A stretch of DNA of 64,000 bases, taken from NCBI GenBank assembly GCA_964016985.1, contig OZ024827.1:113385953-113449952 (forward strand). Direction: 5' to 3'. The stretch comes from Anodontia alba (lineage: Eukaryota; Mollusca; Bivalvia; Lucinida; Lucinidae). Shown in pieces: positions 1 to 64,000 of this stretch. Every line of letters begins with the position of its first letter. The first letter of the stretch is position 1. The notes beneath the pieces were generated by a model. That model saw only the letters and a program-made list of their open reading frames with translations, was not told the origin of the DNA and did no database searches. Both the position numbers and the translations under genes were made by a program.

Positions 1-213
1 CCTGCTGGGTTATTTATCTGATTATCTCTCTTATCTAGAGCTCTGTGTCATACGAAGTAGAGACTTAGGCAATAATGAGATACAAACGAAATAGGAAAAA
101 GTATTTTCTGGGTTGCTGCAGTATTGCCATCATTTCGAAAGTCGATATTTGGTAACACACCCCCTATTAATTTCTCCATAGGCTACAATGCTAAGAAATC
201 AAAAGTGTCTCAC

Positions 214-485
214 CTGCTACAGTTCCATGGGCCTAAATCAGATCCAGGTTTTGGTGGGATGTGACAACCACTTGAGTCAACAACAGATCCTGGGATTTTC
301 ATGTCCTCTTCACCACTTCGAAAACACATGACATTGCCCGCCATATGACATCCCAAAAATCCTCCTGTTCAGGGTCACAAACTGGAATGACCAACCAACT
401 CGTTGTAGCACTCCACCCAGCCAAATAGTTCCCTACAGAATCTTTTCTTATCTGGAATTTGTCTCCTCCAGGAACCTCCTGCAGC
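214..485 (-). pseudogene. Second copy of the duplicated exon, one base short
   Basis: Same acceptor and donor as the copy at 686-958, but 272 nt long. An A run near 352 has five A instead of six, which shifts the frame after 'CDPEQEDF' and brings in a stop. Beyond the shift the old frame still reads like its twin (KIPGSV, KPGSDLGPWNCS). Either this copy is a decayed exon, or the missing A is an assembly or homopolymer error. If the base is restored by resequencing, the gene would carry two in-phase copies of the module. Confidence 0.55.
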
Positions 486-685
486 CTGAAATAAATAGAA
501 CAATGCAATCTTTTTTACCTTGCACTGTATACAACATCTACTCTATACACTCTGTTTTCAGATAGGACTATTTTTCAGGGTACCAAAACAGTGTGACGTC
601 AGTTGTAGTCTGGTTCCTATATAATTTACACACCCCTATTAATTTCTCCATAGGCTACAATGCTAAGAAATTGAAAGTGTCTCAC

Positions 686-958
686 CTGCTACAGTTCCAT
701 GGGCCTAAATCAGATCCAGGTTTTGGTGGGATGTTACAGCAACTTGAGTCAGCAACAGATCCTGGGATTTTCATGTCCTCTTCACCACTTCGAAAACACA
801 TGATATTGCCCGCCATATGACATCCCAAAAAATCCTCCTGTTCAGGGTCACAAACTGGAATGACCAACCAACTCGTTGTAGCACTCCACCCAGCCAAATA
901 GTTCCCTACAGAATCTTTTACTATCTGGAATTTGTCTCCTCCAGGAACCTCCTGTGGC
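686..958 (-). CDS. Candidate coding exon (upstream copy of a duplicated exon), unknown protein
   Basis: On the minus strand a pyrimidine-rich acceptor ending TTTATTTCAG lies just above 958, and a donor CAG|GTGAGA lies just below 686. The 273-nt exon between them is open in one frame and has phase 2 at both ends, so it can be duplicated or skipped without breaking the frame. The ~90 residues read include the segments VGNYLAGWSATTSWLVIPVC and KPGSDLGPWNCS, with six or so cysteines, which suggests an extracellular disulphide-bonded module. I do not recognise the family. The order of transcription puts this copy upstream of the second one. The rest of the gene lies outside the window or was not found. 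Confidence 0.6.
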
Positions 959-1276
959 CTGAAATAAATAGAACAATGCAATCTTTTTTACCTTGCACTG
1001 TATACAACATCTACTCTGTACACTCTGTTTTCGGATAGGACTATTTTTCAGGGTACCCAAACAGTGTGACGTCAATTGTAGTCTGGTTCTATTTGCCTAG
1101 AGCTTCACTTTAGGTGACTGGATAAGCATCCAAGGGAAATCACTCTATAATTAATTGCCTCTCAACTCAAAAGAGACAAATTCGCTCAAGACAATTTGTG
1201 TGAAATATCAAACCCAATTTTCGGGAAAAGTTTAGAAAAAAAAATCACCAATTTGTCATCTGGTGAATTTGTCTTC

Positions 1277-1800
1277 AGTCATGTCATTACAGGGATCAGT
1301 CATTATCTGGATAGTTCTGCTGACTTTGCCCAATACTGATAACTGTTACTATTCAGCTCTATCATTACAGGGATCAATCATTAACTGGATGGTTCTGCTG
1401 ACTTGTCCAGAGAGTGGTAAAGGTTTATAATCAGTCATGTCGTGAAAGGAATCAATTTCTGTCTTGATGGTTCTGCTAAATTTGCAAAATAGTGGTAAAT
1501 GCTAATGATCAGTTGTATCATTAGATGGATCAATCATTATCTGGATGGTTCTGCTGAATTTATACAAAAGTGGTAAATACTGATAACAAATCATGTCATT
1601 TCAGGGATCAGTCATTGTCTTGCAATTGATGGTTTCTTCCTGTATTCATTCAGGAAGTGGTAATATTAATACTTAGTCGTGTGTCATTACATAGATCAAT
1701 TCTTTTCGGGATGGTTCTGCTGAGTTTGCCCAGAGAGTGGTAAATGTTAATATTTAGTTGTATCATTACAGGGATTAATCATTATCTGAACGGTTTTATC
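1277..1800. repeat. Minisatellite, ~78-bp unit, about 6.5 copies
   Basis: A block of the form TCATTACAGGGATCAATCAT... GGTTCTGCTGA ... GAGTGGTAAAT recurs at about 1278, 1357, 1436, 1512, 1592, 1677 and 1757. Units are diverged and one has a small insertion. No coding signal. The preceding stretch 1091-1276 shows nothing I can name. Confidence 0.85.
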
Positions 1801-1932
1801 CCAGCTGAGAATCTTCGCTTCAGGACTACTTCCTTAGACTTCAGAGTTGCTCAGACAGCTACAAAAGATGACAACAAAAGAAATATTGGATACGTCTATC
1901 TCGCAATGGTCAAACAATTAGGTATACTTAAG

Positions 1933-2101
1933 AAATAGATAAGCTCTAGCAGTGATTTGTTGAGTAAATCACTGATCGGAGGTCAGTTGTAAAGTAGATC
2001 AAATCACGAACGCGGAGCGCGCGAGTGATTTATTTACTTACAACTGACCGACAAACTGTGATTTATTACTCAACAAATAACGCACAAGCGCTTATCTATT
2101 T
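1933..2101. mobile_element. Foldback (MITE-like) element, 169 bp
   Basis: The ends are inverted copies of AAATAGATAAGC (1933-1944 and 2090-2101). Inside, the left arm (GTGATTTGTTGAGTAA, GGTCAGTTGTAAA) is mirrored in the right arm, around a GC-rich centre CGCGGAGCGCGCG. There is no coding capacity, so it would be a non-autonomous DNA transposon or foldback repeat. The target duplication is not clear. Confidence 0.7.
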
Positions 2102-3117
2102 CGATTCTAACACATAGAAAACGGCAAAAGTAGTAATTGTATCCTTCATATTCTTCCAATTTCCCGCCATCGCAGAATGAAATCAGTTTTGACTGTAACG
2201 CTGATGTTTACATGGATTCCTTACGTCGTTGAGTCGAGAAAGACGTTTTGCCGTCTAACGTCGAGGTAACGAAGACTGACGTCAGCAAAGTGTCAAAATG
2301 ACATCGGAACGGCGCCAGATACGTCGCGCGCTTCATCCCAGTGATTTGTTTGAGAATAATTTACTCGTTTGCCTCCATTGCCTATATAGGCCGTGTTAGA
2401 ATTTGGCCCTTGATTTAATTTTGAGGGCGTTGTCAAAATCCTGCAGGCACATAACGTTTATACAGCGGGCACGTGACGTTGCATCGACCATTACTCGGAA
2501 GCGACATTGTATAAATGTCATGCACGCTAGGAAGGCTCTAGGTGAGAAGGCTATCAATTCCCTCATTGTCGGTACTTATTGGAATAGTCCCACTGAAGTG
2601 ATTCTAAGGTGAATCCACATAGCAAGTCTTTGGAAATGGTAGCAACAACATCTTACCACGTACCTCTGGATAAGTGGGGGTATCAGGTAAATATCTGTCG
2701 TATTTCACCACAGAAACATATGTTGTGGTACTCATTAGAAGCTTCTCTCCGAGACATACCAACAATATAGAGTTAAACCTTAATGGCTCGTACACGGATG
2801 GTTCGTTTACCGTAGATGATTCAAACTCATTTGTGAGTCCCTAGAAAATTCTACAGATAGCTCAAGAAAACAAATATTTAGAGAAATTTTCTTATCATGA
2901 AAATGTTTGTTGTGTGTACTCATTAGTATCGCCTTTTTGAAGCTGTTGTAATTAGTACACTCAACATAACATTATTTTATAGAAGATCGAAAAGGCATCC
3001 CTTAATTACCTCCAGATTCCCATCAGAACTGGCATTATGATTAACCATCAGTGGCTCGAACTACCCATGTGTTGGTAGTTAACAAGCGTGAATTCGTGTC
3101 TCGAGGTTTAACGTATT
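2102..3117. other. Intergenic or intronic stretch with fragments of foldback repeats
   Basis: No exon with convincing splice sites was seen. A motif close to AAACATATGTTGTGGTACTCATTAG occurs near 2714-2738, and a diverged version near 2897. The same motif forms the arms of foldback elements near 30.8 kb and 54.4 kb. A short piece near 2340-2372 resembles the arm of the 1933-2101 element. Confidence 0.5.
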
Positions 3118-4350
3118 TTTATGCCCCCGCCATTTTCAATGGGGGAGGGGGGCATATAGTATCACCGCTGTCCGTACGTACGTTCGTCCCGTCCGTCCCG
3201 TCCGTAACACAAATGGTTTCCGTGCGATATCTTTTTAACGGATTGGTGTATTGGATTTAAATTTTAGGTATATAATCATAAAATGTAGGTCAAGTTCGAT
3301 TTAGGGTAAAATCCACCTATCATTTTGGGAGTTATGGCCCTTTTTCAACTTTGAAGAATTTTCAACTTTGAAAAATGGTTTCCGTGCGATATCTTTTGAA
3401 AGGATTGATGTATTGGATTGAAATTTTATACATAGGTATATAATCATAAACTATAGATCAAGTTTGCTTTACAGTAAAATACACCTATTATTTTGGGAGT
3501 TATGGCCCTTTTTCAACTTTGAAAAATGGTTTCCGTTCCATAACTTTTAAAACGATTAGTGTATTGGATTCATATTTTATATACAAAGATATAATTATAA
3601 AATATAGGTTAAGTTCGATTTAGTGTAAAATCCACCAATTATTTTTGGAGTAACGGGTCTTTTTCAATGTTGAAAAATAGTTGAAAAATGGTTTCCGTTC
3701 AACATCTTTTGAAAAGATAAGTTTATTGGATTCAAATTTTACACAGTTTACACACAGGTATATAATCATAAAATGTAGGTCAAGTTCGATTTAGGGTAAA
3801 ATCCACCAACATTTTGGGAGTTATGGATCTTTTTCAACTTTGAAAAATGGTTGTTCCATAACTTTTGAAAACATTAGTGAATTGAATTCATATTTTATAC
3901 ACAAACATATAATTGTAAAACATAGGTCAAGTTTGATTTAGGGTAAAATCCACAAATTATTTTTCGAGTTACGGCCCTTTTTCAACGTTAAAAATAGTTT
4001 CAGTTTGATATCTTTTGAAAACATCAGTGTTTTGAATTCATATTTAAAAACACAGGTATACAATCATAAAATAGAGGTCAAGTTCCAATTAGGGTAAATG
4101 GGAGTTATGGCCCTTTTTCACCTTCAAAAGATGTTTTCCTTCCGACATTTTTTAAAAAAAAACAACAAACGATTGATTTGTGTATTGGATTCATATTTTT
4201 ATACACAGGTATATAATCATAAAATATGGTCAAATTCGATTTAGGGTAAAATCTGCCAATTATTATGAGAGTTATGGCCCTTTTCCAACTTCATTTTTTG
4301 CAAAATGCCTGCGTGTGGGTAAAGATGGCCCTGGGCGGGGGCATCTATGT
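3118..4350. repeat. Array of ~157-bp units bounded by short inverted ends
   Basis: About seven diverged units with the core GGTATATAATCATAAAAT ... GGGAGTTATGGCCCTTTTTC ... TGGTTTCCGT (cores near 3271, 3441, 3590, 3760, 3908, 4060 and 4214). The block opens with ATGCCCCCGCC (from 3121) and closes with the inverse GGCGGGGGCAT (about 4337-4347). It therefore looks like one element carrying an internal minisatellite. This type is common in bivalve genomes as far as I recall. Confidence 0.75.
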
Positions 4351-5069
4351 CATACTGACACATTTCTAGTTGTTATACCAGAATTCTGATTATCGGGGAT
4401 TTTGTTGGACTTACATATGGATGTAATTTTAATCATGGCACCGTCAAAACCTTATGACAAAATTCACCAGAACAATTTTTATAGATAGTCTTTTAATTTT
4501 TCTTTGTTGGTGAAAGAAGAGTGGAGTGAACATTGCTCACCAACAGGTCACTTAGGTTAGTGAACTGTAATCACATCCTACTACATCTATAGCTGCATTG
4601 TGTGTGATAACTGAATTGTGTTCAGTGAGCAAGTTCAGCTGATTGTATGATCATGGCGAATTCAGAAGAAACAAATCAAAAGACACAGGAACTAAATGAA
4701 ATTGATAAGAACCTGAGAACATAATATATAGAAGTTGTAGAGTCACTCTCCATCAATGAGTAAAACGTTTTGACAAAAATAAATACTAAAAACTGATCAT
4801 GTCGTAAATCTGTGATCTTTTGCCGAGCGCCGACCGAAAGGAGATCGACGAAATGGCACACTATATATCTAACTACCTCAATAATGAAGCATCGAGAATA
4901 AAGGCAAGAAAACTTCAAAATACAAACAAATCTCAAAACCAACGCATAACAAGGAAAAGTACATTTGAACCAGAAAAACAAATGTTGAAAACGACCAAAA
5001 ACGATAATCGAAACCGAATCAACAATGTTCAGGAATCAGCAACCATGCAGACTTTGCAACCTGATCAAG
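4351..5069. other. No gene recognised
   Basis: AT-rich sequence. An open frame on the plus strand at 4820-5200 (126 codons, lysine/asparagine-rich) runs into the SINE at 5070 and its opposite strand is also open, so I do not call it a gene. It could be a remnant of a LINE ORF1. Confidence 0.4.
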
Positions 5070-5337
5070 CTCAATTTTCAGAATCTATTTTGTTTGTGTT
5101 GAGGTTTTACGGCCCAGTCAACCCAAAGGGGTCATGTCGAGCGCGGTCAGTTTACCTAACCACACGTTTACTGGGCAGGCTTAGTCCTCTAAGCGGTTAA
5201 CCAGTATTGTGCACATTCTTTCGCCAGAAACTGACAACTGCCCTTCTTGAATCAGCGGAAGGGAGAGAATGACCGTAGAAAATATTTCATGATCAATCTC
5301 CACGAAGGAATGTTGCCGACCTCGGCGGGAGTTAGTT
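5070..5337 (-). mobile_element. tRNA-derived SINE, 3' part, split by a LINE
   Basis: Reverse complement of the body of the SINE at 59609-59904: TTGAGGTTTTACGGCCCAG at the tail, then ACTGACAACTGCCCTTCTTG, up to GCCGACCTCGGCGGG. It stops inside the tRNA-like head, near the B box. The missing head lies at 7893-7951, on the far side of the LINE, in the same orientation. So one SINE was split by the LINE insertion. Confidence 0.85.
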
Positions 5338-7892
5338 TAGTTTAAACATATTTTATTCAGAGTTAACGGCACATCAATAAATATAACAGTATACATAAAT
5401 ACTAGGATTGGAACGAAAGCAAATTGCTTATGAAGTTCCTCTCCTCATGCATATAATTGAATATATCCGATAACGGCACAAGGTTGTAAATATGTTAACG
5501 TATTCATGTGACATATCTACCAATATATACTAATTATAACATTAGATTACTATATAGCGAAAGTAGAGCCTTATTTGTTCAAACCTAACAAACATGAAGA
5601 ACAGCAGAAAAAAACACAAACAAAAAAGAAAAACATAATAATAGTCTACTTAATCAATGATAAGGAGGAAAAAATGAAAGAAGTCGCATGTGGAGGAGCG
5701 AAAGAGCAGAAAGAAAGACAAAAGAAGAGAACCAAAGTGTGTTAGAAGAGTAGGGGCCGCCTTCTGCGCCGCGAGAACAAAAAAAAAAAAAAAATGGCCA
5801 AATACACTATAATCCTGTTATAATCCTGTTGTCCTGCTGTATACTAAATGTATTTATAATTCCTCTGGCCTATCTCACCGGTATCATAATACATTGTATT
5901 CGCATCACTCAACAATGAGGAAAACTGTGCCATGAAAAGGTAAGATTAAAAACGTTTACTTTTTTTAATGTAATTATGAACTGCCTCGAAAATCTTTACG
6001 TTATTTTCATAAATTACAGTGCTGTTGCCAAACAATAGAACGTCAACAGAAATTGGGCAAATGAGTGAGATTACCTGGAAAAGTTCTTGTCTTTGTCCAT
6101 GGTAAAGGGGACATTCTAAAAGAAAGTGATCAGCGGTTTCCGTACTGCCACAAATGCACTGTGAAGTATCAGAAATATTTTTACGAAAAAGATCCTGATT
6201 TAAAGCACTACAGTTTGTTCGAAGACGTGTATGCAACATCTGCAGACGTCTATCGCCAATATAAAAGTATTTAGGTATTTGTGGAACAATTACGTTTTGG
6301 TCAAGGCGTGATTTGAAGACACTAACTGAACTGGCGTTTCTTGTTTCTTCCGAAAAACCATTCCATTCTCTTATCACAGAAGGGAGAAAAGAATTATAAT
6401 ATTGACGTGTTCGTGTTTCAACAGTTTGCAAGTTATTTGCATTTCTTAAGTTATATGAAGAAATATCGCTGATAGAAGGTGGTACAAGAGCGGAAAGATA
6501 ACTAGGACTTATATTTGAATACATTTTGTAAAAAAGAGATAATTTTTGCTTCCGTCTTCTGGAATCTAGAGTTTCCCATCCTATTTCAGAATACAGTGTT
6601 TCAATAGATACTAATTTTGTTGTTCCCGTAGCAATTCTTGCAGCCTCATTTTGAATTTTATCTATTTCCTCTTTTTCGTACTGTGTACAGTTATCCCAAA
6701 TTTCGTTTCCGTATTCTAGGATCGGTCTTATAAACGTGGTATATATAATTTCGAGAGATCTACGGTCAAGTTGAAACTTAAGTTTACGCATGATGTTTAT
6801 TCTTGCCCACGCTTTGGTTTTTATATAATCAATATGTTTATGCCACGTACCATCTTTTGATAAAAAAATGCCAAGATGCTTATGAGTATCTACTTCCTTA
6901 ATTATTTGTCCTGACATAAAGATAGAAGGGTGATCTGGTTTGTTGGTCTTCCGTGATATTAAAAGGGATTCAGTTTTGAAAGGATTAAAAGATACCAGCC
7001 ATTGTTTAGCCCATCGTGCAATTTTTTCCATGTCAGCATTAAGAAGTTCAGCTGCAAGTGTTGGATCTTCAACAACTATATATAGGCTTGTGTCGTCAGC
7101 AAAGAGACGAATATTTGAGCCAATGTCCTTCACAATGTCATTTATGTACAGCAAAAATAATAAAGGCCCAAGGATGGAACCTTGTGGGACACCGGCTTTT
7201 AAAGAGTTCCAGTATGATTTAACACCTGAGAAAGTCACCCGTTGTTTCCTGTTGCTTAGATAATCAATGAACCAATTCAGAAGACTTCCTGCTATACCAG
7301 CTGCCTTTAGTTTTTGAATGAGACCAGCATGCCAAACACGGTCAAATGCCTTGCTAATGTCACAAAAGACAACTCTTACTTCTTTACCCGAATCGAGAGC
7401 ATGACAAAAAGTATCATAGAGATAAGTTAATTGATTAACAGTAGAATCTCCAGGTATAAATCCAGATTGTAAGGGTGAAAGGATATCATTATCACGAAAA
7501 TGATTGTAAATGTGTTTGAAAATGCATCTCTCAAAGACTTTATCCAAGGTATTAAGTAGGGAAACAGGCCTATAATTTGAAACTAATACAGGATCACCAC
7601 CTTTGTGAATCGGACAGACGTGTACTTCTTTCCAGTCATCTGGAACTTTGCTATTCTGAAGCGAGAGGTTGTAAAATATGGATAGTGGATCTGCAAGTTC
7701 ATTTGCCAATTCACGAAGTACTCTGTTATTTATACCGTCAGGTCCAACAGCCTTCCCCAAGGGAAGACTTTTCAAAACTGAATTCACTTCTAAAGCCGTA
7801 ATGTTAAGTGATGACAGTTTATGTTCTTCACTAACTAATATAGGCAATTCAGGAACATCTGCATTTTCATCGTCCAACAAAGTCTGAGCTGA
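5338..7892 (-). mobile_element. LINE (APE-clade, CR1/Jockey-type), 5'-truncated, inserted in a SINE
   Basis: The element holds the RT ORF, then a 3' UTR (5338-5945) ending in AATAAAATATGTTTAAACTA repeats on the minus strand. No endonuclease domain precedes the RT, so the copy is 5'-truncated. The 5' flank is the A and B box head of a SINE and the 3' flank is the rest of the same SINE, with little or no target duplication. The intact ORF implies a young insertion. Confidence 0.85.
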
Positions 7893-7928
7893 ACCCGCGA
7901 CCTCCTGGTCTCCAGTCGGACGGCGCAT
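5946..7928 (-). CDS. Non-LTR reverse transcriptase, 660 codons, open
   Basis: This is an RNA-templated DNA polymerase of a LINE, acting on its own transcript by target-primed reverse transcription in the nucleus. Visible motifs, N to C: the fingers region with GKAVGPDGINNRVL and NYRPVSLL; motif A FCDISKAFDRVWH with the catalytic Asp; motif B AGVPQGSILGPLLF; motif C LFADDTSL with the catalytic DD pair; the thumb with KHLGIFLSKDGTW; and a C-terminal CxC...H...C knuckle (CICGSTETADHFLLECP). There are no internal stops. The endonuclease that should come first is missing. The first ATG lies in the neighbouring SINE head, so the first ~14 residues are SINE-coded. The protein could still be made but probably could not cut its own target. 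Confidence 0.93.
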   Translation of the reverse strand: MRRPTGDQEVAGSAQTLLDDENADVPELPILVSEEHKLSSLNITALEVNSVLKSLPLGKAVGPDGINNRVLRELANELADPLSIFYNLSLQNSKVPDDWKEVHVCPIHKGGDPVLVSNYRPVSLLNTLDKVFERCIFKHIYNHFRDNDILSPLQSGFIPGDSTVNQLTYLYDTFCHALDSGKEVRVVFCDISKAFDRVWHAGLIQKLKAAGIAGSLLNWFIDYLSNRKQRVTFSGVKSYWNSLKAGVPQGSILGPLLFLLYINDIVKDIGSNIRLFADDTSLYIVVEDPTLAAELLNADMEKIARWAKQWLVSFNPFKTESLLISRKTNKPDHPSIFMSGQIIKEVDTHKHLGIFLSKDGTWHKHIDYIKTKAWARINIMRKLKFQLDRRSLEIIYTTFIRPILEYGNEIWDNCTQYEKEEIDKIQNEAARIATGTTKLVSIETLYSEIGWETLDSRRRKQKLSLFYKMYSNISPSYLSALVPPSISDISSYNLRNANNLQTVETRTRQYYNSFLPSVIREWNGFSEETRNASSVSVFKSRLDQNVIVPQIPKYFYIGDRRLQMLHTRLRTNCSALNQDLFRKNISDTSQCICGSTETADHFLLECPLYHGQRQELFQVISLICPISVDVLLFGNSTVIYENNVKIFEAVHNYIKKSKRF

Positions 7929-7951
7929 CCAACTGAGTCACCGAGGCCTTT
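7893..7951 (-). mobile_element. tRNA-like SINE head with A and B box region
   Basis: On the minus strand this reads GGCCTCGGTGACTCAGTTGG (A-box-like) and ends in GGTCGCGGGTTCA (start of the B box), as in the SINE at 59609-59904. It directly precedes the LINE RT and supplies its start codon. It continues as the SINE body at 5070-5337. Confidence 0.8.
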
Positions 7952-8284
7952 CAGAATCTATAGCGAATGCACTTGTTGACACTATGACGGATATAAACGA
8001 TAGTTTGAATTCTACAGTAAATAATTCCGTTGTGGATGAAACGTAAGAATTAACAACAAACCAAGATGACAGTTTAACGGAAGTAAAGTAAATAGAACAG
8101 TCTAAAGCTAAAATAGAAATACGTGAAGCTCTGATAAGTCCAAATGACAGTAAACATTGCAAATGATAAAACAAATAACAAAAAAGCCAACAATGAGACA
8201 AGAGATTCCTAAAATTGACAATGAAATAGCTTGCATTGAGACATGCAAGAAATAAAAAAAAAAAGAAAAAAAAAAAAAAAAGAA
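7952..8284 (+). pseudogene. Decayed LINE ORF1-like stretch and A-rich tract
   Basis: The plus strand gives short frames rich in Ser/Asn/Asp/Lys (ALVDTMTDINDSLNSTVNN and similar), broken by stops. It is followed by an (A)n/G tract at about 8249-8291 and then the PHD-finger fragment. It may be the upstream part of the same ORF1. Support is weak. Confidence 0.35.
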
Positions 8285-8566
8285 AAAAAAGAAACATAAA
8301 CTCTGCTTCAATACGTTGCAATATTTGTATGTCGTGGTTTCACACATCCTGTGCTGGGATCAGTGATGTTGACGAAGTGGGAGCATGGGTCTGCGCTAAC
8401 TGTAGGGTTATGCCTGAAATGATTATTCAGATTGAATCAAAACTCGCAACGGCTTTTGAACTTACACCAACAATGATGAAAAAATTTGATAATTTAACAA
8501 AAATCTTGATAAAGAATTCGGAAAACCGAATGATAGGATCACCGCAGGATCTAATCAATGTAAATG
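8285..8566 (+). pseudogene. LINE ORF1 fragment with a partial PHD finger (piece 1)
   Basis: The open frame reads IRCNICMSWFHTSCAGIS ... WVCANCR, which is the second half of a PHD zinc finger (CxxC, WFHxxC, WxCxxC). It is followed by a helical region (IESKLATAFELTPTMMKKF). PHD fingers are known in ORF1 of CR1/L2-type LINEs. The first half of the finger is replaced by an A-rich tract. The frame is cut by a Naiad tail at about 8567 and seems to resume in the pieces at 8955, 9471 and 10182. Confidence 0.7.
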
Positions 8567-8954
8567 TTTTTATGTATTTATGTATTAAGAGTAGCATCGG
8601 GACCCAGGGTGAAGTTAGCTAGCTGTAAAAGTGCTTTAAACCCCCGGTGGTTTGCTCTACCGACCGTTCTAAGGCGGTGGTCCCGGTGTTAGTCTTACCC
8701 CTTGTTGCTTTGTGGTTTATTCTACTAGACGATTTGTTGTATGTCTTTCCGTGTGTCATTTTGTTCTTGTGTTTTTCAGTTCTTTTAGTATTGCGATTAC
8801 CTCGCTTGGGGAAGAGAGAGCTAATCTTAGTGCTTTTCGTACGTTTGTTCGGTTTGTGCTTGTTTAGATTTGTCGGTTTCCTCTTCTTCTTGGGGTCTGG
8901 GAAGGGCTGCGTTTTGTGATTGTGGCACTGCCTGGACTTTTCTCTTACTTTTTT
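8567..8954 (+). mobile_element. Solo Naiad 3' tail (copy T1)
   Basis: Matches the 3' tail of the Naiad at 47516-50356: GTAGCATCGGGACCCAGGG, AGCTAGCTGTAAAAGTGC, GGCGGTGGTCCCGGTGTTAG, and the terminus CTTTTCTCTTAC followed by T. No RT is attached, so this is a 5'-truncated copy. It interrupts the LINE ORF1. Confidence 0.9.
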
Positions 8955-9137
8955 CTGTCTAGCGCAGCATCCATGACTGAACTCCGTCAAGATATAAGCT
9001 GCTTAAAAGCTGATATTGAAAAAAAGACTGGAACAAATTTAAATATCAACAGACCTGGTCAGTACTATTGGGGGCAATAGCTCTAGTAATACCGGTGCTT
9101 CAAGCCACGCCAAACTAAACAAAACAAAAAAAAAAAA
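8955..9137 (+). pseudogene. LINE ORF1 fragment (piece 2)
   Basis: The plus-strand frame reads MTELRQDISCLKADIEKKTG, a coiled-coil-like stretch, then a Ser/Asn-rich segment up to an A-rich tract where an inverted Naiad tail begins. It fits the coiled coil that follows the PHD finger in such ORF1 proteins. Confidence 0.5.
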
Positions 9138-9470
9138 AGGTGAGAGAAAAGTCCAGGGATGCCACAATCACAAAAAAAAAAACCCCGAACAAACGTACGA
9201 AAAGCACTAAGATTAGCTCTCTCTTCCCCAAGCGAGGTAATCGCAATACTAAAAGGACCGAAAAACACAAAAACAAAATGACACAAGGTAAGACATAAAA
9301 CGAATCGCCTCGTAGAATAAATCACAAAGCAACAAAGAGTAAGACTAACACCGGGACCATCGCCTTAGAATGGTCAGTAGAGTAAACCACCGGGGGTTTA
9401 AAACACTTTTACAGCTAGCCAACTTCACCCTGGTCCCTATGCTACTCTTAATACGGAAATACATAAAAAT
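9138..9470 (-). mobile_element. Solo Naiad 3' tail (copy T2)
   Basis: Reverse complement of the tail, starting GGTGAGAGAAAAGTCC next to an A run and ending near the CATAAAAAT boundary. Small deletions. No RT. It lies inside LINE ORF1 in the opposite orientation to T1. Confidence 0.88.
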
Positions 9471-9660
9471 AACAAAGTCAAATAAAGTTTAACACAGGTC
9501 AAAAGCACAGAATATAATAAATACCAGCAATAATCCAATCACGATTTTTGACAAAGTAACCAATCAAAATAGTCCTTCTGAAACCCAAAGACCCAGCCAA
9601 AATTACTCTTCTGAAAATCAAAAGCCTGAACTGCCACCTAACCCTGACTTGAGTCAGTTG
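9471..9660 (+). pseudogene. LINE ORF1 fragment (piece 3)
   Basis: Between two Naiad tails the plus strand reads VTNQNSPSETQRPSQNYSSE and on to PPNPDLSQ, a low-complexity Ser/Pro/Gln linker like that between coiled coil and C-terminal domain in PHD-type ORF1. It ends where T3 begins. Confidence 0.45.
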
Positions 9661-9950
9661 TTCTAAGGCGGTGGTCCCGGTGTTAGTCTTACTCTTTGTT
9701 GCTTTGTGGTTTATTCTACGAGGCGATTTGTTGTATGTCTTTCCGTGTGTCATTTTGTTCTTGTGTTTTTAGTCCTTTTAGTATTGCGATTACCTCGCTT
9801 GGGGAAGAGGGAGCTAATCTTAGTGCTTTTCGTACGTTTGTTCGATTTGTGCTTGTTTGGATTTGTCTGTTTCCTCTTCATCTTGGGGTCTGGGAAGGGC
9901 TGCGATTTGTGATTGTGGCACTCCCTGGACTTTTCTCTTACCTTTTTTTT
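9661..9950 (+). mobile_element. Solo Naiad 3' tail (copy T3)
   Basis: Starts within the tail at TTCTAAGGCGGTGGTCCCGG and ends CTTTTCTCTTACC plus a T run. It is joined directly to a second truncated tail (T4). Confidence 0.88.
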
Positions 9951-10181
9951 TTATTCTACGAGGCGATTTGTCTTACCTTGTGTCATTTTGTTCTTGTGTT
10001 TTTCAGTCCTTTTAACATTGCGATTACCTCGCTTGGGGAAGAGAGAGTTAATCTTAGTGCTTTTCGTACCTTTGTTCGATTTGTGCTTGTTTGGATTTGT
10101 CGGTTTCCTCTTCCTCTTAGTGTCTGGGAAGGCTACGGTTTGTGATAGTGGTACTCACTGGACTTTTTTCTTAGCTTTTTT
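9951..10181 (+). mobile_element. Solo Naiad 3' tail (copy T4), tandem to T3
   Basis: Starts at TTATTCTACGAGGCGATTTG inside the tail and ends in a changed terminus (TTTTTTCTTAGC plus T). More diverged than T3, so probably a separate insertion and not a simple duplication. Confidence 0.85.
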
Positions 10182-10380
10182 TGACATTCATACAGGATCT
10201 TGCATTCTCAAAATGATAGAGACACGTTTTCTTGGTGACAACGTAAGCGTTAAAAGTTTCAATAAAGCCAAAATTGAAAAATTTCAAGAAAAGTTATCTC
10301 ATATGGATCTCTCACGATATAAAAACATAATCCTGCATATCAGAGGACATGATATTGGCGCTTTAAAAAGACATCTGCTA
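10182..10380 (+). pseudogene. LINE ORF1 fragment (piece 4), SGNH-like C-terminal domain
   Basis: The frame reads DIHTGSCILKMIETRFLGDN ... MDLSRYKNIILHIRGHDIG. The pattern resembles the SGNH/esterase-like domain found in ORF1 of CR1-type LINEs (KNI-LHIGGHDI, with Arg in place of the usual Gly here). It completes the order PHD, coiled coil, linker, C-domain when the four Naiad tails are ignored. The frame runs on to 10725 but loses likeness after about 10380. Confidence 0.5.
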
Positions 10381-10889
10381 ACAGCAAGGGCGCGTATCAG
10401 TCAGTGCACTCGCATAGTCCAAATTTTTCGCCTTTGCCGTTTTTGGTTTTGGATAGTAGGATTATTTAAGCTGCATTATGCAAGCACTCATATCTCTGAT
10501 AAGCAAATCGTCATACAATTAAAATGTATTATCAGGTGGCACACTTCCAAAGACAGGTTTACTCACTATGCAGCTTATATTGTAGCGGTTGGAAACCATA
10601 TCACTCATGAGTGTTTTGGATTTATTGGGTTTCAGTTGTTGAGATATGACCATACTCAGAGTTTTGACACTAATGCACTTTTAGCACCTTTGGTTGCCTA
10701 TCGATGTGAGACTTCAAAGAAGTGACTGCATCTTTGAGTGACTGATGGTGATAAATTATTGTTAGTCATTTTATAGTTTTTTATAAGTTTTGACTCAAGG
10801 TTGAGTCTGTGATCTGAATGTGGTCTGTAAAGGCACATTGTTCCAAACACAACTGCGTTTACTGACACTATTTAGCTCGTCCAGGAAGA
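10381..10889. other. No gene recognised
   Basis: The open frame from the previous piece continues to about 10725 with a hydrophobic stretch, but no motif or family likeness was seen. The rest is AT-rich. Confidence 0.4.
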
Positions 10890-11515
10890 ACTATTGCACT
10901 ATCCCCGAAGTCAGCGTTGGTGGCAGAGTTAACAAAAATATTAAAGTTTACAGTCTTATATTTTCTAAATCCTCCGATGGATTTAGTTTATATTTGAAAT
11001 GATTATAGATATTGGTCAATTTTTTTAGAGTATTATCCAAACCCCTGCCCTTGCCTTAGAGGTCAAGGTCATGGACTTGGAAATCTCGTTGTTTTGCGTC
11101 AAAATTTTTAAGACATCTTAATTTCTTAATCCTTTCATGGATTTACTTTAGACTTGGCAGGATTAGAGATATTGGTCCAATAAATAAATACGGCACTATC
11201 CCCTTCCCTGCTATTAACATAGAAGTTAAAGTTACAGACTTAGAAATTTGTGTTAAAGTTTTGTGTCAAAGTCTTTAAGATCTTAATTTCTGATACCTTT
11301 CATGGATCTACTTTGTTGTTGGCATGATGATAGGTATTGGTCCAAAAATTTATATGGCACTATCACCACTCCTGCTTATGACCTAGAGGTCAAGGTCACA
11401 GACTTAGACATTTATTTTAAAGCTTTGCATCACAGTTATTAAGATATTTTTCATTTCTAAGTCCTTGTGTAGATTTACTTTGCATTTGGTATGATTATAG
11501 ATAGTGGTCAATATA
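10890..11515. repeat. Array of ~165-bp units, four copies
   Basis: Units with TTATAGATATTGGTC, a GCACTATCCCC core, GAGGTCAAGGTCA and AAGACATCTTAATTTCT recur at about 10998, 11165, 11325 and 11491. Heavily diverged. Not coding. Confidence 0.75.
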
Positions 11516-11520
11516 TATAT

Positions 11521-11525
11521 GTGGT

Positions 11526-11594
<69 letters not shown>
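11521..11594. repeat. (AT)n microsatellite
   Basis: Long uninterrupted TA/AT run, preceded by two copies of GTGGTCAATATATAT. Confidence 0.98.
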
Positions 11595-11597
<3 letters not shown>

Positions 11598-11738
11598 TCA
11601 ACTCTCGTTATCTCGAATTCCAAGGGACTCTATGAAATACTTCGAGATATCCGTACCTCGACATATCAGAGTTGCAGAGGAAAAAATAATTCGAACATCC
11701 ACATTTAACAAATACATAAGTAATTAGACTCTTGAAGT
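11594..11738 (+). mobile_element. Terminus of a pogo/Tigger-like DNA transposon, truncated
   Basis: Begins CAGTCAACTCTCGTTATCTC right after the AT run (a TA target is expected). The same end type bounds the element at 25976-26417. It is cut at about 11738 by Naiad copy 1. Confidence 0.55.
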
Positions 11739-13329
11739 TATCTTTTCGATATTTGAAACAAGGTATCCAAGAATTTCATAGGAAGTATGTTTTGGCTCCA
11801 GCTGATAAAGCTGCTAATAATGCTGTTGTTGTGTGACGACTTTATTATATCAATACTCTAAAACAAGAACTTGGTAGTACCAAAACATATGAACGGATTT
11901 CTACTAAAGAGAGATCTATTGTCAATACCCATTCTATCGATATTACTGCTAAGTTTGCAGTGAGTATTAAAGAAAAGCAAGACAGACTTCCTACGTTATA
12001 TTGGTTACCGAAACTTCATAAACGACCTTATTAGCACGTTTCATTGCTAATTCTAGTTCATGTACGACTACTGTTTTGTCCAAACTGCTAACTTCATGCC
12101 TTACTGCTGTTAAAAAACATTGGATTAGATACTATGATACTGTTTACGAAAGGGACGGAATTAACTATTTTTGGTCAATTAAAAATTCTAATGATGTTCT
12201 CAATAAATTTAAATCTAAAAACTTCCAGGCTTCTAAATTGTCTACATATGATTTTTCTACACTGTATACTACATTACCTCATCATCTTATAAAAGATAAA
12301 CTTATTGATTTAATTAACCGAACGTTAATTCGGGAGAATACCCAATATTTGGCTTGCAACGAAGAATGTGCTTTTTTCACTTCTGATGTATATAATAATC
12401 ACAATTTATGGTCGTGTCAAAAAGTCTGTGATGCCCTTGTTTATCTTTTGGATAATATTTTTATGAGATTGGGAACTAAACTTTATAGACAAACTATTGG
12501 TATTCCGATGGGAACTAATTGTGCTACTCTTGTTGCAGATTTGTTTCTTTTTTGTTATGAGAGAGATTTCATGAAGTCTCTCTCACGTGAAAATCAGGCT
12601 GACATTATTGAGGCTTTCAATTCAACTTCAAGATACCTTGACAATTTATTAAATATTGACAATATTTACTTTGACCAAATGGTGGACCGGATGTACCCTA
12701 CAGAACTCCAATTAAATAGAGCAAATTCTTCCGATACCGAGGCACCTTTTTGGATTTAAATCTATGTATATCTAATGGTACAGTTTCCACCAAAATTTAT
12801 GATAAACGGGACGATTTTGATTTTGATATAGTCAATTTCCCTTTTCTGGATGGCGATGTCCCCCGGCGTACCTCATATGGGGTATACATATCTCAACTTA
12901 TAAGATTCGCCAGAGCTTCTTCAAATCTTAATGACTTTAACTACCGTAATAAAGCCCTTTCTGCCAAACTTCTTAGGCAGGGCTATCGTTATTTTAAACT
13001 TCGTAAGGCGTTTTCGAAATTTTATCGCAGACACAGTGCCTTGTTAGAAAAATAGAGCGTCTGTCTGAAAACACTTCTGCAACAAGGTATATCGGAACCA
13101 GAATTTTACGGTGACTTAGTGTACAGATTTAGAAAGATTGTAGGCAAATCTAACTTTTCGGAGCAATTCAGAAAACTTATTAACCGTTATAAAAAATGAC
13201 TATAGCCTGGATATTATGCGGCAGACTGCATGCCTAGTTGTCAACCCAATCATTGTTGATGGCTATGCTTCACTCTTTAATTGCACGACGGCGGTTCGGG
13301 CCTCAGACTCAATGACGGCCTCTTCGTAA
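11739..13329 (+). pseudogene. Naiad PLE reverse transcriptase, copy 1, decayed, with one in-frame UGA
   Basis: 5'-truncated copy of the RT half of a Naiad-type Penelope-like element. Motifs seen: motif A region STYDFSTLYT, motif B GIPMGTNCATLVADLFLFCY, motif C region RYLDNLL, and the C-terminal block KLRKAFSKFYRRHS. The catalytic YLDD is YLDN here, so the enzyme is dead. Damage: a deletion near 12030 giving a stop, a one-base loss near 12750 shifting the frame, and a TAT-to-TAG-type stop near 13053. Apart from these, a UGA at 11834-11836 lies in the same place as the UGA at 48279 of the better copy, after a Val run and before RLYYINTLKQEL. This suggests selenocysteine, not decay, at that site. 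Confidence 0.85.
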
Positions 13330-13383
13330 AACTTTAACCAGAGGGTTGGGGCTTGACGATATGTCTTTGGCTAGGCCCGCCGT
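13288..13383 (+). promoter_or_regulatory. SECIS-like hairpin, Naiad copy 1
   Basis: Same layout as at 49737-49831. Outer stem 13288-13294 with 13377-13383 (ACGGCGG/CCGCCGT). ATGA at 13312-13315 faces TGA at 13354-13356. Helix GGCCTC (13317-13322) pairs with GGGGCT (13348-13353). An apical A run starts at 13328. It overlaps the RT stop codon. Confidence 0.6.
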
Positions 13384-13919
13384 GGTTTAAATACTGGCTT
13401 TCATTTACTCTGGCATACAGCAGAATTAGCCATGAGTACTCGTCTTTGTTTATTATAGTGATTAATTTGATTTTTATGTTTTCGCTTTGATGCATTGACT
13501 GAGTTGGGAGCCTTTATGCGAACCGAATTTTCATGTGTTTCTGTATTAGGAGTAGCATCGGGACCCAGGGTGAAGTTAGCTAGCTGTAAAAATGCTTTAA
13601 ACCCCCCGGTGGTTTACTCTACTGACCGTTCTAAAGCGGTGGTCCCGGTGTTAGTCTTACTCTTTGTTGCTTTGTGGTTTATTCTACGAGTCGATTTGTT
13701 GTGTGTCTTTCCGTGTGTCATTTTGTTCTTGTGTTTTTCAGTCCTTTTAGTATTGCGATTACCTCGCTTGGGGAAGAGAGAGCTAATCTTAGTGCTTTTC
13801 GCACGTTTGTTCGATTTGTGCTTGTTTGGATTTGTCAGTTTCCTCTTCCTCTTGGGGTCTGGGAAGGGCTGCGTTTTGTGATTGTGGCACTCCCTGGACT
13901 TTTCTCTTACCTTTTTTTT
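13330..13919 (+). mobile_element. Naiad 3' tail (T5) of copy 1
   Basis: Continuous with the RT of copy 1: GGGTTGGGGCTTGACG, CTGGCATACAGCAGAATTAG, GTAGCATCGGGACCCAGGG, terminus CTTTTCTCTTACC plus T. Contains a 128-codon sense frame (13495-13881) and an open antisense frame (13614-13976). Confidence 0.92.
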
Positions 13920-14186
13920 CCCTAATCCCGTACATACGCTTCTACCGATATTTCCTTCGTTCAGGCCTATGGCCATGGTGGGCGTAGCTTGCTTACCAAG
14001 TAATGTTTACTATCCGCGGATGCCTGATTACACCCTTTATTCTGGGGTCCATGTCTGTTGGCCTGAACATTCTGATTTGTCATTCGTTTATGGATTTATG
14101 AGTTTGGATTACGGCTTAGGTGCCATGACCGCAACTACCTTAACGACCGACGAAAGTTTACTATTGTTTTCATTGCAAGGAAGATA
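13920..14186 (+). mobile_element. 3' tail fragment of a second PLE family
   Basis: Text such as CCTTCGTTCAGGCCTATGG and TTGCTTACCAAGTAATG recurs twice at 55340-55800, there downstream of a second PLE RT fragment. So this is that family's 3' region. Naiad copy 1 ends directly against it and may have inserted into it. Confidence 0.7.
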
Positions 14187-14569
14187 ATTTCAACTTGAAG
14201 CAACTTTGAGTAATTGTCATTATTTAACCAGGTGGAACGAAAAAAAATGTTTTGCAGAGAATTCTATCGACAAACAATGGTCTTTTAGATTTTGTGCTGA
14301 GAATCATGTTCTGCTTTTGAAACTGTGAGAAAATGTGAAAATACTGTTTTTCTTTTAATGCAGGTCACTCTGTAATTGAATCACTAACACGAATAATCTC
14401 TCTTGAATTCTGTTGAGACTTAACATAGAAAACAATTGAACTAATTCCTTACAACCAAATCAAAGTAGAAATAAAATTACTCATTAATGAAAAGTGACAA
14501 GTTACTTTTTGGTTTTGTGTAATGTTCAATTATTACACTTTAAAATAAATTTTGAAAAAATTATTAAAA
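14187..14569. other. No gene recognised
   Basis: AT-rich, no long open frame, no clear repeat. Confidence 0.5.
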
Positions 14570-16080
14570 GGTCAACCTTGGATCATAATTTGAACAAACG
14601 GTAGATCTTGAGTACCGGATGTTGTATACTAAGATTCAGCCCGAAGCATTCTTGGTTAAATAGAAGACGAATTTAAGTGCTTTAATCATCTCTGGTCATG
14701 GCGGAGATCTTGTGCAATGATGCAGACCCATTTGAACAGACTGTCAACATCCTTTGATAGAACGCCTTATGTTAAATTTGGTGAAAATTAGTCAAGTGGT
14801 ATTAAAGGACAAAATAATTAAGAGCGTTCAGGAACTGATACAATCAGATCTTCATCAAGCCCCAAACACTAAAGGGAAAGACAGACAAATAAACAAAGCA
14901 GCCACAAAATTAACAGATGGCAACTCTTTCTCAAAAAGATGGGAACTGTATTACCCAAACTTAACTGAATATATAATCAACCTACACAACTGTTAAAAGA
15001 AAAATATTATGAGGTGAAACACTACATAACAATTAACAAAAACGTAAATCGTTTTAAGATTACACAATTTTACAAACGTGCATATCTCAGGGGCAAGGGC
15101 AGATTAGATAACCCCTGAGGAACAAAAGTTTTATTGTAACTAAAAGGTTTACTATTATGATCATACGTTGTAAATTTGAACCATAACTCTTGTATACAGT
15201 TTGAGAAAATGATTTTCAACATTTTCACCGCACAAATGTATAAAAACACAAATTTGACCGTGCCGAAAAAAATAAAAGTCATCCTAGGATCATCATTTGA
15301 ACAAACTCGGACGACCAAAATTCACCCTCGAAGCTAAGAAAGCTAGAAAAGAAAGAATGTGTGTGTGTGTGGGCGGGGGGGGGGGGGGGTGGGGGTTGGC
15401 ATGGCGGCCATCTTGTTCAATGTTGCAGAACCATTTAGACAAATAATAAATACCCCGTTCGGCAGAAGGCCGCACATGAAATCTGGTAAAATTGGTCATT
15501 CGGTTTCAGATAAGAAGCCGTTTAAAGATAACACGACTTTATATAGGCACATAACTAAGAGGCAAGGATATATAACCACCGGGGGGCGCGGGGGCGGGGG
15601 GTGGGGGGGACATTTTGATTAAAGCTAAAAAAAAAATACTTTTTTAAGCAGACATTATACGTTTCGGCCATTAGTCTTTAATACATTACAAGAAAATGAT
15701 GTTTCAACCTTTCCCACACACAAATGTATAAGGACGCAAATTTGAACTTGCTGCAAAAAGTCCAAGATCAACCTACAATCATGTGACATTTGAACAAACT
15801 TGGTAGACCTTGTGTCCACGATGCTGTACACTACGATTCAGTCATAAAGCTTTCTTGGCTCTGAAAAAGAATATTTTCAATTGTTCCTACTATCATGGGC
15901 ATGGTGGTGATCTTAATAAATGGACCGTGAAAATTTGTATAAATTTTCAACCTCCCTTTAACAGAAGGCTTCACATGGAGTTTGAAGAAAATTGATCGAG
16001 GTCTTTTAGAAGGGAAGTCGTTCAAAGGTGTGGAAGGACGACGATGGACGGCAAGTGATCGCAATACTCATCCAGGTAAG
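14570..16080. repeat. Diverged repeat module of the bivalve GGTGAGCTAA type
   Basis: Three related units (about 14570-14810, 15255-15530 and 15755-16080) share 'ATCATTTGAACAAAC', 'GATTCAG' and 'CATGGCGG(A/C)...ATCTTGT'. The last ends like the terminus at 37141-37388 (GGACGACGATGGACGGCAAG TGATCGCAATACTCATCCAG). G-rich low-complexity sequence lies at 15360-15395 and 15580-15610. The ORFs here are low-complexity artefacts. Confidence 0.6.
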
Positions 16081-17095
16081 TTTAAAGATTGTTGTCAGAA
16101 CGAAAAACTAGGTAACCCTTTTGTAGTGATATATTCAGATTCAAGCATAAACATATAAAGCTAATGTAAAAAATAAAGAAATGCAAAACCTAAAAAATCT
16201 GTCTTAACGACCAATAATTGTCTGGCCTGGTAGCATCGCGTCACGTTCTACACAAAGCCAGCGAAATGGTTCACAAGTTCTTTACAACACTCCCAGCCTT
16301 TTAAACAATCTCTCTATTCATCTGAACATACATATGATGCGTATTATACACAAAGTCATATAATCCTAAGTACTGACACAAACCTACCTGATCCAGTATA
16401 GATTCATATCTGACACCACAGAACACGGCGTCCGATCAGAATCTACAATTTGCTACTCATCCAGTTTAAACATATCAATAGGTAGCAAAATGATCTTGCT
16501 CAAAGTTTAGAAAAGTAAGGTTAGGAGTTAAAGCTGTCCAAATATTTAGGCCAAATTAAGCCAAAAATATTCAGACACCGTGTTGTACTTATTCTAAATT
16601 TTGAATGAATTTGACTATCGGTATGTATGTCCAAACTTGTCGGCGCATGGCAATCAGTACAGGTCCTGATCTGTTAGATCTGTGTCTACACTGGATCTGG
16701 ATCTTTGGCTGTCTTAAGGCCAGTTGAGACACTTTCAGGGGTAAGAATTCAGTCGAAATTATTTTGCCTCTTTTATAAAAAGGGAACCTACTCTAAAAAA
16801 TAGAATTCGCTCCCTTGGAGCTGTTTATTTCCTTTTAGAATAGACCTTTTTTACAGAAGCATCTTGGTGTGCAGGAAAGCCAACAAAAAGTAACAAAAGT
16901 TATTGCCCCTGTAAAATGGACGAAAAAAACAACAAAAAAAAAAAAAACAACTACCAAATGTATCAAGTCCCTTTGGTATTTTGGGTAAACACGGACATGA
17001 CTAAAGTATTTCTCTTTGTCATAAACTAGGACCTATACAAGACAAACACATAAAAAGAACAGAGGGAAGGTTTTAGAGTCAAATGTTATTTCCGG
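16081..17095. other. No gene recognised
   Basis: AT-rich sequence. A short palindromic TAGATCTGTGTCTACACTGG-type piece near 16670-16700 resembles parts of the TTAA-flanked MITE family. Nothing coding. Confidence 0.45.
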
Positions 17096-17265
17096 TACAT
17101 GATCAGGGACTACATGTTTACTAGTATACATAACCCCTTTAAAATATAATTAAAGATACCCAGGAAATGCCACAATCACAAAGCACAACCTTCCCGAGGC
17201 ATCAGAAGGGGCAGATATGAGTAACAAACGATGACAAAACAATCGCCACATATAAAATGCACTTA
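17096..17265 (-). repeat. Dispersed repeat (copy a), distant relative of the Naiad tail
   Basis: Shares about 170 bp with 19168-19335 (CATGATCAGGGACTACAT, CCTTTAAAATATAATTAAAG, CAGGAAATGCCACAATCAC). The minus strand reads GTGATTGTGGCATTTCCTGG, close to the Naiad tail GTGATTGTGGCACTCCCTGG. It may therefore be a diverged sister tail. Confidence 0.6.
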
Positions 17266-17461
17266 CAACATCCCTTTGATATCTACCAAATAGCAGCTTT
17301 ACAGAGTAGACCTGAAACACGCATTTTATGCATGAAAAACATTCAGTTAATCTGTATGAGTACAGCACGAAAACCACCCTAAAACCTAAGTGTTTAAAAT
17401 ATGATTAAACTTCCCTATTTATACTGTCATACAGCCGATATAGGTTATAATCGCAATTAAA

Positions 17462-18260
17462 ACCTAGTCAGTAAATTTGCCAGACCTCAGGCTCCGCTAA
17501 AGCTACGCCTGAGTAAGATAAGGTATTTTCAGTTACGCAAAATAGCCCCTAAAATAATATAGTATATTTTCCATCAATAAATTATTTCATGTATTTACCC
17601 TAGAGAACTGACTAAGTTTCCCTAATTATACAGTCTTACAACCAGTAATATTTTCCTGATGATACAGTCTTACAACCAAAAATGGCTATGAACATAATTT
17701 ATACCTAGTCAGTAAATTGCCAGACCTCAGGCTCCGCTAAAGCTACGCCTGAGTAAAATAAGGTATATTCGCTTATTTTGTACATTTCCCTAATGATGAA
17801 GTCTTACAACAGAAACTGGTCATAAATGACCTAGTCAGTAAATTCGCCAGACCTCAGTCAATTCTGACCTAGTCAGTAAATTCGCCAGACCTCAGACGCC
17901 GCTTAAGCTGTACCGAAGTAATATAAGGTATAATCACTTATTTTGAACTTTTCCCTAATGATAAAGTCTTACAGCAGGCACTGGTCATAAACGCAACTCA
18001 GACCTAGTCAGTAAATTAGCCAGACCTAGTCAGTAATTTAGCCAGACATAGTCAGTAAATTATCCAGACCTCAGGCTCCGCTAAAGCTATGCCTGAGTAA
18101 GATATAGAACATTCTCAAGAAATTATTTCGTGTACTAACATCTTCAAAAATTATATCATGTATTAACATGTTACTGTAGTCAGTAAATTAGCCAGACCTA
18201 GTCACTAAATTAGCCAGACCTCAGGCTCCGCTAAAGCTACGCCTGAGTAAGATACGGTAT
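17462..18260. repeat. Interspersed hairpin repeats, five units
   Basis: The block CCTAGTCAGTAAATT(T)GCCAGAC followed by CTCAGGCTCCGCTAAAGCTA and CGCCTGAG recurs at about 17464, 17705, 17865, 18040 and 18178. The 28-nt core folds as CTCAGGC/GCCTGAG with GCT/AGC inside. Between the units other short repeats recur, such as GATAAAGTCTTACA and GAAATTATTTCGTG. Function unknown. Confidence 0.8.
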
Positions 18261-18945
18261 ATACGGTTATATAGAACACATACTCAAGAAATTATTTCGT
18301 GTATTACATCTTCAAGAAATTATATCGTGTATTAACATGTTACTGTATGTCAAACTTGTCGGCTTTCAACTAATATACAAAAGTTCCCATCCAATAATAA
18401 TTTCACGGTGCATATGTATTATGCATATGCAACATTGTAATGCAAGGTTAGTATAGCTTTACAAGGGAGATTCGAGGGTTTCAGCTGAACAAAGATCTTT
18501 AGGAATCTCGTTTTCTACACTCCAGTGAATTGATAGATGTAGAAAAACAGGTTCTAAGTCCTGGTCTTTTGTCTAGCTATCAAATGACATATCAGCAATT
18601 AAAAATCTTGCTTCGCTGATATATCAGATTCACGTATAACATTGACCCTATTTACATACGAAGACTATAAAGTCTGCTTAAATTAGTTTGAAAGCTGATA
18701 AGTCTTTCTATCATTTCTACCTTTTCTTGCACCGGAGAACTATCTAATTAAAATTATCTAAAATTTTCTAGCATTTTATGGACAGTTGTGTATTGTTTCT
18801 ATAACTTGCGTTATGGATGCCATGCTACATACGAGAATCGTTCGTGGCGATGGTAGAATGCCATGGATGAGGTTCCGTGCGCGTGGTATTAGTGTTTTAA
18901 CACTGACATTAGGCATTTTTTCTCAATCGGTTAGTTTGTTATTAG
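18261..18945. other. No gene recognised
   Basis: AT-rich. An open frame at 18786-19016 ends in microsatellite and is not supported as a gene. Confidence 0.4.
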
Positions 18946-18970
18946 ATTTATTATTATTATTATTACTATT

Positions 18971-19006
<36 letters not shown>

Positions 19007-19010
19007 TTTT
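18946..19010. repeat. (TTA)n/(TTTA)n microsatellite
   Basis: A trinucleotide ATT run passes into a tetranucleotide TTTA run. Confidence 0.95.
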
Positions 19011-19167
19011 CATTAACTGTATCCTTCTTATTACTTTATCGACGACAGACGCACACAATTCTGTACGCGGGTGGGAAACCAGCCCAGACATGCCAACGTA
19101 TGTCTCAGAGCGTTCTAGCACGTAGGTCTTTCAAGGTCATACTATTGTAATTATGATCTTAACCCGC

Positions 19168-19335
19168 TACATGATCAGGGACTACATTTTTACTAGTATA
19201 CATAACCCCTTTAAAATATAATTAAAGATACCCAGGAAATGCCGCAATCACAAAGCACAGCTTTCCTAAGGCACCAGAAGGGGCAGAGATGAGGAACAAA
19301 CGATGACAAAACAAACGACACTTATAAAACGCACT
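19168..19335 (-). repeat. Dispersed repeat (copy b)
   Basis: Direct repeat of 17096-17265, about 2.07 kb apart and same orientation, with scattered differences. Confidence 0.85.
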
Positions 19336-19346
19336 ACAAAGAAGAA

Positions 19347-19440
19347 CCGCAACAGAGGAACTGCTTTAGAAAATTACTTGTATGGGGTGGGTGGCCGCAA
19401 CACAGGAACTGCTTTAGAAAATTACTTGTAGGGGGTGGGT
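19347..19440. repeat. Tandem duplication, two ~48-bp units
   Basis: CCGCAACA(C/G)AGGAACTGC ... AAATTACTTGTA followed by GGGGTGGGTGG occurs twice head to tail. Confidence 0.9.
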
Positions 19441-19463
19441 GGCGGGTTGGTTTGGGTGGGGGC

Positions 19464-19699
19464 TTAACTCTTTCACTGCCACACGCGATAATAACAGGCT
19501 TTTGCAAACAGCATAGATCCAGATAAGACGACTCAATAAGCCGTCTCATCTAGATCTACGCTATTTGATATTCAGTCTTTCAACTTTGCATATAATAGTC
19601 TTTCCAAGTGGCAGTTTGTTTAAAAAAGAGAGAAAAAACACACACACACACATGCACACACGACATATGTCGTCTGAACTTTGGCAACGAAAGAGTTAA
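19464..19699. mobile_element. TTAA-flanked MITE (piggyBac-like ends)
   Basis: TTAACTCTTTCACTGCCA at the left is mirrored at the right (read on the other strand: TTAACTCTTTCGTTGCCA), with TTAA at both ends (19464-19467, 19696-19699). The interior has a palindrome around 19520-19560. No coding capacity. TTAA target sites are typical of piggyBac transposons. Confidence 0.7.
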
Positions 19700-20294
19700 A
19701 CCAGTTTTACTGGCGCAAAATTTCCCCTTGATGTCGACGAATTTGAAATTACAGACATATGTTCGGTCCGCAGAGGGGTCCACGTCCTCATTGACGAGTC
19801 AAACATCGAAGATAGAAGACTACGATGGGCAAAAATGGGTTGATGACGGAAAGACTATGAGGTTATCACTTTAGCTGTGCAAAAGTAAGTGTTGCCAGTA
19901 ATCTGAAGCCTTTTGTCAGACTTTCCAGATTAAATTTACTTGCATGATATTGGCGCTACTTGACCTACATGATATTATCATTTCTTAAAATCAGTTTTTT
20001 TTTCATCCTTCTTTCTGTAGCAACTCCTATGATGTGTTAAAATAAATGACTAAATAAATAACTAATTATGGTTACAGTGAAATAACTTAACTGGTGATTG
20101 AGACGAATGTTTGTTATTGTAGATGACAGGATTTGGGGCAGTTGTTGAAGATGACATTGCTGAAAAGAAAACATAATTAAAATAATTGTTTTGGGACAGA
20201 TTATAAAACAAATGCTGCCATAAGTTCACATCATAGACCAGTGAAAACAAGGTGTCAATAAATAGTGCTTATTAGATACTAACGCAGGTAATGA
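19700..20294. other. No gene recognised
   Basis: AT-rich. Might be 5' UTR of the LINE that follows, but no signal fixes its start. Confidence 0.35.
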
Positions 20295-20777
20295 TTGAAA
20301 GCCACATCATCATTAGATCAAGAAATAACAATGAAAAAACAAAAAGAATGCGACACGGAGACAAATGATTCAAACAATGAGATCGAAATGAGCGACAATG
20401 TTGTTACGGATGAGAATGAACATCATTTAACACCACAGAACTTAACTGAGACAATATCGTCTTTATCATCTCCACATAAACATCAAACTCAAATGCAGAT
20501 GCCCACGCCAGTAGACAGTAATACTTTATATTACGGACCATCAGCTATTTCAAATGAGCATAATAGGCCAGTACCAACTGAAAATGTGGGACGGGATATG
20601 CCAAATAATTCTGGTATTATGAATAATTCTATCTCCAGTCAAACTGTGACCGCTAACACTAAGGAAGTAGAGACAGCCTAGGATGGCGCGGGAGACAACT
20701 ATTACTCGCCAAACGATAATTGTTCTAATTCAGCAACATTTGCTGGAAAAGCACAAATTGAGTTTTTATCTTTAAAT
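20295..20777 (+). pseudogene. LINE: pre-endonuclease N-terminal region
   Basis: An open 128-codon frame rich in Asn/Thr/Ser/Glu (20295-20681) ends in a stop, and after a short gap the endonuclease frame begins. It is probably the N-terminal leader or the end of ORF1 of the same LINE. No domain recognised. Confidence 0.45.
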
Positions 20778-21520
20778 GTGTGTGGATTGGTTTCTAAATT
20801 GAAGTTTCCTGAGTTCATTAATTTGATTAATCAGTTTGACATAGTTGGGATTCAGGAATCGAAAACAGACAATACTGATGTAATAAATATCCCTGGATAT
20901 TCTGTTTTTTCACATAACAGAGTTCGTATTTCGAGGTTCAGGTCGGGCGGAATTATCTTAATTGTAAAAAACGAAATCGCTCCTTTTATTAAGATTGATC
21001 AAGTAAGAAATTCTAAACTCGTCTTGTTATTTACGATTTCCCGACACCTCTGTCGATTAGAAGACGACATACAATGTGGTACTGTATATGTCCCCCCATA
21101 TGGATCCAAATATGTAGCTGATGACCCTTACCTCGAATTACAGAGCGAGTTACTTCGGTAATGTTCTCAATCCAAACATATTTTGCTTTTTGGAGATTTT
21201 GATGCGCGAACAGGAACATTACCAGACTGTATGAAGTTTGATGAAAAGATCTGTGAGGTCAATAAGCTGAATGGTTTATTAGACGAAAGCACGGAGCTTT
21301 TTGATAAAATGAAATTATATAATGTTCCTGTCGAAAGAAGCAATGCTGATAATACTGTAAGTACATACGAACGGCAGTTACTAGAACTGTGTAAAAATAA
21401 CAATCTACTGATACTGAATGGAAGAATAGGCCAAGACAACATTGAACCGAAAGTTACATGTAAAGACAAGAGCACCGTTGATTATTTTTATCAATGGTTG
21501 ATAATTTTAAAATTATAAAT
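20763..21520 (+). pseudogene. LINE AP-type endonuclease domain, decayed
   Basis: The APE domain nicks target DNA to prime reverse transcription. Visible blocks: FLSLNVCGLVSKLKFPEF at the start; IVGIQESKTD, where the catalytic Glu is expected; GGIILIVKN; GTVYVPPYGSKY; and LLFGDFDARTG, the conserved GDFNAR-like block with Asp for Asn. A stop at 21159 breaks the frame and the end after 21475 is frameshifted. The order fits an APE-clade LINE (CR1/L2/Jockey group). Confidence 0.85.
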
Positions 21521-23180
21521 AATCTAATCACCCATGAATTTTGTGACTTATACTCAGAAGCACACTGTGCATTATCCTTGACATTAAGCATTGACGCTTT
21601 GATTAATATAAATAAGAAGCATAATAATACTAAAAACACCCCAGACTCTAAAGTAAAAGCCTGGGATTCCAGAAAGCTGATACGCTGATAATTTTATTGA
21701 AAACTTTGATGTTATAAAAGCAGCAGAAATTGAAACCCAAATAGACAATCTGCTCCATAACGGTAATATTTCGAAAAGTAATGTAAACGAAATTATTGAT
21801 AATATAGGCAATCTATTCAAATCGTGCTCTAAAGAAACATTTGGTGAGGTAAAAAGTAACTCCTCTGATACTTACGATAAAGTAAAGCCATGGTTTAACT
21901 CTGAATGCTTTCGCAAACGAAATTTATACCATAAATGTAGAAAAATGTACAACAGATATAAAACAAACAATTATAAAAATATTTTTAAATTCGTTAGTAA
22001 AAAGTATAAAACAGCCTTATCTAAAACTCATAAAAAATGTAAAGAGAACAAAATAAAAGATATACGAAATTTAAAAAAATAATGATCCTAGAAAATATTG
22101 GAAACTAATAAATTCGAAAAGCAAAAGTAATAGTAACAATTTAGCTTCATTGGATGACTTATATAATTTCTTTAAAACATCTAACACACAAGCATCTAAT
22201 TCACATGATAAAGATATTTACGACTCAAACTTATTAAATAATGAAAATAACGAAGAAATTAATCAAATCATTAGCGAAAATGAAATTTTACAAGCAGTTA
22301 AGACTTTGAAAAATAATAAATCACCTGGTGTAGATGATATTGTAAATGAACAGATAAAAACAACTGTTTCGTATATGCTACCAATATATGTTAAACTTTT
22401 CAATATGATATTTTATACTGGAATTATACCTGAAAATCGGACTATTGGAAATATAAAACCGATATATAAAAATAAAGGTGATCCTAAACAACCAGAATTA
22501 TCGACCCATAACACTGGTTAGTTGTTTTGGGAAACTATTTACCTCCGTCATTAATAATAGACTTACAAAATATACCGAAAGCCACGACCTAATAACATCA
22601 TCTCAAGCAGGGTTTAGAAAACACTATTCAACGATAGATAATTTATTTATCGCCAAAAGCTTAATTGACATTGTAAGGTTTAGTAAGAAAAAAATTATCC
22701 TGCTGTTTTGTTGATTTTAAACAGGCTCTTGATACTGTTTGGCGGGAAGGACTTTGGACAAAATTATTACTAAGTAAAATAAATGGAAAATGTTTTAATA
22801 TTATATATAACATACAAAGGCATAAAGTCAAAAATTACAACTCCAGAAGGAGTATCAAATTATGTCAGCGGCAATGTAGGTGTCAGACAGGGTGACAATT
22901 TGTCACCATTTCTATTCTGTATTTTCTTAAATGATTTAGAGACTTTCTGACATCAAAAAAAAGTAGCTGGAATAACATGCAATGTAAATAATGATGAAAT
23001 CATGATTTTTCTAAAAGTATTTCTACTTTTATATGCAGATGATACAATTATATTTAGTGATAATGAATTAGATATGCAGCATGCACTTAATGGTTTTGAA
23101 AATTATTGTTCAGAATGGAAACTCACTGTAAATACTGCGAAAAACTAAAATAATGATATTCGGTCAAGGAAGGAAAAAAA
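21521..23180 (+). pseudogene. LINE reverse transcriptase domain, decayed
   Basis: Fingers and palm run in pieces: EILQAVKTLKNNKSPGVDDI near 22280-22340, NYRPITLVSCFGKLF near 22488, SQAGFRKHYSTIDNLF near 22600, a motif A remnant VDFKQALDTVW at about 22713, motif B as VRQGDNLSPFLF near 22880, and motif C LYADDTIIF intact near 23030. Frame changes occur at about 21680, 22080, 22490, 22710 and 22830, so it is not functional. Confidence 0.85.
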
Positions 23181-24170
23181 TGACTTGAATTTTACATTGA
23201 TAAACAAAGAAATAGAAGTTGTAAAAGAGTATAAATATCTTGGCATTTTATTGGGGCAAAGTGGCTCTTTCTTAGCTACGAAGAAACATATCGCAGAACA
23301 AGCAAGTAAAGCAATGTTTTCTCTGTTACGAAAAATAAAATGCTTAAGTTTACCTTTTGATATACAAATTGATCTTTTTAATAAAATTGTAAAACCTGTA
23401 TTACTCTATGGTTGTGAAATATGGGGTTACGGTAATCTTGATATACTAGAACGAGTACAGTTATGATTCTACAAATACATTTTTAATTTAAAAAATTCAA
23501 CACCATCTGCTATGATTTATGGTGAACTTGGAGTCATGCCATTAGCTATAGATATTCAAACAAGAATGATATCCTTTTGGGCTAAACTTACACAGACCGA
23601 ACAAGATGAAATTTACAAGTTATCGCCTTTTATTTATAAAATAATATATGCACTACATAATGATAAGGTACTCAAATCTCAATGGGTAGATAGCTTAAAA
23701 ACACTTATCTGCTCACTTGGATTTGGAGGCATTTGGTATTCGCAGAGCTTTATTAATATCAAATGGTTCACAAAAGCATGTAGTCAAAAAATAAAAGATG
23801 TTTTTATCCAAGATTGGTTTCGTTAATTGAAATTTCCTCATCTAGTAACATATATAGACTTTTTAAAACAAAATTTGAGCAAAGTCTGTACTTATCTATA
23901 ATACCATCTTACTACTGTAAACGTTTGTTATCCTTCCGAACAAGAAACCATCGTTTACCGGTTGAAGTAGGAAGATGGAGAAGCACACCGTTACAAGAAA
24001 GATTATGTACATATTGTACTGATGATATAGGGGACGAGTTCAATTTTGTCCTAGTATGTAAACATTTTTAAGAATATAGGTCAAACTATATACCTTCATA
24101 CTATTACAGACATCCAAACATTCTAAAATTTGAACAACTTATGAGTACAACAAAGCCTAAGAAACTTAAA
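23181..24170 (+). pseudogene. LINE RT thumb and C-terminal domain, decayed
   Basis: EYKYLGILLGQSGSF opens the thumb, followed by PVLLYGCEIWGYGNL and STPSAMIYGELGVMPL. The end is a basic segment RTRNHRLPVEVGRW and a C-x2-C...C-x3-H-like knuckle (LCTYCTDD...FVLVCKHF). Stops at 23463 and 23823 and a frame change break it. The last readable block is near 24120-24215 (LMSTTKPKKLKTLCMF). Confidence 0.8.
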
Positions 24171-24215
24171 ACATTATGTATGTTTATAGATACCATCATG
24201 AAAACAGTAAATGCA

Positions 24216-24803
24216 AGTTAAGAAGTATTACAAGCTCTCGAGCGAAACAATGTTTTATGGTTATACAGATAATACCTTGGCTTGTAGATGTGCTGTCTAA
24301 TCAATGCCTGGGTTGTCTGCCCGGGCTACGACAACCCCATCCAAGGTCATTAATTCATGAAATAAATTAAAGCGGAAACCACACGTCAAAAATGTTAGGC
24401 TGATTTGAACCGGGAAGGCCCAGATCAGCTTGCGAACCCAAACTGGCTGATCTGTGCCTCTGCTGTTTGATAATGCATATGACAATGTCTCATGGTTATA
24501 TTGGCAGCAGCTGGGGCCGGGGTAGGACGGTGCATTCGAACTTGGCCCTCGCTGTGCGCCTAATGACATGATAAGCTTTGACGTATGATATAGCTGGTAA
24601 ATATATGCATACTTTTTGTATAGATTAATAAATAGCTAGCTGATTTCTGATATTAGTTTATGAGGCATATTATAGATAGAAAATGTAGTTCTTATAGCCT
24701 TAACTACTTCCTTTCATTTCGTTTCGGTAAGGTAGTAGAAACGGCTAATGTTATATAGAAATGCAGGAAAAAGCAGATATATAAACAAACATACACGGTT
24801 ACA
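24216..24803. other. LINE 3' region and dispersed repeat fragments
   Basis: Contains a GATCAGCTTGCGAACCCAAA-like piece (about 24422-24450) of the dispersed GATCAGCCTGC repeat family. No coding signal. Confidence 0.4.
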
Positions 24804-24847
24804 TGTGTGTACACGTATGTATGTGTGTGTATACATGTGTGTGTGTG

Positions 24848-24914
<67 letters not shown>
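24804..24914. repeat. (GT)n microsatellite
   Basis: Long uninterrupted TG run with interrupted TG/TATG flanks. The Cys-Val and His-Thr ORFs here are artefacts of it. Confidence 0.98.
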
Positions 24915-24917
<3 letters not shown>

Positions 24918-25147
24918 GGCACGTGTAATGCATGCCTTTATAAAGTGTTTAACATGATTTGGCCGTCTGGTTCTAATATGTTTCTTTGTCCGTCGACAAA
25001 AGTGACTATAAAGTACCAACAGCTGTATCTAACATTTTATTTGATCACCAACCGTTATATGGTATGTTAGGACGTATAGATTAATTTGCTGAAACTGGTA
25101 CTTAGTCTCCCAATGAAGATTATATTGACAAATAAACCGATAAATTA

Positions 25148-25208
25148 CTTCTGATAAGGATGGAGGATGCTTAAAAAACATTTTCAGGACCTCCATCCTG
25201 ATCAGAAA
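25148..25208. repeat. Hairpin, 18-bp arms
   Basis: TTCTGATAAGGATGGAGG and CCTCCATCCTGATCAGAA pair with one mismatch around a 25-nt loop. Confidence 0.85.
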
Positions 25209-25259
25209 ATTTGGTCAATTTTCCGAAATGGTTGATACTGATACTATCTCCAATTGAAA

Positions 25260-25373
25260 TTGTTTACTCTGTAGATGTTTAGTTAAAGCTAGATTATGTA
25301 TTTTCATATGACTCTCTTGCTGTATACTTTGTATACCAGAGAATAATAAAATTTCGACTTGACTTGACTTGAA
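25260..25373 (+). mobile_element. LINE 3' end with TTGAC tail repeats
   Basis: CTGTATACTTTGTATACCAG, then GAATAATAAAATTTCGAC and short tandem CTTGA units. Such microsatellite 3' ends are typical of CR1/L2-like LINEs. It may be the end of the LINE that starts near 20.3 kb, with later insertions between, but this is not proven. Confidence 0.5.
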
Positions 25374-25975
25374 AAGAAATGTTTCAGGTTGTATGTGATT
25401 GGGGACAGTTGAGTTATGTGCAGTGTGTATGCAGAATTAGCATACCTTAGTCCAGAAGAAAGTTGCTTTCACCATGCATGCACTATCTCAGACCATACAA
25501 AACCCAGTTGTCAAGAATTACCAAAAATGGCTGTTTAAAAAGCTGTCGTTTTGACGAAAATAATTATTTTTGAGCACCATACTTCTTTATGCACAGGTTT
25601 TTTAGCACCATACTTCTTTATGCACATGTTTTCAGCATCATGCATCATACTTTTCTTTTGAAAGGGGATTAACTCTGAAGGAAATATCACTTGGGCTCTT
25701 ATTTTTCTGACAGCTGATGCACTGGTCAGTAGTTGGGAAATCTTTGAAGGCATATAAGAATTCCTGTTTGGCCTAGCCAGATTTCGGATCTAGCTAAATT
25801 CCTATTTGGACTACGACATATTCATTATTACTACAGCAATGTGATCGACTGCTCTGTATTGTCAAGTGCCAGGACTACACAAGATGCTTGCATCCAGTGT
25901 GAACTGGAGATCTCCAAATACTCACATGATACAAGCCATAAGACTGCATCCGATCATGTTACTGTAGAAATAATG
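25374..25975. other. No gene recognised
   Basis: One local direct repeat (AGCACCATACTTCTTTATGC at about 25574 and 25603). Nothing coding. Confidence 0.45.
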
Positions 25976-26417
25976 TACAGTTGACGCTCGTTATCTCAAA
26001 CACTGATAATCAAAACTACTGCTTAGTCAAACTAAATACAGCGGGCCCCCGTAGCCTAGTGGATAAGAGAGTTAACTCTTAATCCATTAGGTTTCTCACC
26101 GCTGTGGTTCGAGCCTAGCTCGGGTCATATGTGGGAAAGCCAAGTTCTGCTTACGGATGGTCAGGTGGTTTTTCTCCGGGTTCTCCGGTTTTCGCCCACC
26201 TTCGATGAACGATCGGCTCGATATAAGTGAAATATTCTTGAAAGGGCCGTAAAACCCAAAAAAAAAAAAAAAAAAAAATCAAACTAAATACAGAACAATA
26301 TTTGTTTAGTGTGCTATATACTTTTTGTTCACATTTCAACTGCTTTTATCTAAAACTACTGTTATCTCAAACCAAATATTCTGATCCCTGGAGTTTGAGA
26401 TAACGGGAGTTGATTGT
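25976..26417. mobile_element. Pogo-like MITE split by a SINE
   Basis: TACAGTTGACGCTCGTTATC followed by TCAAAC at the left is mirrored by GTTTGAGATAACGGGAGTTG and ATTGTA at the right: terminal inverted repeats with TA ends. The interior is short and non-coding, and contains the SINE at 26042-26278. The same end occurs at 11594. Confidence 0.75.
26042..26278 (+). mobile_element. tRNA-derived SINE (second family) with 15-bp target duplication
   Basis: The head carries an A box (TAGCCTAGTGGATAAG) and a B box (GGTTCGAGCC). The body has CCGGGTTCTCCGGTTTTCGC. It ends GGGCCGTAAAACCC plus poly-A. Perfect duplications TCAAACTAAATACAG flank it (26027-26041 and 26279-26293). Its 3' end GGGCCGTAAAAC is shared with the SINE at 59609, which points to a common LINE partner. 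Confidence 0.92.
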
Positions 26418-26482
26418 ATTTATATACCTTGAAGCTTAACCCTTAAAGCATCATTCACATTAGCCGAAGACAACATTATATG

Positions 26483-26561
26483 TTTTAGAAAATAAGGCTT
26501 GACACTTCATGTGAATCATATGAATGATTCACATGAAATGCCAAGCCTTATTTTCTGAAAA
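26483..26561. mobile_element. Foldback hairpin, ~79 bp
   Basis: AGAAAATAAGGCTTG...CATGTGAATCAT and its inverse (ATGATTCACATG...CAAGCCTTATTTTCT) form a near-complete palindrome. A looser relative is at 31190-31262. Confidence 0.85.
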
Positions 26562-26849
26562 AAAAAAAAGAAAAAAAGATGTCGTCCACTACTATTTTCA
26601 ATGGCAGCTAGAACCAGACGAAGACAAAAGAATCTTATATGCCAGTTGTTTCGACTTCATGGCGTTATCGATGAACGTCATCAACAAGCCTCCTTTGAGA
26701 AGGCGTGCTATGGATCGGAAAAGACTGTCAGGTTATTGTCTTTAATCTATTTTTTATCAAACTGTAAGAAACCGAGCTGTTTGAAAGTGACTTGATTGAT
26801 AGGTATATAATAAATGAGCCAGAGTACAATATTTCCAACAAAATTACAT

Positions 26850-27020
26850 GTGCACCCAGTAAAGAGTCAGATCAGCTTGCACATTCGCACACAGTTTGAT
26901 CAGTGTTTCCTGTGCACTGTAAGGATAGCCAAGGACCAAAAGGCTCCCAATGTGAAGAGTAAAGACTCTCATCAGGCTGCACAGATACGCAGGCTGGTAC
27001 CAGTGTTCATGGAGCGCACA
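26850..27020. repeat. Dispersed GATCAGCCTGC-type repeat
   Basis: GTCAGATCAGCTTGCACATT at the left and CATCAGGCTGCACAGATACG at the right. Related elements lie at 53776-53951, 60280-60430 and 62010-62210. MITE-like, non-coding. Confidence 0.5.
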
Positions 27021-27065
27021 TGCAATATTGCAGGAAATGACCCAACTCAATTGACACTACAGTAA

Positions 27066-28040
27066 AACCACTATTATGATAATCTTGGAGGCTGTCTAAA
27101 AGTGGTTTGATTAGTGGGACAGTCTTAACATTAAATTTGTAAAAGTAAGAAACCATTTTGGCCTGGTCTAATAGTGGATTGGTCTTAATTTCAAGTGGTC
27201 GTTACATCAGACTTTTTTTTGTACGAGATTATCTTTATTGCTACTTATTCTGTATATACTGTGTACTTGATGAGTTTCAATACATTAACCGATTTGGGTC
27301 AAGTACGATGACCTACCTTAACTCTTTGGACAGGTCCATTTTTGCATAAGAAGTGTCCTGGTTAGTTTTATTATTATTATTATCATGTTTTGTAGAATTC
27401 AATGGACTTATCCAGCAGCTGTTAGACATATTCACAGATAGTTAAACGTACTTGATCAGCTTTTAGGACAAGTATGGTAAAGAGTGAAGGTGTGAGAATA
27501 CTACGGTATGAGCATGACAATAAACAAGTCTTGAAATAAACAAAGATTCTATAAGTCAGGATATATGGATGTGCAGGCTGATCCGTGTCTCTGCTGTACT
27601 TAAGATACATTTTCATATGCTGTGGTTCAACAATTTTTACTAGAGCTTCGCTTGAGATAGTGATCATTTTTGTTGTTAAACTTATATCTGGGCTAATTCA
27701 GAAGATGATAAATTGATTATTTTGTCTTATTTACAGGATTTGACATTTTTTGCAAATTGAAATCTCAAAAGCGGTTTTCTGAAACAAAATATACGATATA
27801 AAAATATTTCAAGATGGCATTTGCCGAAACTTTTACCCAGCATGCTAAGCGTTAATAGCTGCCCAAAGATAAAGAAACATAAATGATGTGAAATTCAAGA
27901 AAATGGCGCTTCTGCCATATGCAGGCAATGAAGCCCAAAATTGGTCTGTAAATTTGTGTAATCTGATCAAAGCATCTTTTGTCCACTTACAGAAACATTG
28001 GATACTGTAGTATAGAAGGTCCCAAGTTATAAAATATTTT
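27066..28040. other. No gene recognised
   Basis: Contains GTAAAACCACTATTATG and AGTGGTTTGATTAGTGGGAC-type sequence (27060-27200), possibly part of a DNA transposon, and an (ATT)n run near 27370. No exon seen. Confidence 0.4.
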
Positions 28041-28205
28041 TTCATGCTCAACTCAGCTAAGCATGAAATTCGTCCTACTTATTACTAACAACTGCATTTT
28101 TTTCTGCTAAACATAGCTGAGCATAAAAATTTCTCTGCTAATAAATATGAAAATTTTCATATTTATTAGCAGAGACAATTGCATGCTCAGCTGAGTTGAG
28201 CATGA
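28041..28205. mobile_element. Nested foldback element with perfect central palindrome
   Basis: The centre (about 28128-28170) is a perfect palindrome of more than 40 bp: TCTCTGCTAATAAATATG, AAAATTTT, and the inverse. The outer arms CATGCTCAACTCAGCTAAGC and GCATGCTCAGCTGAGTTGAG are also inverted copies. Strong cruciform potential. Confidence 0.85.
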
Positions 28206-28902
28206 ATAAATTGTATTAACTCGGAGCCTGATCAGAGGACATGGATACATGGGCTGATGTAGAACTTCACTGTTTACATTATATGGCTTAAGAACCCTAT
28301 TGTTGCAATGTACATTACATATCACAATGATCATAATGTGGTGTCTTACGCCCCTTTCAACACAAATTATTTATGTAATATTGCAACAACAGAAGGATGA
28401 TAATAAAAGACTCTATGCATTGAAGTGTCATACAACCACAAGCTGAAATCTGCCCCAGCAGGATTTGGGTGGTGACCCTGGTATTCCACTTTAGAAGCAC
28501 CAGCTAAACAGTCAGAGGACGCCCTCTAGAACATCATGAATTCTGTCGACAATGGGCATATGCTAATGGATGCCAGGTGCCTGCAGAAACACACAACATG
28601 AAGATATTGTACAAAATGCTAGAATAACAATTGTCAGGCAGCGTTAAAACCGATTCATACTGATGTATTCCTTGTCCTTGTTATGTTCATTTTTTCTATC
28701 CACTGTCCCAGTTTAAACGTGATTCTTTTTCTTCAAGGATTTATACTTGTACCCTTATGACTGCGCCAAGGTCAAATTAGCTTATCACACTTATAATAAT
28801 GAATAGAACTTGGACAGCCATAGAACTTATGTCTGAAATCTGCTCTGTTTAACATTTACGTAACGAGAGAATTCGCAAAATAAAATAGTAGTAAATCCCT
28901 AC
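28206..28902. other. No gene recognised; possible intron
   Basis: Lies downstream (minus strand) of the donor at 28901. No following exon could be identified. Confidence 0.35.
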
Positions 28903-29217
28903 CTTCCGCCAAATTTTCTTTGGCCTGCTGTATCTCGGACTCGTTCAGGTACCTGTCGCAATCATCGATTTTCTTCATGACCTTTTTATTGACCTTAAAC
29001 TGTTCATCATTTGACTTTCTTTTGAATTTATAGTCTGAGGATGAAATTGCTGCTATTTTGTTTAATTGCAATTCTGACAAAGATTTTTGATTGTCACTTA
29101 TCTTTTTAACCTCCGTCGATATTAGCCTGTGCAGCTCCGACAACAGCGTATTCTGGCTACTGGAAACAGCTGCAGAAATCTTGTCTGATACCAGTCTTCA
29201 ACGTCTTGCCGGTCCAT
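28903..29217 (-). CDS. Candidate first exon: gag-like helical protein, one-base frame break
   Basis: The minus strand starts with an ATG at 29215-29217 (MDRQDVED). After a one-base shift near 29194 it continues LVSDKISAAVSSSQNTLLSE, then the helical NQKSLSELQLNKIAAISSSD, the basic KRKSNDEQFKVNKKVMKKID, and ends at a good donor AAG|GTAGGG. The pattern (helical N-terminus, then K-rich stretch with NDEQF) resembles gag-like proteins that are multicopy in bivalves and other invertebrates, often tied to tyrosine-recombinase or DIRS-like elements. I am not sure of that link. Restoring the frame needs one base, so it may be a sequencing error or a decayed copy. Confidence 0.5.
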
Positions 29218-30136
29218 TTTCAATGCCCGAACAACGCCCTTCAGTAGTCGACAAACCAGTTCAAGTGTGTGATGCTCACAGTACGAAAGCCGCGTAGAAA
29301 CTGACAACTTTACACACTGAACTACCGATATTCACGTAATCACTGACCATGACATTACACAACTGAGCATTTCTATATTAACAAACTTTGTTAACGCTTG
29401 CATCGCCAAGACAAATATTCCGATCTATACTTCGAAACGATCGGAATGTTAATTACTTACCTCCGCCCCGCCCCCCTCCCCCTTCATATCCCGGACCTAC
29501 GTCACTCTGATTCTTTTGCCTCTTCGCAGAAGAGTAAATAATCATGATTCTGTGTCGTTCATTCAGCGCTGATTGTTGACATAAACTATCCCTAAAAGAT
29601 GAAAAAGCGTGATTAGTATCCCATAAAACATGTCTCTGTATCGACATTCATAAGTTTATCGCATCAGTGGGGGTTTCTACTAAGCCGGATACGCATTTTA
29701 CATACAGACATAAATAACGTTGAGATAACCCCACCCGATAAGTCCTATCTCAAACTCATAGCTCCGTTATCCGTCCTAGTGAAAAATGTCTAATAAGAAC
29801 ATTTAAGAAATTTTGAACAAGTGGAACTTGTATAAAACCAGCATCAAACTACCTACTCTAAAGATTTTGCATATGTTGTTGCTATTTTTACTTTTGGGAG
29901 AAAACCCCGAAATTATTCGATTTTTTAAAAGCTTTTTTTTTTATTCTGGTAATTTTCAGTTTTTTAAAAACCATTCACCAGACCAAAATTTTTCATACAT
30001 AGGTAGTTATGACAAATGGGTTTGCATTAAATCATGAGAAGAGCTTGCAAATTTACTTCTGTGTAAAGCGCCAAGCAAAGAAAACTTTCTGGAAGATGTC
30101 GAAAGTCGAGTAGAGCTATACTATACTTATAATTAC
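29218..30136. other. No gene recognised
   Basis: A pyrimidine-rich tract lies at 29461-29483. The 29813-30037 frame is Phe-rich low complexity. Nothing further. Confidence 0.4.
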
Positions 30137-30229
30137 CTTGATGAAGATAGCAATGCCGATGATACACATGATTAGAATTATGCCAACTAATATCCCTACA
30201 TTGAACACATTCTGGCTGTCTCTGTCATA
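30137..30229 (-). CDS. Candidate 31-codon exon encoding a transmembrane helix
   Basis: On the minus strand an acceptor AAACATTCTGTTTCAG ends at 30230, and a donor AAG|GTAATTATAAG starts at 30136. The 93 nt between are open and read YDRDSQNVFN followed by VGILVGIILIMCIIGIAIFI and K: a hydrophilic lead, about 20 hydrophobic residues and a positive end, as in a single-pass membrane protein. Exact multiple of three. Too short to name a family. Partner exons were not found. It may belong to the same minus-strand host gene as the duplicated exon near 0.2-1 kb, but this is a guess. Confidence 0.5.
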
Positions 30230-30250
30230 CTGAAACAGAATGTTTAAACC

Positions 30251-30460
30251 TTAACCCTTTCATGCTGAATAAATCAAGATGCCACGCCAACTTCTAATTG
30301 TCAGCCAATCAAATTACTAGATCCAGGTTGTTGACATTCATATACTGAATGACAAACAGTGCACATCCATATCAGTCGGCTTCTGAAGAAGCTGACTGAT
30401 CTGGATCTACACTGTTTGCAGAGGTAGGAAATATCTGGATTCAGCAGGACCAGGGTTTAA
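30251..30460. mobile_element. TTAA-flanked MITE (family M1)
   Basis: TTAACCCTTTCATGCTGAA at the left and the inverse TTCAGCAGGACCAGGGTTTAA at the right. The interior contains CCACGCCAACTTCTAATTG and a GCTTCTGAAGAAGC palindrome. Copies at 31632-31823, about 51150-51300 and 53990-54198, plus a piece at about 31290-31430. piggyBac-like by target and ends. Confidence 0.75.
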
Positions 30461-30778
30461 ATGCTAATCATAACTGCAGCAGATGACTTTTTCTTTTTTT
30501 TTCAGAGAAAATGCAGAAACTAAATTTGTTAAACCAAAGCCATGCAAAATTGGATATGAGATCCATTTAAGCTTTTACTATAATGTAGGTCAACAGTCAA
30601 AATACAGATTATAGTGACCTACTTCAGAAACACGAAATTAAACAGATGTACTCAGAACCTATATTTGGCCTTTGTCAAACATTTTAAGATGACCCTCGCA
30701 AGATTTCCAACTGATTGACGCATATTTCCAGACAAGACATTTTTTTCAATTTAAAAGGACTAATATTTTTCAAATTTC

Positions 30779-30842
30779 GGCATGAAAACATATGCTGTGG
30801 GTACTCATTAGAATAGCAATGCCCATAACATATGTTTTCATG
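30779..30842. mobile_element. Foldback element
   Basis: CATGAAAACATATGCTGTGG and the inverse CATAACATATGTTTTCATG are separated by a short loop. The same arm motif recurs as single arms elsewhere (2714, 32872, 56765). Confidence 0.8.
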
Positions 30843-31189
30843 GAGTAATACGAATAATAATAGGTGGATACCCCTCTTATCTGGAGCTATGCTGACGAAA
30901 ACAAACCTAGTATCCTAATATGACAGGTTAGTCATTGATAAAATTGTCAGAGGGATAAGTATTTATGTTGTGGTGGGAGAGGTGAGGGGGCTAAATCATC
31001 ACAGAGTGATTTAATAGGAAGACACAAATGGGTTTCAAAAAGAAACTGTCTAGGAGCTCTTGGGTAAGAGTAAAAAAAGTCTTTTAATTATTTTTTTTCT
31101 TTCCTCTAATAATAAAGGAATTAATAATGGAGGTTTTTCACTTTTATTTTCAGGCAAATTCAGCAACTAGCTAACTGATAATATATGTA

Positions 31190-31262
31190 CTTTTTTGCAG
31201 AAAAAAGGGTTTGACCCCTGAGAAGACAAACTGCATGAAATGTCAAACCCTTTATCTGAAAA
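31190..31262. repeat. Hairpin with AAGGGTTTGAC/GTCAAACCCTT arms
   Basis: Inverted arms around a ~25-nt centre containing CATGAAATG, resembling the hairpin at 26483-26561. Confidence 0.7.
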
Positions 31263-31289
31263 ATAAGAAAAATATTTCAATCCTTATCC

Positions 31290-31430
31290 TGCTGAATAAA
31301 ATAAGATGCCACACCCACTTCTAATTTTTAGCCAACCAGATTAATTTTCAGCAAGCCAGATTACTTGATCCAGACTGTTGATATAAATTCACATCCTTAA
31401 TGGCAAACAGTGCAGATCCAGATCAGTTGA
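31290..31430. mobile_element. Fragment of MITE family M1
   Basis: AAATAAGATGCCACACCCAC, TGATCCAGACTGTTGATATA and AACAGTGCAGATCCAGATCA match the interior of the M1 elements in the inverted sense. Confidence 0.7.
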
Positions 31431-31631
31431 ATGTAAGACCATATTCTAGCACTAGCTGTTCCCCGACTACTGAAGATATGTACAAGTCTAAGAGCAGCAG
31501 CTCTGGTCACAAAAATACCAGGCCAGGTTGCTAAGGTTCATACTGGGCTGCTTCTTCAAGCTGAATTATACAAAAAATCAGGGTAGGTAGTATGGCTTTG
31601 ATTTGATTTGATTTGGAGGTTTATAGCCAGG

Positions 31632-31823
31632 TTAACCCTTGTCATGCTGAACACGGATATACCCTGCCTTTGCAAACAGTGAAGAAAAAGCCAACTGATC
31701 TGGATCTGCACAGTTTGCCATTAAGTATGTGAATTTATAGCAACAATCCGGATCAAGCAATCTGACTGGCTGAAAATTAGAAGTGGGCGTGGCATCTTAA
31801 TTTATCAACATGACAAGTGTTAA
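31632..31823. mobile_element. TTAA-flanked MITE (family M1), complete
   Basis: TTAACCCTTGTCATGCTGAA to TCAACATGACAAGTGTTAA, with TTAA on both sides (31632-31635, 31820-31823). Best-defined member of the family. Confidence 0.85.
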
Positions 31824-31827
31824 CACT

Positions 31828-31871
<44 letters not shown>
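31828..31871. repeat. (TA)n microsatellite
   Basis: Uninterrupted TA run directly after the MITE. Confidence 0.97.
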
Positions 31872-31873
<2 letters not shown>

Positions 31874-32369
31874 AGCTGGTCAGTTAATTTACATACACTT
31901 TTCCAAGACATGCTTATTCCCCTCCAAGTGGTTAACTAGTAAACAAGATTTTTTTACCAGTAATTGACAACTATAAATTATTTCATGATCTATCTCCACA
32001 GAAATTACGTGGCCGAGCTGGGATTCAATCTTTCGACCCCAGATACTGCATCCATCTACATTATGGAACCTGGCAGGTAGTATAAACTAGAATTCTGCCC
32101 AAGATGGCATTGCACCAGCCACCAGCTGACAGTATTCTACTAGAACTTAACACTACAAGTCATACAAAGAATGACCAAGTCATGGACTGTGAACTGTAGA
32201 TCATGGTCACAAATTAATGTCATGGTGTTGAGTCTCTGTTATCAGAGCAGTGTATTCCAGGTAGGATGATTGTAGATTATATGGTTAATCAGAAATGGAG
32301 CAAAATGCTAGAGTTGATGGTAAAATATAGATCAGGATCATAAAATGATGCAGTACTATCGTAATAAAA

Positions 32370-32632
32370 GGTAAGAGAAAAGTCCAGGGAGTTCCACAAT
32401 CACAAACCGCAGCCCTTCCCAGACCCCAAGAGGAAGAGGAAACCGACAAATCTAAACAAGCACAAACCGAACAAACGTACGAAAAGCACTAAGATTAGCT
32501 CTCCCTTCCCCAAGCGAGGTAATCGCAATACTAAAAGGACTGAAAACACAAGAACAACATGACACACAGAAAGACATACAACAAATCGCCTCGCAGAACA
32601 AACTACAAAGCAACAAAGAGTAAGACTAACAC
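32370..32632 (-). mobile_element. Solo Naiad 3' tail (copy T6)
   Basis: Starts GGTAAGAGAAAAGTCCAGGG next to an A run and breaks off after AGTAAGACTAACAC. 5'-truncated, no RT. Confidence 0.9.
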
Positions 32633-32644
32633 AAGACTAACCCT

Positions 32645-32735
32645 AAGTATTGGAACAGATAGGCATTTGCAAACAGTTTAGACCCAGATTAGACGCCGCA
32701 TTCAGTGGCGTCAGATGAGGGTCTACACTTTTTGA
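32645..32735. repeat. Palindromic MITE fragment
   Basis: TAGACCCAGATTAGACGCC and GGCGTCAGATGAGGGTCTA are inverted arms. Related to the element at 61370-61598. Confidence 0.6.
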
Positions 32736-32889
32736 CATACATATACATCCAGCAATATTTTAGACACGTCAGTAGGTAGTAGAATGGACAATTTCAAATT
32801 TTAGGACAAGAATGGACCTCAAAGGTCTAGATAAGAGCGGGTATTACGTCAGTATTTTTCTTATTTGTCCACGAAAACATATGTTGTGG

Positions 32890-33960
32890 GTACCCACTTG
32901 ACCTAGAAATCATCAAGACAAATATTTTGAGCAAGATTCATGATGATTGCTTCAAAAATGTGACCTCATCGGGACCCAGGGTGAAGTTAGCTAGCTGTAA
33001 AAGTGCTTTTTGATTGTGGCACTTCCTGGACTTTTCTCTTACCTTCTCTACAGTGCTAGCAAGGTCTTCCGTGATTTTGACCAGTTACTTAGTTTTTGAC
33101 CCCTAGCGACTCAGTTTCGAACTTGACCTAGAAATCATCAAGGCAAACATTTTGAGCAAGATTCATGATGATTGTTACAAAAAATGGGACCGCTAGAGTG
33201 TTAACAAGGTTTTCCTTTGATTTGGCTTGGTGACCTTATTCTTGACTTGAAGTGTCCCAGTTTTCAAACTTGACCTAGCAATCATCAAGACAAACATTTT
33301 AAAAAAAATATTCATAATGATCACTTCAAAAATATGACCGCTAAATGGTTAACAGGGTTTTCGTTTGATTTGGACTGTTGACCTAAAGTGACTCAGTTCC
33401 AAACCTGACCTAGATATCAACAAGACAAACATATTAAGCAGGATTCATGATGATTCCTTCAAAAATGTGACCGTAAGAGTGTTAAAAAGGTTTCAACTTG
33501 ATTCAGCCTGGTGACCTAGTTTTTGACCCCAAGTGACCCAGTTTCAAACTCGACCTAGAAATCATCAAGACAATCATATTAAGCAAGATTCATGATGATT
33601 ACTTAAAAAATGTGACTGCCAGTGTGTTAACAAACTTTTCCTTTGATTTGGTATGGTGACTTAGTTTTCGACCCCAAGTAACCCAGTTTCAAACCTGACA
33701 TAGAAATCATCAAGACAAACATTTTGAGCAATATTCATGATGATTGCTTCAAAAATGTGACCGATAGTGTGTTAACAAGGTTTTCCTTTGATTTAACCTG
33801 GTGACCTAGTTTTTGACCCTAAGTGACCCAATTATGAACCTGACCTTAAAATCATCAAGACAAACATATTAAGCAAGAGTCATGATGATTGCTTAAAAAC
33901 AAGGTTTTCCTTTGATTTGGTATGTTGACCCAGTTTTTGACCCCAAGTCGTTTCAGAAAT
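32890..33960. repeat. Array of ~145-bp units, seven copies
   Basis: Core GATTCATGATGATTGCTTC recurs near 32936, 33164, 33310, 33444, 33590, 33736 and 33880. Other shared blocks are ATCATCAAGACAAACATTTT and GTTTTTGACCCCAAGTGACC. The first interval is longer only because a Naiad tail sits in it (32966-33046). Confidence 0.9.
32966..33046 (+). mobile_element. Internally deleted Naiad tail (copy T7) inside the array
   Basis: CATCGGGACCCAGGGTGAAG to AAAGTGCTTTT is joined directly to TGATTGTGGCACTTCCTGG and TTTTCTCTTACC. About 260 bp of tail are missing. Removing these ~80 bp restores the 145-bp spacing of the array. Confidence 0.88.
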
Positions 33961-36900
33961 GATTTTTAAGTTTTTCCCATAATAAGTCTATGGAAGCTAA
34001 TGACTGGGGCGTGGCCAATTTGGACCCTAGGGACTTGATTGGCAGGATTTATGTAGAGGTTGGAACGGCACTAAATATTGCTACATACTAAATATATAAG
34101 CTGTGGGACTCTTGATTTCAGAGAAGAAGAGTTTTTTTTCCATTATAGTTCCATTGTAGCTAATGACCCCGGGGGCGTAGCCAATTTGGCCCCAGGGGCA
34201 TGGTTGGCAGGATTTATGTAGGAGACTACCAAACATTGCTACATACGAAATATGTTAGCCCTTGGCCTCATGGTTTCAGAGAAGAAGATTTTTGATGGTT
34301 CTTTAGGATGGGAGCTAATGACCCCCGGGGAGGGCCAGTTTGGACCCCAGGGGCACGGTTGGCAGGATTTATGTAGGAGACCACTGAACATCACTACATA
34401 TATAATATGTTATCTCTCGGCCTCATGGTTTTAGAGAAGAAGATATTTGAAGGTTCTTTAGCTATACAGATATATGACTCCCACCCCCCTGGGATGCGGC
34501 CAATTTGGAGCCCAGGGGCTTGATTAGCAGGATTTATGTAGGGGACCACTAAACATTGAGACATACTAAGCTATGGGCCTCACAGACGATTTTTTAGTTG
34601 TTTTTTTTCAGTATAAGTCTATGCCCCAGGGCATGACCAATTTAGACCCAAGGGGTATGGTTTGCAGGATTTATGTAGGAGACCACTGAACATCGCTATA
34701 TACTTAATCTGTTAGCTCTCGGCCTCATGGTTTCAGATAAGAAGATTTTTGAAGGTTCTTTAGCTATATAACTCTAAATAAACATATTTCTCCCTGTGGT
34801 GTAGCCAGTTTGGAGTCAAAGGGGCTTAACTGGCAGGGTGTATGTACAGGACCACCAAACATTGCTACATGTGAAAACAGAGTAGCTGTGGGACACATGG
34901 TTTCAGAGAAGAAGACTTTTTAAGTTATTTTCCATTATAAGTCTATGGGAGCTAATGACACCCCGTTGCGTGGCCAGTTTGGAGCCAAGGGGCTTGCTTA
35001 GCAGGATTTATGTACAGGACCACTTAACATTGCTACATACAAAATATAAAAGCTGTGGGCCTCATAGTTTCAGAAAAGAAGATTTTTTTTAAGTTTTTTT
35101 TTTTTGTTTTGTTTTTTCTTTCTTTTTTGTGTTTTCCATTATAAGTCTATGGGCGCTTATGACCCCAGGAGCATGGCCAGTTTGGACCCCAGGGACTTGA
35201 TCGGCAGGAATTATGTAGGGGACCACTAAACATTGCGACATACTAAATCTATAAGCTTTGGGCCTAATGGTTTCAGAGAAGAAGAGTTTTTAAGCTTTTC
35301 TCATTATAAGTCTATGGGAGATAATGACTCCCGGGGTGGAGCCAGTTTGAACCCCAGGGGCTTGATTGGCATGATTCATGTAGGAGACCACTCAACATCA
35401 ATACATCCTTAATCTGTTCGCTCTCGGCGTCATGGTTTCAGAGAAAGAGATTTTTGAAGATTCTTTAGATATACAGTTCTATAAAAACGTATGACCCCCC
35501 GTGGGGTGTGAACAGTTTGCAGCCCAGGGGCTTGATTGGCAGGAGTTATGTAGGGGGCCACTAAACATTGCTCCACACTAAATCTATAAGTTTCGGGACT
35601 CATGATTTCAAAGAAGATCTTTTTCCATGGGACATAATGACCCCATGGGCGTGGCCAATTTGGACCAGAGGCACGGTTGGCAGAATTTATGTAGGAGACC
35701 ACCAAACATTGCTACATATTAAATCTGTTAGCTCTTGGCTTCATGATTTCAGAGGTGAAGATTTTTTATCGTTCTTTAGCTATTGAGTTCTATAAAAAAA
35801 ATGACCCACTGGGTTGTGGATAGTTTGAATCCAAGTGGCATGATTGACAGGATTTAAATAGGGGACCACTAAACAGTTCTTCATACTAAATATATAAGCT
35901 GTGGGACTCATGGTTTCAGAGAAGAAGACTTTTTTAAGTTTTTTTCAATTATAAGTCTACTTGAGCTAATGTTGCCCGGGACGTGGCCAGTTTGGTCCCC
36001 AGGGGCTTGATTAGCAGGATTTATGTACAGGACCACTAAACATTGCTACATACAAAATATATAAGCTGTGGGCCTCATGGTTTCAGAGAAGGATTTGTTT
36101 TATTTTTTTTCCATTATAAGTTTATGGGAGCTAATGACCCCTGGAGCGTGGCCAGCTTGGACCCCAGAGTCTTGATTTGCAGGATTTATGTAAAAGACCA
36201 CTAAATATAGCTACATACATAATGTACTCGTATGAGTGCTTGTCGTCATGATTTCAGATAAGAAGATTTTTGAAGATTCTTTAGCTATATAGCTCTATAT
36301 AATCATACGACCCCCCCCTACCCCATACACACACATCCCCCCTGCGGTGTGGCCAGTTTGGAGCCCAGGGGCTTGATGGGCAGGATTTATGTAGCGGAAC
36401 CGCTAAACATTGCTACAAACTAAATATATAATCTGTTGGCCTCATGGTATCAGAGAAGAAGATTTTTTTTAAGTTATTCCCATTATAAGTACGGGAGCTA
36501 ATGACCCTGAGGGCATGGCCAGTTTAGCCCCCAGGGGCTTGATTGGCAGGATTTGATTTTGGTAGCGGACCACTAAACATTGCTACATACTAAATAATTA
36601 AGCTGTGGGCCTCATCTGTTTTTAGAAGAATATTTTTTTTTAAGTTTTTCCCATTATAAGTCTGTTGAAGCTAATGATCCCCAGGGCATGGCCAGTTGGG
36701 AGCCCAGGGGCTTGACTGACAGGATTTTTGTACGGGACCATAAAACATTGCTACATACTAAATATATCAGCTGTGCGCCTCATCGTTTCTGAAAAGATGT
36801 TTTCAAGTTTTCCCATTATAAGTCTATGGAAGCTAACGCCCACAAAGGCATGGCCAGTTTGGAGCCCAGGGACTTTATTGATGGGATTTATGTAGGGGAT

Positions 36901-37140
36901 TACAAAACATTGCTACATACTAAATATATAAGCTGTGGGTCTCATACTTTCGGGGAAGAAGATTGTTTTTAGTTTTTCCCATTATAAGTCTATGGGAGCT
37001 AATGAACCCCCGGAGCGTGGCCAGTTTAGGCCCCATGGGCTCGATTTGCACGATTTATGTAGGGGACCACTATACATTGCTATAAATAAAATATATAAGC
37101 TGTGGGCCTCATGGTTTCTGAGAAGAAGATTTTTGTAAGT
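33961..37140. repeat. Satellite-like array, ~166-bp units, about 19 copies
   Basis: The core CACTAAACATTGCTACATAC recurs about every 155-200 bp from 34078 to 37076. Each unit also has CCATTATAAGTCTATGGGAG, GCGTGGCCAGTTTGGA, GGCTTGATTGGCAGGATTTA and CTCATGGTTTCAGAGAAGAA. Units are 75-90% alike by eye. All ORFs here are chance frames. It ends in the module at 37141. Confidence 0.92.
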
Positions 37141-37388
37141 TTTCCCCAATGTGTCTGTGGGGGACATATATGGGCATGGCGGCCATCCTGATTAACGGAC
37201 TATGACCATTTGTACATATTTTCAATCCCCTATTAAAACAAGGCTCCACATGAAGTTTGAAGAATTTTGGCCCAGGGGTTTCAGTGGAGAAGTCCTTGAA
37301 AAGTGTGAACGGACGGACTGAGGGACGGACAGACGGACGGAGAGTGATCACAACAGCTCATCCTTTGGCTCAGGTGAGCTAAAAATAT
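37141..37388. mobile_element. Terminal module of the array-bearing element (GGTGAGCTAAAA end)
   Basis: GGGCATGGCGGCCATC, TCCACATGAAGTTTGAAGAA and tandem GGACGGAC units, then GTGATCACAACAGCTCATCC and CAGGTGAGCTAAAAA. The opposite terminus type (ATCGCTCACCTAAG) is seen at 62310. This suggests non-autonomous DNA elements that carry minisatellites inside. Confidence 0.6.
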
Positions 37389-37714
37389 GTTTTTACCCTC
37401 CCCACTCCCTCTTCCCCCACAAACTATACTTATTTTACACCTGACTATCACAGTTATTTTTATCATAATACGAGTACGTTTTGATCTGTATACTTCAAAC
37501 CGTTTCTGAGAAGCAGCATAAGATAAAGAAAAATATGTTTTAAAAACTATTCCATTCTGGATTTTTTTTTATAAAAATTATCATCATTTTACCCAAAATG
37601 ACTACTTTCGCACCTTTTTTTCTTTCATACACAATCTGGTTCAATATCAGCATATTATTCTTCTTCGATTATATAAAAAGTGCAGGGTAGACCCCTTTAT
37701 CTGAGCGAATTTGC

Positions 37715-38250
37715 TCAAGTGGTGCTCAGGTGGTGCTCCGACTAAACAGCTTGTTTCTACGACTTAAGGATAATAGAAGGAAACAAATAGTCAACTCTGC
37801 TTGTGGGGGATTGAACTGAGTCTCGTTCACAGATGTTGGCGCTAACCGACCCCTGATTTGACCGTGCAGGAAGTGGTTTGGTGTCAGTGGTACATCATCG
37901 TCATAATTTGCCGACTGGTATGTTAGTGGCTGTGAGTTGATCAAACCCACTGCGTCGATGAATGCCGTCATCAACTCTTCGTCTGTGATATAAGCCTAGG
38001 CCAGTATAGAACTGATGGCTTTCTTTGCTTATTTTATCATATCATTAGTCATGCGCTCCACCGAAATGCGGAGCAAGCGGAGGATTAACATGCCACTTCA
38101 CCCCCTTGTTCGCGACCGCTGGGTTGATTTGCTTTCGTCAAGCTCTGATAGTAGCATTTTATGTTTCCTATTTGCACTTTTGAAGTTCGTTACATTATCA
38201 GAAAACTTATCGTCGGGGCGTCCTCTTCGACTTGCCATTCTATAGAAAGC
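37715..38250 (-). pseudogene. BEL/Pao retroelement integrase C-terminal region, decayed
   Basis: Minus-strand reading: VKWHVNPPLAPHFGGAHD near 38100-38055 (the PP-APHFGG block around the last integrase active-site region), then FIDAVGLINSQPLTYQS and DDVPLTPNHFLHGQIRGR in the frame 37974-37726. This succession is typical of BEL/Pao integrases. Frameshifts and stops between the blocks. It lies next to the protease part, with the RT and RNase H between them deleted. Confidence 0.85.
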
Positions 38251-38259
38251 ATCAAGGGA

Positions 38260-38735
38260 AGATCAAGACAATCCAGGCATATAAGAACATCGACGCTTGG
38301 CTTCTGGGAACAGGGACGTCTACCTTTCTCAGACATGGCCACTTCGAGCTGTATTTATTCCAATACATGACAGGCATGTCCATGGTAACCCTGTTTGCGT
38401 GTATGCAGTCACGTTCATGTTAATATTTCGATCTATGCTCAACAGTTCGAAACTTACTGGTTTTGTTTCGAATGCTTCAATCTGCCCATTCAGTACATTC
38501 ACTGTTACCTTTCTGTTCTGCCCTGTAACATAAGTTCCGCAGTGACGTCTGCGTTTAGGTACAATTTAGTACTTGCCTTATCTAACAGTGCATTCGCAAC
38601 AGTGCATTTTATCGACCTGTCGCAATTTTTCCAAATGATTGGTTTAGTTCGGGGAGCTAAGAAATCTGCACTGGGGTTGCTCTGCGTCATCATGATGGTC
38701 CACTTGGTACCTTTAACTGCCGTAATGAAGAAACA
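38260..38735 (-). pseudogene. BEL/Pao aspartic-protease-like (DUF1758) region, decayed
   Basis: The minus strand reads CTVANALLDKASTKLYLNAD, then VTAELMLQG and KWPCLRKVDVPVP. The ALLDKAST...YLN block is the DUF1758 retropepsin-like region of BEL/Pao polyproteins (Lys where the family usually has Gly/Ala). Frame breaks near 38330. A Naiad tail fragment abuts at 38736, the point where the BEL frame is interrupted. Confidence 0.8.
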
Positions 38736-38822
38736 AAAAGGTAAGAGTAAAGTCCAGGGAGTGCTACAATCACAAACCGCAGCCCTTCCCAGACACCAAG
38801 AGAAAGAGGAAACAGACAAATC
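38736..38822 (-). mobile_element. Naiad tail fragment (T8), inverted
   Basis: AAAAAGGTAAGAGTAAAGTC to CCGACAAATC-type sequence, 3' end only. It is joined head-on to a plus-strand Naiad RT fragment, as in PLE inverted insertions. Confidence 0.85.
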
Positions 38823-39577
38823 AAAAGCCCTTACTGCCAAACTTCTTAGGCAGGGCTATCGTTATTACCTGGATATTATGCAGCAGACTGCATGCCTAGT
38901 TGTCAACCCAATCATTGTTGATGGCTATGCTTCACTTTTTAATTGCACGACGGCGGTTCGGGCCTCAGACTCAATGACGGCCTCCGTAAAACTTTAACCA
39001 GTGGGTTGGGGCTTGACGATATGTCTTTGGCTTGGCCCGCCGTGGTTCATCTATTGGTTTTCATTTACTCTGGCATACAGTAGAATTAGCCATGAGTACT
39101 CGTCTTTGTTTATTATAGTGATTAATTTGATTTTTATGTTTTTGCTTTGATGCATTGACTGAGTTGGGAGCCTTTATGCGAACCGAATTTTTATGTATTT
39201 CTGTATTAAGAGTAGCATCGGGACCCAGGGTGAAGTTAGCTAGCTGTAAAAGTGCTTTAAACCCCCCGGTGGTTTGCTCTACCGACCGTTCTAAGGCGGT
39301 GGTCCCGGTGTTAGTCTTACTCTTTGTTGCTTTGTGGTTTATTCTACGAGGCGATTTGTTGTATGTCTTTCCGTGTGTCATTTTGTTCTTGTGTTTTTCA
39401 GTCAGTTTAGTATTGCGATTACCTCGCTTGGGGAAGAGAGAGCTAATCTTAGTGCTTTTCGTGCATTTGTTCGGTTTGTGCTTGTTTAGATTTGTCGGTT
39501 TCCTCTTCCTCTTAAGGTCTGGGATGGGCTGCGGTTTGTGATTGTGGCACTCCCTGGACTTTTCTCTTACCTTTTTG
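38823..39577 (+). mobile_element. Naiad RT C-terminal fragment with SECIS-like hairpin and full tail (T9)
   Basis: Short RT remnant (ALTAKLLRQGYRYYLDIMQQ, with an internal deletion), hairpin at 38950-39043, then the complete tail to TTTTCTCTTACC. The tail has the 128-codon sense frame (39155-39541) and an open antisense frame (39381-39061). Confidence 0.88.
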
Positions 39578-40580
39578 TAAGGAGTTTTCGAAATTTTATC
39601 GCAGGCACAGTGCCTTGGTAAAACAATAATGTCAGTCCGAAAACACTTCTGCGACGAAGGTATATCCGGAACCAGAATTTTACGGTGACTTAGTGTACAG
39701 ATTTAGAAAAATTGTGGGAAAATCTAACTTTTCGGAGCAATTCAGAAAACTTATTGACCGTTATAAAAGAATTGGCTGTAGCCTGGATATTATGCGGCAG
39801 ACACTGCATGCCTAGTTATCAGCCCAGTCATTGTTGATAGCTATGTATTACTCTTCAATTGCACGACGGCGTTTCGGGCCTCAGACCCAATGACGGGCTC
39901 TTATTAAAACTTTAACCAGTAGGTTTGGGCTTGATGATGTATTTTTGGCTTAGCCCGCCGTGGTTCAACTATTTGTTTTCATTCACTCTGGCATACAGCA
40001 GAATTAGCCATGAGTACTCGTCTTTGTTTTATCATAGTGATTAATTTGATTTTTATGTTTTCGCTTTGATGCATTGACTGTGTTGGGAACCTTTATGCGA
40101 ACCGAATTTTTATGTGTTTCTATAATGAGAGTATAATCGGGACCCAGGATAAAGTTGGTTAGCTGTAAAAGTGCTTCAACCCCCTCCCACCCCACTCCCC
40201 GGTAGTTTATTCTACTGAACGTTATTGATTGATTGATTGTTTTGAGGTTTAACGACACGTCAACCCTTGAGGGTCATTTTGTGTCGTCTCCCAGAGAAAG
40301 GGAGAAAAGAGATAGAAGAGAGAGTAGAGGAGATGAAAGAGAGGGACAGGGAAGAAAGAGGAACAGGAATGAAAGTGAAGAAACAGAAGAAATAAAAACA
40401 TTCCCCCTCTACCCTTACCCACTACAAGGATAGCAGGCCTTGCCCAACTGTAAGCCAATATCAGTTGGACGCCCCTGTGATGTAAGATACACAGCACCTT
40501 CGCACCACCCGACCACCCCCAAACTGAACGTTATAAGTCGGTGGTCCTGGTGTTGTTCTTTTACTCTTTGTAGTTTTGTA
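39578..40580 (+). mobile_element. Second Naiad RT C-terminal fragment and tail (T10), split by a SINE-like insertion
   Basis: Starts AGTTTTCGAAATTTTATCGC inside the RT, runs through a degenerate SECIS-like hairpin (39866-39961) and into the tail, then is interrupted at 40226-40522 and resumes ACTGAACGTTATAAGTCGG up to about 40580. More diverged than its neighbours. Confidence 0.85.
40226..40522 (-). mobile_element. SINE/LINE-like retrosequence with 12-bp target duplication
   Basis: Perfect ACTGAACGTTAT repeats flank it (40214-40225 and 40523-40534). The minus strand ends GACGTGTCGTTAAACCTCAA and (AATC)n, a microsatellite-type 3' end. The rest is a G+A-rich or C-rich body without a recognisable tRNA head. 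Inserted into the Naiad tail T10. Confidence 0.85.
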
Positions 40581-40730
40581 GTTCCCACATTGCTTTCTGT
40601 TTTTTCTGTGGCCACCGTCTTCAATGACGTTGCTTTCTGTTTTACTAGTGTGTTGTGATGCTAGCATTTTGGTCACCTTCAACAGCTGCCCCGTTTGCTA
40701 TCTGTTTTACAAGTGGTGATTAAGAGAAGC
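40581..40730. other. Unassigned spacer between Naiad tails
   Basis: Two TGCTTTCTGTTTT pieces, otherwise unlike the tail. May be a strongly diverged tail portion. Confidence 0.4.
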
Positions 40731-41086
40731 ATCGGGACCCAGGGTGAAGTTGGCTGGCTGTAAAAGTGCTCTTAACCCCTCGGCAGTTTATTCTACTGAC
40801 CGTTCTAACTAAGGCGGTAGTCCCGTCTTACTCTTTGTTGCTTTGTGGTTCATTCTGCGGGCGATTTGTTTTAAGTCTTGCCTTGTGTTATTTTGTTCTT
40901 GTGTTTTTAGTTCTTTTAGCATTGTGAGCTCCTTGCTTGGGGAAGAGAGAGCTTATCTTAGTGCTCTAAATACGTTTGTTCGATTTGCGCTTGTTTGGTT
41001 TGTTTGTTTCCTCTTCCTCTTGGTGTCTGGGAAGGCTTGTCATTGTGCAACTCCCTGGACTTTTCTCTTTGCTTTTTTGCTAAGAG
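40731..41086 (+). mobile_element. Solo Naiad tail (T11), diverged
   Basis: GCATCGGGACCCAGGGTGAA to CCCTGGACTTTTCTCTTTGC plus T, with many substitutions. Confidence 0.88.
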
Positions 41087-41237
41087 TGGTGCTGCTCCTT
41101 CCCCTCAATGATCCATGACAGAAGCAGCTGGATCCGCCACAAGATTATCCCGTTCTGCAGTTTGTTCTCTCTGACCTGTATCGACACGCTTCGTTTCCGT
41201 ATGGTCCTTTGTGCTTATTGCCGATGGTTCAGAAAAG

Positions 41238-42566
41238 GTAAGAGAAAAGTCCAGGGAGTGCCAAAATCACAAACCGCAGCCCTTCCCAGACCCCAAGAGG
41301 AAGAGGAAACCGACAAATCTAAACAAGCACAAACCAAACAAACGTACGAAAAGCACTAAGATTAGCTCACTATTCCCCAAGCGAGGTAATCGCAATAGTA
41401 AAAGGACTGAAAAACACAAGAACAAAATGACACACGGAAAGACATACAACAAATCGCCTCGTAGAATAACCCACAAAGCAACAAAGAGTAAGACTAACAC
41501 CGGGACCACCGCCTTAGAACGGTCGGTAGAGCAAACCACCGGGGGGTTTAAAGCACTTTTACAGCTAGCTTACTTCACCCTGGGTCCCGATGCTACTCTT
41601 AATACAGAAATACATAAAAATTCCGTTCGCATAAAGGCTCCCAACTCAGTCAATGCATCAAAGCGAAAACAAAAAATCAAATTAATCACTATAATGAACA
41701 AAGACGAGTACTCATGGCTAATTCTACTGTATGCCAGAGTAAATGAAAACCAATAGTTGAACCACGGCGGGCCAAGCCAAAGACGTATCGTCAAGCCCCA
41801 ACCCACTGGTTAAAGTTTACGAAGAGGCCGTCATTGAGTCTGAGACCCGAACCGCCGTCGTGCAATTAAAAAGTGAAGCATAGCCATCAACATATTGATT
41901 GGGTTGACAACTAGGCATGCAGTCTGCCGCATAATATCCAGGCTATAGCCAATTCTTTTATAACGGTTAATAAGTTTTCAGAATTGCTCCGAAAAGTTAG
42001 ATTTACCTACAATTTTTCTAAATCTGTACACTAAGTCACCGTAAAATTCGGATTCCGATACACCTTGTTGCAGAAGTGTTTTCAGACTGACGCTATATTT
42101 TTCCAACAAGGCACTGTGTCTGCGATAAAATTTCGAAAACGCCTTACGAAGTTTAAAATAACGATAGCCCTGCCTAAGAAGTTTGGCAGTAAGGGCTTTA
42201 TTACGGTAGTTAAAGTCATTAAGATTTGAAGAAGCTCTGGCGAATCTTATAAGTTGAGATATGTATACCCCATATGAGGTACGCCGGGGGACATCGCCAT
42301 CCAGAAAAAGGAAATTGACTAAATCAAAATCAAAATCGTCCCGTTTATCATAAATTTTGGTGGAAACTGTACCATTAGATATACATAGATTCAAATCCAA
42401 AAAAGGTGCCTCGGTATCGGAAGAATTTGCTCTATTTAATTGGAGTTCTGTAGGGTATATCCGGTCCACCATTTGGTCAAAGTAAATATTGTCAATATTT
42501 AATAAATCGTCAAGGTATCTTGAAGTTGAATTGAAAGCCTCAATAATGTCAGCCTGATTTTCACGT
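41238..42566 (-). mobile_element. Naiad copy 2: RT C-terminal half, SECIS-like hairpin and tail
   Basis: Tail on the minus strand from 41765 down to GGTAAGAGAAAAGTCCAGGG at about 41238. SECIS-like hairpin at 41764-41858. RT frame 42472-41978 (NSSDTEAPFLDLNLCISNGT, SYGVYISQLIRFARASSNLN, KAFSKFYRRHS) open but 5'-truncated at about 42566, just above the YLDD block. At 42566 it joins the BEL gag sequence. Confidence 0.9.
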
Positions 42567-44340
42567 CAACCCTACGATTACGCTGGTGTAGCAACATATA
42601 GTGAATTTCTTGACACCCTTTTTGTCACAATTCCATGGTGGCATATAACTGACATCTAAAATTTTGAGATACTAAGTCGACTTTTTTCTGCTTTTATGTT
42701 GACTTAAAATATATGACCTGATACTATATCGACTTCCGCTGACAATGGTTATCGCGACTGCAAGTCTGATACAGTCCAGAAGTGTCATCCACAACGTCAG
42801 CATCACAAAACACTTTTACAACTGTATGTCGACATTATAATTATTATCTCGACTTCCGGTCATGTTATGTAGTAGGATTTGTTGAGAAGATAATGATAGT
42901 CAGATAGTGACTATGCCGGTCGAGATACTTAAATTCGGGACGATGAGACGTATTAAGTTTAGAGATTAATATAGTGTTTGGTGGCACATAGATATTACAT
43001 TATTATCGTTTCTTGTAAACAACTCTGCGATTGCAATAAAACAGGCGCTGCCTGTGTGATTTTGGTCTAAAAATAAACTTTCACGACTACGAAAACGTAT
43101 CTCAACGCTAACTGGCAAATCATGACATGTAAAAGAACCGGAAGTCGAGATAATAAAAAAACGATTGAAAATAAGTCGTCATACAATGTTAACACGCTTT
43201 GTTTTCTTGAAGGCAGCTTAGAGCAATATTACGACCTGCAGACGCGATAACCATTATCAACAGAAGTCGATACAGCATCAAGTCATACATTCTAAGTCGA
43301 CATAAAAGCAGAAGAAGTCGACTTAGTATCTCAATATTTAGATGTCAGTTATATGCCACCATACAATTCTACTAATTGGGCATGGTTTACCATAATGTCC
43401 GTCACCCAGACAACGATAACATAATTGTGACCGTTTTGCAATAATCCGTCGCTCAGTAGATTTTTTTCTGTGCAAACTTTCGGCATCCCTAGATAGCGTG
43501 TTGTCCCTCACAAAATTGACACAGTATTTTCTCAGTACTGCATTCATTCTGAGATTCACCAAAGAATGTTCTTTGAAATCTGTTTCTCGGCAACGACTGT
43601 ATGTGTTCTTGGTTGTCAGTTTTTTCTGTCAGACCATGCATTGTTTCGGACGCACACGTTTGAAACCCCGCCACTTGTATTACCCATTTTTGTAAAGCTG
43701 CTACGAATTAAGCGGTACTGTTTTCAAATACCCATCTATGATATCGCGCAAGCATTAATTTTGACAATTTTCTTTGTCGTTTGGTATATACAGACCCGTC
43801 ATCAAGTTTATGATCTTGCCCAGTTTCCTTTAAATTGATAATTTCTATGTCCAACAAGTCTGTAAATGTCTCGATGTTCTTTGTCGGTTCTAACTTGTTG
43901 GAAATGTTCTAAGTCTTCTAAGTACACTGCGATCTGCCGCCTCTAGCCCCATACTTGCGCTATAGCCGTTCTTTCGCTGCCTCACATGCCGTTGCAGAAT
44001 GTCATAAGCTTTTTATCGTCTGCAGTACTTCACCGGATGAGTACTGTCGTAATTGCAGCAATTTATACTCTTCTATAGCCGGGGCGTTATCAATGCATGC
44101 AAGGAATGCTGCTTTCCAGCTTTGGTAAGTTCGTTTATCACCATGAAACTCTGCACGCCCTTCAGATGTCGCCACAAGTCGCCTAAAGATGGAGCCTCAC
44201 CGTGATGTATATGTACTGGTTCAAACGCTGCTGTGCGAGCACCTAGTCCCGGCAAACTAGCCTGTCCCGTAGTACTGTCCCGATTTGACTGTTCAAAGTG
44301 ATACTGAATATCCGTAAACATTTTATTATTCTTAAGCTTA
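42567..44340 (-). pseudogene. BEL/Pao gag region with zinc knuckle, decayed and split
   Basis: Reading down the minus strand from 44321: DIQYHFEQSNRD, GDKRTYQSWKAAFLACIDNA (in a shifted frame), LLQLRQYSSGEVLQ, ETFTDLLDIEIINLKETGQD, then the CCHC knuckle CYRCLGDGHYGKPCP (about 43435-43390) and, beyond an inserted element, CQEIHYMLLHQRNRRV. This is the gag layout of BEL/Pao elements. Many frame breaks. The gag end at 42567 and the protease start at 38735 are separated only by the Naiad cluster. Confidence 0.8.
42635..43362. mobile_element. Non-autonomous DNA transposon with ~125-bp inverted ends
   Basis: ATGGTGGCATATAACTGACA at 42635 has its inverse at 43362. The inverted match continues inward for about 125 bp (GAGATACTAAGTCGACTT, TGCTTTTATGT, ATAATGGTTATCGC). 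The flanks ACAATTCC (42627-42634) and ACAATTCT (43363-43370) form an 8-bp target duplication with one change, as for hAT-like elements. The long ends would also suit a Mutator-like element, which usually gives 9 bp. The interior is non-coding. It interrupts the BEL gag. Confidence 0.9.
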
Positions 44341-44717
44341 TTACCATTTTGTTTACACGGTTGATTAACTTAAGAAATTTCGCGTAATAGCAAATTGGCA
44401 GGGTTGTTTGAGCTAACAGTTCTTACCTCTTGATCTGTTTGGCGTAAACTTTACAATCACCTTTCGTATTCCTCTTCCTCATGATTCTAATTTATACCTC
44501 ATTGAAGGTTAGATATTTACCGGTATTCGTATCCCGTTTATAACAATTTCTTACTTTACGTTTCTTTGGACTTGTATTAGTCTTAGTTATGTATTATCGG
44601 TTGTTGCTATACTCTGTATGCATCGGTCCTACCGCCTGTTTGCATCGCTACTTATGCCTATAATAGCCGGTATGAATACTGCTTTTTATCTAATGGTATT
44701 ACTTCCTATACAACTAT
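44341..44717 (+). other. Probable Naiad 5' UTR / BEL junction
   Basis: No coding likeness to gag above about 44340. The Naiad ORF starts at 44718. The exact junction is not visible. No copy of the Naiad tail is found here, so an upstream pseudo-LTR is not evident. Confidence 0.4.
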
Positions 44718-45673
44718 ATGAGTATCACTAACAGATTAAAAATTACTATTTCTCCTATTAGGCTACATTCTACTTCTTCTTTACAGATTCCCCGTTCTAC
44801 TGCTAGATTTAACTCTCTGTTACCTACTGTTAACGTTTCACCTTTGAAACTTCACTCTGTATCATCTATAAATTTATATGGCGCTTCCAATTATAATATT
44901 TTCAGTAATCACCTTAGAATTAGACTTTCTCCAATTAAATCTCCTATACTTCTAAAATATAAGAATCCGTATAAAAGGAACAGTATGTACCCTAATATTT
45001 CTAAGTGCAATGCCAAGAGTTGCACCTGCTGCAATCATTTAATTTGTCGGTCAACTATAATTTCCTCAGTTAATCATAGACAATTTTCAGTTGTAAACAA
45101 CTCTAATTTAGACTGAAAATCAGATGATGTTATATATGTTCTCACTTGCAGCTAAGGGGGCTGAGGAATGCAGTATGTTTGACAGACCAAACGGGCCCTT
45201 AAAATAAGGTTTTAGGAACATTTGCTTAAAACCAAAAAAGCAAAGAAAATTGATACGTTTCTTTATCAACATTTCCGGAGTATTGGTCATTCATGATCAT
45301 CTAGTAAAGTGTTGGTTCAACCTGTTGAAAAAATTATACACAAGTCCAATTCTACCGAAAGATTCAAAAATATTTTTAGACATGAACTTGAATTTAAATG
45401 GATTAAACGTTTACAAACCCCTTTTCCACTTGGATTTAATGATAATATTTACCATGAAGGAAATATTTCTAAAATGCCGGATTTCGACGCTTTTTCCCTT
45501 TTAGATATTAAAAAACGTAATAAACGATCCCATGGGAAGCGCAAAAATGGCAATTTTAAACGAAAACATAAAACTGTTTTATCTCTTTTTGATTTAAATA
45601 TTCTCTTAAATTCTGGACGTCATCAAATGCTTTCTAAACTAGCTTCACTGTCTGTGTCTTCATTACGTAAAAG
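44718..45673 (+). pseudogene. Naiad copy 4, N-terminal half with GIY-YIG endonuclease, several in-frame stops
   Basis: The first ATG that opens the frame is at 44718. A basic leader is followed by a Cys cluster (CNAKSCTCCNHLICRSTI). Then comes the GIY-YIG core (DDVIYVLTCS ... MQYV-QTKRALKIRF-EH), with a His further on (LYQHFRSIGHS). It ends with KIIHKSNSTERF and LDIKKRNKRSHGKRKNGNFK. The endonuclease would nick the target for priming. An N-terminal GIY-YIG is the mark of the Naiad/Chlamys group; canonical PLEs have it C-terminal. In-frame stops: UGA at 45114, 45162, 45180 and 45294; UAA at 45153; UAG at 45213. The UGA at 45114 falls where a Cys normally precedes VIYxLxC, so selenocysteine is plausible. 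The UAA/UAG show decay. Confidence 0.8.
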
Positions 45674-46200
45674 GTAAGAGAAAAGTCCAGGGAGTGCCAT
45701 AATTACAAACCGCAGCCCTTCTCAGACCCCAAGAAGAAGAGGAAACCGACAAATCTAAACAAGCACAAACCAAACAAACGTACGAAAAGCACTAAGATTA
45801 GCTCTCTCTTCCCCAAGCGAGGTAATCGCAATACTAAAATGACTGAAAAACACAAGAACAACATGACACACGGAAAGACATACAACAAATCGCCTCGCAG
45901 AACAAACTACAAAGCAACAAAGAGTAAGACTAACACCGGTACCACCGCCTTAGAACGGTCGGTAGAGCAAACCACCGGGGGATTTAAAGCACTTTTACAG
46001 CTAGCCAACTTCACCCTGGGTCCCGATGCTACTCTTAATACAGAAATACATAAAAATTCAGTTCGCATAAAGGCTCACAACTCAGTCAATGCATCAAAGC
46101 GAAAACATAAAAATCAAATTAATCACTATAATAAACAAAGACGAGTACTCATGGCTAATTCTACTGTATGCCAGAGTAAATGAAAACCAATAGTTGAACC

Positions 46201-46295
46201 ACGGCGGGCCAAGCCAAAGACATATCGTCAAGCCCCAACCCACTGGTTAAAGTTTACGAAGAGGCCGTCATTGAGTCTGAGGCCCGAACCGCCGT
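46201..46295 (-). promoter_or_regulatory. SECIS-like hairpin, Naiad copy 3
   Basis: Inverted copy of the structure at 49737-49831: outer stem 46295-46289 with 46207-46201, and the same quartet and inner helix. Confidence 0.6.
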
Positions 46296-47510
46296 CGTGC
46301 AATTAAAGAGTGAAGCATAGCCATCAACAATGATTGGGTTGACAACTAGACATGCAGTCTGCCGCATAATATCCAGGCTATAGCCAATTCTTTTATAACG
46401 GTTAATACGTTTTCTGAATTGCTCCGAAAAGTTAGATTTACCTACAATTTTTCTAAATCTGTACACTAAGTCACCGTAAAATTCGAGTTCCGATATACCT
46501 TGTTGCAGAAGTGTTTTCAGACTGACGCTATATTTTTGTAACAAGGCACTATGTCTGAGATAAAATTTCGAAAACGCCTTACGAAGTTTAAAATAACGAT
46601 AGCACTGCCTAAGAAGTTTGGCAGTAACGGCGTTATTACGGTAGTTAAAGTCATTAAGATTTGAAGAAGCTCTGGCGAATCTTATAAGTTGAGATATGTA
46701 TACCCCATATGAGGTACGCCGAGGGACATCGCCATCCAGAAAAAGGAAATTGACTAAATCAAAATCAAAATCGTCCCGTTTATCATAAATTTTGGTGGAA
46801 ACTGTACCATTAGATATACATAGATTCAAATCCAAAAAAGGTGCCTCGGTATCGGAAGAATTTGCTCTATTTAATTGGAGTTCTGTAGGGTATATCCGGT
46901 CCACCATTTGGTCAAAGTAAATATTGTCAATATTTAATAAATCGTCAAGGTATCTTGAAGTTGAATTGAAAGCCTCAATAATGTCAGCCTGATTTTCACG
47001 CGAGAGAGACTTCATGAAATCTCTCTCATAACAAAAAAGAAACAAATCTGCAACAAGAGTAGCACAATTAGTTCCCATCGGAATACCAATAGTTTGTCTA
47101 TAATGTTTAGTTCCAAATCTAATAAAAATATTATCCAAAAGATAAACAAGGACATCACAGACTTTTTGACACGACCATAAATTGTGATTATCATATACAT
47201 CAGAAGTGAAAAAAGCACATTCTTCGTTGCAATCCAAATATTGGGTATTCTCCCGAATAAACGTTCGGTTAATTAAATCCATAAGTTTATCTTTTATAAG
47301 TTGATGAGGTAACGTAGTATACAGTGTAGAAAAATCATATGTAGACAATTTAGAAGCCTGAAAGTTTTTAGATTTAAATTTATTGAGAACATCATTAGAA
47401 TTTTTTATTGACCAAAAATAATTAATTCCGTCCCTTTCGTAAACAGTATCATAGTATCTAATCCAATGTTTTTTAACAGCAGTAAGGCATAAAGTTACCA
47501 GTTTGGACAA
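46254..47510 (-). CDS. Naiad RT (copy 3), 418-codon open frame, 5'-truncated
   Basis: Reverse transcriptase of the PLE/telomerase-related lineage. Motif A STYDFSTLYTTLP, motif B GIPMGTNCATLV, motif C SRYLDDLLNID with both Asp kept, then LDLNLCISNGTV, the KRDDFDFDLVNF block and the C-terminal KLRKAFSKFY. No stop in 418 codons, which suggests recent activity of the family. The endonuclease, the CxC motif and the region with the UGA are missing, so it is not a complete protein. Confidence 0.88.
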   Translation of the reverse strand: MSKLVTLCLTAVKKHWIRYYDTVYERDGINYFWSIKNSNDVLNKFKSKNFQASKLSTYDFSTLYTTLPHQLIKDKLMDLINRTFIRENTQYLDCNEECAFFTSDVYDNHNLWSCQKVCDVLVYLLDNIFIRFGTKHYRQTIGIPMGTNCATLVADLFLFCYERDFMKSLSRENQADIIEAFNSTSRYLDDLLNIDNIYFDQMVDRIYPTELQLNRANSSDTEAPFLDLNLCISNGTVSTKIYDKRDDFDFDLVNFLFLDGDVPRRTSYGVYISQLIRFARASSNLNDFNYRNNAVTAKLLRQCYRYFKLRKAFSKFYLRHSALLQKYSVSLKTLLQQGISELEFYGDLVYRFRKIVGKSNFSEQFRKRINRYKRIGYSLDIMRQTACLVVNPIIVDGYASLFNCTTAVRASDSMTASS

Positions 47511-47515
47511 AACAG

Positions 47516-49778
47516 TAAGTTAGATGATGAGTCGAATAAATTTTATGATAGAAAACATGATTTGTATGAAGCAGCTCTCCTTACTAGATTTTATATTCAA
47601 CATGCTCTTCGTCCTTACATTGATTCTGAAATTAACCATATTAGACACTTCATCAAAATTCCATTCATTAATAAAGGTATTGAATTCATAGATTTACCTA
47701 GCATATTTCGAGATAATAATGTTATATCAGCTATACCTTCATATTTCGAAAACACGGAATCTCCTATTATTTGTTATAAATATAACAAACCTATCCGTAA
47801 TACTATACTTAATTTCAATAAATTAGTTTCTGATCTTGATATTGAAACTAGTTCCCCTGATTCTTGAGATTGTTAAGATTCTAAATTTTGTTATCAACCA
47901 GCGGGTCATATTGTCACTGGTAACTTGAAGATTATAACTGATTCACGAATCCGTTCAGTTATTTCAAAAGGACCTAAATATAGATTCCCAGCCCACATTG
48001 ATTTCAATAAATGTCGGGAAACAATTGCCAGTGCTTTAAATGATTATTGTACGCGTTGGTGTAAACGAGAGCATGTTGAGTCTAATACTTTAAATAATTG
48101 GAAATTAAAGATTTTTAAGATCATTGATGAACGTGTGTTATTTTACTCTAATAACCTTGATCTTCTCCCTCCTAAGCCTAAATTATCTTTTCGATATTTG
48201 AAACAAGGTATCCAAGAATTTCATAGGAAGTATGTTTTGGCTCCAGCTGATAAAGCTGCTAATAATGTTGTTGTTGTGTGACGACTTTATTATATCAATA
48301 CTCTAAAACAAGAACTTGGTAGTACCAAAACATATGAACGGATTTCTACTAACGAGAGATCTATTGTCAATACACATTCTATCGATATTACTGCTAAGTT
48401 TGTAGTGAGTATTAAAGAAAAGCAAGACAGACTTCCTACGTTATATTGGTTACCGAAACTTCATAAACGACCTTATAAAGCACGTTTCATTGCTAATTCT
48501 AGTTCTTGTACGACTACTGTTTTGTCCAAACTGCTAACTTTATGCCTTACTGCAGTTAAAAAACATTGGATTAGATACTATGATACTGTTTACGAAAGGG
48601 ACGGAATTAACTATTTTTGGTCAATAAAAAATTCTAATGATGTTCTCAATAAATTTAAATCTAAAAACTTTCAGGCTTCTAAATTGTCTACATATGATTT
48701 TTCTACACTGTATACTATGTTACCTCATCAACTTATAAAAGATAAACTTATGGATTTAATTAACCGAACGTTTATTCGGGAGAATACCCAATATTTGGCT
48801 TGCAACGAAGAATGTGCTTTTTTCACTTCTGATGTATATGATAATCACAATTTATTGTCGTGTCAAAAAGTCTGTGATGCCCTTGTTTATCTTTTGGATA
48901 ATATTTTTATTAGATTTGGAACTAAACTTTATAGACAAACTATTGGTATTCCGATGGGAACTAATTGTGCTACTCTTGTTGCAGATTTGTTTCTTTTTTG
49001 TTATGAGAGAGATTTCATGAAGTCTCTCTCGCGTGAAAATCAGGCTGACATTATTGAGGCTTTCAATTCAACTTCAAGATACCTTGACGATTTATTAAAT
49101 ATTGACAATATTTACTTTGACCAAATGGTGGACCGGATATACCCTACAGAACTCCAATTAAATAGAGCAAATTCTTCCGATACCGAGGCACCTTTTTTGT
49201 ATTTGAATCTATGTATATCTAATGGTACAGTTTCCACCAAAATTTATGATAAACGGGACGATTTTGATTTTGATGTAGTCAATTTCCTTTTTCTGGATGG
49301 CGATGTCCCTCGGCGTACCTCATATGGGGTATACATATCTCAACTTATAAGATTCGCCAGAGCTTCTTCAAATCTTAATGACTTTAACTACCGTAATAAC
49401 GCCCTTACTGCCAAACTTCTTAGGCAGTGCTATCGTTATTTTAAACTTCGTAAGGCGTTTTCGAAATTTTATCTCAGACATAGTGCCTTGTTACAAAAAT
49501 ATAGCGTCAGTCTGAAAACACTTCTGCAACAAGGTATATCGGAACTCGAATTTTACGGTGACTTAGTGTACAGATTTAGAAAAATTGTAGGTAAATCTAA
49601 CTTTTCGGAGCAATTCAGAAAACGTATTAACCGTTATAAAAGAATTGGCTATAGCCTGGATATTATGCGGCAGACTGCATGCCTAGTTGTCAACCCAATC
49701 ATTGTTGATGGCTATGCTTCACTCTTTAATTGCACGACGGCGGTTCGGGCCTCAGACTCAATGACGGCCTCTTCGTAA
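47516..49778 (+). CDS. Naiad copy 4, CxC linker and reverse transcriptase, with in-frame UGA codons
   Basis: Continuous in one frame from 47520 to the UAA at 49776-49778, apart from UGA 47865, UAA 47874 and UGA 48279. Order: YIDSEINHIRHFIKIPFINK and IICYKYNKPI; the linker DS-U-DC, where the first Cys of the CxC motif is UGA; CYQPAGHIVTG; YVLAPADKAANN plus VVVV, UGA, RLYYINTLKQEL; then the RT with TYDFSTLYTMLP, GIPMGTNCATLVADLFLFCY, SRYLDDLLNID and KRDDFDFDVVNF. From 48405 the frame is open for 457 codons. In related proteins the two UGA sites are normally Cys, as I recall them. The UAA at 47874 is a real break, so this copy is probably dead but young. With the endonuclease half at 44718 it would make about 1,070 residues, normal for the family. 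Confidence 0.88.
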
Positions 49779-49831
49779 ACTTTAACCAGTGGGTTGGGGC
49801 TTGACGATACGTCTTTGGCTTGGCCCGCCGT
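49737..49831 (+). promoter_or_regulatory. SECIS-like hairpin overlapping the Naiad stop codon
   Basis: Outer stem ACGGCGG (49737-49743) with CCGCCGT (49825-49831). Quartet ATGA (49761-49764) against TGA (49802-49804). Next to the quartet, helix GGCCTC (49766-49771) pairs with GGGGCT (49796-49801) with two G-U pairs. Apical loop with AA at 49777-49778, 12 nt after the ATGA. Spacing fits eukaryotic SECIS elements, which recruit the selenocysteine machinery to UGA. The UAA stop (49776-49778) lies in the structure. Five other Naiad copies keep this region. Confidence 0.65.
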
Positions 49832-50356
49832 TGTTCAACTATTGGTTTTCATTTACTCTGGCATACAGTAGAATTAGCCATGAGTACTCGTCTTTGTTTA
49901 TTATAGTGATTAATTTGATTTTTATGTTTTCGCTTTGATGCATTGACTGAGTTGGGAGCCTTTATGCGAACTGAATTTTTATGTATTTCTGTATTAAGAG
50001 TAGCATCGGGACCCAGGGTGAAGTTAGCTAGCTGTAAAAGTGCTTTAAACCCCCCGGTGGTTTGCTCTACCGACCGTTCTAAGGCGGTGGTCCCGGTGTT
50101 AGTCTTACTCTTTGTTGCTTTGTGGTTTATTCTACGAGGCGATTTGTTGTATGTCTTTCCGTGTGTCGTTTTGTTCTTGTGTTTTTCAGTCATTTTAGTA
50201 TTGCGATTACCTCGCTTGGGGAATAGTGAGCTAATCTTAGTGCTTTTCGTACGTTTGCTCGGTTTGTGCTTGTTTAGATTTGTCTGTTTCCTCTTGGGGT
50301 CTGGGAAGGGCTGCGGTTTGTGATTGTGGCACTCCCTGGACTTTTCTCTTACCTTT
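49779..50356 (+). mobile_element. Naiad 3' tail (T14) of copy 4
   Basis: Reference tail for the window: CTGGCATACAGTAGAATTAG, GTAGCATCGGGACCCAGGG, AGCTAGCTGTAAAAGTGC, GGCGGTGGTCCCGGTGTTAG, CCTCGCTTGGGGAATAG, CACTCCCTGGACTTTTCTC and a terminal TTACC plus T run. Confidence 0.92.
49943..50323 (+). CDS. Putative small hydrophobic ORF in the Naiad tail (126 codons)
   Basis: Starts MTELGAFMRTEF and becomes strongly hydrophobic (VVPVLVLLFVALWFILRG, LILVLFVRLLGLCLFRFV), with two or three potential membrane segments. The same start and frame are open in T5 (13495-13881, 128 codons) and T9 (39155-39541, 128 codons). The codon complement of the antisense Lys/Asn/Thr-rich frame (50415-49849, 188 codons) explains part of the composition. 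Could be a real accessory protein or a chance frame in a young repeat. No family known to me. Confidence 0.3.
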   Translation: MTELGAFMRTEFLCISVLRVASGPRVKLASCKSALNPPVVCSTDRSKAVVPVLVLLFVALWFILRGDLLYVFPCVVLFLCFSVILVLRLPRLGNSELILVLFVRLLGLCLFRFVCFLLGSGKGCGL

Positions 50357-50364
50357 TTTACTGC

Positions 50365-50830
50365 GTTTCCAACACCTTTTTCTTGTTGGTTTCCGAAGTT
50401 TATTTTTTTTTTCATGCATATCGATCGTTAGAATATCTGATCTTTCATCTTGACAAGATTGAAGATATTCATTGGCTGCTTCGTATGCTGGACGGTATTC
50501 GTCGCCTAGCTTTTCCATTTCGTTTGACACCCGCATGCTTTTCTGCATCTCGTCAATTTTGTTGTAAAATTCAGAAACTTCGTTAGAACGTCCATGACCA
50601 ATTCCGAGCACGAGTCCATTTTCCGACAGGCATTCTTAACCTCCCTGCGGCTGGGAAGCTCATGTTGCTCAAGTAACGAGAGCAGTTGATTCCTTAAACG
50701 ACTTAGCCTTATTTAGCTCGAGCTTTGTCCTTCTTACATTCCGCTTCCAATCTTGTAACAGCGACTGCTGCACTCCGACTGTCCTTATTTTCCAATGACG
50801 CCATTCTGAATTTTATCCGATTTTCTGTTG
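50365..50830 (-). pseudogene. Probable BEL/Pao gag N-terminus, decayed
   Basis: The minus strand opens with MASLENKDSRSAA near 50805, then in shifted frames LEQHELPSRREVKNACRKMD and EFYNKIDEMQKSMRVSNEME, LGDEYRPAYEAANEYLQS: charged, helical, coiled-coil-like, as at the start of BEL gag proteins. It lies just outside the Naiad tail and on the same strand as the BEL gag remainder at 44.3-42.6 kb. A host gene exon is the alternative. Confidence 0.45.
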
Positions 50831-51144
50831 TTTCTCTATGTTAACCTTACTCTGCTACCAGAATTGGTTTCAACGACTACCCGATAACACAAGGAATTAA
50901 ATAGTCAATACCGCCTCTGAGTTTTGATAACCTAATTTATCAAAATTCCCTAAACTTTATTGAGCGCTTCTTGCGATGTTTCACTCAGCATATCCCTCTA
51001 ACAACTCACGTTTCGCGCGGTTAAAATAACGTTACGTCATAATGACGTTACGTATGTTACGTAACATCCCACTTTTACTATACAAAGTATACCTCCTGTC
51101 CACTGATAGATTGACCTCAGCTTGCTAACCAAATGATTTATCTT
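50831..51144. other. No gene recognised
   Basis: Contains GTTACGTCATAATGACGTTACG, a palindromic CRE-like repeat at about 51029-51052. No coding signal. Confidence 0.4.
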
Positions 51145-51300
51145 TAACCATTGTCCTGCTGAACCCGGATATACCCTGCCTTCTGAAGAAGCCAACTGAT
51201 TTGAATCTGCACTGTTTGCCATTAAGTATGTGAATTTATATCAGCCATCGGGATCAAGTAATCTGATTGGCTGAAAACTGGAAGTGGGCGTGGTATGCCA
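51145..51300. mobile_element. MITE family M1 copy
   Basis: TTTAACCATTGTCCTGCTGA, then AACCCGGATATACCCTGCC, GTTTGCCATTAAGTATGTG and CTGATTGGCTGAAAACTGG, as in 31632-31823. The right end is lost near 51300. Confidence 0.75.
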
Positions 51301-52531
51301 CTGGGCACTTTGTCTAGTTTTTGTTATAGTTCGTCTTTGAATGTGTGTGTGTCGCTTACTTTTTGTTTTGGATAGCCATTTGGCCACTTTGTGGGAAAGT
51401 AACTGTCCGTTTGGCTTTCTGCTAGTGATGTTTCCATTAGTGTCGTTATTTCTTGTTTGTGTTTCTTTCCCTTTGATGTCTCTGATGGGAGGTGTGGGAT
51501 AATTGTATCGATTCCTGATCATTACCTTCCTTTCTATTTTGCTTTCTGGTGTTTTTCTTTTTGCAACAGCGTATGTTTGAGAGATGTTCGATTAAGTTTG
51601 GATGATAGAGAAGCCACCTTTCTGGGAAAAAGTTGCCAGCTCTACTTGCCGTCTGTGCATTATGTGGCTGCTTCATTGTGTTTGCCTGCCTTTCCCTTTG
51701 GTGTTAATGGTTCTATGTGAATCTTATTCTGTCTGTTCCTGAGTTCACTTATTTACTTTATCTAGTTGACACCACTACCCAGCAAGCCATATTTAACCCA
51801 TGTATGCATTGTGTCCCATAATCTGTACATTGTCAGTGTAGACCCAGATCAGATGCTGCAGGAATGGGACAAGAATTGCTATGAAGCATTTTAACAATAA
51901 AAACTAACCAGACATGGCAAACGAACCGATCCATACAGTTAATGTAGAGGAGTTCACCTAGCATAATTATTGCGTCAAGTTTTACAATATTTGTAATATC
52001 GATTGAAAGCGCAATTAACAGAAACAAACACTATAATTACAATTACTGCTGAATCTTTCCGAGCCGTCGAAACTGTGATCTATACATGTAGTAGTGTTGG
52101 TGAAATGAACTGACATCAACATCCGCAAAATGATACACATATAATACATGCCAACCGTCTTTTGGCAATCAACGAATCGTTCATTAAGCGAAATGTTCAC
52201 TTGTTCGAAAACTATAGCAAACTTTCCATTCAGCTGACAGTTTTCGGCGGACGGTAGCGAATACCGCAAACTATTCTCAAGCTGACTTTTAGCACAACCA
52301 AAATGGCGGCATTCGCGAATATTTTTTTTGTTTGTTCGTCACAAAAAAATATATGGGATGTCTACTGGGTTGACATTATACATTTAGTACTACTCGCATA
52401 TAAAATTAATAATCGGTGATATAATTTATTAGATCTAACATCAGGTCTCGTCAAAGGGAATACTGTCTGCTGTCTAATTTGAGTTCGATTTATTTGTAGC
52501 CCGTGATAATTCAGGGATAAGTTAGAAAAAA
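51301..52531. other. No gene recognised
   Basis: 51830-51990 carries a fragment of the TAGACCCAGATCAGA palindromic repeat. An AAAATGGCGGCATTCGCG at 52300 resembles a translation start but opens only 38 codons. 51340-51720 resembles 53030-53230 (for example CAGCTCTACTTGC / CAGCTCTGCTTGC with GTCTGTTCAT-like context), probably a shared diverged repeat. Confidence 0.4.
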
Positions 52532-52890
52532 AGGTAAGAGAAAAAGTCCAGGGAGTGTCATAATCACAAACCGCAGCCCTTCGCAAACATCAAGAGGAAG
52601 AGGAAACCGACAAATCCAAACAGGCACAAATCGATCAAACGTACGAAAAGCACTAAGATTAGCTCTCTCTTCCCCAAGCGAGGTAATCGCAATGCTAAAA
52701 GGACTGAAAAACACAAGAACAAAATGACACAAGGTAAGACATACAACAAATCGCCTCGCAGAATAAACCACAAAGCACCAAAGAGTAAGACTAACACCGG
52801 GACCACCGCCTTAGAACGGTCAGCAGAGTAAACCACCGGGGGATTTAAAGCACTTTTACAGCTAGCCAACTTCTCCCTAGGTCCCGGTAA
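52532..52890 (-). mobile_element. Solo Naiad 3' tail (T15)
   Basis: AAAAAAGGTAAGAGAAAAAG at the left, tail to CCAACTTCTCCCTAGGTCCC at the right. No RT. Confidence 0.92.
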
Positions 52891-53221
52891 GACCTCCACA
52901 CGGACCGAACAAATATGTTTTTACCATTTGGAAGCTGAGGGTAAGGGTTGAGATTTCACAAGCTAGCTTAAACACCCCCAGCTAGTAATTCATTACAGAC
53001 CGTATCAAGACGGTACTATCGCTGTGGTACTTTTTGTTACTTGTTATGTTGTGTTACACTGTCTAAAGTTTAAGATATATTTTGTTAAGTTTGGACACCA
53101 GAGTTGCAATTTTTTGTGGGGAAAGAGTTATCAGCTCTGCTTGCGATCTGTTCATTTTGTGTCTGCTGTATTGTATTTGTCTGTCCTTGCCTTTGGTGTT
53201 GGGAGCTTGATGTGGACCTCA

Positions 53222-53448
53222 TCACGAAAACACGCCCATATAATTACATAGTAAAACTGGGGTTTACAGGTGTACACATTTGTTTTATTTTGTAAAAAAA
53301 ATAGATTATGGTATTCGCCTCGTCGAGGTGGTTTTAATGAGTATCCACAATCTATGTTTTGAGGAAAAACATGAAACATCTGTTGTTGTTTTTTTTTTCT
53401 TGTTTTTTTTTCTATATATAGTTGAACAGGCGTGTTTTCGTAATGTGA
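53222..53448. mobile_element. MITE family M2 with foldback core
   Basis: Ends TCACGAAAACACGCC (53222) and GGCGTGTTTTCGTAATGTGA (53448) are inverted. Inside is a second palindrome (about 53306-53376: ATAGATTATGG...CGCCTCGTCGAGG...CCACAATCTAT). Same design as 54312-54586. Confidence 0.82.
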
Positions 53449-53775
53449 TTGTATATCAATTCCCGATTTCACTTATTTACTTTACAATAAACGTTCTGAA
53501 GATACAAAGTAGTGATTGGGTTCACTGAACGCAGCCCTGGAAAATTCTTCCAAACGTTCGTGATATGTAAGTAAAAAAGACGTTTTTTGACCTACGCCAT
53601 TATCTCTAAAGTAAATTAAATTATCTTAAAAGTGTCGTAAGTGTTCCTCGCTTTACGCTTTCTTCGACTATTGAACCAGTAATTGAATGCACGCGCCACT
53701 ATTGACAACATAATTATTAATAATTGCATAATAAGCATTCTCAGTATGAGTCGCAACGTCAGAAAACATACCTTC

Positions 53776-53951
53776 AGACATGTGCGCCCAGCGAAGATTC
53801 CGATCAGCCTGCGCATTCACACAATCTAATCGGAATCTTTACTGGGCACAATTTTGATAGCCAAGAACGCAAAATGTCTTAATGAAGACAGCAAATAATC
53901 TGTTTATATTGCGCTGATGCAGGCTGATTTGAGTCTTCGTTGAGCGCACGT
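53776..53951. mobile_element. MITE family M3 (GATCAGCCTGC type)
   Basis: Left ATGTGCGCCCAGCGAAGATT, then CCGATCAGCCTGCGCATTC; the right end is inverted (GATGCAGGCTGATTTGAGTC, TTCGTTGAGCGCACGT). Related pieces at 26850, 60280 and 62010. Confidence 0.7.
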
Positions 53952-53989
53952 CTTTTTTTTTCCTGCTGCTCATATAATTTAATGGTTCA

Positions 53990-54198
53990 TTAATATTCAC
54001 AAGATGCCACGCCCACTTCTAATTTTAAGCCAATCAGATTACTTCATTCGGATTGTTGCTGTAGATTTACATATCTAATGACAAACAAAAAAGATCTAGA
54101 TCAGTTGGCTTCTTCAGAAGTCAACTGATCTCGATCTACACTGTTTGCAAAGGAAGGGTTTATCCGGGTTTAGCAGGGCCAGGGTTAATATTCACAAG
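53990..54198. mobile_element. MITE family M1 copy flanked by a 14-bp direct repeat
   Basis: TTAATATTCACAAG flanks it exactly (53990-54003 and 54185-54198). The body (ATGCCACGCCCACTTCTAAT to TTAGCAGGGCCAGGG) is the inverted M1 type. The left terminal ~15 bp of M1 are missing. Confidence 0.8.
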
Positions 54199-54311
54199 TG
54201 GTACTACTAAAAGTAGACTAACAGACCTAAAAGGTTGTTTTTAGAAAAAAAAATAAACTCACAAAAGTACGGAAGTCGGAAACTCGGTTTTATAAGGTCT
54301 CTTCATATACG

Positions 54312-54586
54312 TCATGAAAACATTCCTATATAATTTTGACCCCCTTAAACCCCACTTTTATATAGTAAAACTGGGGTTTACATGAGTATGCATTATTTTT
54401 CTTATTTCTACTCAAAACATAGATTGTGGGTACTCGTCAGAACCGCCTCGCTGAGGCGGTTCTAACGAGTACCAACAATCTGTGTTTTGAGCAGAAATAT
54501 GAAACATATCAGAATTTTTTATCTGAAAATTCAGTTTTTGGAGGTGAAATTTTCTATATATTTGAATAGGCGTGTTTTCGTAATGA
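54312..54586. mobile_element. MITE family M2 with perfect-looking hairpin core
   Basis: TCATGAAAACATTCC and GGCGTGTTTTCGTAATGA ends. The core hairpin 54406-54496 (arms of about 45 nt, few mismatches) includes CAAAACATAGATTGTGGGTA and AGAACCGCCTCGCTGAGGCG. Shares GTAAAACTGGGGTTTACA with the copy at 53222. Confidence 0.85.
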
Positions 54587-54934
54587 GAGCACTGTTGTTT
54601 GCGAAGCTGCATACGTCAAGGCAAATAGTCTGTTCATGAGCTTTAAAATGTGTTTTCTGGTAAAACCGCATTTTTAGCCACAAATATTTTTCATAGATTA
54701 AAGTAGACACATCCCCTTATTTCAGTTTTGGTTGATTATATGCTAAAAAGAAAGGCATGTGACTAGAAAGTCCAGTACGGAGAACCTCACTAAAATATTC
54801 CAAATACTTGTAGTTTTTTGAGATCTAAAGTTTTGGAGAGTTTAAGTTGTTAAGAATATTTTGAATGCATGTATTCACGTGTTCTTTAAATAAAGGAAAC
54901 AACAGAGATGGCAGCCTCCTCCTCACGCTCGGTT
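54587..54934. other. No gene recognised
   Basis: AT-rich spacer. Confidence 0.4.
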
Positions 54935-55317
54935 TGATATCTCTATATTGAAAACGGAAAGCTTACTACTAGGTTTTACGACAAACGGGACTTCAATTTT
55001 CCCATTGTTAACATTACATTCCTGAGCAGTAATATCCCTTCTGCACCAGTATACGGCGTTTACGTTTCAGTTAATCCGTAATATCCCATCTGCACCAGTA
55101 TACGGCGTTTACGTCTCACAGTTAATCCGTTATGCCAGAGCCTGTTCAAATTATCAGGACTTCAATGCTCACTAGGTTGTTGAGCCAGGGGTATCAAAAA
55201 ACCAAACTTGTAGCAACACATAAGAAGCTCTATGGGAAACATCATGATCTGGTCAATCCCTACAATGTGGCGGTTTCCAGTATTGTTTCTGATGTTTTTG
55301 CCAATGACGAGCCATAA
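54935..55317 (+). pseudogene. RT C-terminal fragment of a second PLE family
   Basis: Reads YIENGKLTTRFYDKRDFNFP, IVNITFLSSNIPSAPVYGVY, VSVNP/SQLIRYARACSNYQ and KLYGKHHDLVNPYNVAVSS. It matches the block order of the Naiad RT (SNGTVSTKIYDKRDDFDF, SYGVYISQLIRFARASS) but is clearly a different family. A 51-bp tandem duplication (55026-55128) sits inside. No catalytic motifs remain. Confidence 0.7.
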
Positions 55318-55800
55318 GAAGACTTCCAAAATCCCGGACATACCTACATTTCCTTCGTTCAGGCCTATGGGCATGGTGGACGAAGCTTGCTTACCAAGTA
55401 ATGCTTACTATCCGCGGACGCCTGATTACACCAATTATTCTGGAGTCCATGTCTGTTGATCTTGTAGCAACACATAAGAAGCTCTATGGGAGACATCATG
55501 ATCTAATCAATTCCCACAATGTAGCAGTTTCCGGAACTGTTTCTGATGTTTTGGCCAATGACGAGCCATAAGTAGACGTCCAAAATCCCGAACATACGCT
55601 TCTACCTACATTTCCTTCGTTCAGGCCTATGGGCATGGTGGGCGAAGCTTGCTTACCAAGTAATGCTTACAATCCGCGGACGCCTGATTACACCCTTTGT
55701 TCTTGAGTCCATGTCTGTTGATCTTAACATTCTGATTCGTCATTCGTTTACGGATTTATGAGTTTGGATTATGGCTTGGGTACCATGATCACAACTACCT
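55318..55800 (+). mobile_element. Tandem 3' ends of the second PLE family
   Basis: The block CTTGTAGCAACACATAAGAA ... CCTTCGTTCAGGCCTATGG ... GAGTCCATGTCTGTTGATCT occurs twice (about 55205-55460 and 55461-55740), so the 3' end is duplicated head to tail. The same tail occurs at 13920-14186. Confidence 0.8.
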
Positions 55801-55847
55801 TTTGCTCATACTTCATGAGGAACCGATGACATCATTGGTTCGTTTGA

Positions 55848-55902
55848 AAAATAAATAAATAAATAAATAAATAAAACTGTTTTTTTTTTTTTTTTTTTTT
55901 TA
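55848..55902. repeat. (AAAT)n and poly-T
   Basis: AAATAAATAAATAAATAAAT run followed by 22 T. Confidence 0.95.
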
Positions 55903-56833
55903 AATATTCAAGGAATGTATACAGAGAGAAACAGGTCTCTTCCATATTTATATGTTGGGGTTCGGTGCTTATACATTTTCATATTTAGTTTGACTTTTAA
56001 ATGAAAGTTAATTTAAAAAAAAAATCAAATTTAAGTCAAACATTAAAATTAATTTAAATTCCTGAAATTATTTTACTAAAATTATATATACATTCTGTGA
56101 TGATCTTTGAGAATGTAATTTTTAACAAATGTATTTATTTTGGTAAGTTTTTTTTCCAACACAAAGACCTGTATCTTGCATTTTTATTATTTATTTATTT
56201 ATTTATATTTATTTAATTTTTTTTTTAATTTAAATATATCAGTTTTCATCATTTTTTTAAAAAAAAAAAATCTGGCTTGACAAAGTCTTACAATTCAAAA
56301 GTAATAGAATACTTATTATTTTTATCAAAATTAACAGTCTGGAATAAAATGACTGGGATTTAAATAAATTTAAATTTCCAAGTAAAATCTAAAAGAACCA
56401 ATAACATAATACAATAGAGTATTGTGGGATAGCTTTTTCAGGAAGTATAAATAGCAGTACAAGTTACTATGACTTTGAATGCATGTAGCCTCTGAACCTT
56501 CAGGAATTTCCAAATAGGGTTTTCAGCACCATTGACATTTTACCAATATCTTTTGTTTGAAATATTCTGACATTAGGGAATGCGTCATCTCTTAGCTCAC
56601 GGCTGTTTTTATTTGTTTCAAGACACAATAAATATATACCTTTAAAATAAAATGGACATAATGAATCCTCCAATGTGTGGAATAACAAATGGAAAATGGC
56701 CAAAACTGTGTACATTTTAAACGCTCTAGATTATATTTTCAATTATAAATTCTACACGAAAAAAACATATTGTTGGTACTTATTTGAAGGTCATTGATAG
56801 GGCAATATTAATGAATACCCACAACTTACGTAG
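55903..56833. other. No gene recognised, very AT-rich
   Basis: Contains A and T runs and TTTA repeats near 56195. A single arm of the AAACATATTGTTGGTAC foldback motif lies near 56764, with its inverse (TACCCACAAC) near 56816. Confidence 0.45.
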
Positions 56834-57123
56834 TCCCGGTGTTAGTCTTACTCTTTGTTGCTTTGTGGTTTATTCTGCGAGGCGATTTGTATTGTTTGTT
56901 TGTTTTTTTTTTTTTTTTTTTTTTTTTTTTGTTGTTTTTTGTGTGTGTATATTTTCAGTCCTTTAAGCATTGCACTTACCTCGCTTGGGGAAGAGAGAGC
57001 TAATCTTAGTGTTTTTCGTACGTTTGTTCGATTTGCGCTTGTTTGTTTTTTGTTTCCTCTTCCTCTTGGTGTCTGGGAAGGGCTGTGATTGTGGCACTCC
57101 ATGGACTTTTCTTTTACATTTTT
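56834..57123 (+). mobile_element. Solo Naiad tail (T16), with poly-T expansion
   Basis: GTCCCGGTGTTAGTCTTACT to ATGGACTTTTCTTTTACATT, interrupted by a T run at 56900-56930. 5'-truncated. Confidence 0.88.
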
Positions 57124-57544
57124 ACAGACCTTTGAAAAGAAGAAACATGATAAGTATTTTATACTTGAAAAAAGGTGTGTTGTCTAACTGATAGTAAATA
57201 ATGTTACTATACACATGTTAAAATTAAATACAAATGTGGTTAAAAGGGGTTCAGAACCACGGTTATTTTGATCCAATATTCATGATACTGTAACTAGTTA
57301 CTTTGAATTGTGCAAACTGCACACGTGTTGTCGCGAAAAAAGGCATTGCTTAAATAACATATCAAGAAATATTGAACAAAGTGCTGGAGATCCTAGAGGC
57401 TTATAGAATTTTAGGAAACCGCCCCATTAGCACTCTCAGTGCTTTGATTTTTAGTTAGTGTAAGGGTAGGTGAGGACAGGAAAGGATTAGTGTACATTAG
57501 TGTTTACGATGATTGTACATGTATGTCAAAAGGTCGTGTCAATA
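57124..57544. other. No gene recognised
   Basis: AT-rich spacer without repeat or coding signal. Confidence 0.4.
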
Positions 57545-57745
57545 CTCAAGCTGGTTACGGTTAGTTATGTTCATTGTAAGGGTTAGGGTGAGATTAGAGT
57601 TCGGGTTAATGAACGTTATGGTTAGGGTAATCAGTTTAGGGTTTATTTTGATTATGGTAGAGTAAGGGTCATTGCAAATGTTAGTAATGTTAGTAGTGGT
57701 TAGGGTAAGTGTTAGTAAGAGAAGAATGGGGAATATCAAATCGAC
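57545..57745. repeat. Degenerate TTAGGG-like tract
   Basis: GGTTAGGGT, AGGGTTAGGGTGAG, TATGGTTAGGGTAATC, TTTAGGGTTTA and GGTTAGGGTAAG are scattered in a purine/thymine-biased stretch. Not a clean telomeric array. Confidence 0.5.
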
Positions 57746-59597
57746 GAAAATGTGTACTTCAAGATAAGACTAATACACTTTTAAGGGAGGCAACTCTACC
57801 AAAACTGTTTTATCTCCTTCAGAAAAGGCTGGTAAATTATTTCCACTAATAGGAGTTTGCTCGCAGGATCTAGTTCTTTTCTTTTGGATAGATTCCTTTT
57901 AAAAAGGGGATTCGTTTACATGAACGAAAAAGGGAAGTTATAAAAGTTGTCTCTCTTGTCAAAATGGCGGAATAAGTAGAAAGTGTATTCGTTGAACATA
58001 ACCTTTTCAGCCCTGAGTTTCTGAAATGGCCTCTTCCATCTTTGAATCTGGTCAGAGCACTATTCCACACAGGTATCTCAGTCGAAACTCAGCAGAATGG
58101 CAAACAGTCTAGATTCTAATGAGACGGCTTATTATGAGTCTCTTCAGGATCTACACGGTTTGCAAAAATCTTGTTTCTGTCTGCAGGGCTGTCAGGGCTA
58201 CACAACAAGAGGCCAGTACAAGAATAAGACAATTATTACACTGGTGGCGACATTGTAAATTATCAACAGCAATTTGATCGCATTGTAACAATGGCTCTTA
58301 TGCCAAATGCGAAAAGCACATTCCCAGCTCAGTCTGTGCATTCTGATCAAGGGCCCATCGCCCGACGTCATATTGCTCAAATACTGCGAGAGCTCAAGGA
58401 TACGTTATACCAGAGACGACACAAAGGCCTTCAGAAAAAAATCTATTACTAAAATCCTAATGAACTTATTTATAAATAGCATGTAATGCATAAGTTTGTG
58501 ATATGACATTATACTTATCTCGTGTTTCCAAGAGTTATTCATTGTATAATACGGTTGGATGCTTACGGTGCCAAAACCCTTGCTATAACAGCTTACAGGT
58601 GTCCAGATCTTGTGGTATTGTTGGATAAGTCGATTGATGTTTACTTACCATGACGTAGCATTGAATTACCATGTTTGGCAATAAAAAGACCACCGACGGT
58701 ATGGTCTGATGTATTCTTATTGGACTGCTCTTGCGGCCCTAATAGATAACTGATGCGGAATATATTGGCTACAGTAGGAAGAACAAATCTTGCCTACACA
58801 ATCATGTCATCATACTGTCAAAACATACGGCAAAATGTACATGTTCTTTTTTTTTTTTTTCTCGAGACACAAAAAGCCCCGTCTAAGAAAGGGTTCACTC
58901 TAGCAAGCATTTGCTCCTTTTTTTCGAGAGCTTGATGTCAGGAAAACAAGTCATTAAAGTTGTCTCCCTTACCTAAAAATGGCAGCGAAGTACCAGGTGT
59001 ATTCACTAACCTTAGTTGCATTAACCTTGTGTATATTGAGACATGGAAAGTATACAGCATTGCAGCCAATACGTCTTCGCAATTTGGGCGGAACCCTTGC
59101 TGCTCATCAAAGGGGTAAAGAGTTCATTTCATGAAGTTCTCATTATTTTAATGCCCATGTATAAACGACCAAGTCTGCCACAATGTGCATTCGTCAGACG
59201 CCGTCCATTCTGTGTTGTGTATTTCTAAATTCGGCGATATAGCATATCCACCCATTTAATGTGAAACTATTTTCGAATGCTTATTTGTGCGTGTACATCA
59301 CACGAGTATACGCCTGGTAAACATTCCCTTTCGTAAGTGAAAAATATAAAATATATAGACAGTTCATTTCTTCTTAGAAAATTCCATCACTTAGAACTTT
59401 ACGTAGCCTAGTGTTGATGTTGCAACAAGAGTAATGAAACGTTTTATAAACTTCATGTGCCGGCTAGTCGATTTATGCAGTTTGGTCCAGGACTTACATC
59501 GTGATCATATTTTGTGTTTTTCTTGTATTCTGGCTCAAGATTAACACCAAACACTTTGCATTGTTTCATCACTATGTTTATAATTATACATATTGTA
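57746..59597. other. No gene recognised; two related fragments
   Basis: 57900-58000 and 58900-59010 share AGTTGTCTC(T/C)CTT...AAAATGGC(G/A)G...GTGTATTC, a diverged repeat. 58085-58160 carries a MITE-type palindrome (AGACGGCTTATTATGAGTCT). No exon seen. Confidence 0.4.
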
Positions 59598-59608
59598 CAG
59601 TGATGGTT

Positions 59609-59904
59609 GGTCTCGGTGGCTAAGTTGGATGCGCCGTCCGACTAGACCAGGAGGTCGCGGGTTCAACCCCCGCCGAGGTCGGCAACATTCTTTCGTAGAG
59701 ATTGATCATGAAATATTTTCTACGGTCATTCTCTCCCTTCCGCTGATTCAAGAAGGGCAGTTGTCAGTTTCTGGCGAAAGAATGTGCACAATACTGGTTA
59801 ACCGCTTAGAGGACTAAGCCTGCCCAGTAAACGTGTGGTTAGGTAAACTGACCGCGCTCGACATGACCCCATTGGGTTGACTGGGCCGTAAAACCTCAAA
59901 CAAA
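59609..59904 (+). mobile_element. tRNA-derived SINE, full length, 11-bp target duplication
   Basis: The head GGTCTCGGTGGCTAAGTTGG holds the A box (TGGCTAAGTTGG); the B box is GGTTCAACCCC. The body runs to GGGCCGTAAAACCTCAAACA. Perfect CAGTGATGGTT duplications flank it (59598-59608 and 59905-59915). Family reference for the copies at 5070/7893 and 61644. Confidence 0.93.
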
Positions 59905-59915
59905 CAGTGATGGTT

Positions 59916-60279
59916 CACTGATGAGGTAAAGCCCCCACTTCCCGCCATCGACCCCTGTGCGGACCGAACATATGTTTTTAATTAGGAGCTGCAGCAGAAC
60001 TCATGGTGACAATTCGCGCGAGTGAAACTGATTTAAGACCCAAGTTGTTGTTTTTTCACAGGGCGATTCCTCTATTGCAGTTCTTTGCTGTGTGCCGGTG
60101 GTTATACATGTGGTGTTTCTTTCTTCATTGTTTGTTTCTCCTTCTATAGGTGCCTCGGGACGGTTGTGCTTCGTGATTGTAGCATTTCCTTGGTATGTTC
60201 ACTTATATTTTACACCCAGCACGTGCCTTCGACTGTGCAGCTTTGCATTTGCAGCGCAGTGAGAAAACCTACCTTCTGT
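59916..60279. other. Spacer with a diverged Naiad-tail-like piece
   Basis: 60148-60195 reads GTGCCTCGGGACGGTTGTGC then TTCGTGATTGTAGCATTTCC, which matches the minus strand of 17160-17200 and, more loosely, the Naiad tail terminus. Confidence 0.45.
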
Positions 60280-60430
60280 GTGCCCAATAGAGACAAATCA
60301 GCTCGCGCATCCGCACTCTCTGATCAAAGTCTTTACTGTCCGCATGGGCATCTTGCATCCTTGGCTATCCATAAGTCGCCCAGTAAAGATTTTGATCGGA
60401 CTGCTTGAATTCGCAGGCTGATATGAATCT
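60280..60430. repeat. M3-type MITE fragment
   Basis: AAATCAGCTCGCGCATCCGC at the left, TCGCAGGCTGATATGAATCT at the right. Confidence 0.55.
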
Positions 60431-61369
60431 GAATGTACGTTTTCTGACGTTGTAGTACATTTAATGTTATGGTTATAATTGTATATTCGTACTTCCACGG
60501 CTCGAACATCTTTGGAAGAATTTCCTAGGGACTCAAGAACGAGTTCGAATCAGCCAGGGTTAACAAGACTACGGTATTCGAGCCATTAAAGTTTTCTCTT
60601 CGCAGTATATATTATTATAGTCGAATTCTATCGCATAGACTGATGTCTGGAATTTGACAGGCGTCAATGAGAAAATTAGAGGGGTGATGGAGGAATTCAT
60701 GAGTAAAAGGGCACAATCACTAGACAGAAGAACTGCTGCTATCGGAGTTTGAATATACCATGAACTTCACCTCACTGAGTAATGCACGTACGTATACAGA
60801 TGACGTCACGTTTACTTTTCTTAAAATGGCAGCCGTAAATAATTTATATTAAATACTCTGCCGATTGTCTTGCTGCAGGAGGGAAAAGACATGTGCATTA
60901 TTTATGTTTTTCTTGATGATGAGTTTGATGTGCAGTCAAGAACGGATGCCAGGCTGATCGCTATATCCACTGAACCTAGTCGGTCCGGGATAAAAAAAAA
61001 GTTCAAGTACAGACACTGGATGTACGACAGAGTTAATTTCTGCTCAAGGTAAATAGTACCTGGCATCAACAAGCTGCAGTCGAACAAGTACACGTGGAAA
61101 CAACTAATGACAACTTGACTCTAACCAAGGGCTTCAATTTTAATCAATAAAATACCACACTAAATGGTATCAAAATCTTAATGGAGGTCAGTTGGGACCA
61201 GACCCCAAAACATGATTATTTATCAGTAAATAAGTATTCAAACAGTATGTACACTGTGAGATATGTAATATAATATAAAACAGTATGACAAATAAGCAAA
61301 CCCTGAAATAGTCATGTAATTCTTCTACCAGGTTACAGCATGTACACAGTAATAAATACATAAATTATA
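60431..61369. other. No gene recognised
   Basis: Short frames only. AAAATGGCAGCCG at 60822 follows a CRE-like TGACGTCA (60801-60808), but no sizeable ORF follows. Confidence 0.4.
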
Positions 61370-61598
61370 TTAACCAATTTCAGCCTAGCGTCCCATAAAA
61401 GGGACATTAGGAAAAAACGTAGACCCAGATCAGACGCCGCAGAACACGGCGTCTGATCAGGACCTACAATGTTTGCATTAAATACATGAATTTTTATAAA
61501 ACATGGTATTAATAAAAACTATTCAGACATCCCTTAATTGGAAACGAACAGGTCCAAAAAGTTATAATAGAAGAATCCACTAGGCATAAAAGGGTTAA
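61370..61598. mobile_element. TTAA-flanked MITE with palindromic core
   Basis: TTAA at both ends (61370-61373, 61595-61598). TAGACCCAGATCAGACGCCG and CGGCGTCTGATCAGGACCTA form an inner palindrome. Relatives at 32645 and 51840. Confidence 0.7.
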
Positions 61599-61643
61599 AA
61601 TCAGTATCACAGAATAACACTACTTCCAGTAGTAACCGATTGT

Positions 61644-61964
61644 TTTTGTTTCTGTTGAGGTTTTTGTTTTGTTTTGTGTTGAGGTTTTACTGCCCAGTCA
61701 ACCCAATGGGGTCATGTCGAGCGCAATCAGTTTACCTAACCACACGTTTACTGAGCAGGCTTAGTCCTCGAAGCGGTTAACCAGTACTGTGCACATTCTT
61801 TCGTCAGAAACTGACAACTGCCCTTCTTGAATCAGCAGAAGGGAGAGAATGACCGTAGAAAATATTTCATGATCAATCTCCACGAAAGAATGTCGGCGGG
61901 GGTCGAACTCGCGACCGCCTGGTCTCCAGTCGGACGTGTATCAAACTGAGCCACAGAGGCCGGC
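61644..61964 (-). mobile_element. tRNA-derived SINE, full length, 13-bp target duplication
   Basis: Reverse complement of the 59609 family. Flanks AGTAACCGATTGT (61631-61643) and AGTAATCGATTGT (61965-61977), one mismatch. The T-rich left end (TTTTGTTTTGTTTTG) is the tail. Confidence 0.92.
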
Positions 61965-62009
61965 AGTAATCGATTGTATAAGCCGGGTCATACAAAAAGG
62001 GCTTAATGT

Positions 62010-62210
62010 ATAGAACATTGAAGCCTCAGATCAGCCTGCCTACCTACTCGGACTAATCAAAGCCTTTACTATTCACTAGCTGATTCTTTAATAAACAAAG
62101 ATTGTGTAAACAAACAGTAAAAGTCCTGATCAGACTGCATGGATAGGCAGACTGATCTGGGCCTTTGCTGGGATGTACAGGCTGATCTGGGCATTCGCTG
62201 TTGGCATACG
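62010..62210. repeat. M3-type MITE
   Basis: CAGATCAGCCTGCCTACCTA at the left, then GATAGGCAGACTGATCTGGG and TACAGGCTGATCTGGGCATT at the right. Confidence 0.55.
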
Positions 62211-62243
62211 TGTTACATCCCCCTTCTTGTGTGACACGGCTCA

Positions 62244-62247
<4 letters not shown>

Positions 62248-62283
<36 letters not shown>
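62248..62283. repeat. Poly-A tract
   Basis: About 35 A in a row, directly before the start of the array-bearing element. Confidence 0.97.
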
Positions 62284-62285
<2 letters not shown>

Positions 62286-64000
62286 AACACAAGAGGACCA
62301 TGTAGATCCTACATCGCTCACCTAAGCAGACTTGCATACTACTATTTAAGTCTCAGCCAAGTTCACTGCTCTAAGAACTTTGCATAAATTTTATAGCCCT
62401 GCCACCTAGCGACCAGTTTCTTAAATGCATCATGACGGCGGTAACCAAAGGAACATTTCTGCCAAGTTATATTGAAATCACTCCAGTGGTTTCTGACGAA
62501 AAGATTTTTAAAGTGAACTCCCGGTGGTTTACTCTACTGACCGTTCTAAGCCGGTGGTCCCGGTGCTAGTCTTACTTTTTGCTTTGTGTTTATTCTACGA
62601 GGCGATTTGTGTTATGTCTTACCTTGTGTCATTTTGTTCTTGTGTTTTTCAGTCCTTTTAGCATTGCGATTACCTTGCTTGGGGAAGAGAGAGCTAATCT
62701 TAGTGCTTTTCGTACGTCTGTTCGATTTGTGCTTGTTTGGATTTGTCGGTTTCCTCTTCCTCTTGGTGTCTGGGAAGGGCTGCAGTTTGTGATTGTGGCA
62801 CGCCCTGGACTTTTCTCTTACCCTTTTTTTAAATAGCTATATAAGGAAAAGAAGCCCTGCACCAAAGCGGCCATTTCTGACGAATCATAACCGCTTGAAC
62901 AAATTTGGTAGAGGATCAACAAAAGGAACATTCCTGCCAAGTTATATTGAAATCTATTCAGTGGTTTCATAGAAGAAGGTTTTTAACGTTTTCTATTTAG
63001 ATATATAGGAAAAACCACGGCCCCCTGGCAGCCATGTATTTTGACCTGTCATGAGGGTTTGGACAATCTTGGAAGGTCATCAAAGCAACATTCCTGCCAA
63101 GTTACACTGAATTCTGTCCAGAGGCTTCTGACAATAAGAATTTTAAAGTTTTCTATATAGATATACAAGAAAAATAAGCTCCGCCCCCTGGCAGCCATGT
63201 TTTTTGACGAATCATGACGGCTTGAACAATCCTGGTAGAAGGTCACCAAAGAATTATTCCTGCCAAGTTATATTAAAATCAGTGTATTGGTTAATGACGA
63301 GAAAATTTTGAAAATTTTCTATATAGATATACAGGCAAAATAAGCTCCGCCACCAAGCGGCCATGTTTTTGACGCATCATGACGGCTTGATTAATCTTGG
63401 TAGAGGGTAACCGAAGAAACATTTCTGCCAAGTTTTATATAAGCACTCCACCCCGCCACCCCTACCCCTACCAAAAAAAGGCATGTCTTTTGACGATCAT
63501 GACCTCTTGAAACTGAGAGGGTCACCAAAGAAACCATCCAGTTATATTGAAATTGGCCAATTGGTTTATGACGAGAACATTTTCAAAGCTTTCTATATAG
63601 ATATACAGGGTTAACAAGTTCCGCCCCCTAGCGGCCATTTTTTATCGTATCATGACGGCTTGAACAATCTTGGTAGAGGGTCACCAAAGAAACAATTCAG
63701 CCAAGTTATATTGAATTGGTCCAGTGGTTTCTGACAAGTTTTTTTAAATTTTCTATATAGACATACAAGGAAAACAAGCCCTGCCCCACTTTGAATCGGT
63801 TCAACGGTTTCTTTCGAGAAGACATTTAAAGTTTTCTATACAGATAGATAGGGAAAATACGCCCCAACCCATAGCAGCCATGCTTCTTGACGAATCATGA
63901 CGACTTGAACAACCTTGGTAGAGGGTCATCAAAGAAACATTTCTACCAAGTTACACTGAAACCTGTGCATTGGTTTCTGACAAGTAGATATTTTTTTAAA
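62284..64000. repeat. Array-bearing element with ~160-bp units, runs off the window
   Basis: Opens with ACAAGAGGACCATGTAGATC and CTACATCGCTCACCTAAG, the usual start of such bivalve elements. Units (AATCATGACGGCTTGAACAA, AAGTTATATTGAAATC, TTTCTATATAGATATACAGG, CCCCTGGCAGCCATG) recur near 62425, 62880, 63050, 63212, 63375, 63495, 63650 and 63893. A Naiad tail is inserted at 62519-62830. Confidence 0.85.
62519..62830 (+). mobile_element. Solo Naiad tail (T17) inside the array
   Basis: TCCCGGTGGTTTACTCTACT to GCCCTGGACTTTTCTCTTAC plus T. No RT. It lies between two array units. Confidence 0.92.

Follow-up and report, generated by a model that had tools for sequence, protein, structure and literature searches.

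The window, by which we mean the whole 64-kb stretch of clam DNA analysed here, holds dead and truncated copies of a Naiad-type Penelope-like element. Sequence comparisons and RNA models make it very likely that the source of these copies is a predicted selenoprotein element with a SECIS lying across the end of its open reading frame (ORF). In the modelled structure the 5′ arm of the SECIS is formed by the last codons, the apical AA lies in the UAA stop and the 3′ arm lies in the UTR.

Dispersed copies of a Naiad-type element

Self-BLAST identified a single retroelement family, Naiad-type and Penelope-like, dispersed through the window as six longer copies and shorter pieces of the 3′ end (Table 1). 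The pieces consisting of the 3′ end only were clustered within the 64 kb (8567–10182, 32363–32632, 40719–41078, 52524–52886, 56830–57123 and 62516–62832), some of them in opposite orientation. At 34006–37148 lay a satellite-like array whose period is near 165 bases, and a minus-strand open frame of 132 codons, rich in Lys and Arg and without a Pfam match, spanned the 3′ end of the element at 50237–50635. Copies B and A formed a near-perfect inverted repeat (45669–47517 versus 48515–50357, 98 % over 1849 columns) with a head-to-head junction at 47516/47517, where copy A starts. Head-to-head arrangement is frequent among Penelope-like elements.

The reading frame of copy A corresponds to a Naiad-type protein minus its N-terminus. 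Some genomic copies shared a further 1.2–1.4 kb upstream, encoding a GIY-YIG endonuclease, and PF01541 (GIY-YIG) was detected upstream of the reverse transcriptase (RT) frame in the longer genomic copy L021 (E 1.3e-5). PF01541 was also listed for 11 of the 27 homologues found with the endonuclease part, and scanning of homologue P0122 detected both GIY-YIG and RVT_1. The clam pieces alone gave no Pfam RT match, and the RT was therefore assigned by homology. The CxC linker between endonuclease and RT reads U-D-C in the clam family and C-x-C in homologues. Classification as a Naiad-type Penelope-like element is supported at the sequence level, and the name Naiad is applied on the order of the domains and the CxC linker. 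Likeness to the Naiad clade extends to the N-terminal GIY-YIG domain, the CxC linker, the RT, inverted and tandem copies and predicted selenocysteine (Sec), which clam Naiads reportedly contain. No PDB sequence matched P0001, and viral contigs searched for the DNA of relatives contained no confirmed relative. Genome contigs searched for relatives gave two loci, L009 (40 % match) and L010 (a 48-residue fragment), neither of which was useful for the SECIS.

Copy A is a dead copy, as it is without the endonuclease and has an in-frame UAA at a codon that is AAA or AAT in other copies (Table 1); any statement on function therefore concerns the source element. A sequence-only reading of the same DNA had described the frame as otherwise coding, which does not hold, as the private UAA stands three codons past the first UGA, and a functional element at this locus is not supported. 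All copies examined bear damage. Copy 1, which that reading had used as independent evidence, is 96 % identical to copy A and hence a sister copy.

Table 1. Positions of element copies, in-frame codons and the SECIS hairpin in the window
Feature	Position	Strand	Evidence
Copy 1; UGA at 11834–11836, SECIS match at 13304–13367 (20.9 bits)	11735–13917	+	Self-BLAST, Rfam
Copy D; hairpin at 38944–39047, frame shifted past the stop	38868–39576	+	Self-BLAST, own covariance model
Copy E; 88 % identical, hairpin at 39860–39965	39574–40223	+	Self-BLAST, own covariance model
Copy C; SECIS match at 41780–41842 (20.3 bits)	41233–42566	−	Self-BLAST, Rfam
Copy B; inverted relative to A, SECIS at 46197–46301	45669–47517	−	Self-BLAST, own covariance model alone
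Copy A; 5′-truncated Naiad-type element, head to head with copy B	47516–50359	+	Self-BLAST, genomic copies
UGA, predicted Sec site 4, first Cys of CxC (PDS-U-DC)	47865–47867	+	TGA in 18/18 other copies covering the site
UAA private to copy A, breaks the frame	47874–47876	+	AAA in 18/19 and AAT in 1/19 other copies
UGA, predicted Sec site 5, RT part (NNVVVV-U-RLYY)	48279–48281	+	TGA in 27/28 other copies, the exception being an indel
Whole hairpin (basal stems, core, helix II, apical loop)	49737–49831	+	MFE fold z −3.52, pair counts
SECIS core region, Rfam RF00031	49753–49815	+	20.3 bits, model positions 1–64 of 64, cut-off 35
UAA stop, its AA being the apical AA of the modelled SECIS	49776–49778	+	Sequence, Rfam match, motif-anchored places
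3′ UTR without another listed SECIS_1 match	49779–50359	+	Rfam scan

Recurrent in-frame UGA codons and their counterparts in homologues

The two in-frame UGAs that the sequence-only reading had noted in copy A, and the one in copy 1, were all present. For comparison across copies, the genome (1.86 Gb, 317 contigs) was searched with 48600–49200, giving at least 40 matches, with 40 of 456 candidates scored. Three of the 40 listed matches lay inside the window and the other 37 were retrieved. Projection onto copy A used alignments with at least 92 % identity over at least 300 columns, weaker ones being left out. Among 753 codons, none besides 47865 and 48279 had TGA in more than two copies. Alignment of 16 copies to L021 revealed three further recurrent UGAs upstream, within the GIY-YIG endonuclease (sites 1 to 3). 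At offsets from 47516, TGA was found in 6/6 copies at −554, in 5/6 at −506 (TCA in the remaining one) and in 9/9 at −374 (TGHS-U; including L021, L016, L032, L015, L020 and L035). In the family frame, comprising GIY-YIG, CxC linker and RT, in-frame UGAs recurred at five sites, and no stop other than these was recurrent. Random decay as the source of the UGAs was rejected on the copy counts (18/18 and 27/28; upstream 6/6, 5/6 and 9/9).

In 11 further loci (L049–L059), where sites were located by motif search, UGA was present at site 1 in 1/1, site 2 in 6/6, site 3 in 7/7, site 4 in 8/8 and site 5 in 10/11, the eleventh having UGA one codon later. As the copies of family I, to which copy A belongs, share descent, these counts reflect fixation in the source element and not independent origin. 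Diverged copies add to the evidence: one copy of family II (68–71 % DNA identity to copy A) had UGA at sites 4 and 5, and one copy of family III (72–75 %) had UGA at site 5.

Residues at the five sites were read from 26 aligned homologues, of which 23 belonged to the 27 found with the endonuclease part and three came from a wider protein search. Among homologues with a residue at the position, Cys was found at site 1 in 15/16 and at site 2 in 17/17, with Trp in the remainder; site 4 had Cys in 20/23 and Trp in three, and site 5 had Cys in 22/26 and Trp in four. Site 3 (offset −374) had Cys in 0/19 homologues, and the UGA there is possibly a gained Sec. The expectation that relatives would carry Cys at the UGA sites was thus borne out at sites 1, 2, 4 and 5 and failed at site 3. 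The sequence-only reading had also named a pattern that would count against recoding, random stops with Cys in most copies; the opposite was seen, with UGAs fixed in the copies and Cys carried by the relatives. In a wider list (120 of 894 homologues), site 5 was readable in 38 proteins, with Cys in 25, Trp in 12 and Arg in one. The Trp residues in database translations probably come from gene prediction reading TGA as Trp. Protein P0121 (596 aa) had Trp at sites 1, 4 and 5, while P0042 and P0046 had Trp at site 5 only and Cys at site 4; these are perhaps further Sec-encoding Naiads with a different distribution of Sec.

Ordinary near-cognate readthrough of the UGAs, inserting Trp, Arg or Cys and not Sec, is very unlikely. 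The Trp found in database translations would fit it, subject to the probable prediction artefact, but relatives have Cys at four of the sites, a candidate SECIS lies on the same transcript, and five leaky stops in succession would leave very little product.

The predicted SECIS hairpin in copy A and its relatives

The hairpin of copy A has AUGA at 49761–49764 and UGA at 49802–49804 in its core, helix II at 49766–49774/49793–49801 and the apical AA at 49777–49778, within the stop codon. The hairpin drawn in the sequence-only reading was recovered, with the AUGA/UGA quartet, the apical AA and an outer stem of 7 bp; helix II has 7/9 pairs, with two U-U. The best fold of copy A was the SECIS fold (MFE −44.2 kcal/mol; Table 1). 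Likeness to the eukaryotic SECIS (RF00031) comprises the AUGA/UGA core, helix II, the apical AA 12 nt past the quartet and a match over the full length of the model. The SECIS search that had been proposed gave a full-length SECIS_1 match that scored below the cut-off (E 1.6 over 4227 families, or approximately 4e-4 for SECIS_1 alone by division). Within the 3-kb stretch no other SECIS_1 match was listed, and a scan of the whole 64-kb window with Rfam at the curated cut-off gave no SECIS match. A second SECIS was looked for in the 580-nt 3′ UTR, and none was listed by Rfam at E up to 10. A geometric SECIS pattern, drawn up after the hairpin had been seen, turned up in 0.06 % of cases when the 200 nt surrounding the stop were shuffled 5000 times and in 10 % when the entire element was shuffled 500 times; two unrelated places in the window contained it as well.

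Six family I copies had SECIS_1 scores of 20.1–21.8 bits (A, 20.3; copy 1, 20.9; C, 20.3; L050 and L025, 21.8; L049, 20.1). With 37.9 bits (E 8.7e-6 over 4227 families), the family III copy L062 exceeded the cut-off of 35. The register AUGA-N12-AA is common to families I and III, and in L062 the AA is again that of the UAA stop. The proposal that the SECIS contains the terminator was thereby upheld, with the UAA contributing the apical AA in a register that recurs in a copy above the Rfam cut-off. No Rfam SECIS match was listed for copies D and E in a loose-threshold scan, or for the family II copies L011 and L061. Folding gave z −4.73 for L062; the best fold of copy 1 was a different one (z −2.30), and the family II copies L061 and L011 folded no better than shuffles (z −0.25 and −0.28). 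In 47 family I hairpins, AUGA with the preceding A was kept in 44 and the 3′ CUUGA in 40. Our own covariance model, R1, matched the hairpin in all six window copies and in 48/48 loci tested; the model was built from such copies, and its minus-strand matches mirror the stem. One R1 match, at L042:1358–1460 (19 bits), looks by eye like a decayed fourth relative with a TGA stop.

Compensatory change was assessed in ten sequences from the three families. In the proposed structure 85.9 % of cells pair, compared with 33–51 % when the partners are slid, and in five pairs both partners had changed, among them A-U replaced by C-G in the outer stem and C-G replaced by U-A in both helices. Of 500 shuffles, 2 reached the covariation score and 1 the number of doubly changed cells, but 77 reached the number of doubly changed pairs. 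All ten sequences are related, and they were in view when the structure was drawn, so that covariation is support and not proof.

These data bear on two further alternatives. It is exceedingly improbable that the UGAs are ordinary pseudogene decay and the hairpin a chance one. The damage in every copy examined, the private UAA and the family I scores under the Rfam cut-off are what such decay might leave, but decay would not fix one stop in 18/18 and 27/28 copies, nor place stops at Cys positions, and L062 exceeds the cut-off. It is also improbable that the UGAs are recoded while the hairpin serves mainly as an RNA signal for the element's own RT and not as a SECIS. Penelope-like RT does use a structured template RNA; in an anole element, reverse transcription begins within an AC-rich stem loop, and the RNA that is required takes in the ORF start (PMC11167929). 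However, the clam hairpin has the core, the spacing and the model match of a SECIS, and the two homologues of Cys type that reach this C-terminus, P0031 and P0104, are without the tail that encodes the 5′ arm (n=2).

Placement of the stop codon and its possible consequences

At motif-anchored places of the window and the retrieved loci, the codon at a distance of 15 from the anchoring Cys was TAA in 54/65, TAG in one and TGA in one, and nine places stop elsewhere. A recognisable tail was present in 81 of 120 homologues listed from 894, and 65/81 had the 15-residue form, mostly DSMMAPT, DSMMVPT or DSMTASS. This spacing would yield the AUGA-N12-AA register in homologues, provided that their stop is UAA. 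In family II a UAG within the 5′ arm, ten codons earlier, is the first in-frame stop (3/3 copies), which indicates that the stop need not occupy the apical AA. Among the listed proteins, three terminate in -SD, and several more terminate earlier or later. Proteins P0041 (representing 1743 members), P0044 and P0045 end in ..GR(I/A)(S/L)D and are thereby six residues shorter at this end than usual; their stop would lie just ahead of the SECIS core. Among the 120 listed homologues, 13 of the 25 proteins with Cys at site 5 end in an SDSMM-type tail, and the tail therefore needs no Sec at site 5. A possible history is that the ORF extended into a SECIS and that the stop then settled in the apical AA.

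In the source element, the SECIS would recruit the Sec machinery, and the UGAs of the endonuclease-RT would then be decoded as selenocysteine. With a ribosome positioned on the UAA, the 5′ quartet 12 nt upstream would be covered, so each finishing ribosome would have to open the hairpin briefly, and the SECIS would serve the upstream UGAs only between terminating ribosomes. The overlap would probably reduce efficiency without blocking recoding. By analogy, the fowlpox glutathione peroxidase 4 SECIS lies within the coding sequence and is still functional (Mix et al. 2007, via PMC8310308), which suggests that opening of the hairpin by ribosomes is tolerable. Both SECIS overlap coding sequence and are crossed by ribosomes, but the fowlpox one belongs to a viral gene and lies in its coding sequence (PMC8310308), whereas the predicted clam one spans the stop codon that ends a retrotransposon ORF. 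A stronger proposal is that the UAA is a working part of the SECIS, that each finished translation briefly disables it and that selection has kept the overlap as a control in clam Naiads. We regard this as doubtful; if it were true, each element copy would have a built-in limit on its endonuclease-RT output.

Craig and colleagues, writing in Mol Biol Evol in 2021, reportedly described selenoprotein Naiads in clams and spiders. Naiads that encode Sec were accordingly known already, and the new point, as far as could be seen, is the position of the SECIS. Eukaryotic SECIS normally lie downstream of the stop, while in the clam element the stop is inside the predicted SECIS. Human thioredoxin reductases, for example, have the SECIS approximately 225 nt from the stop (PMC3737529). 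A SECIS overlapping a stop codon was not named in the available portions of the literature searched on Naiads, Penelope-like elements, selenoproteins and SECIS. The candidate Sec codon at site 3, where Cys never occurs in the relatives examined, would represent a gain of Sec and not an exchange between Cys and Sec. A natural, multi-copy eukaryotic SECIS that holds its own stop would make it testable whether translation next to or through a SECIS impairs it, and families I and III, with the stop in the apical AA, and family II, with the stop further upstream, may serve as ready-made natural reporter variants.
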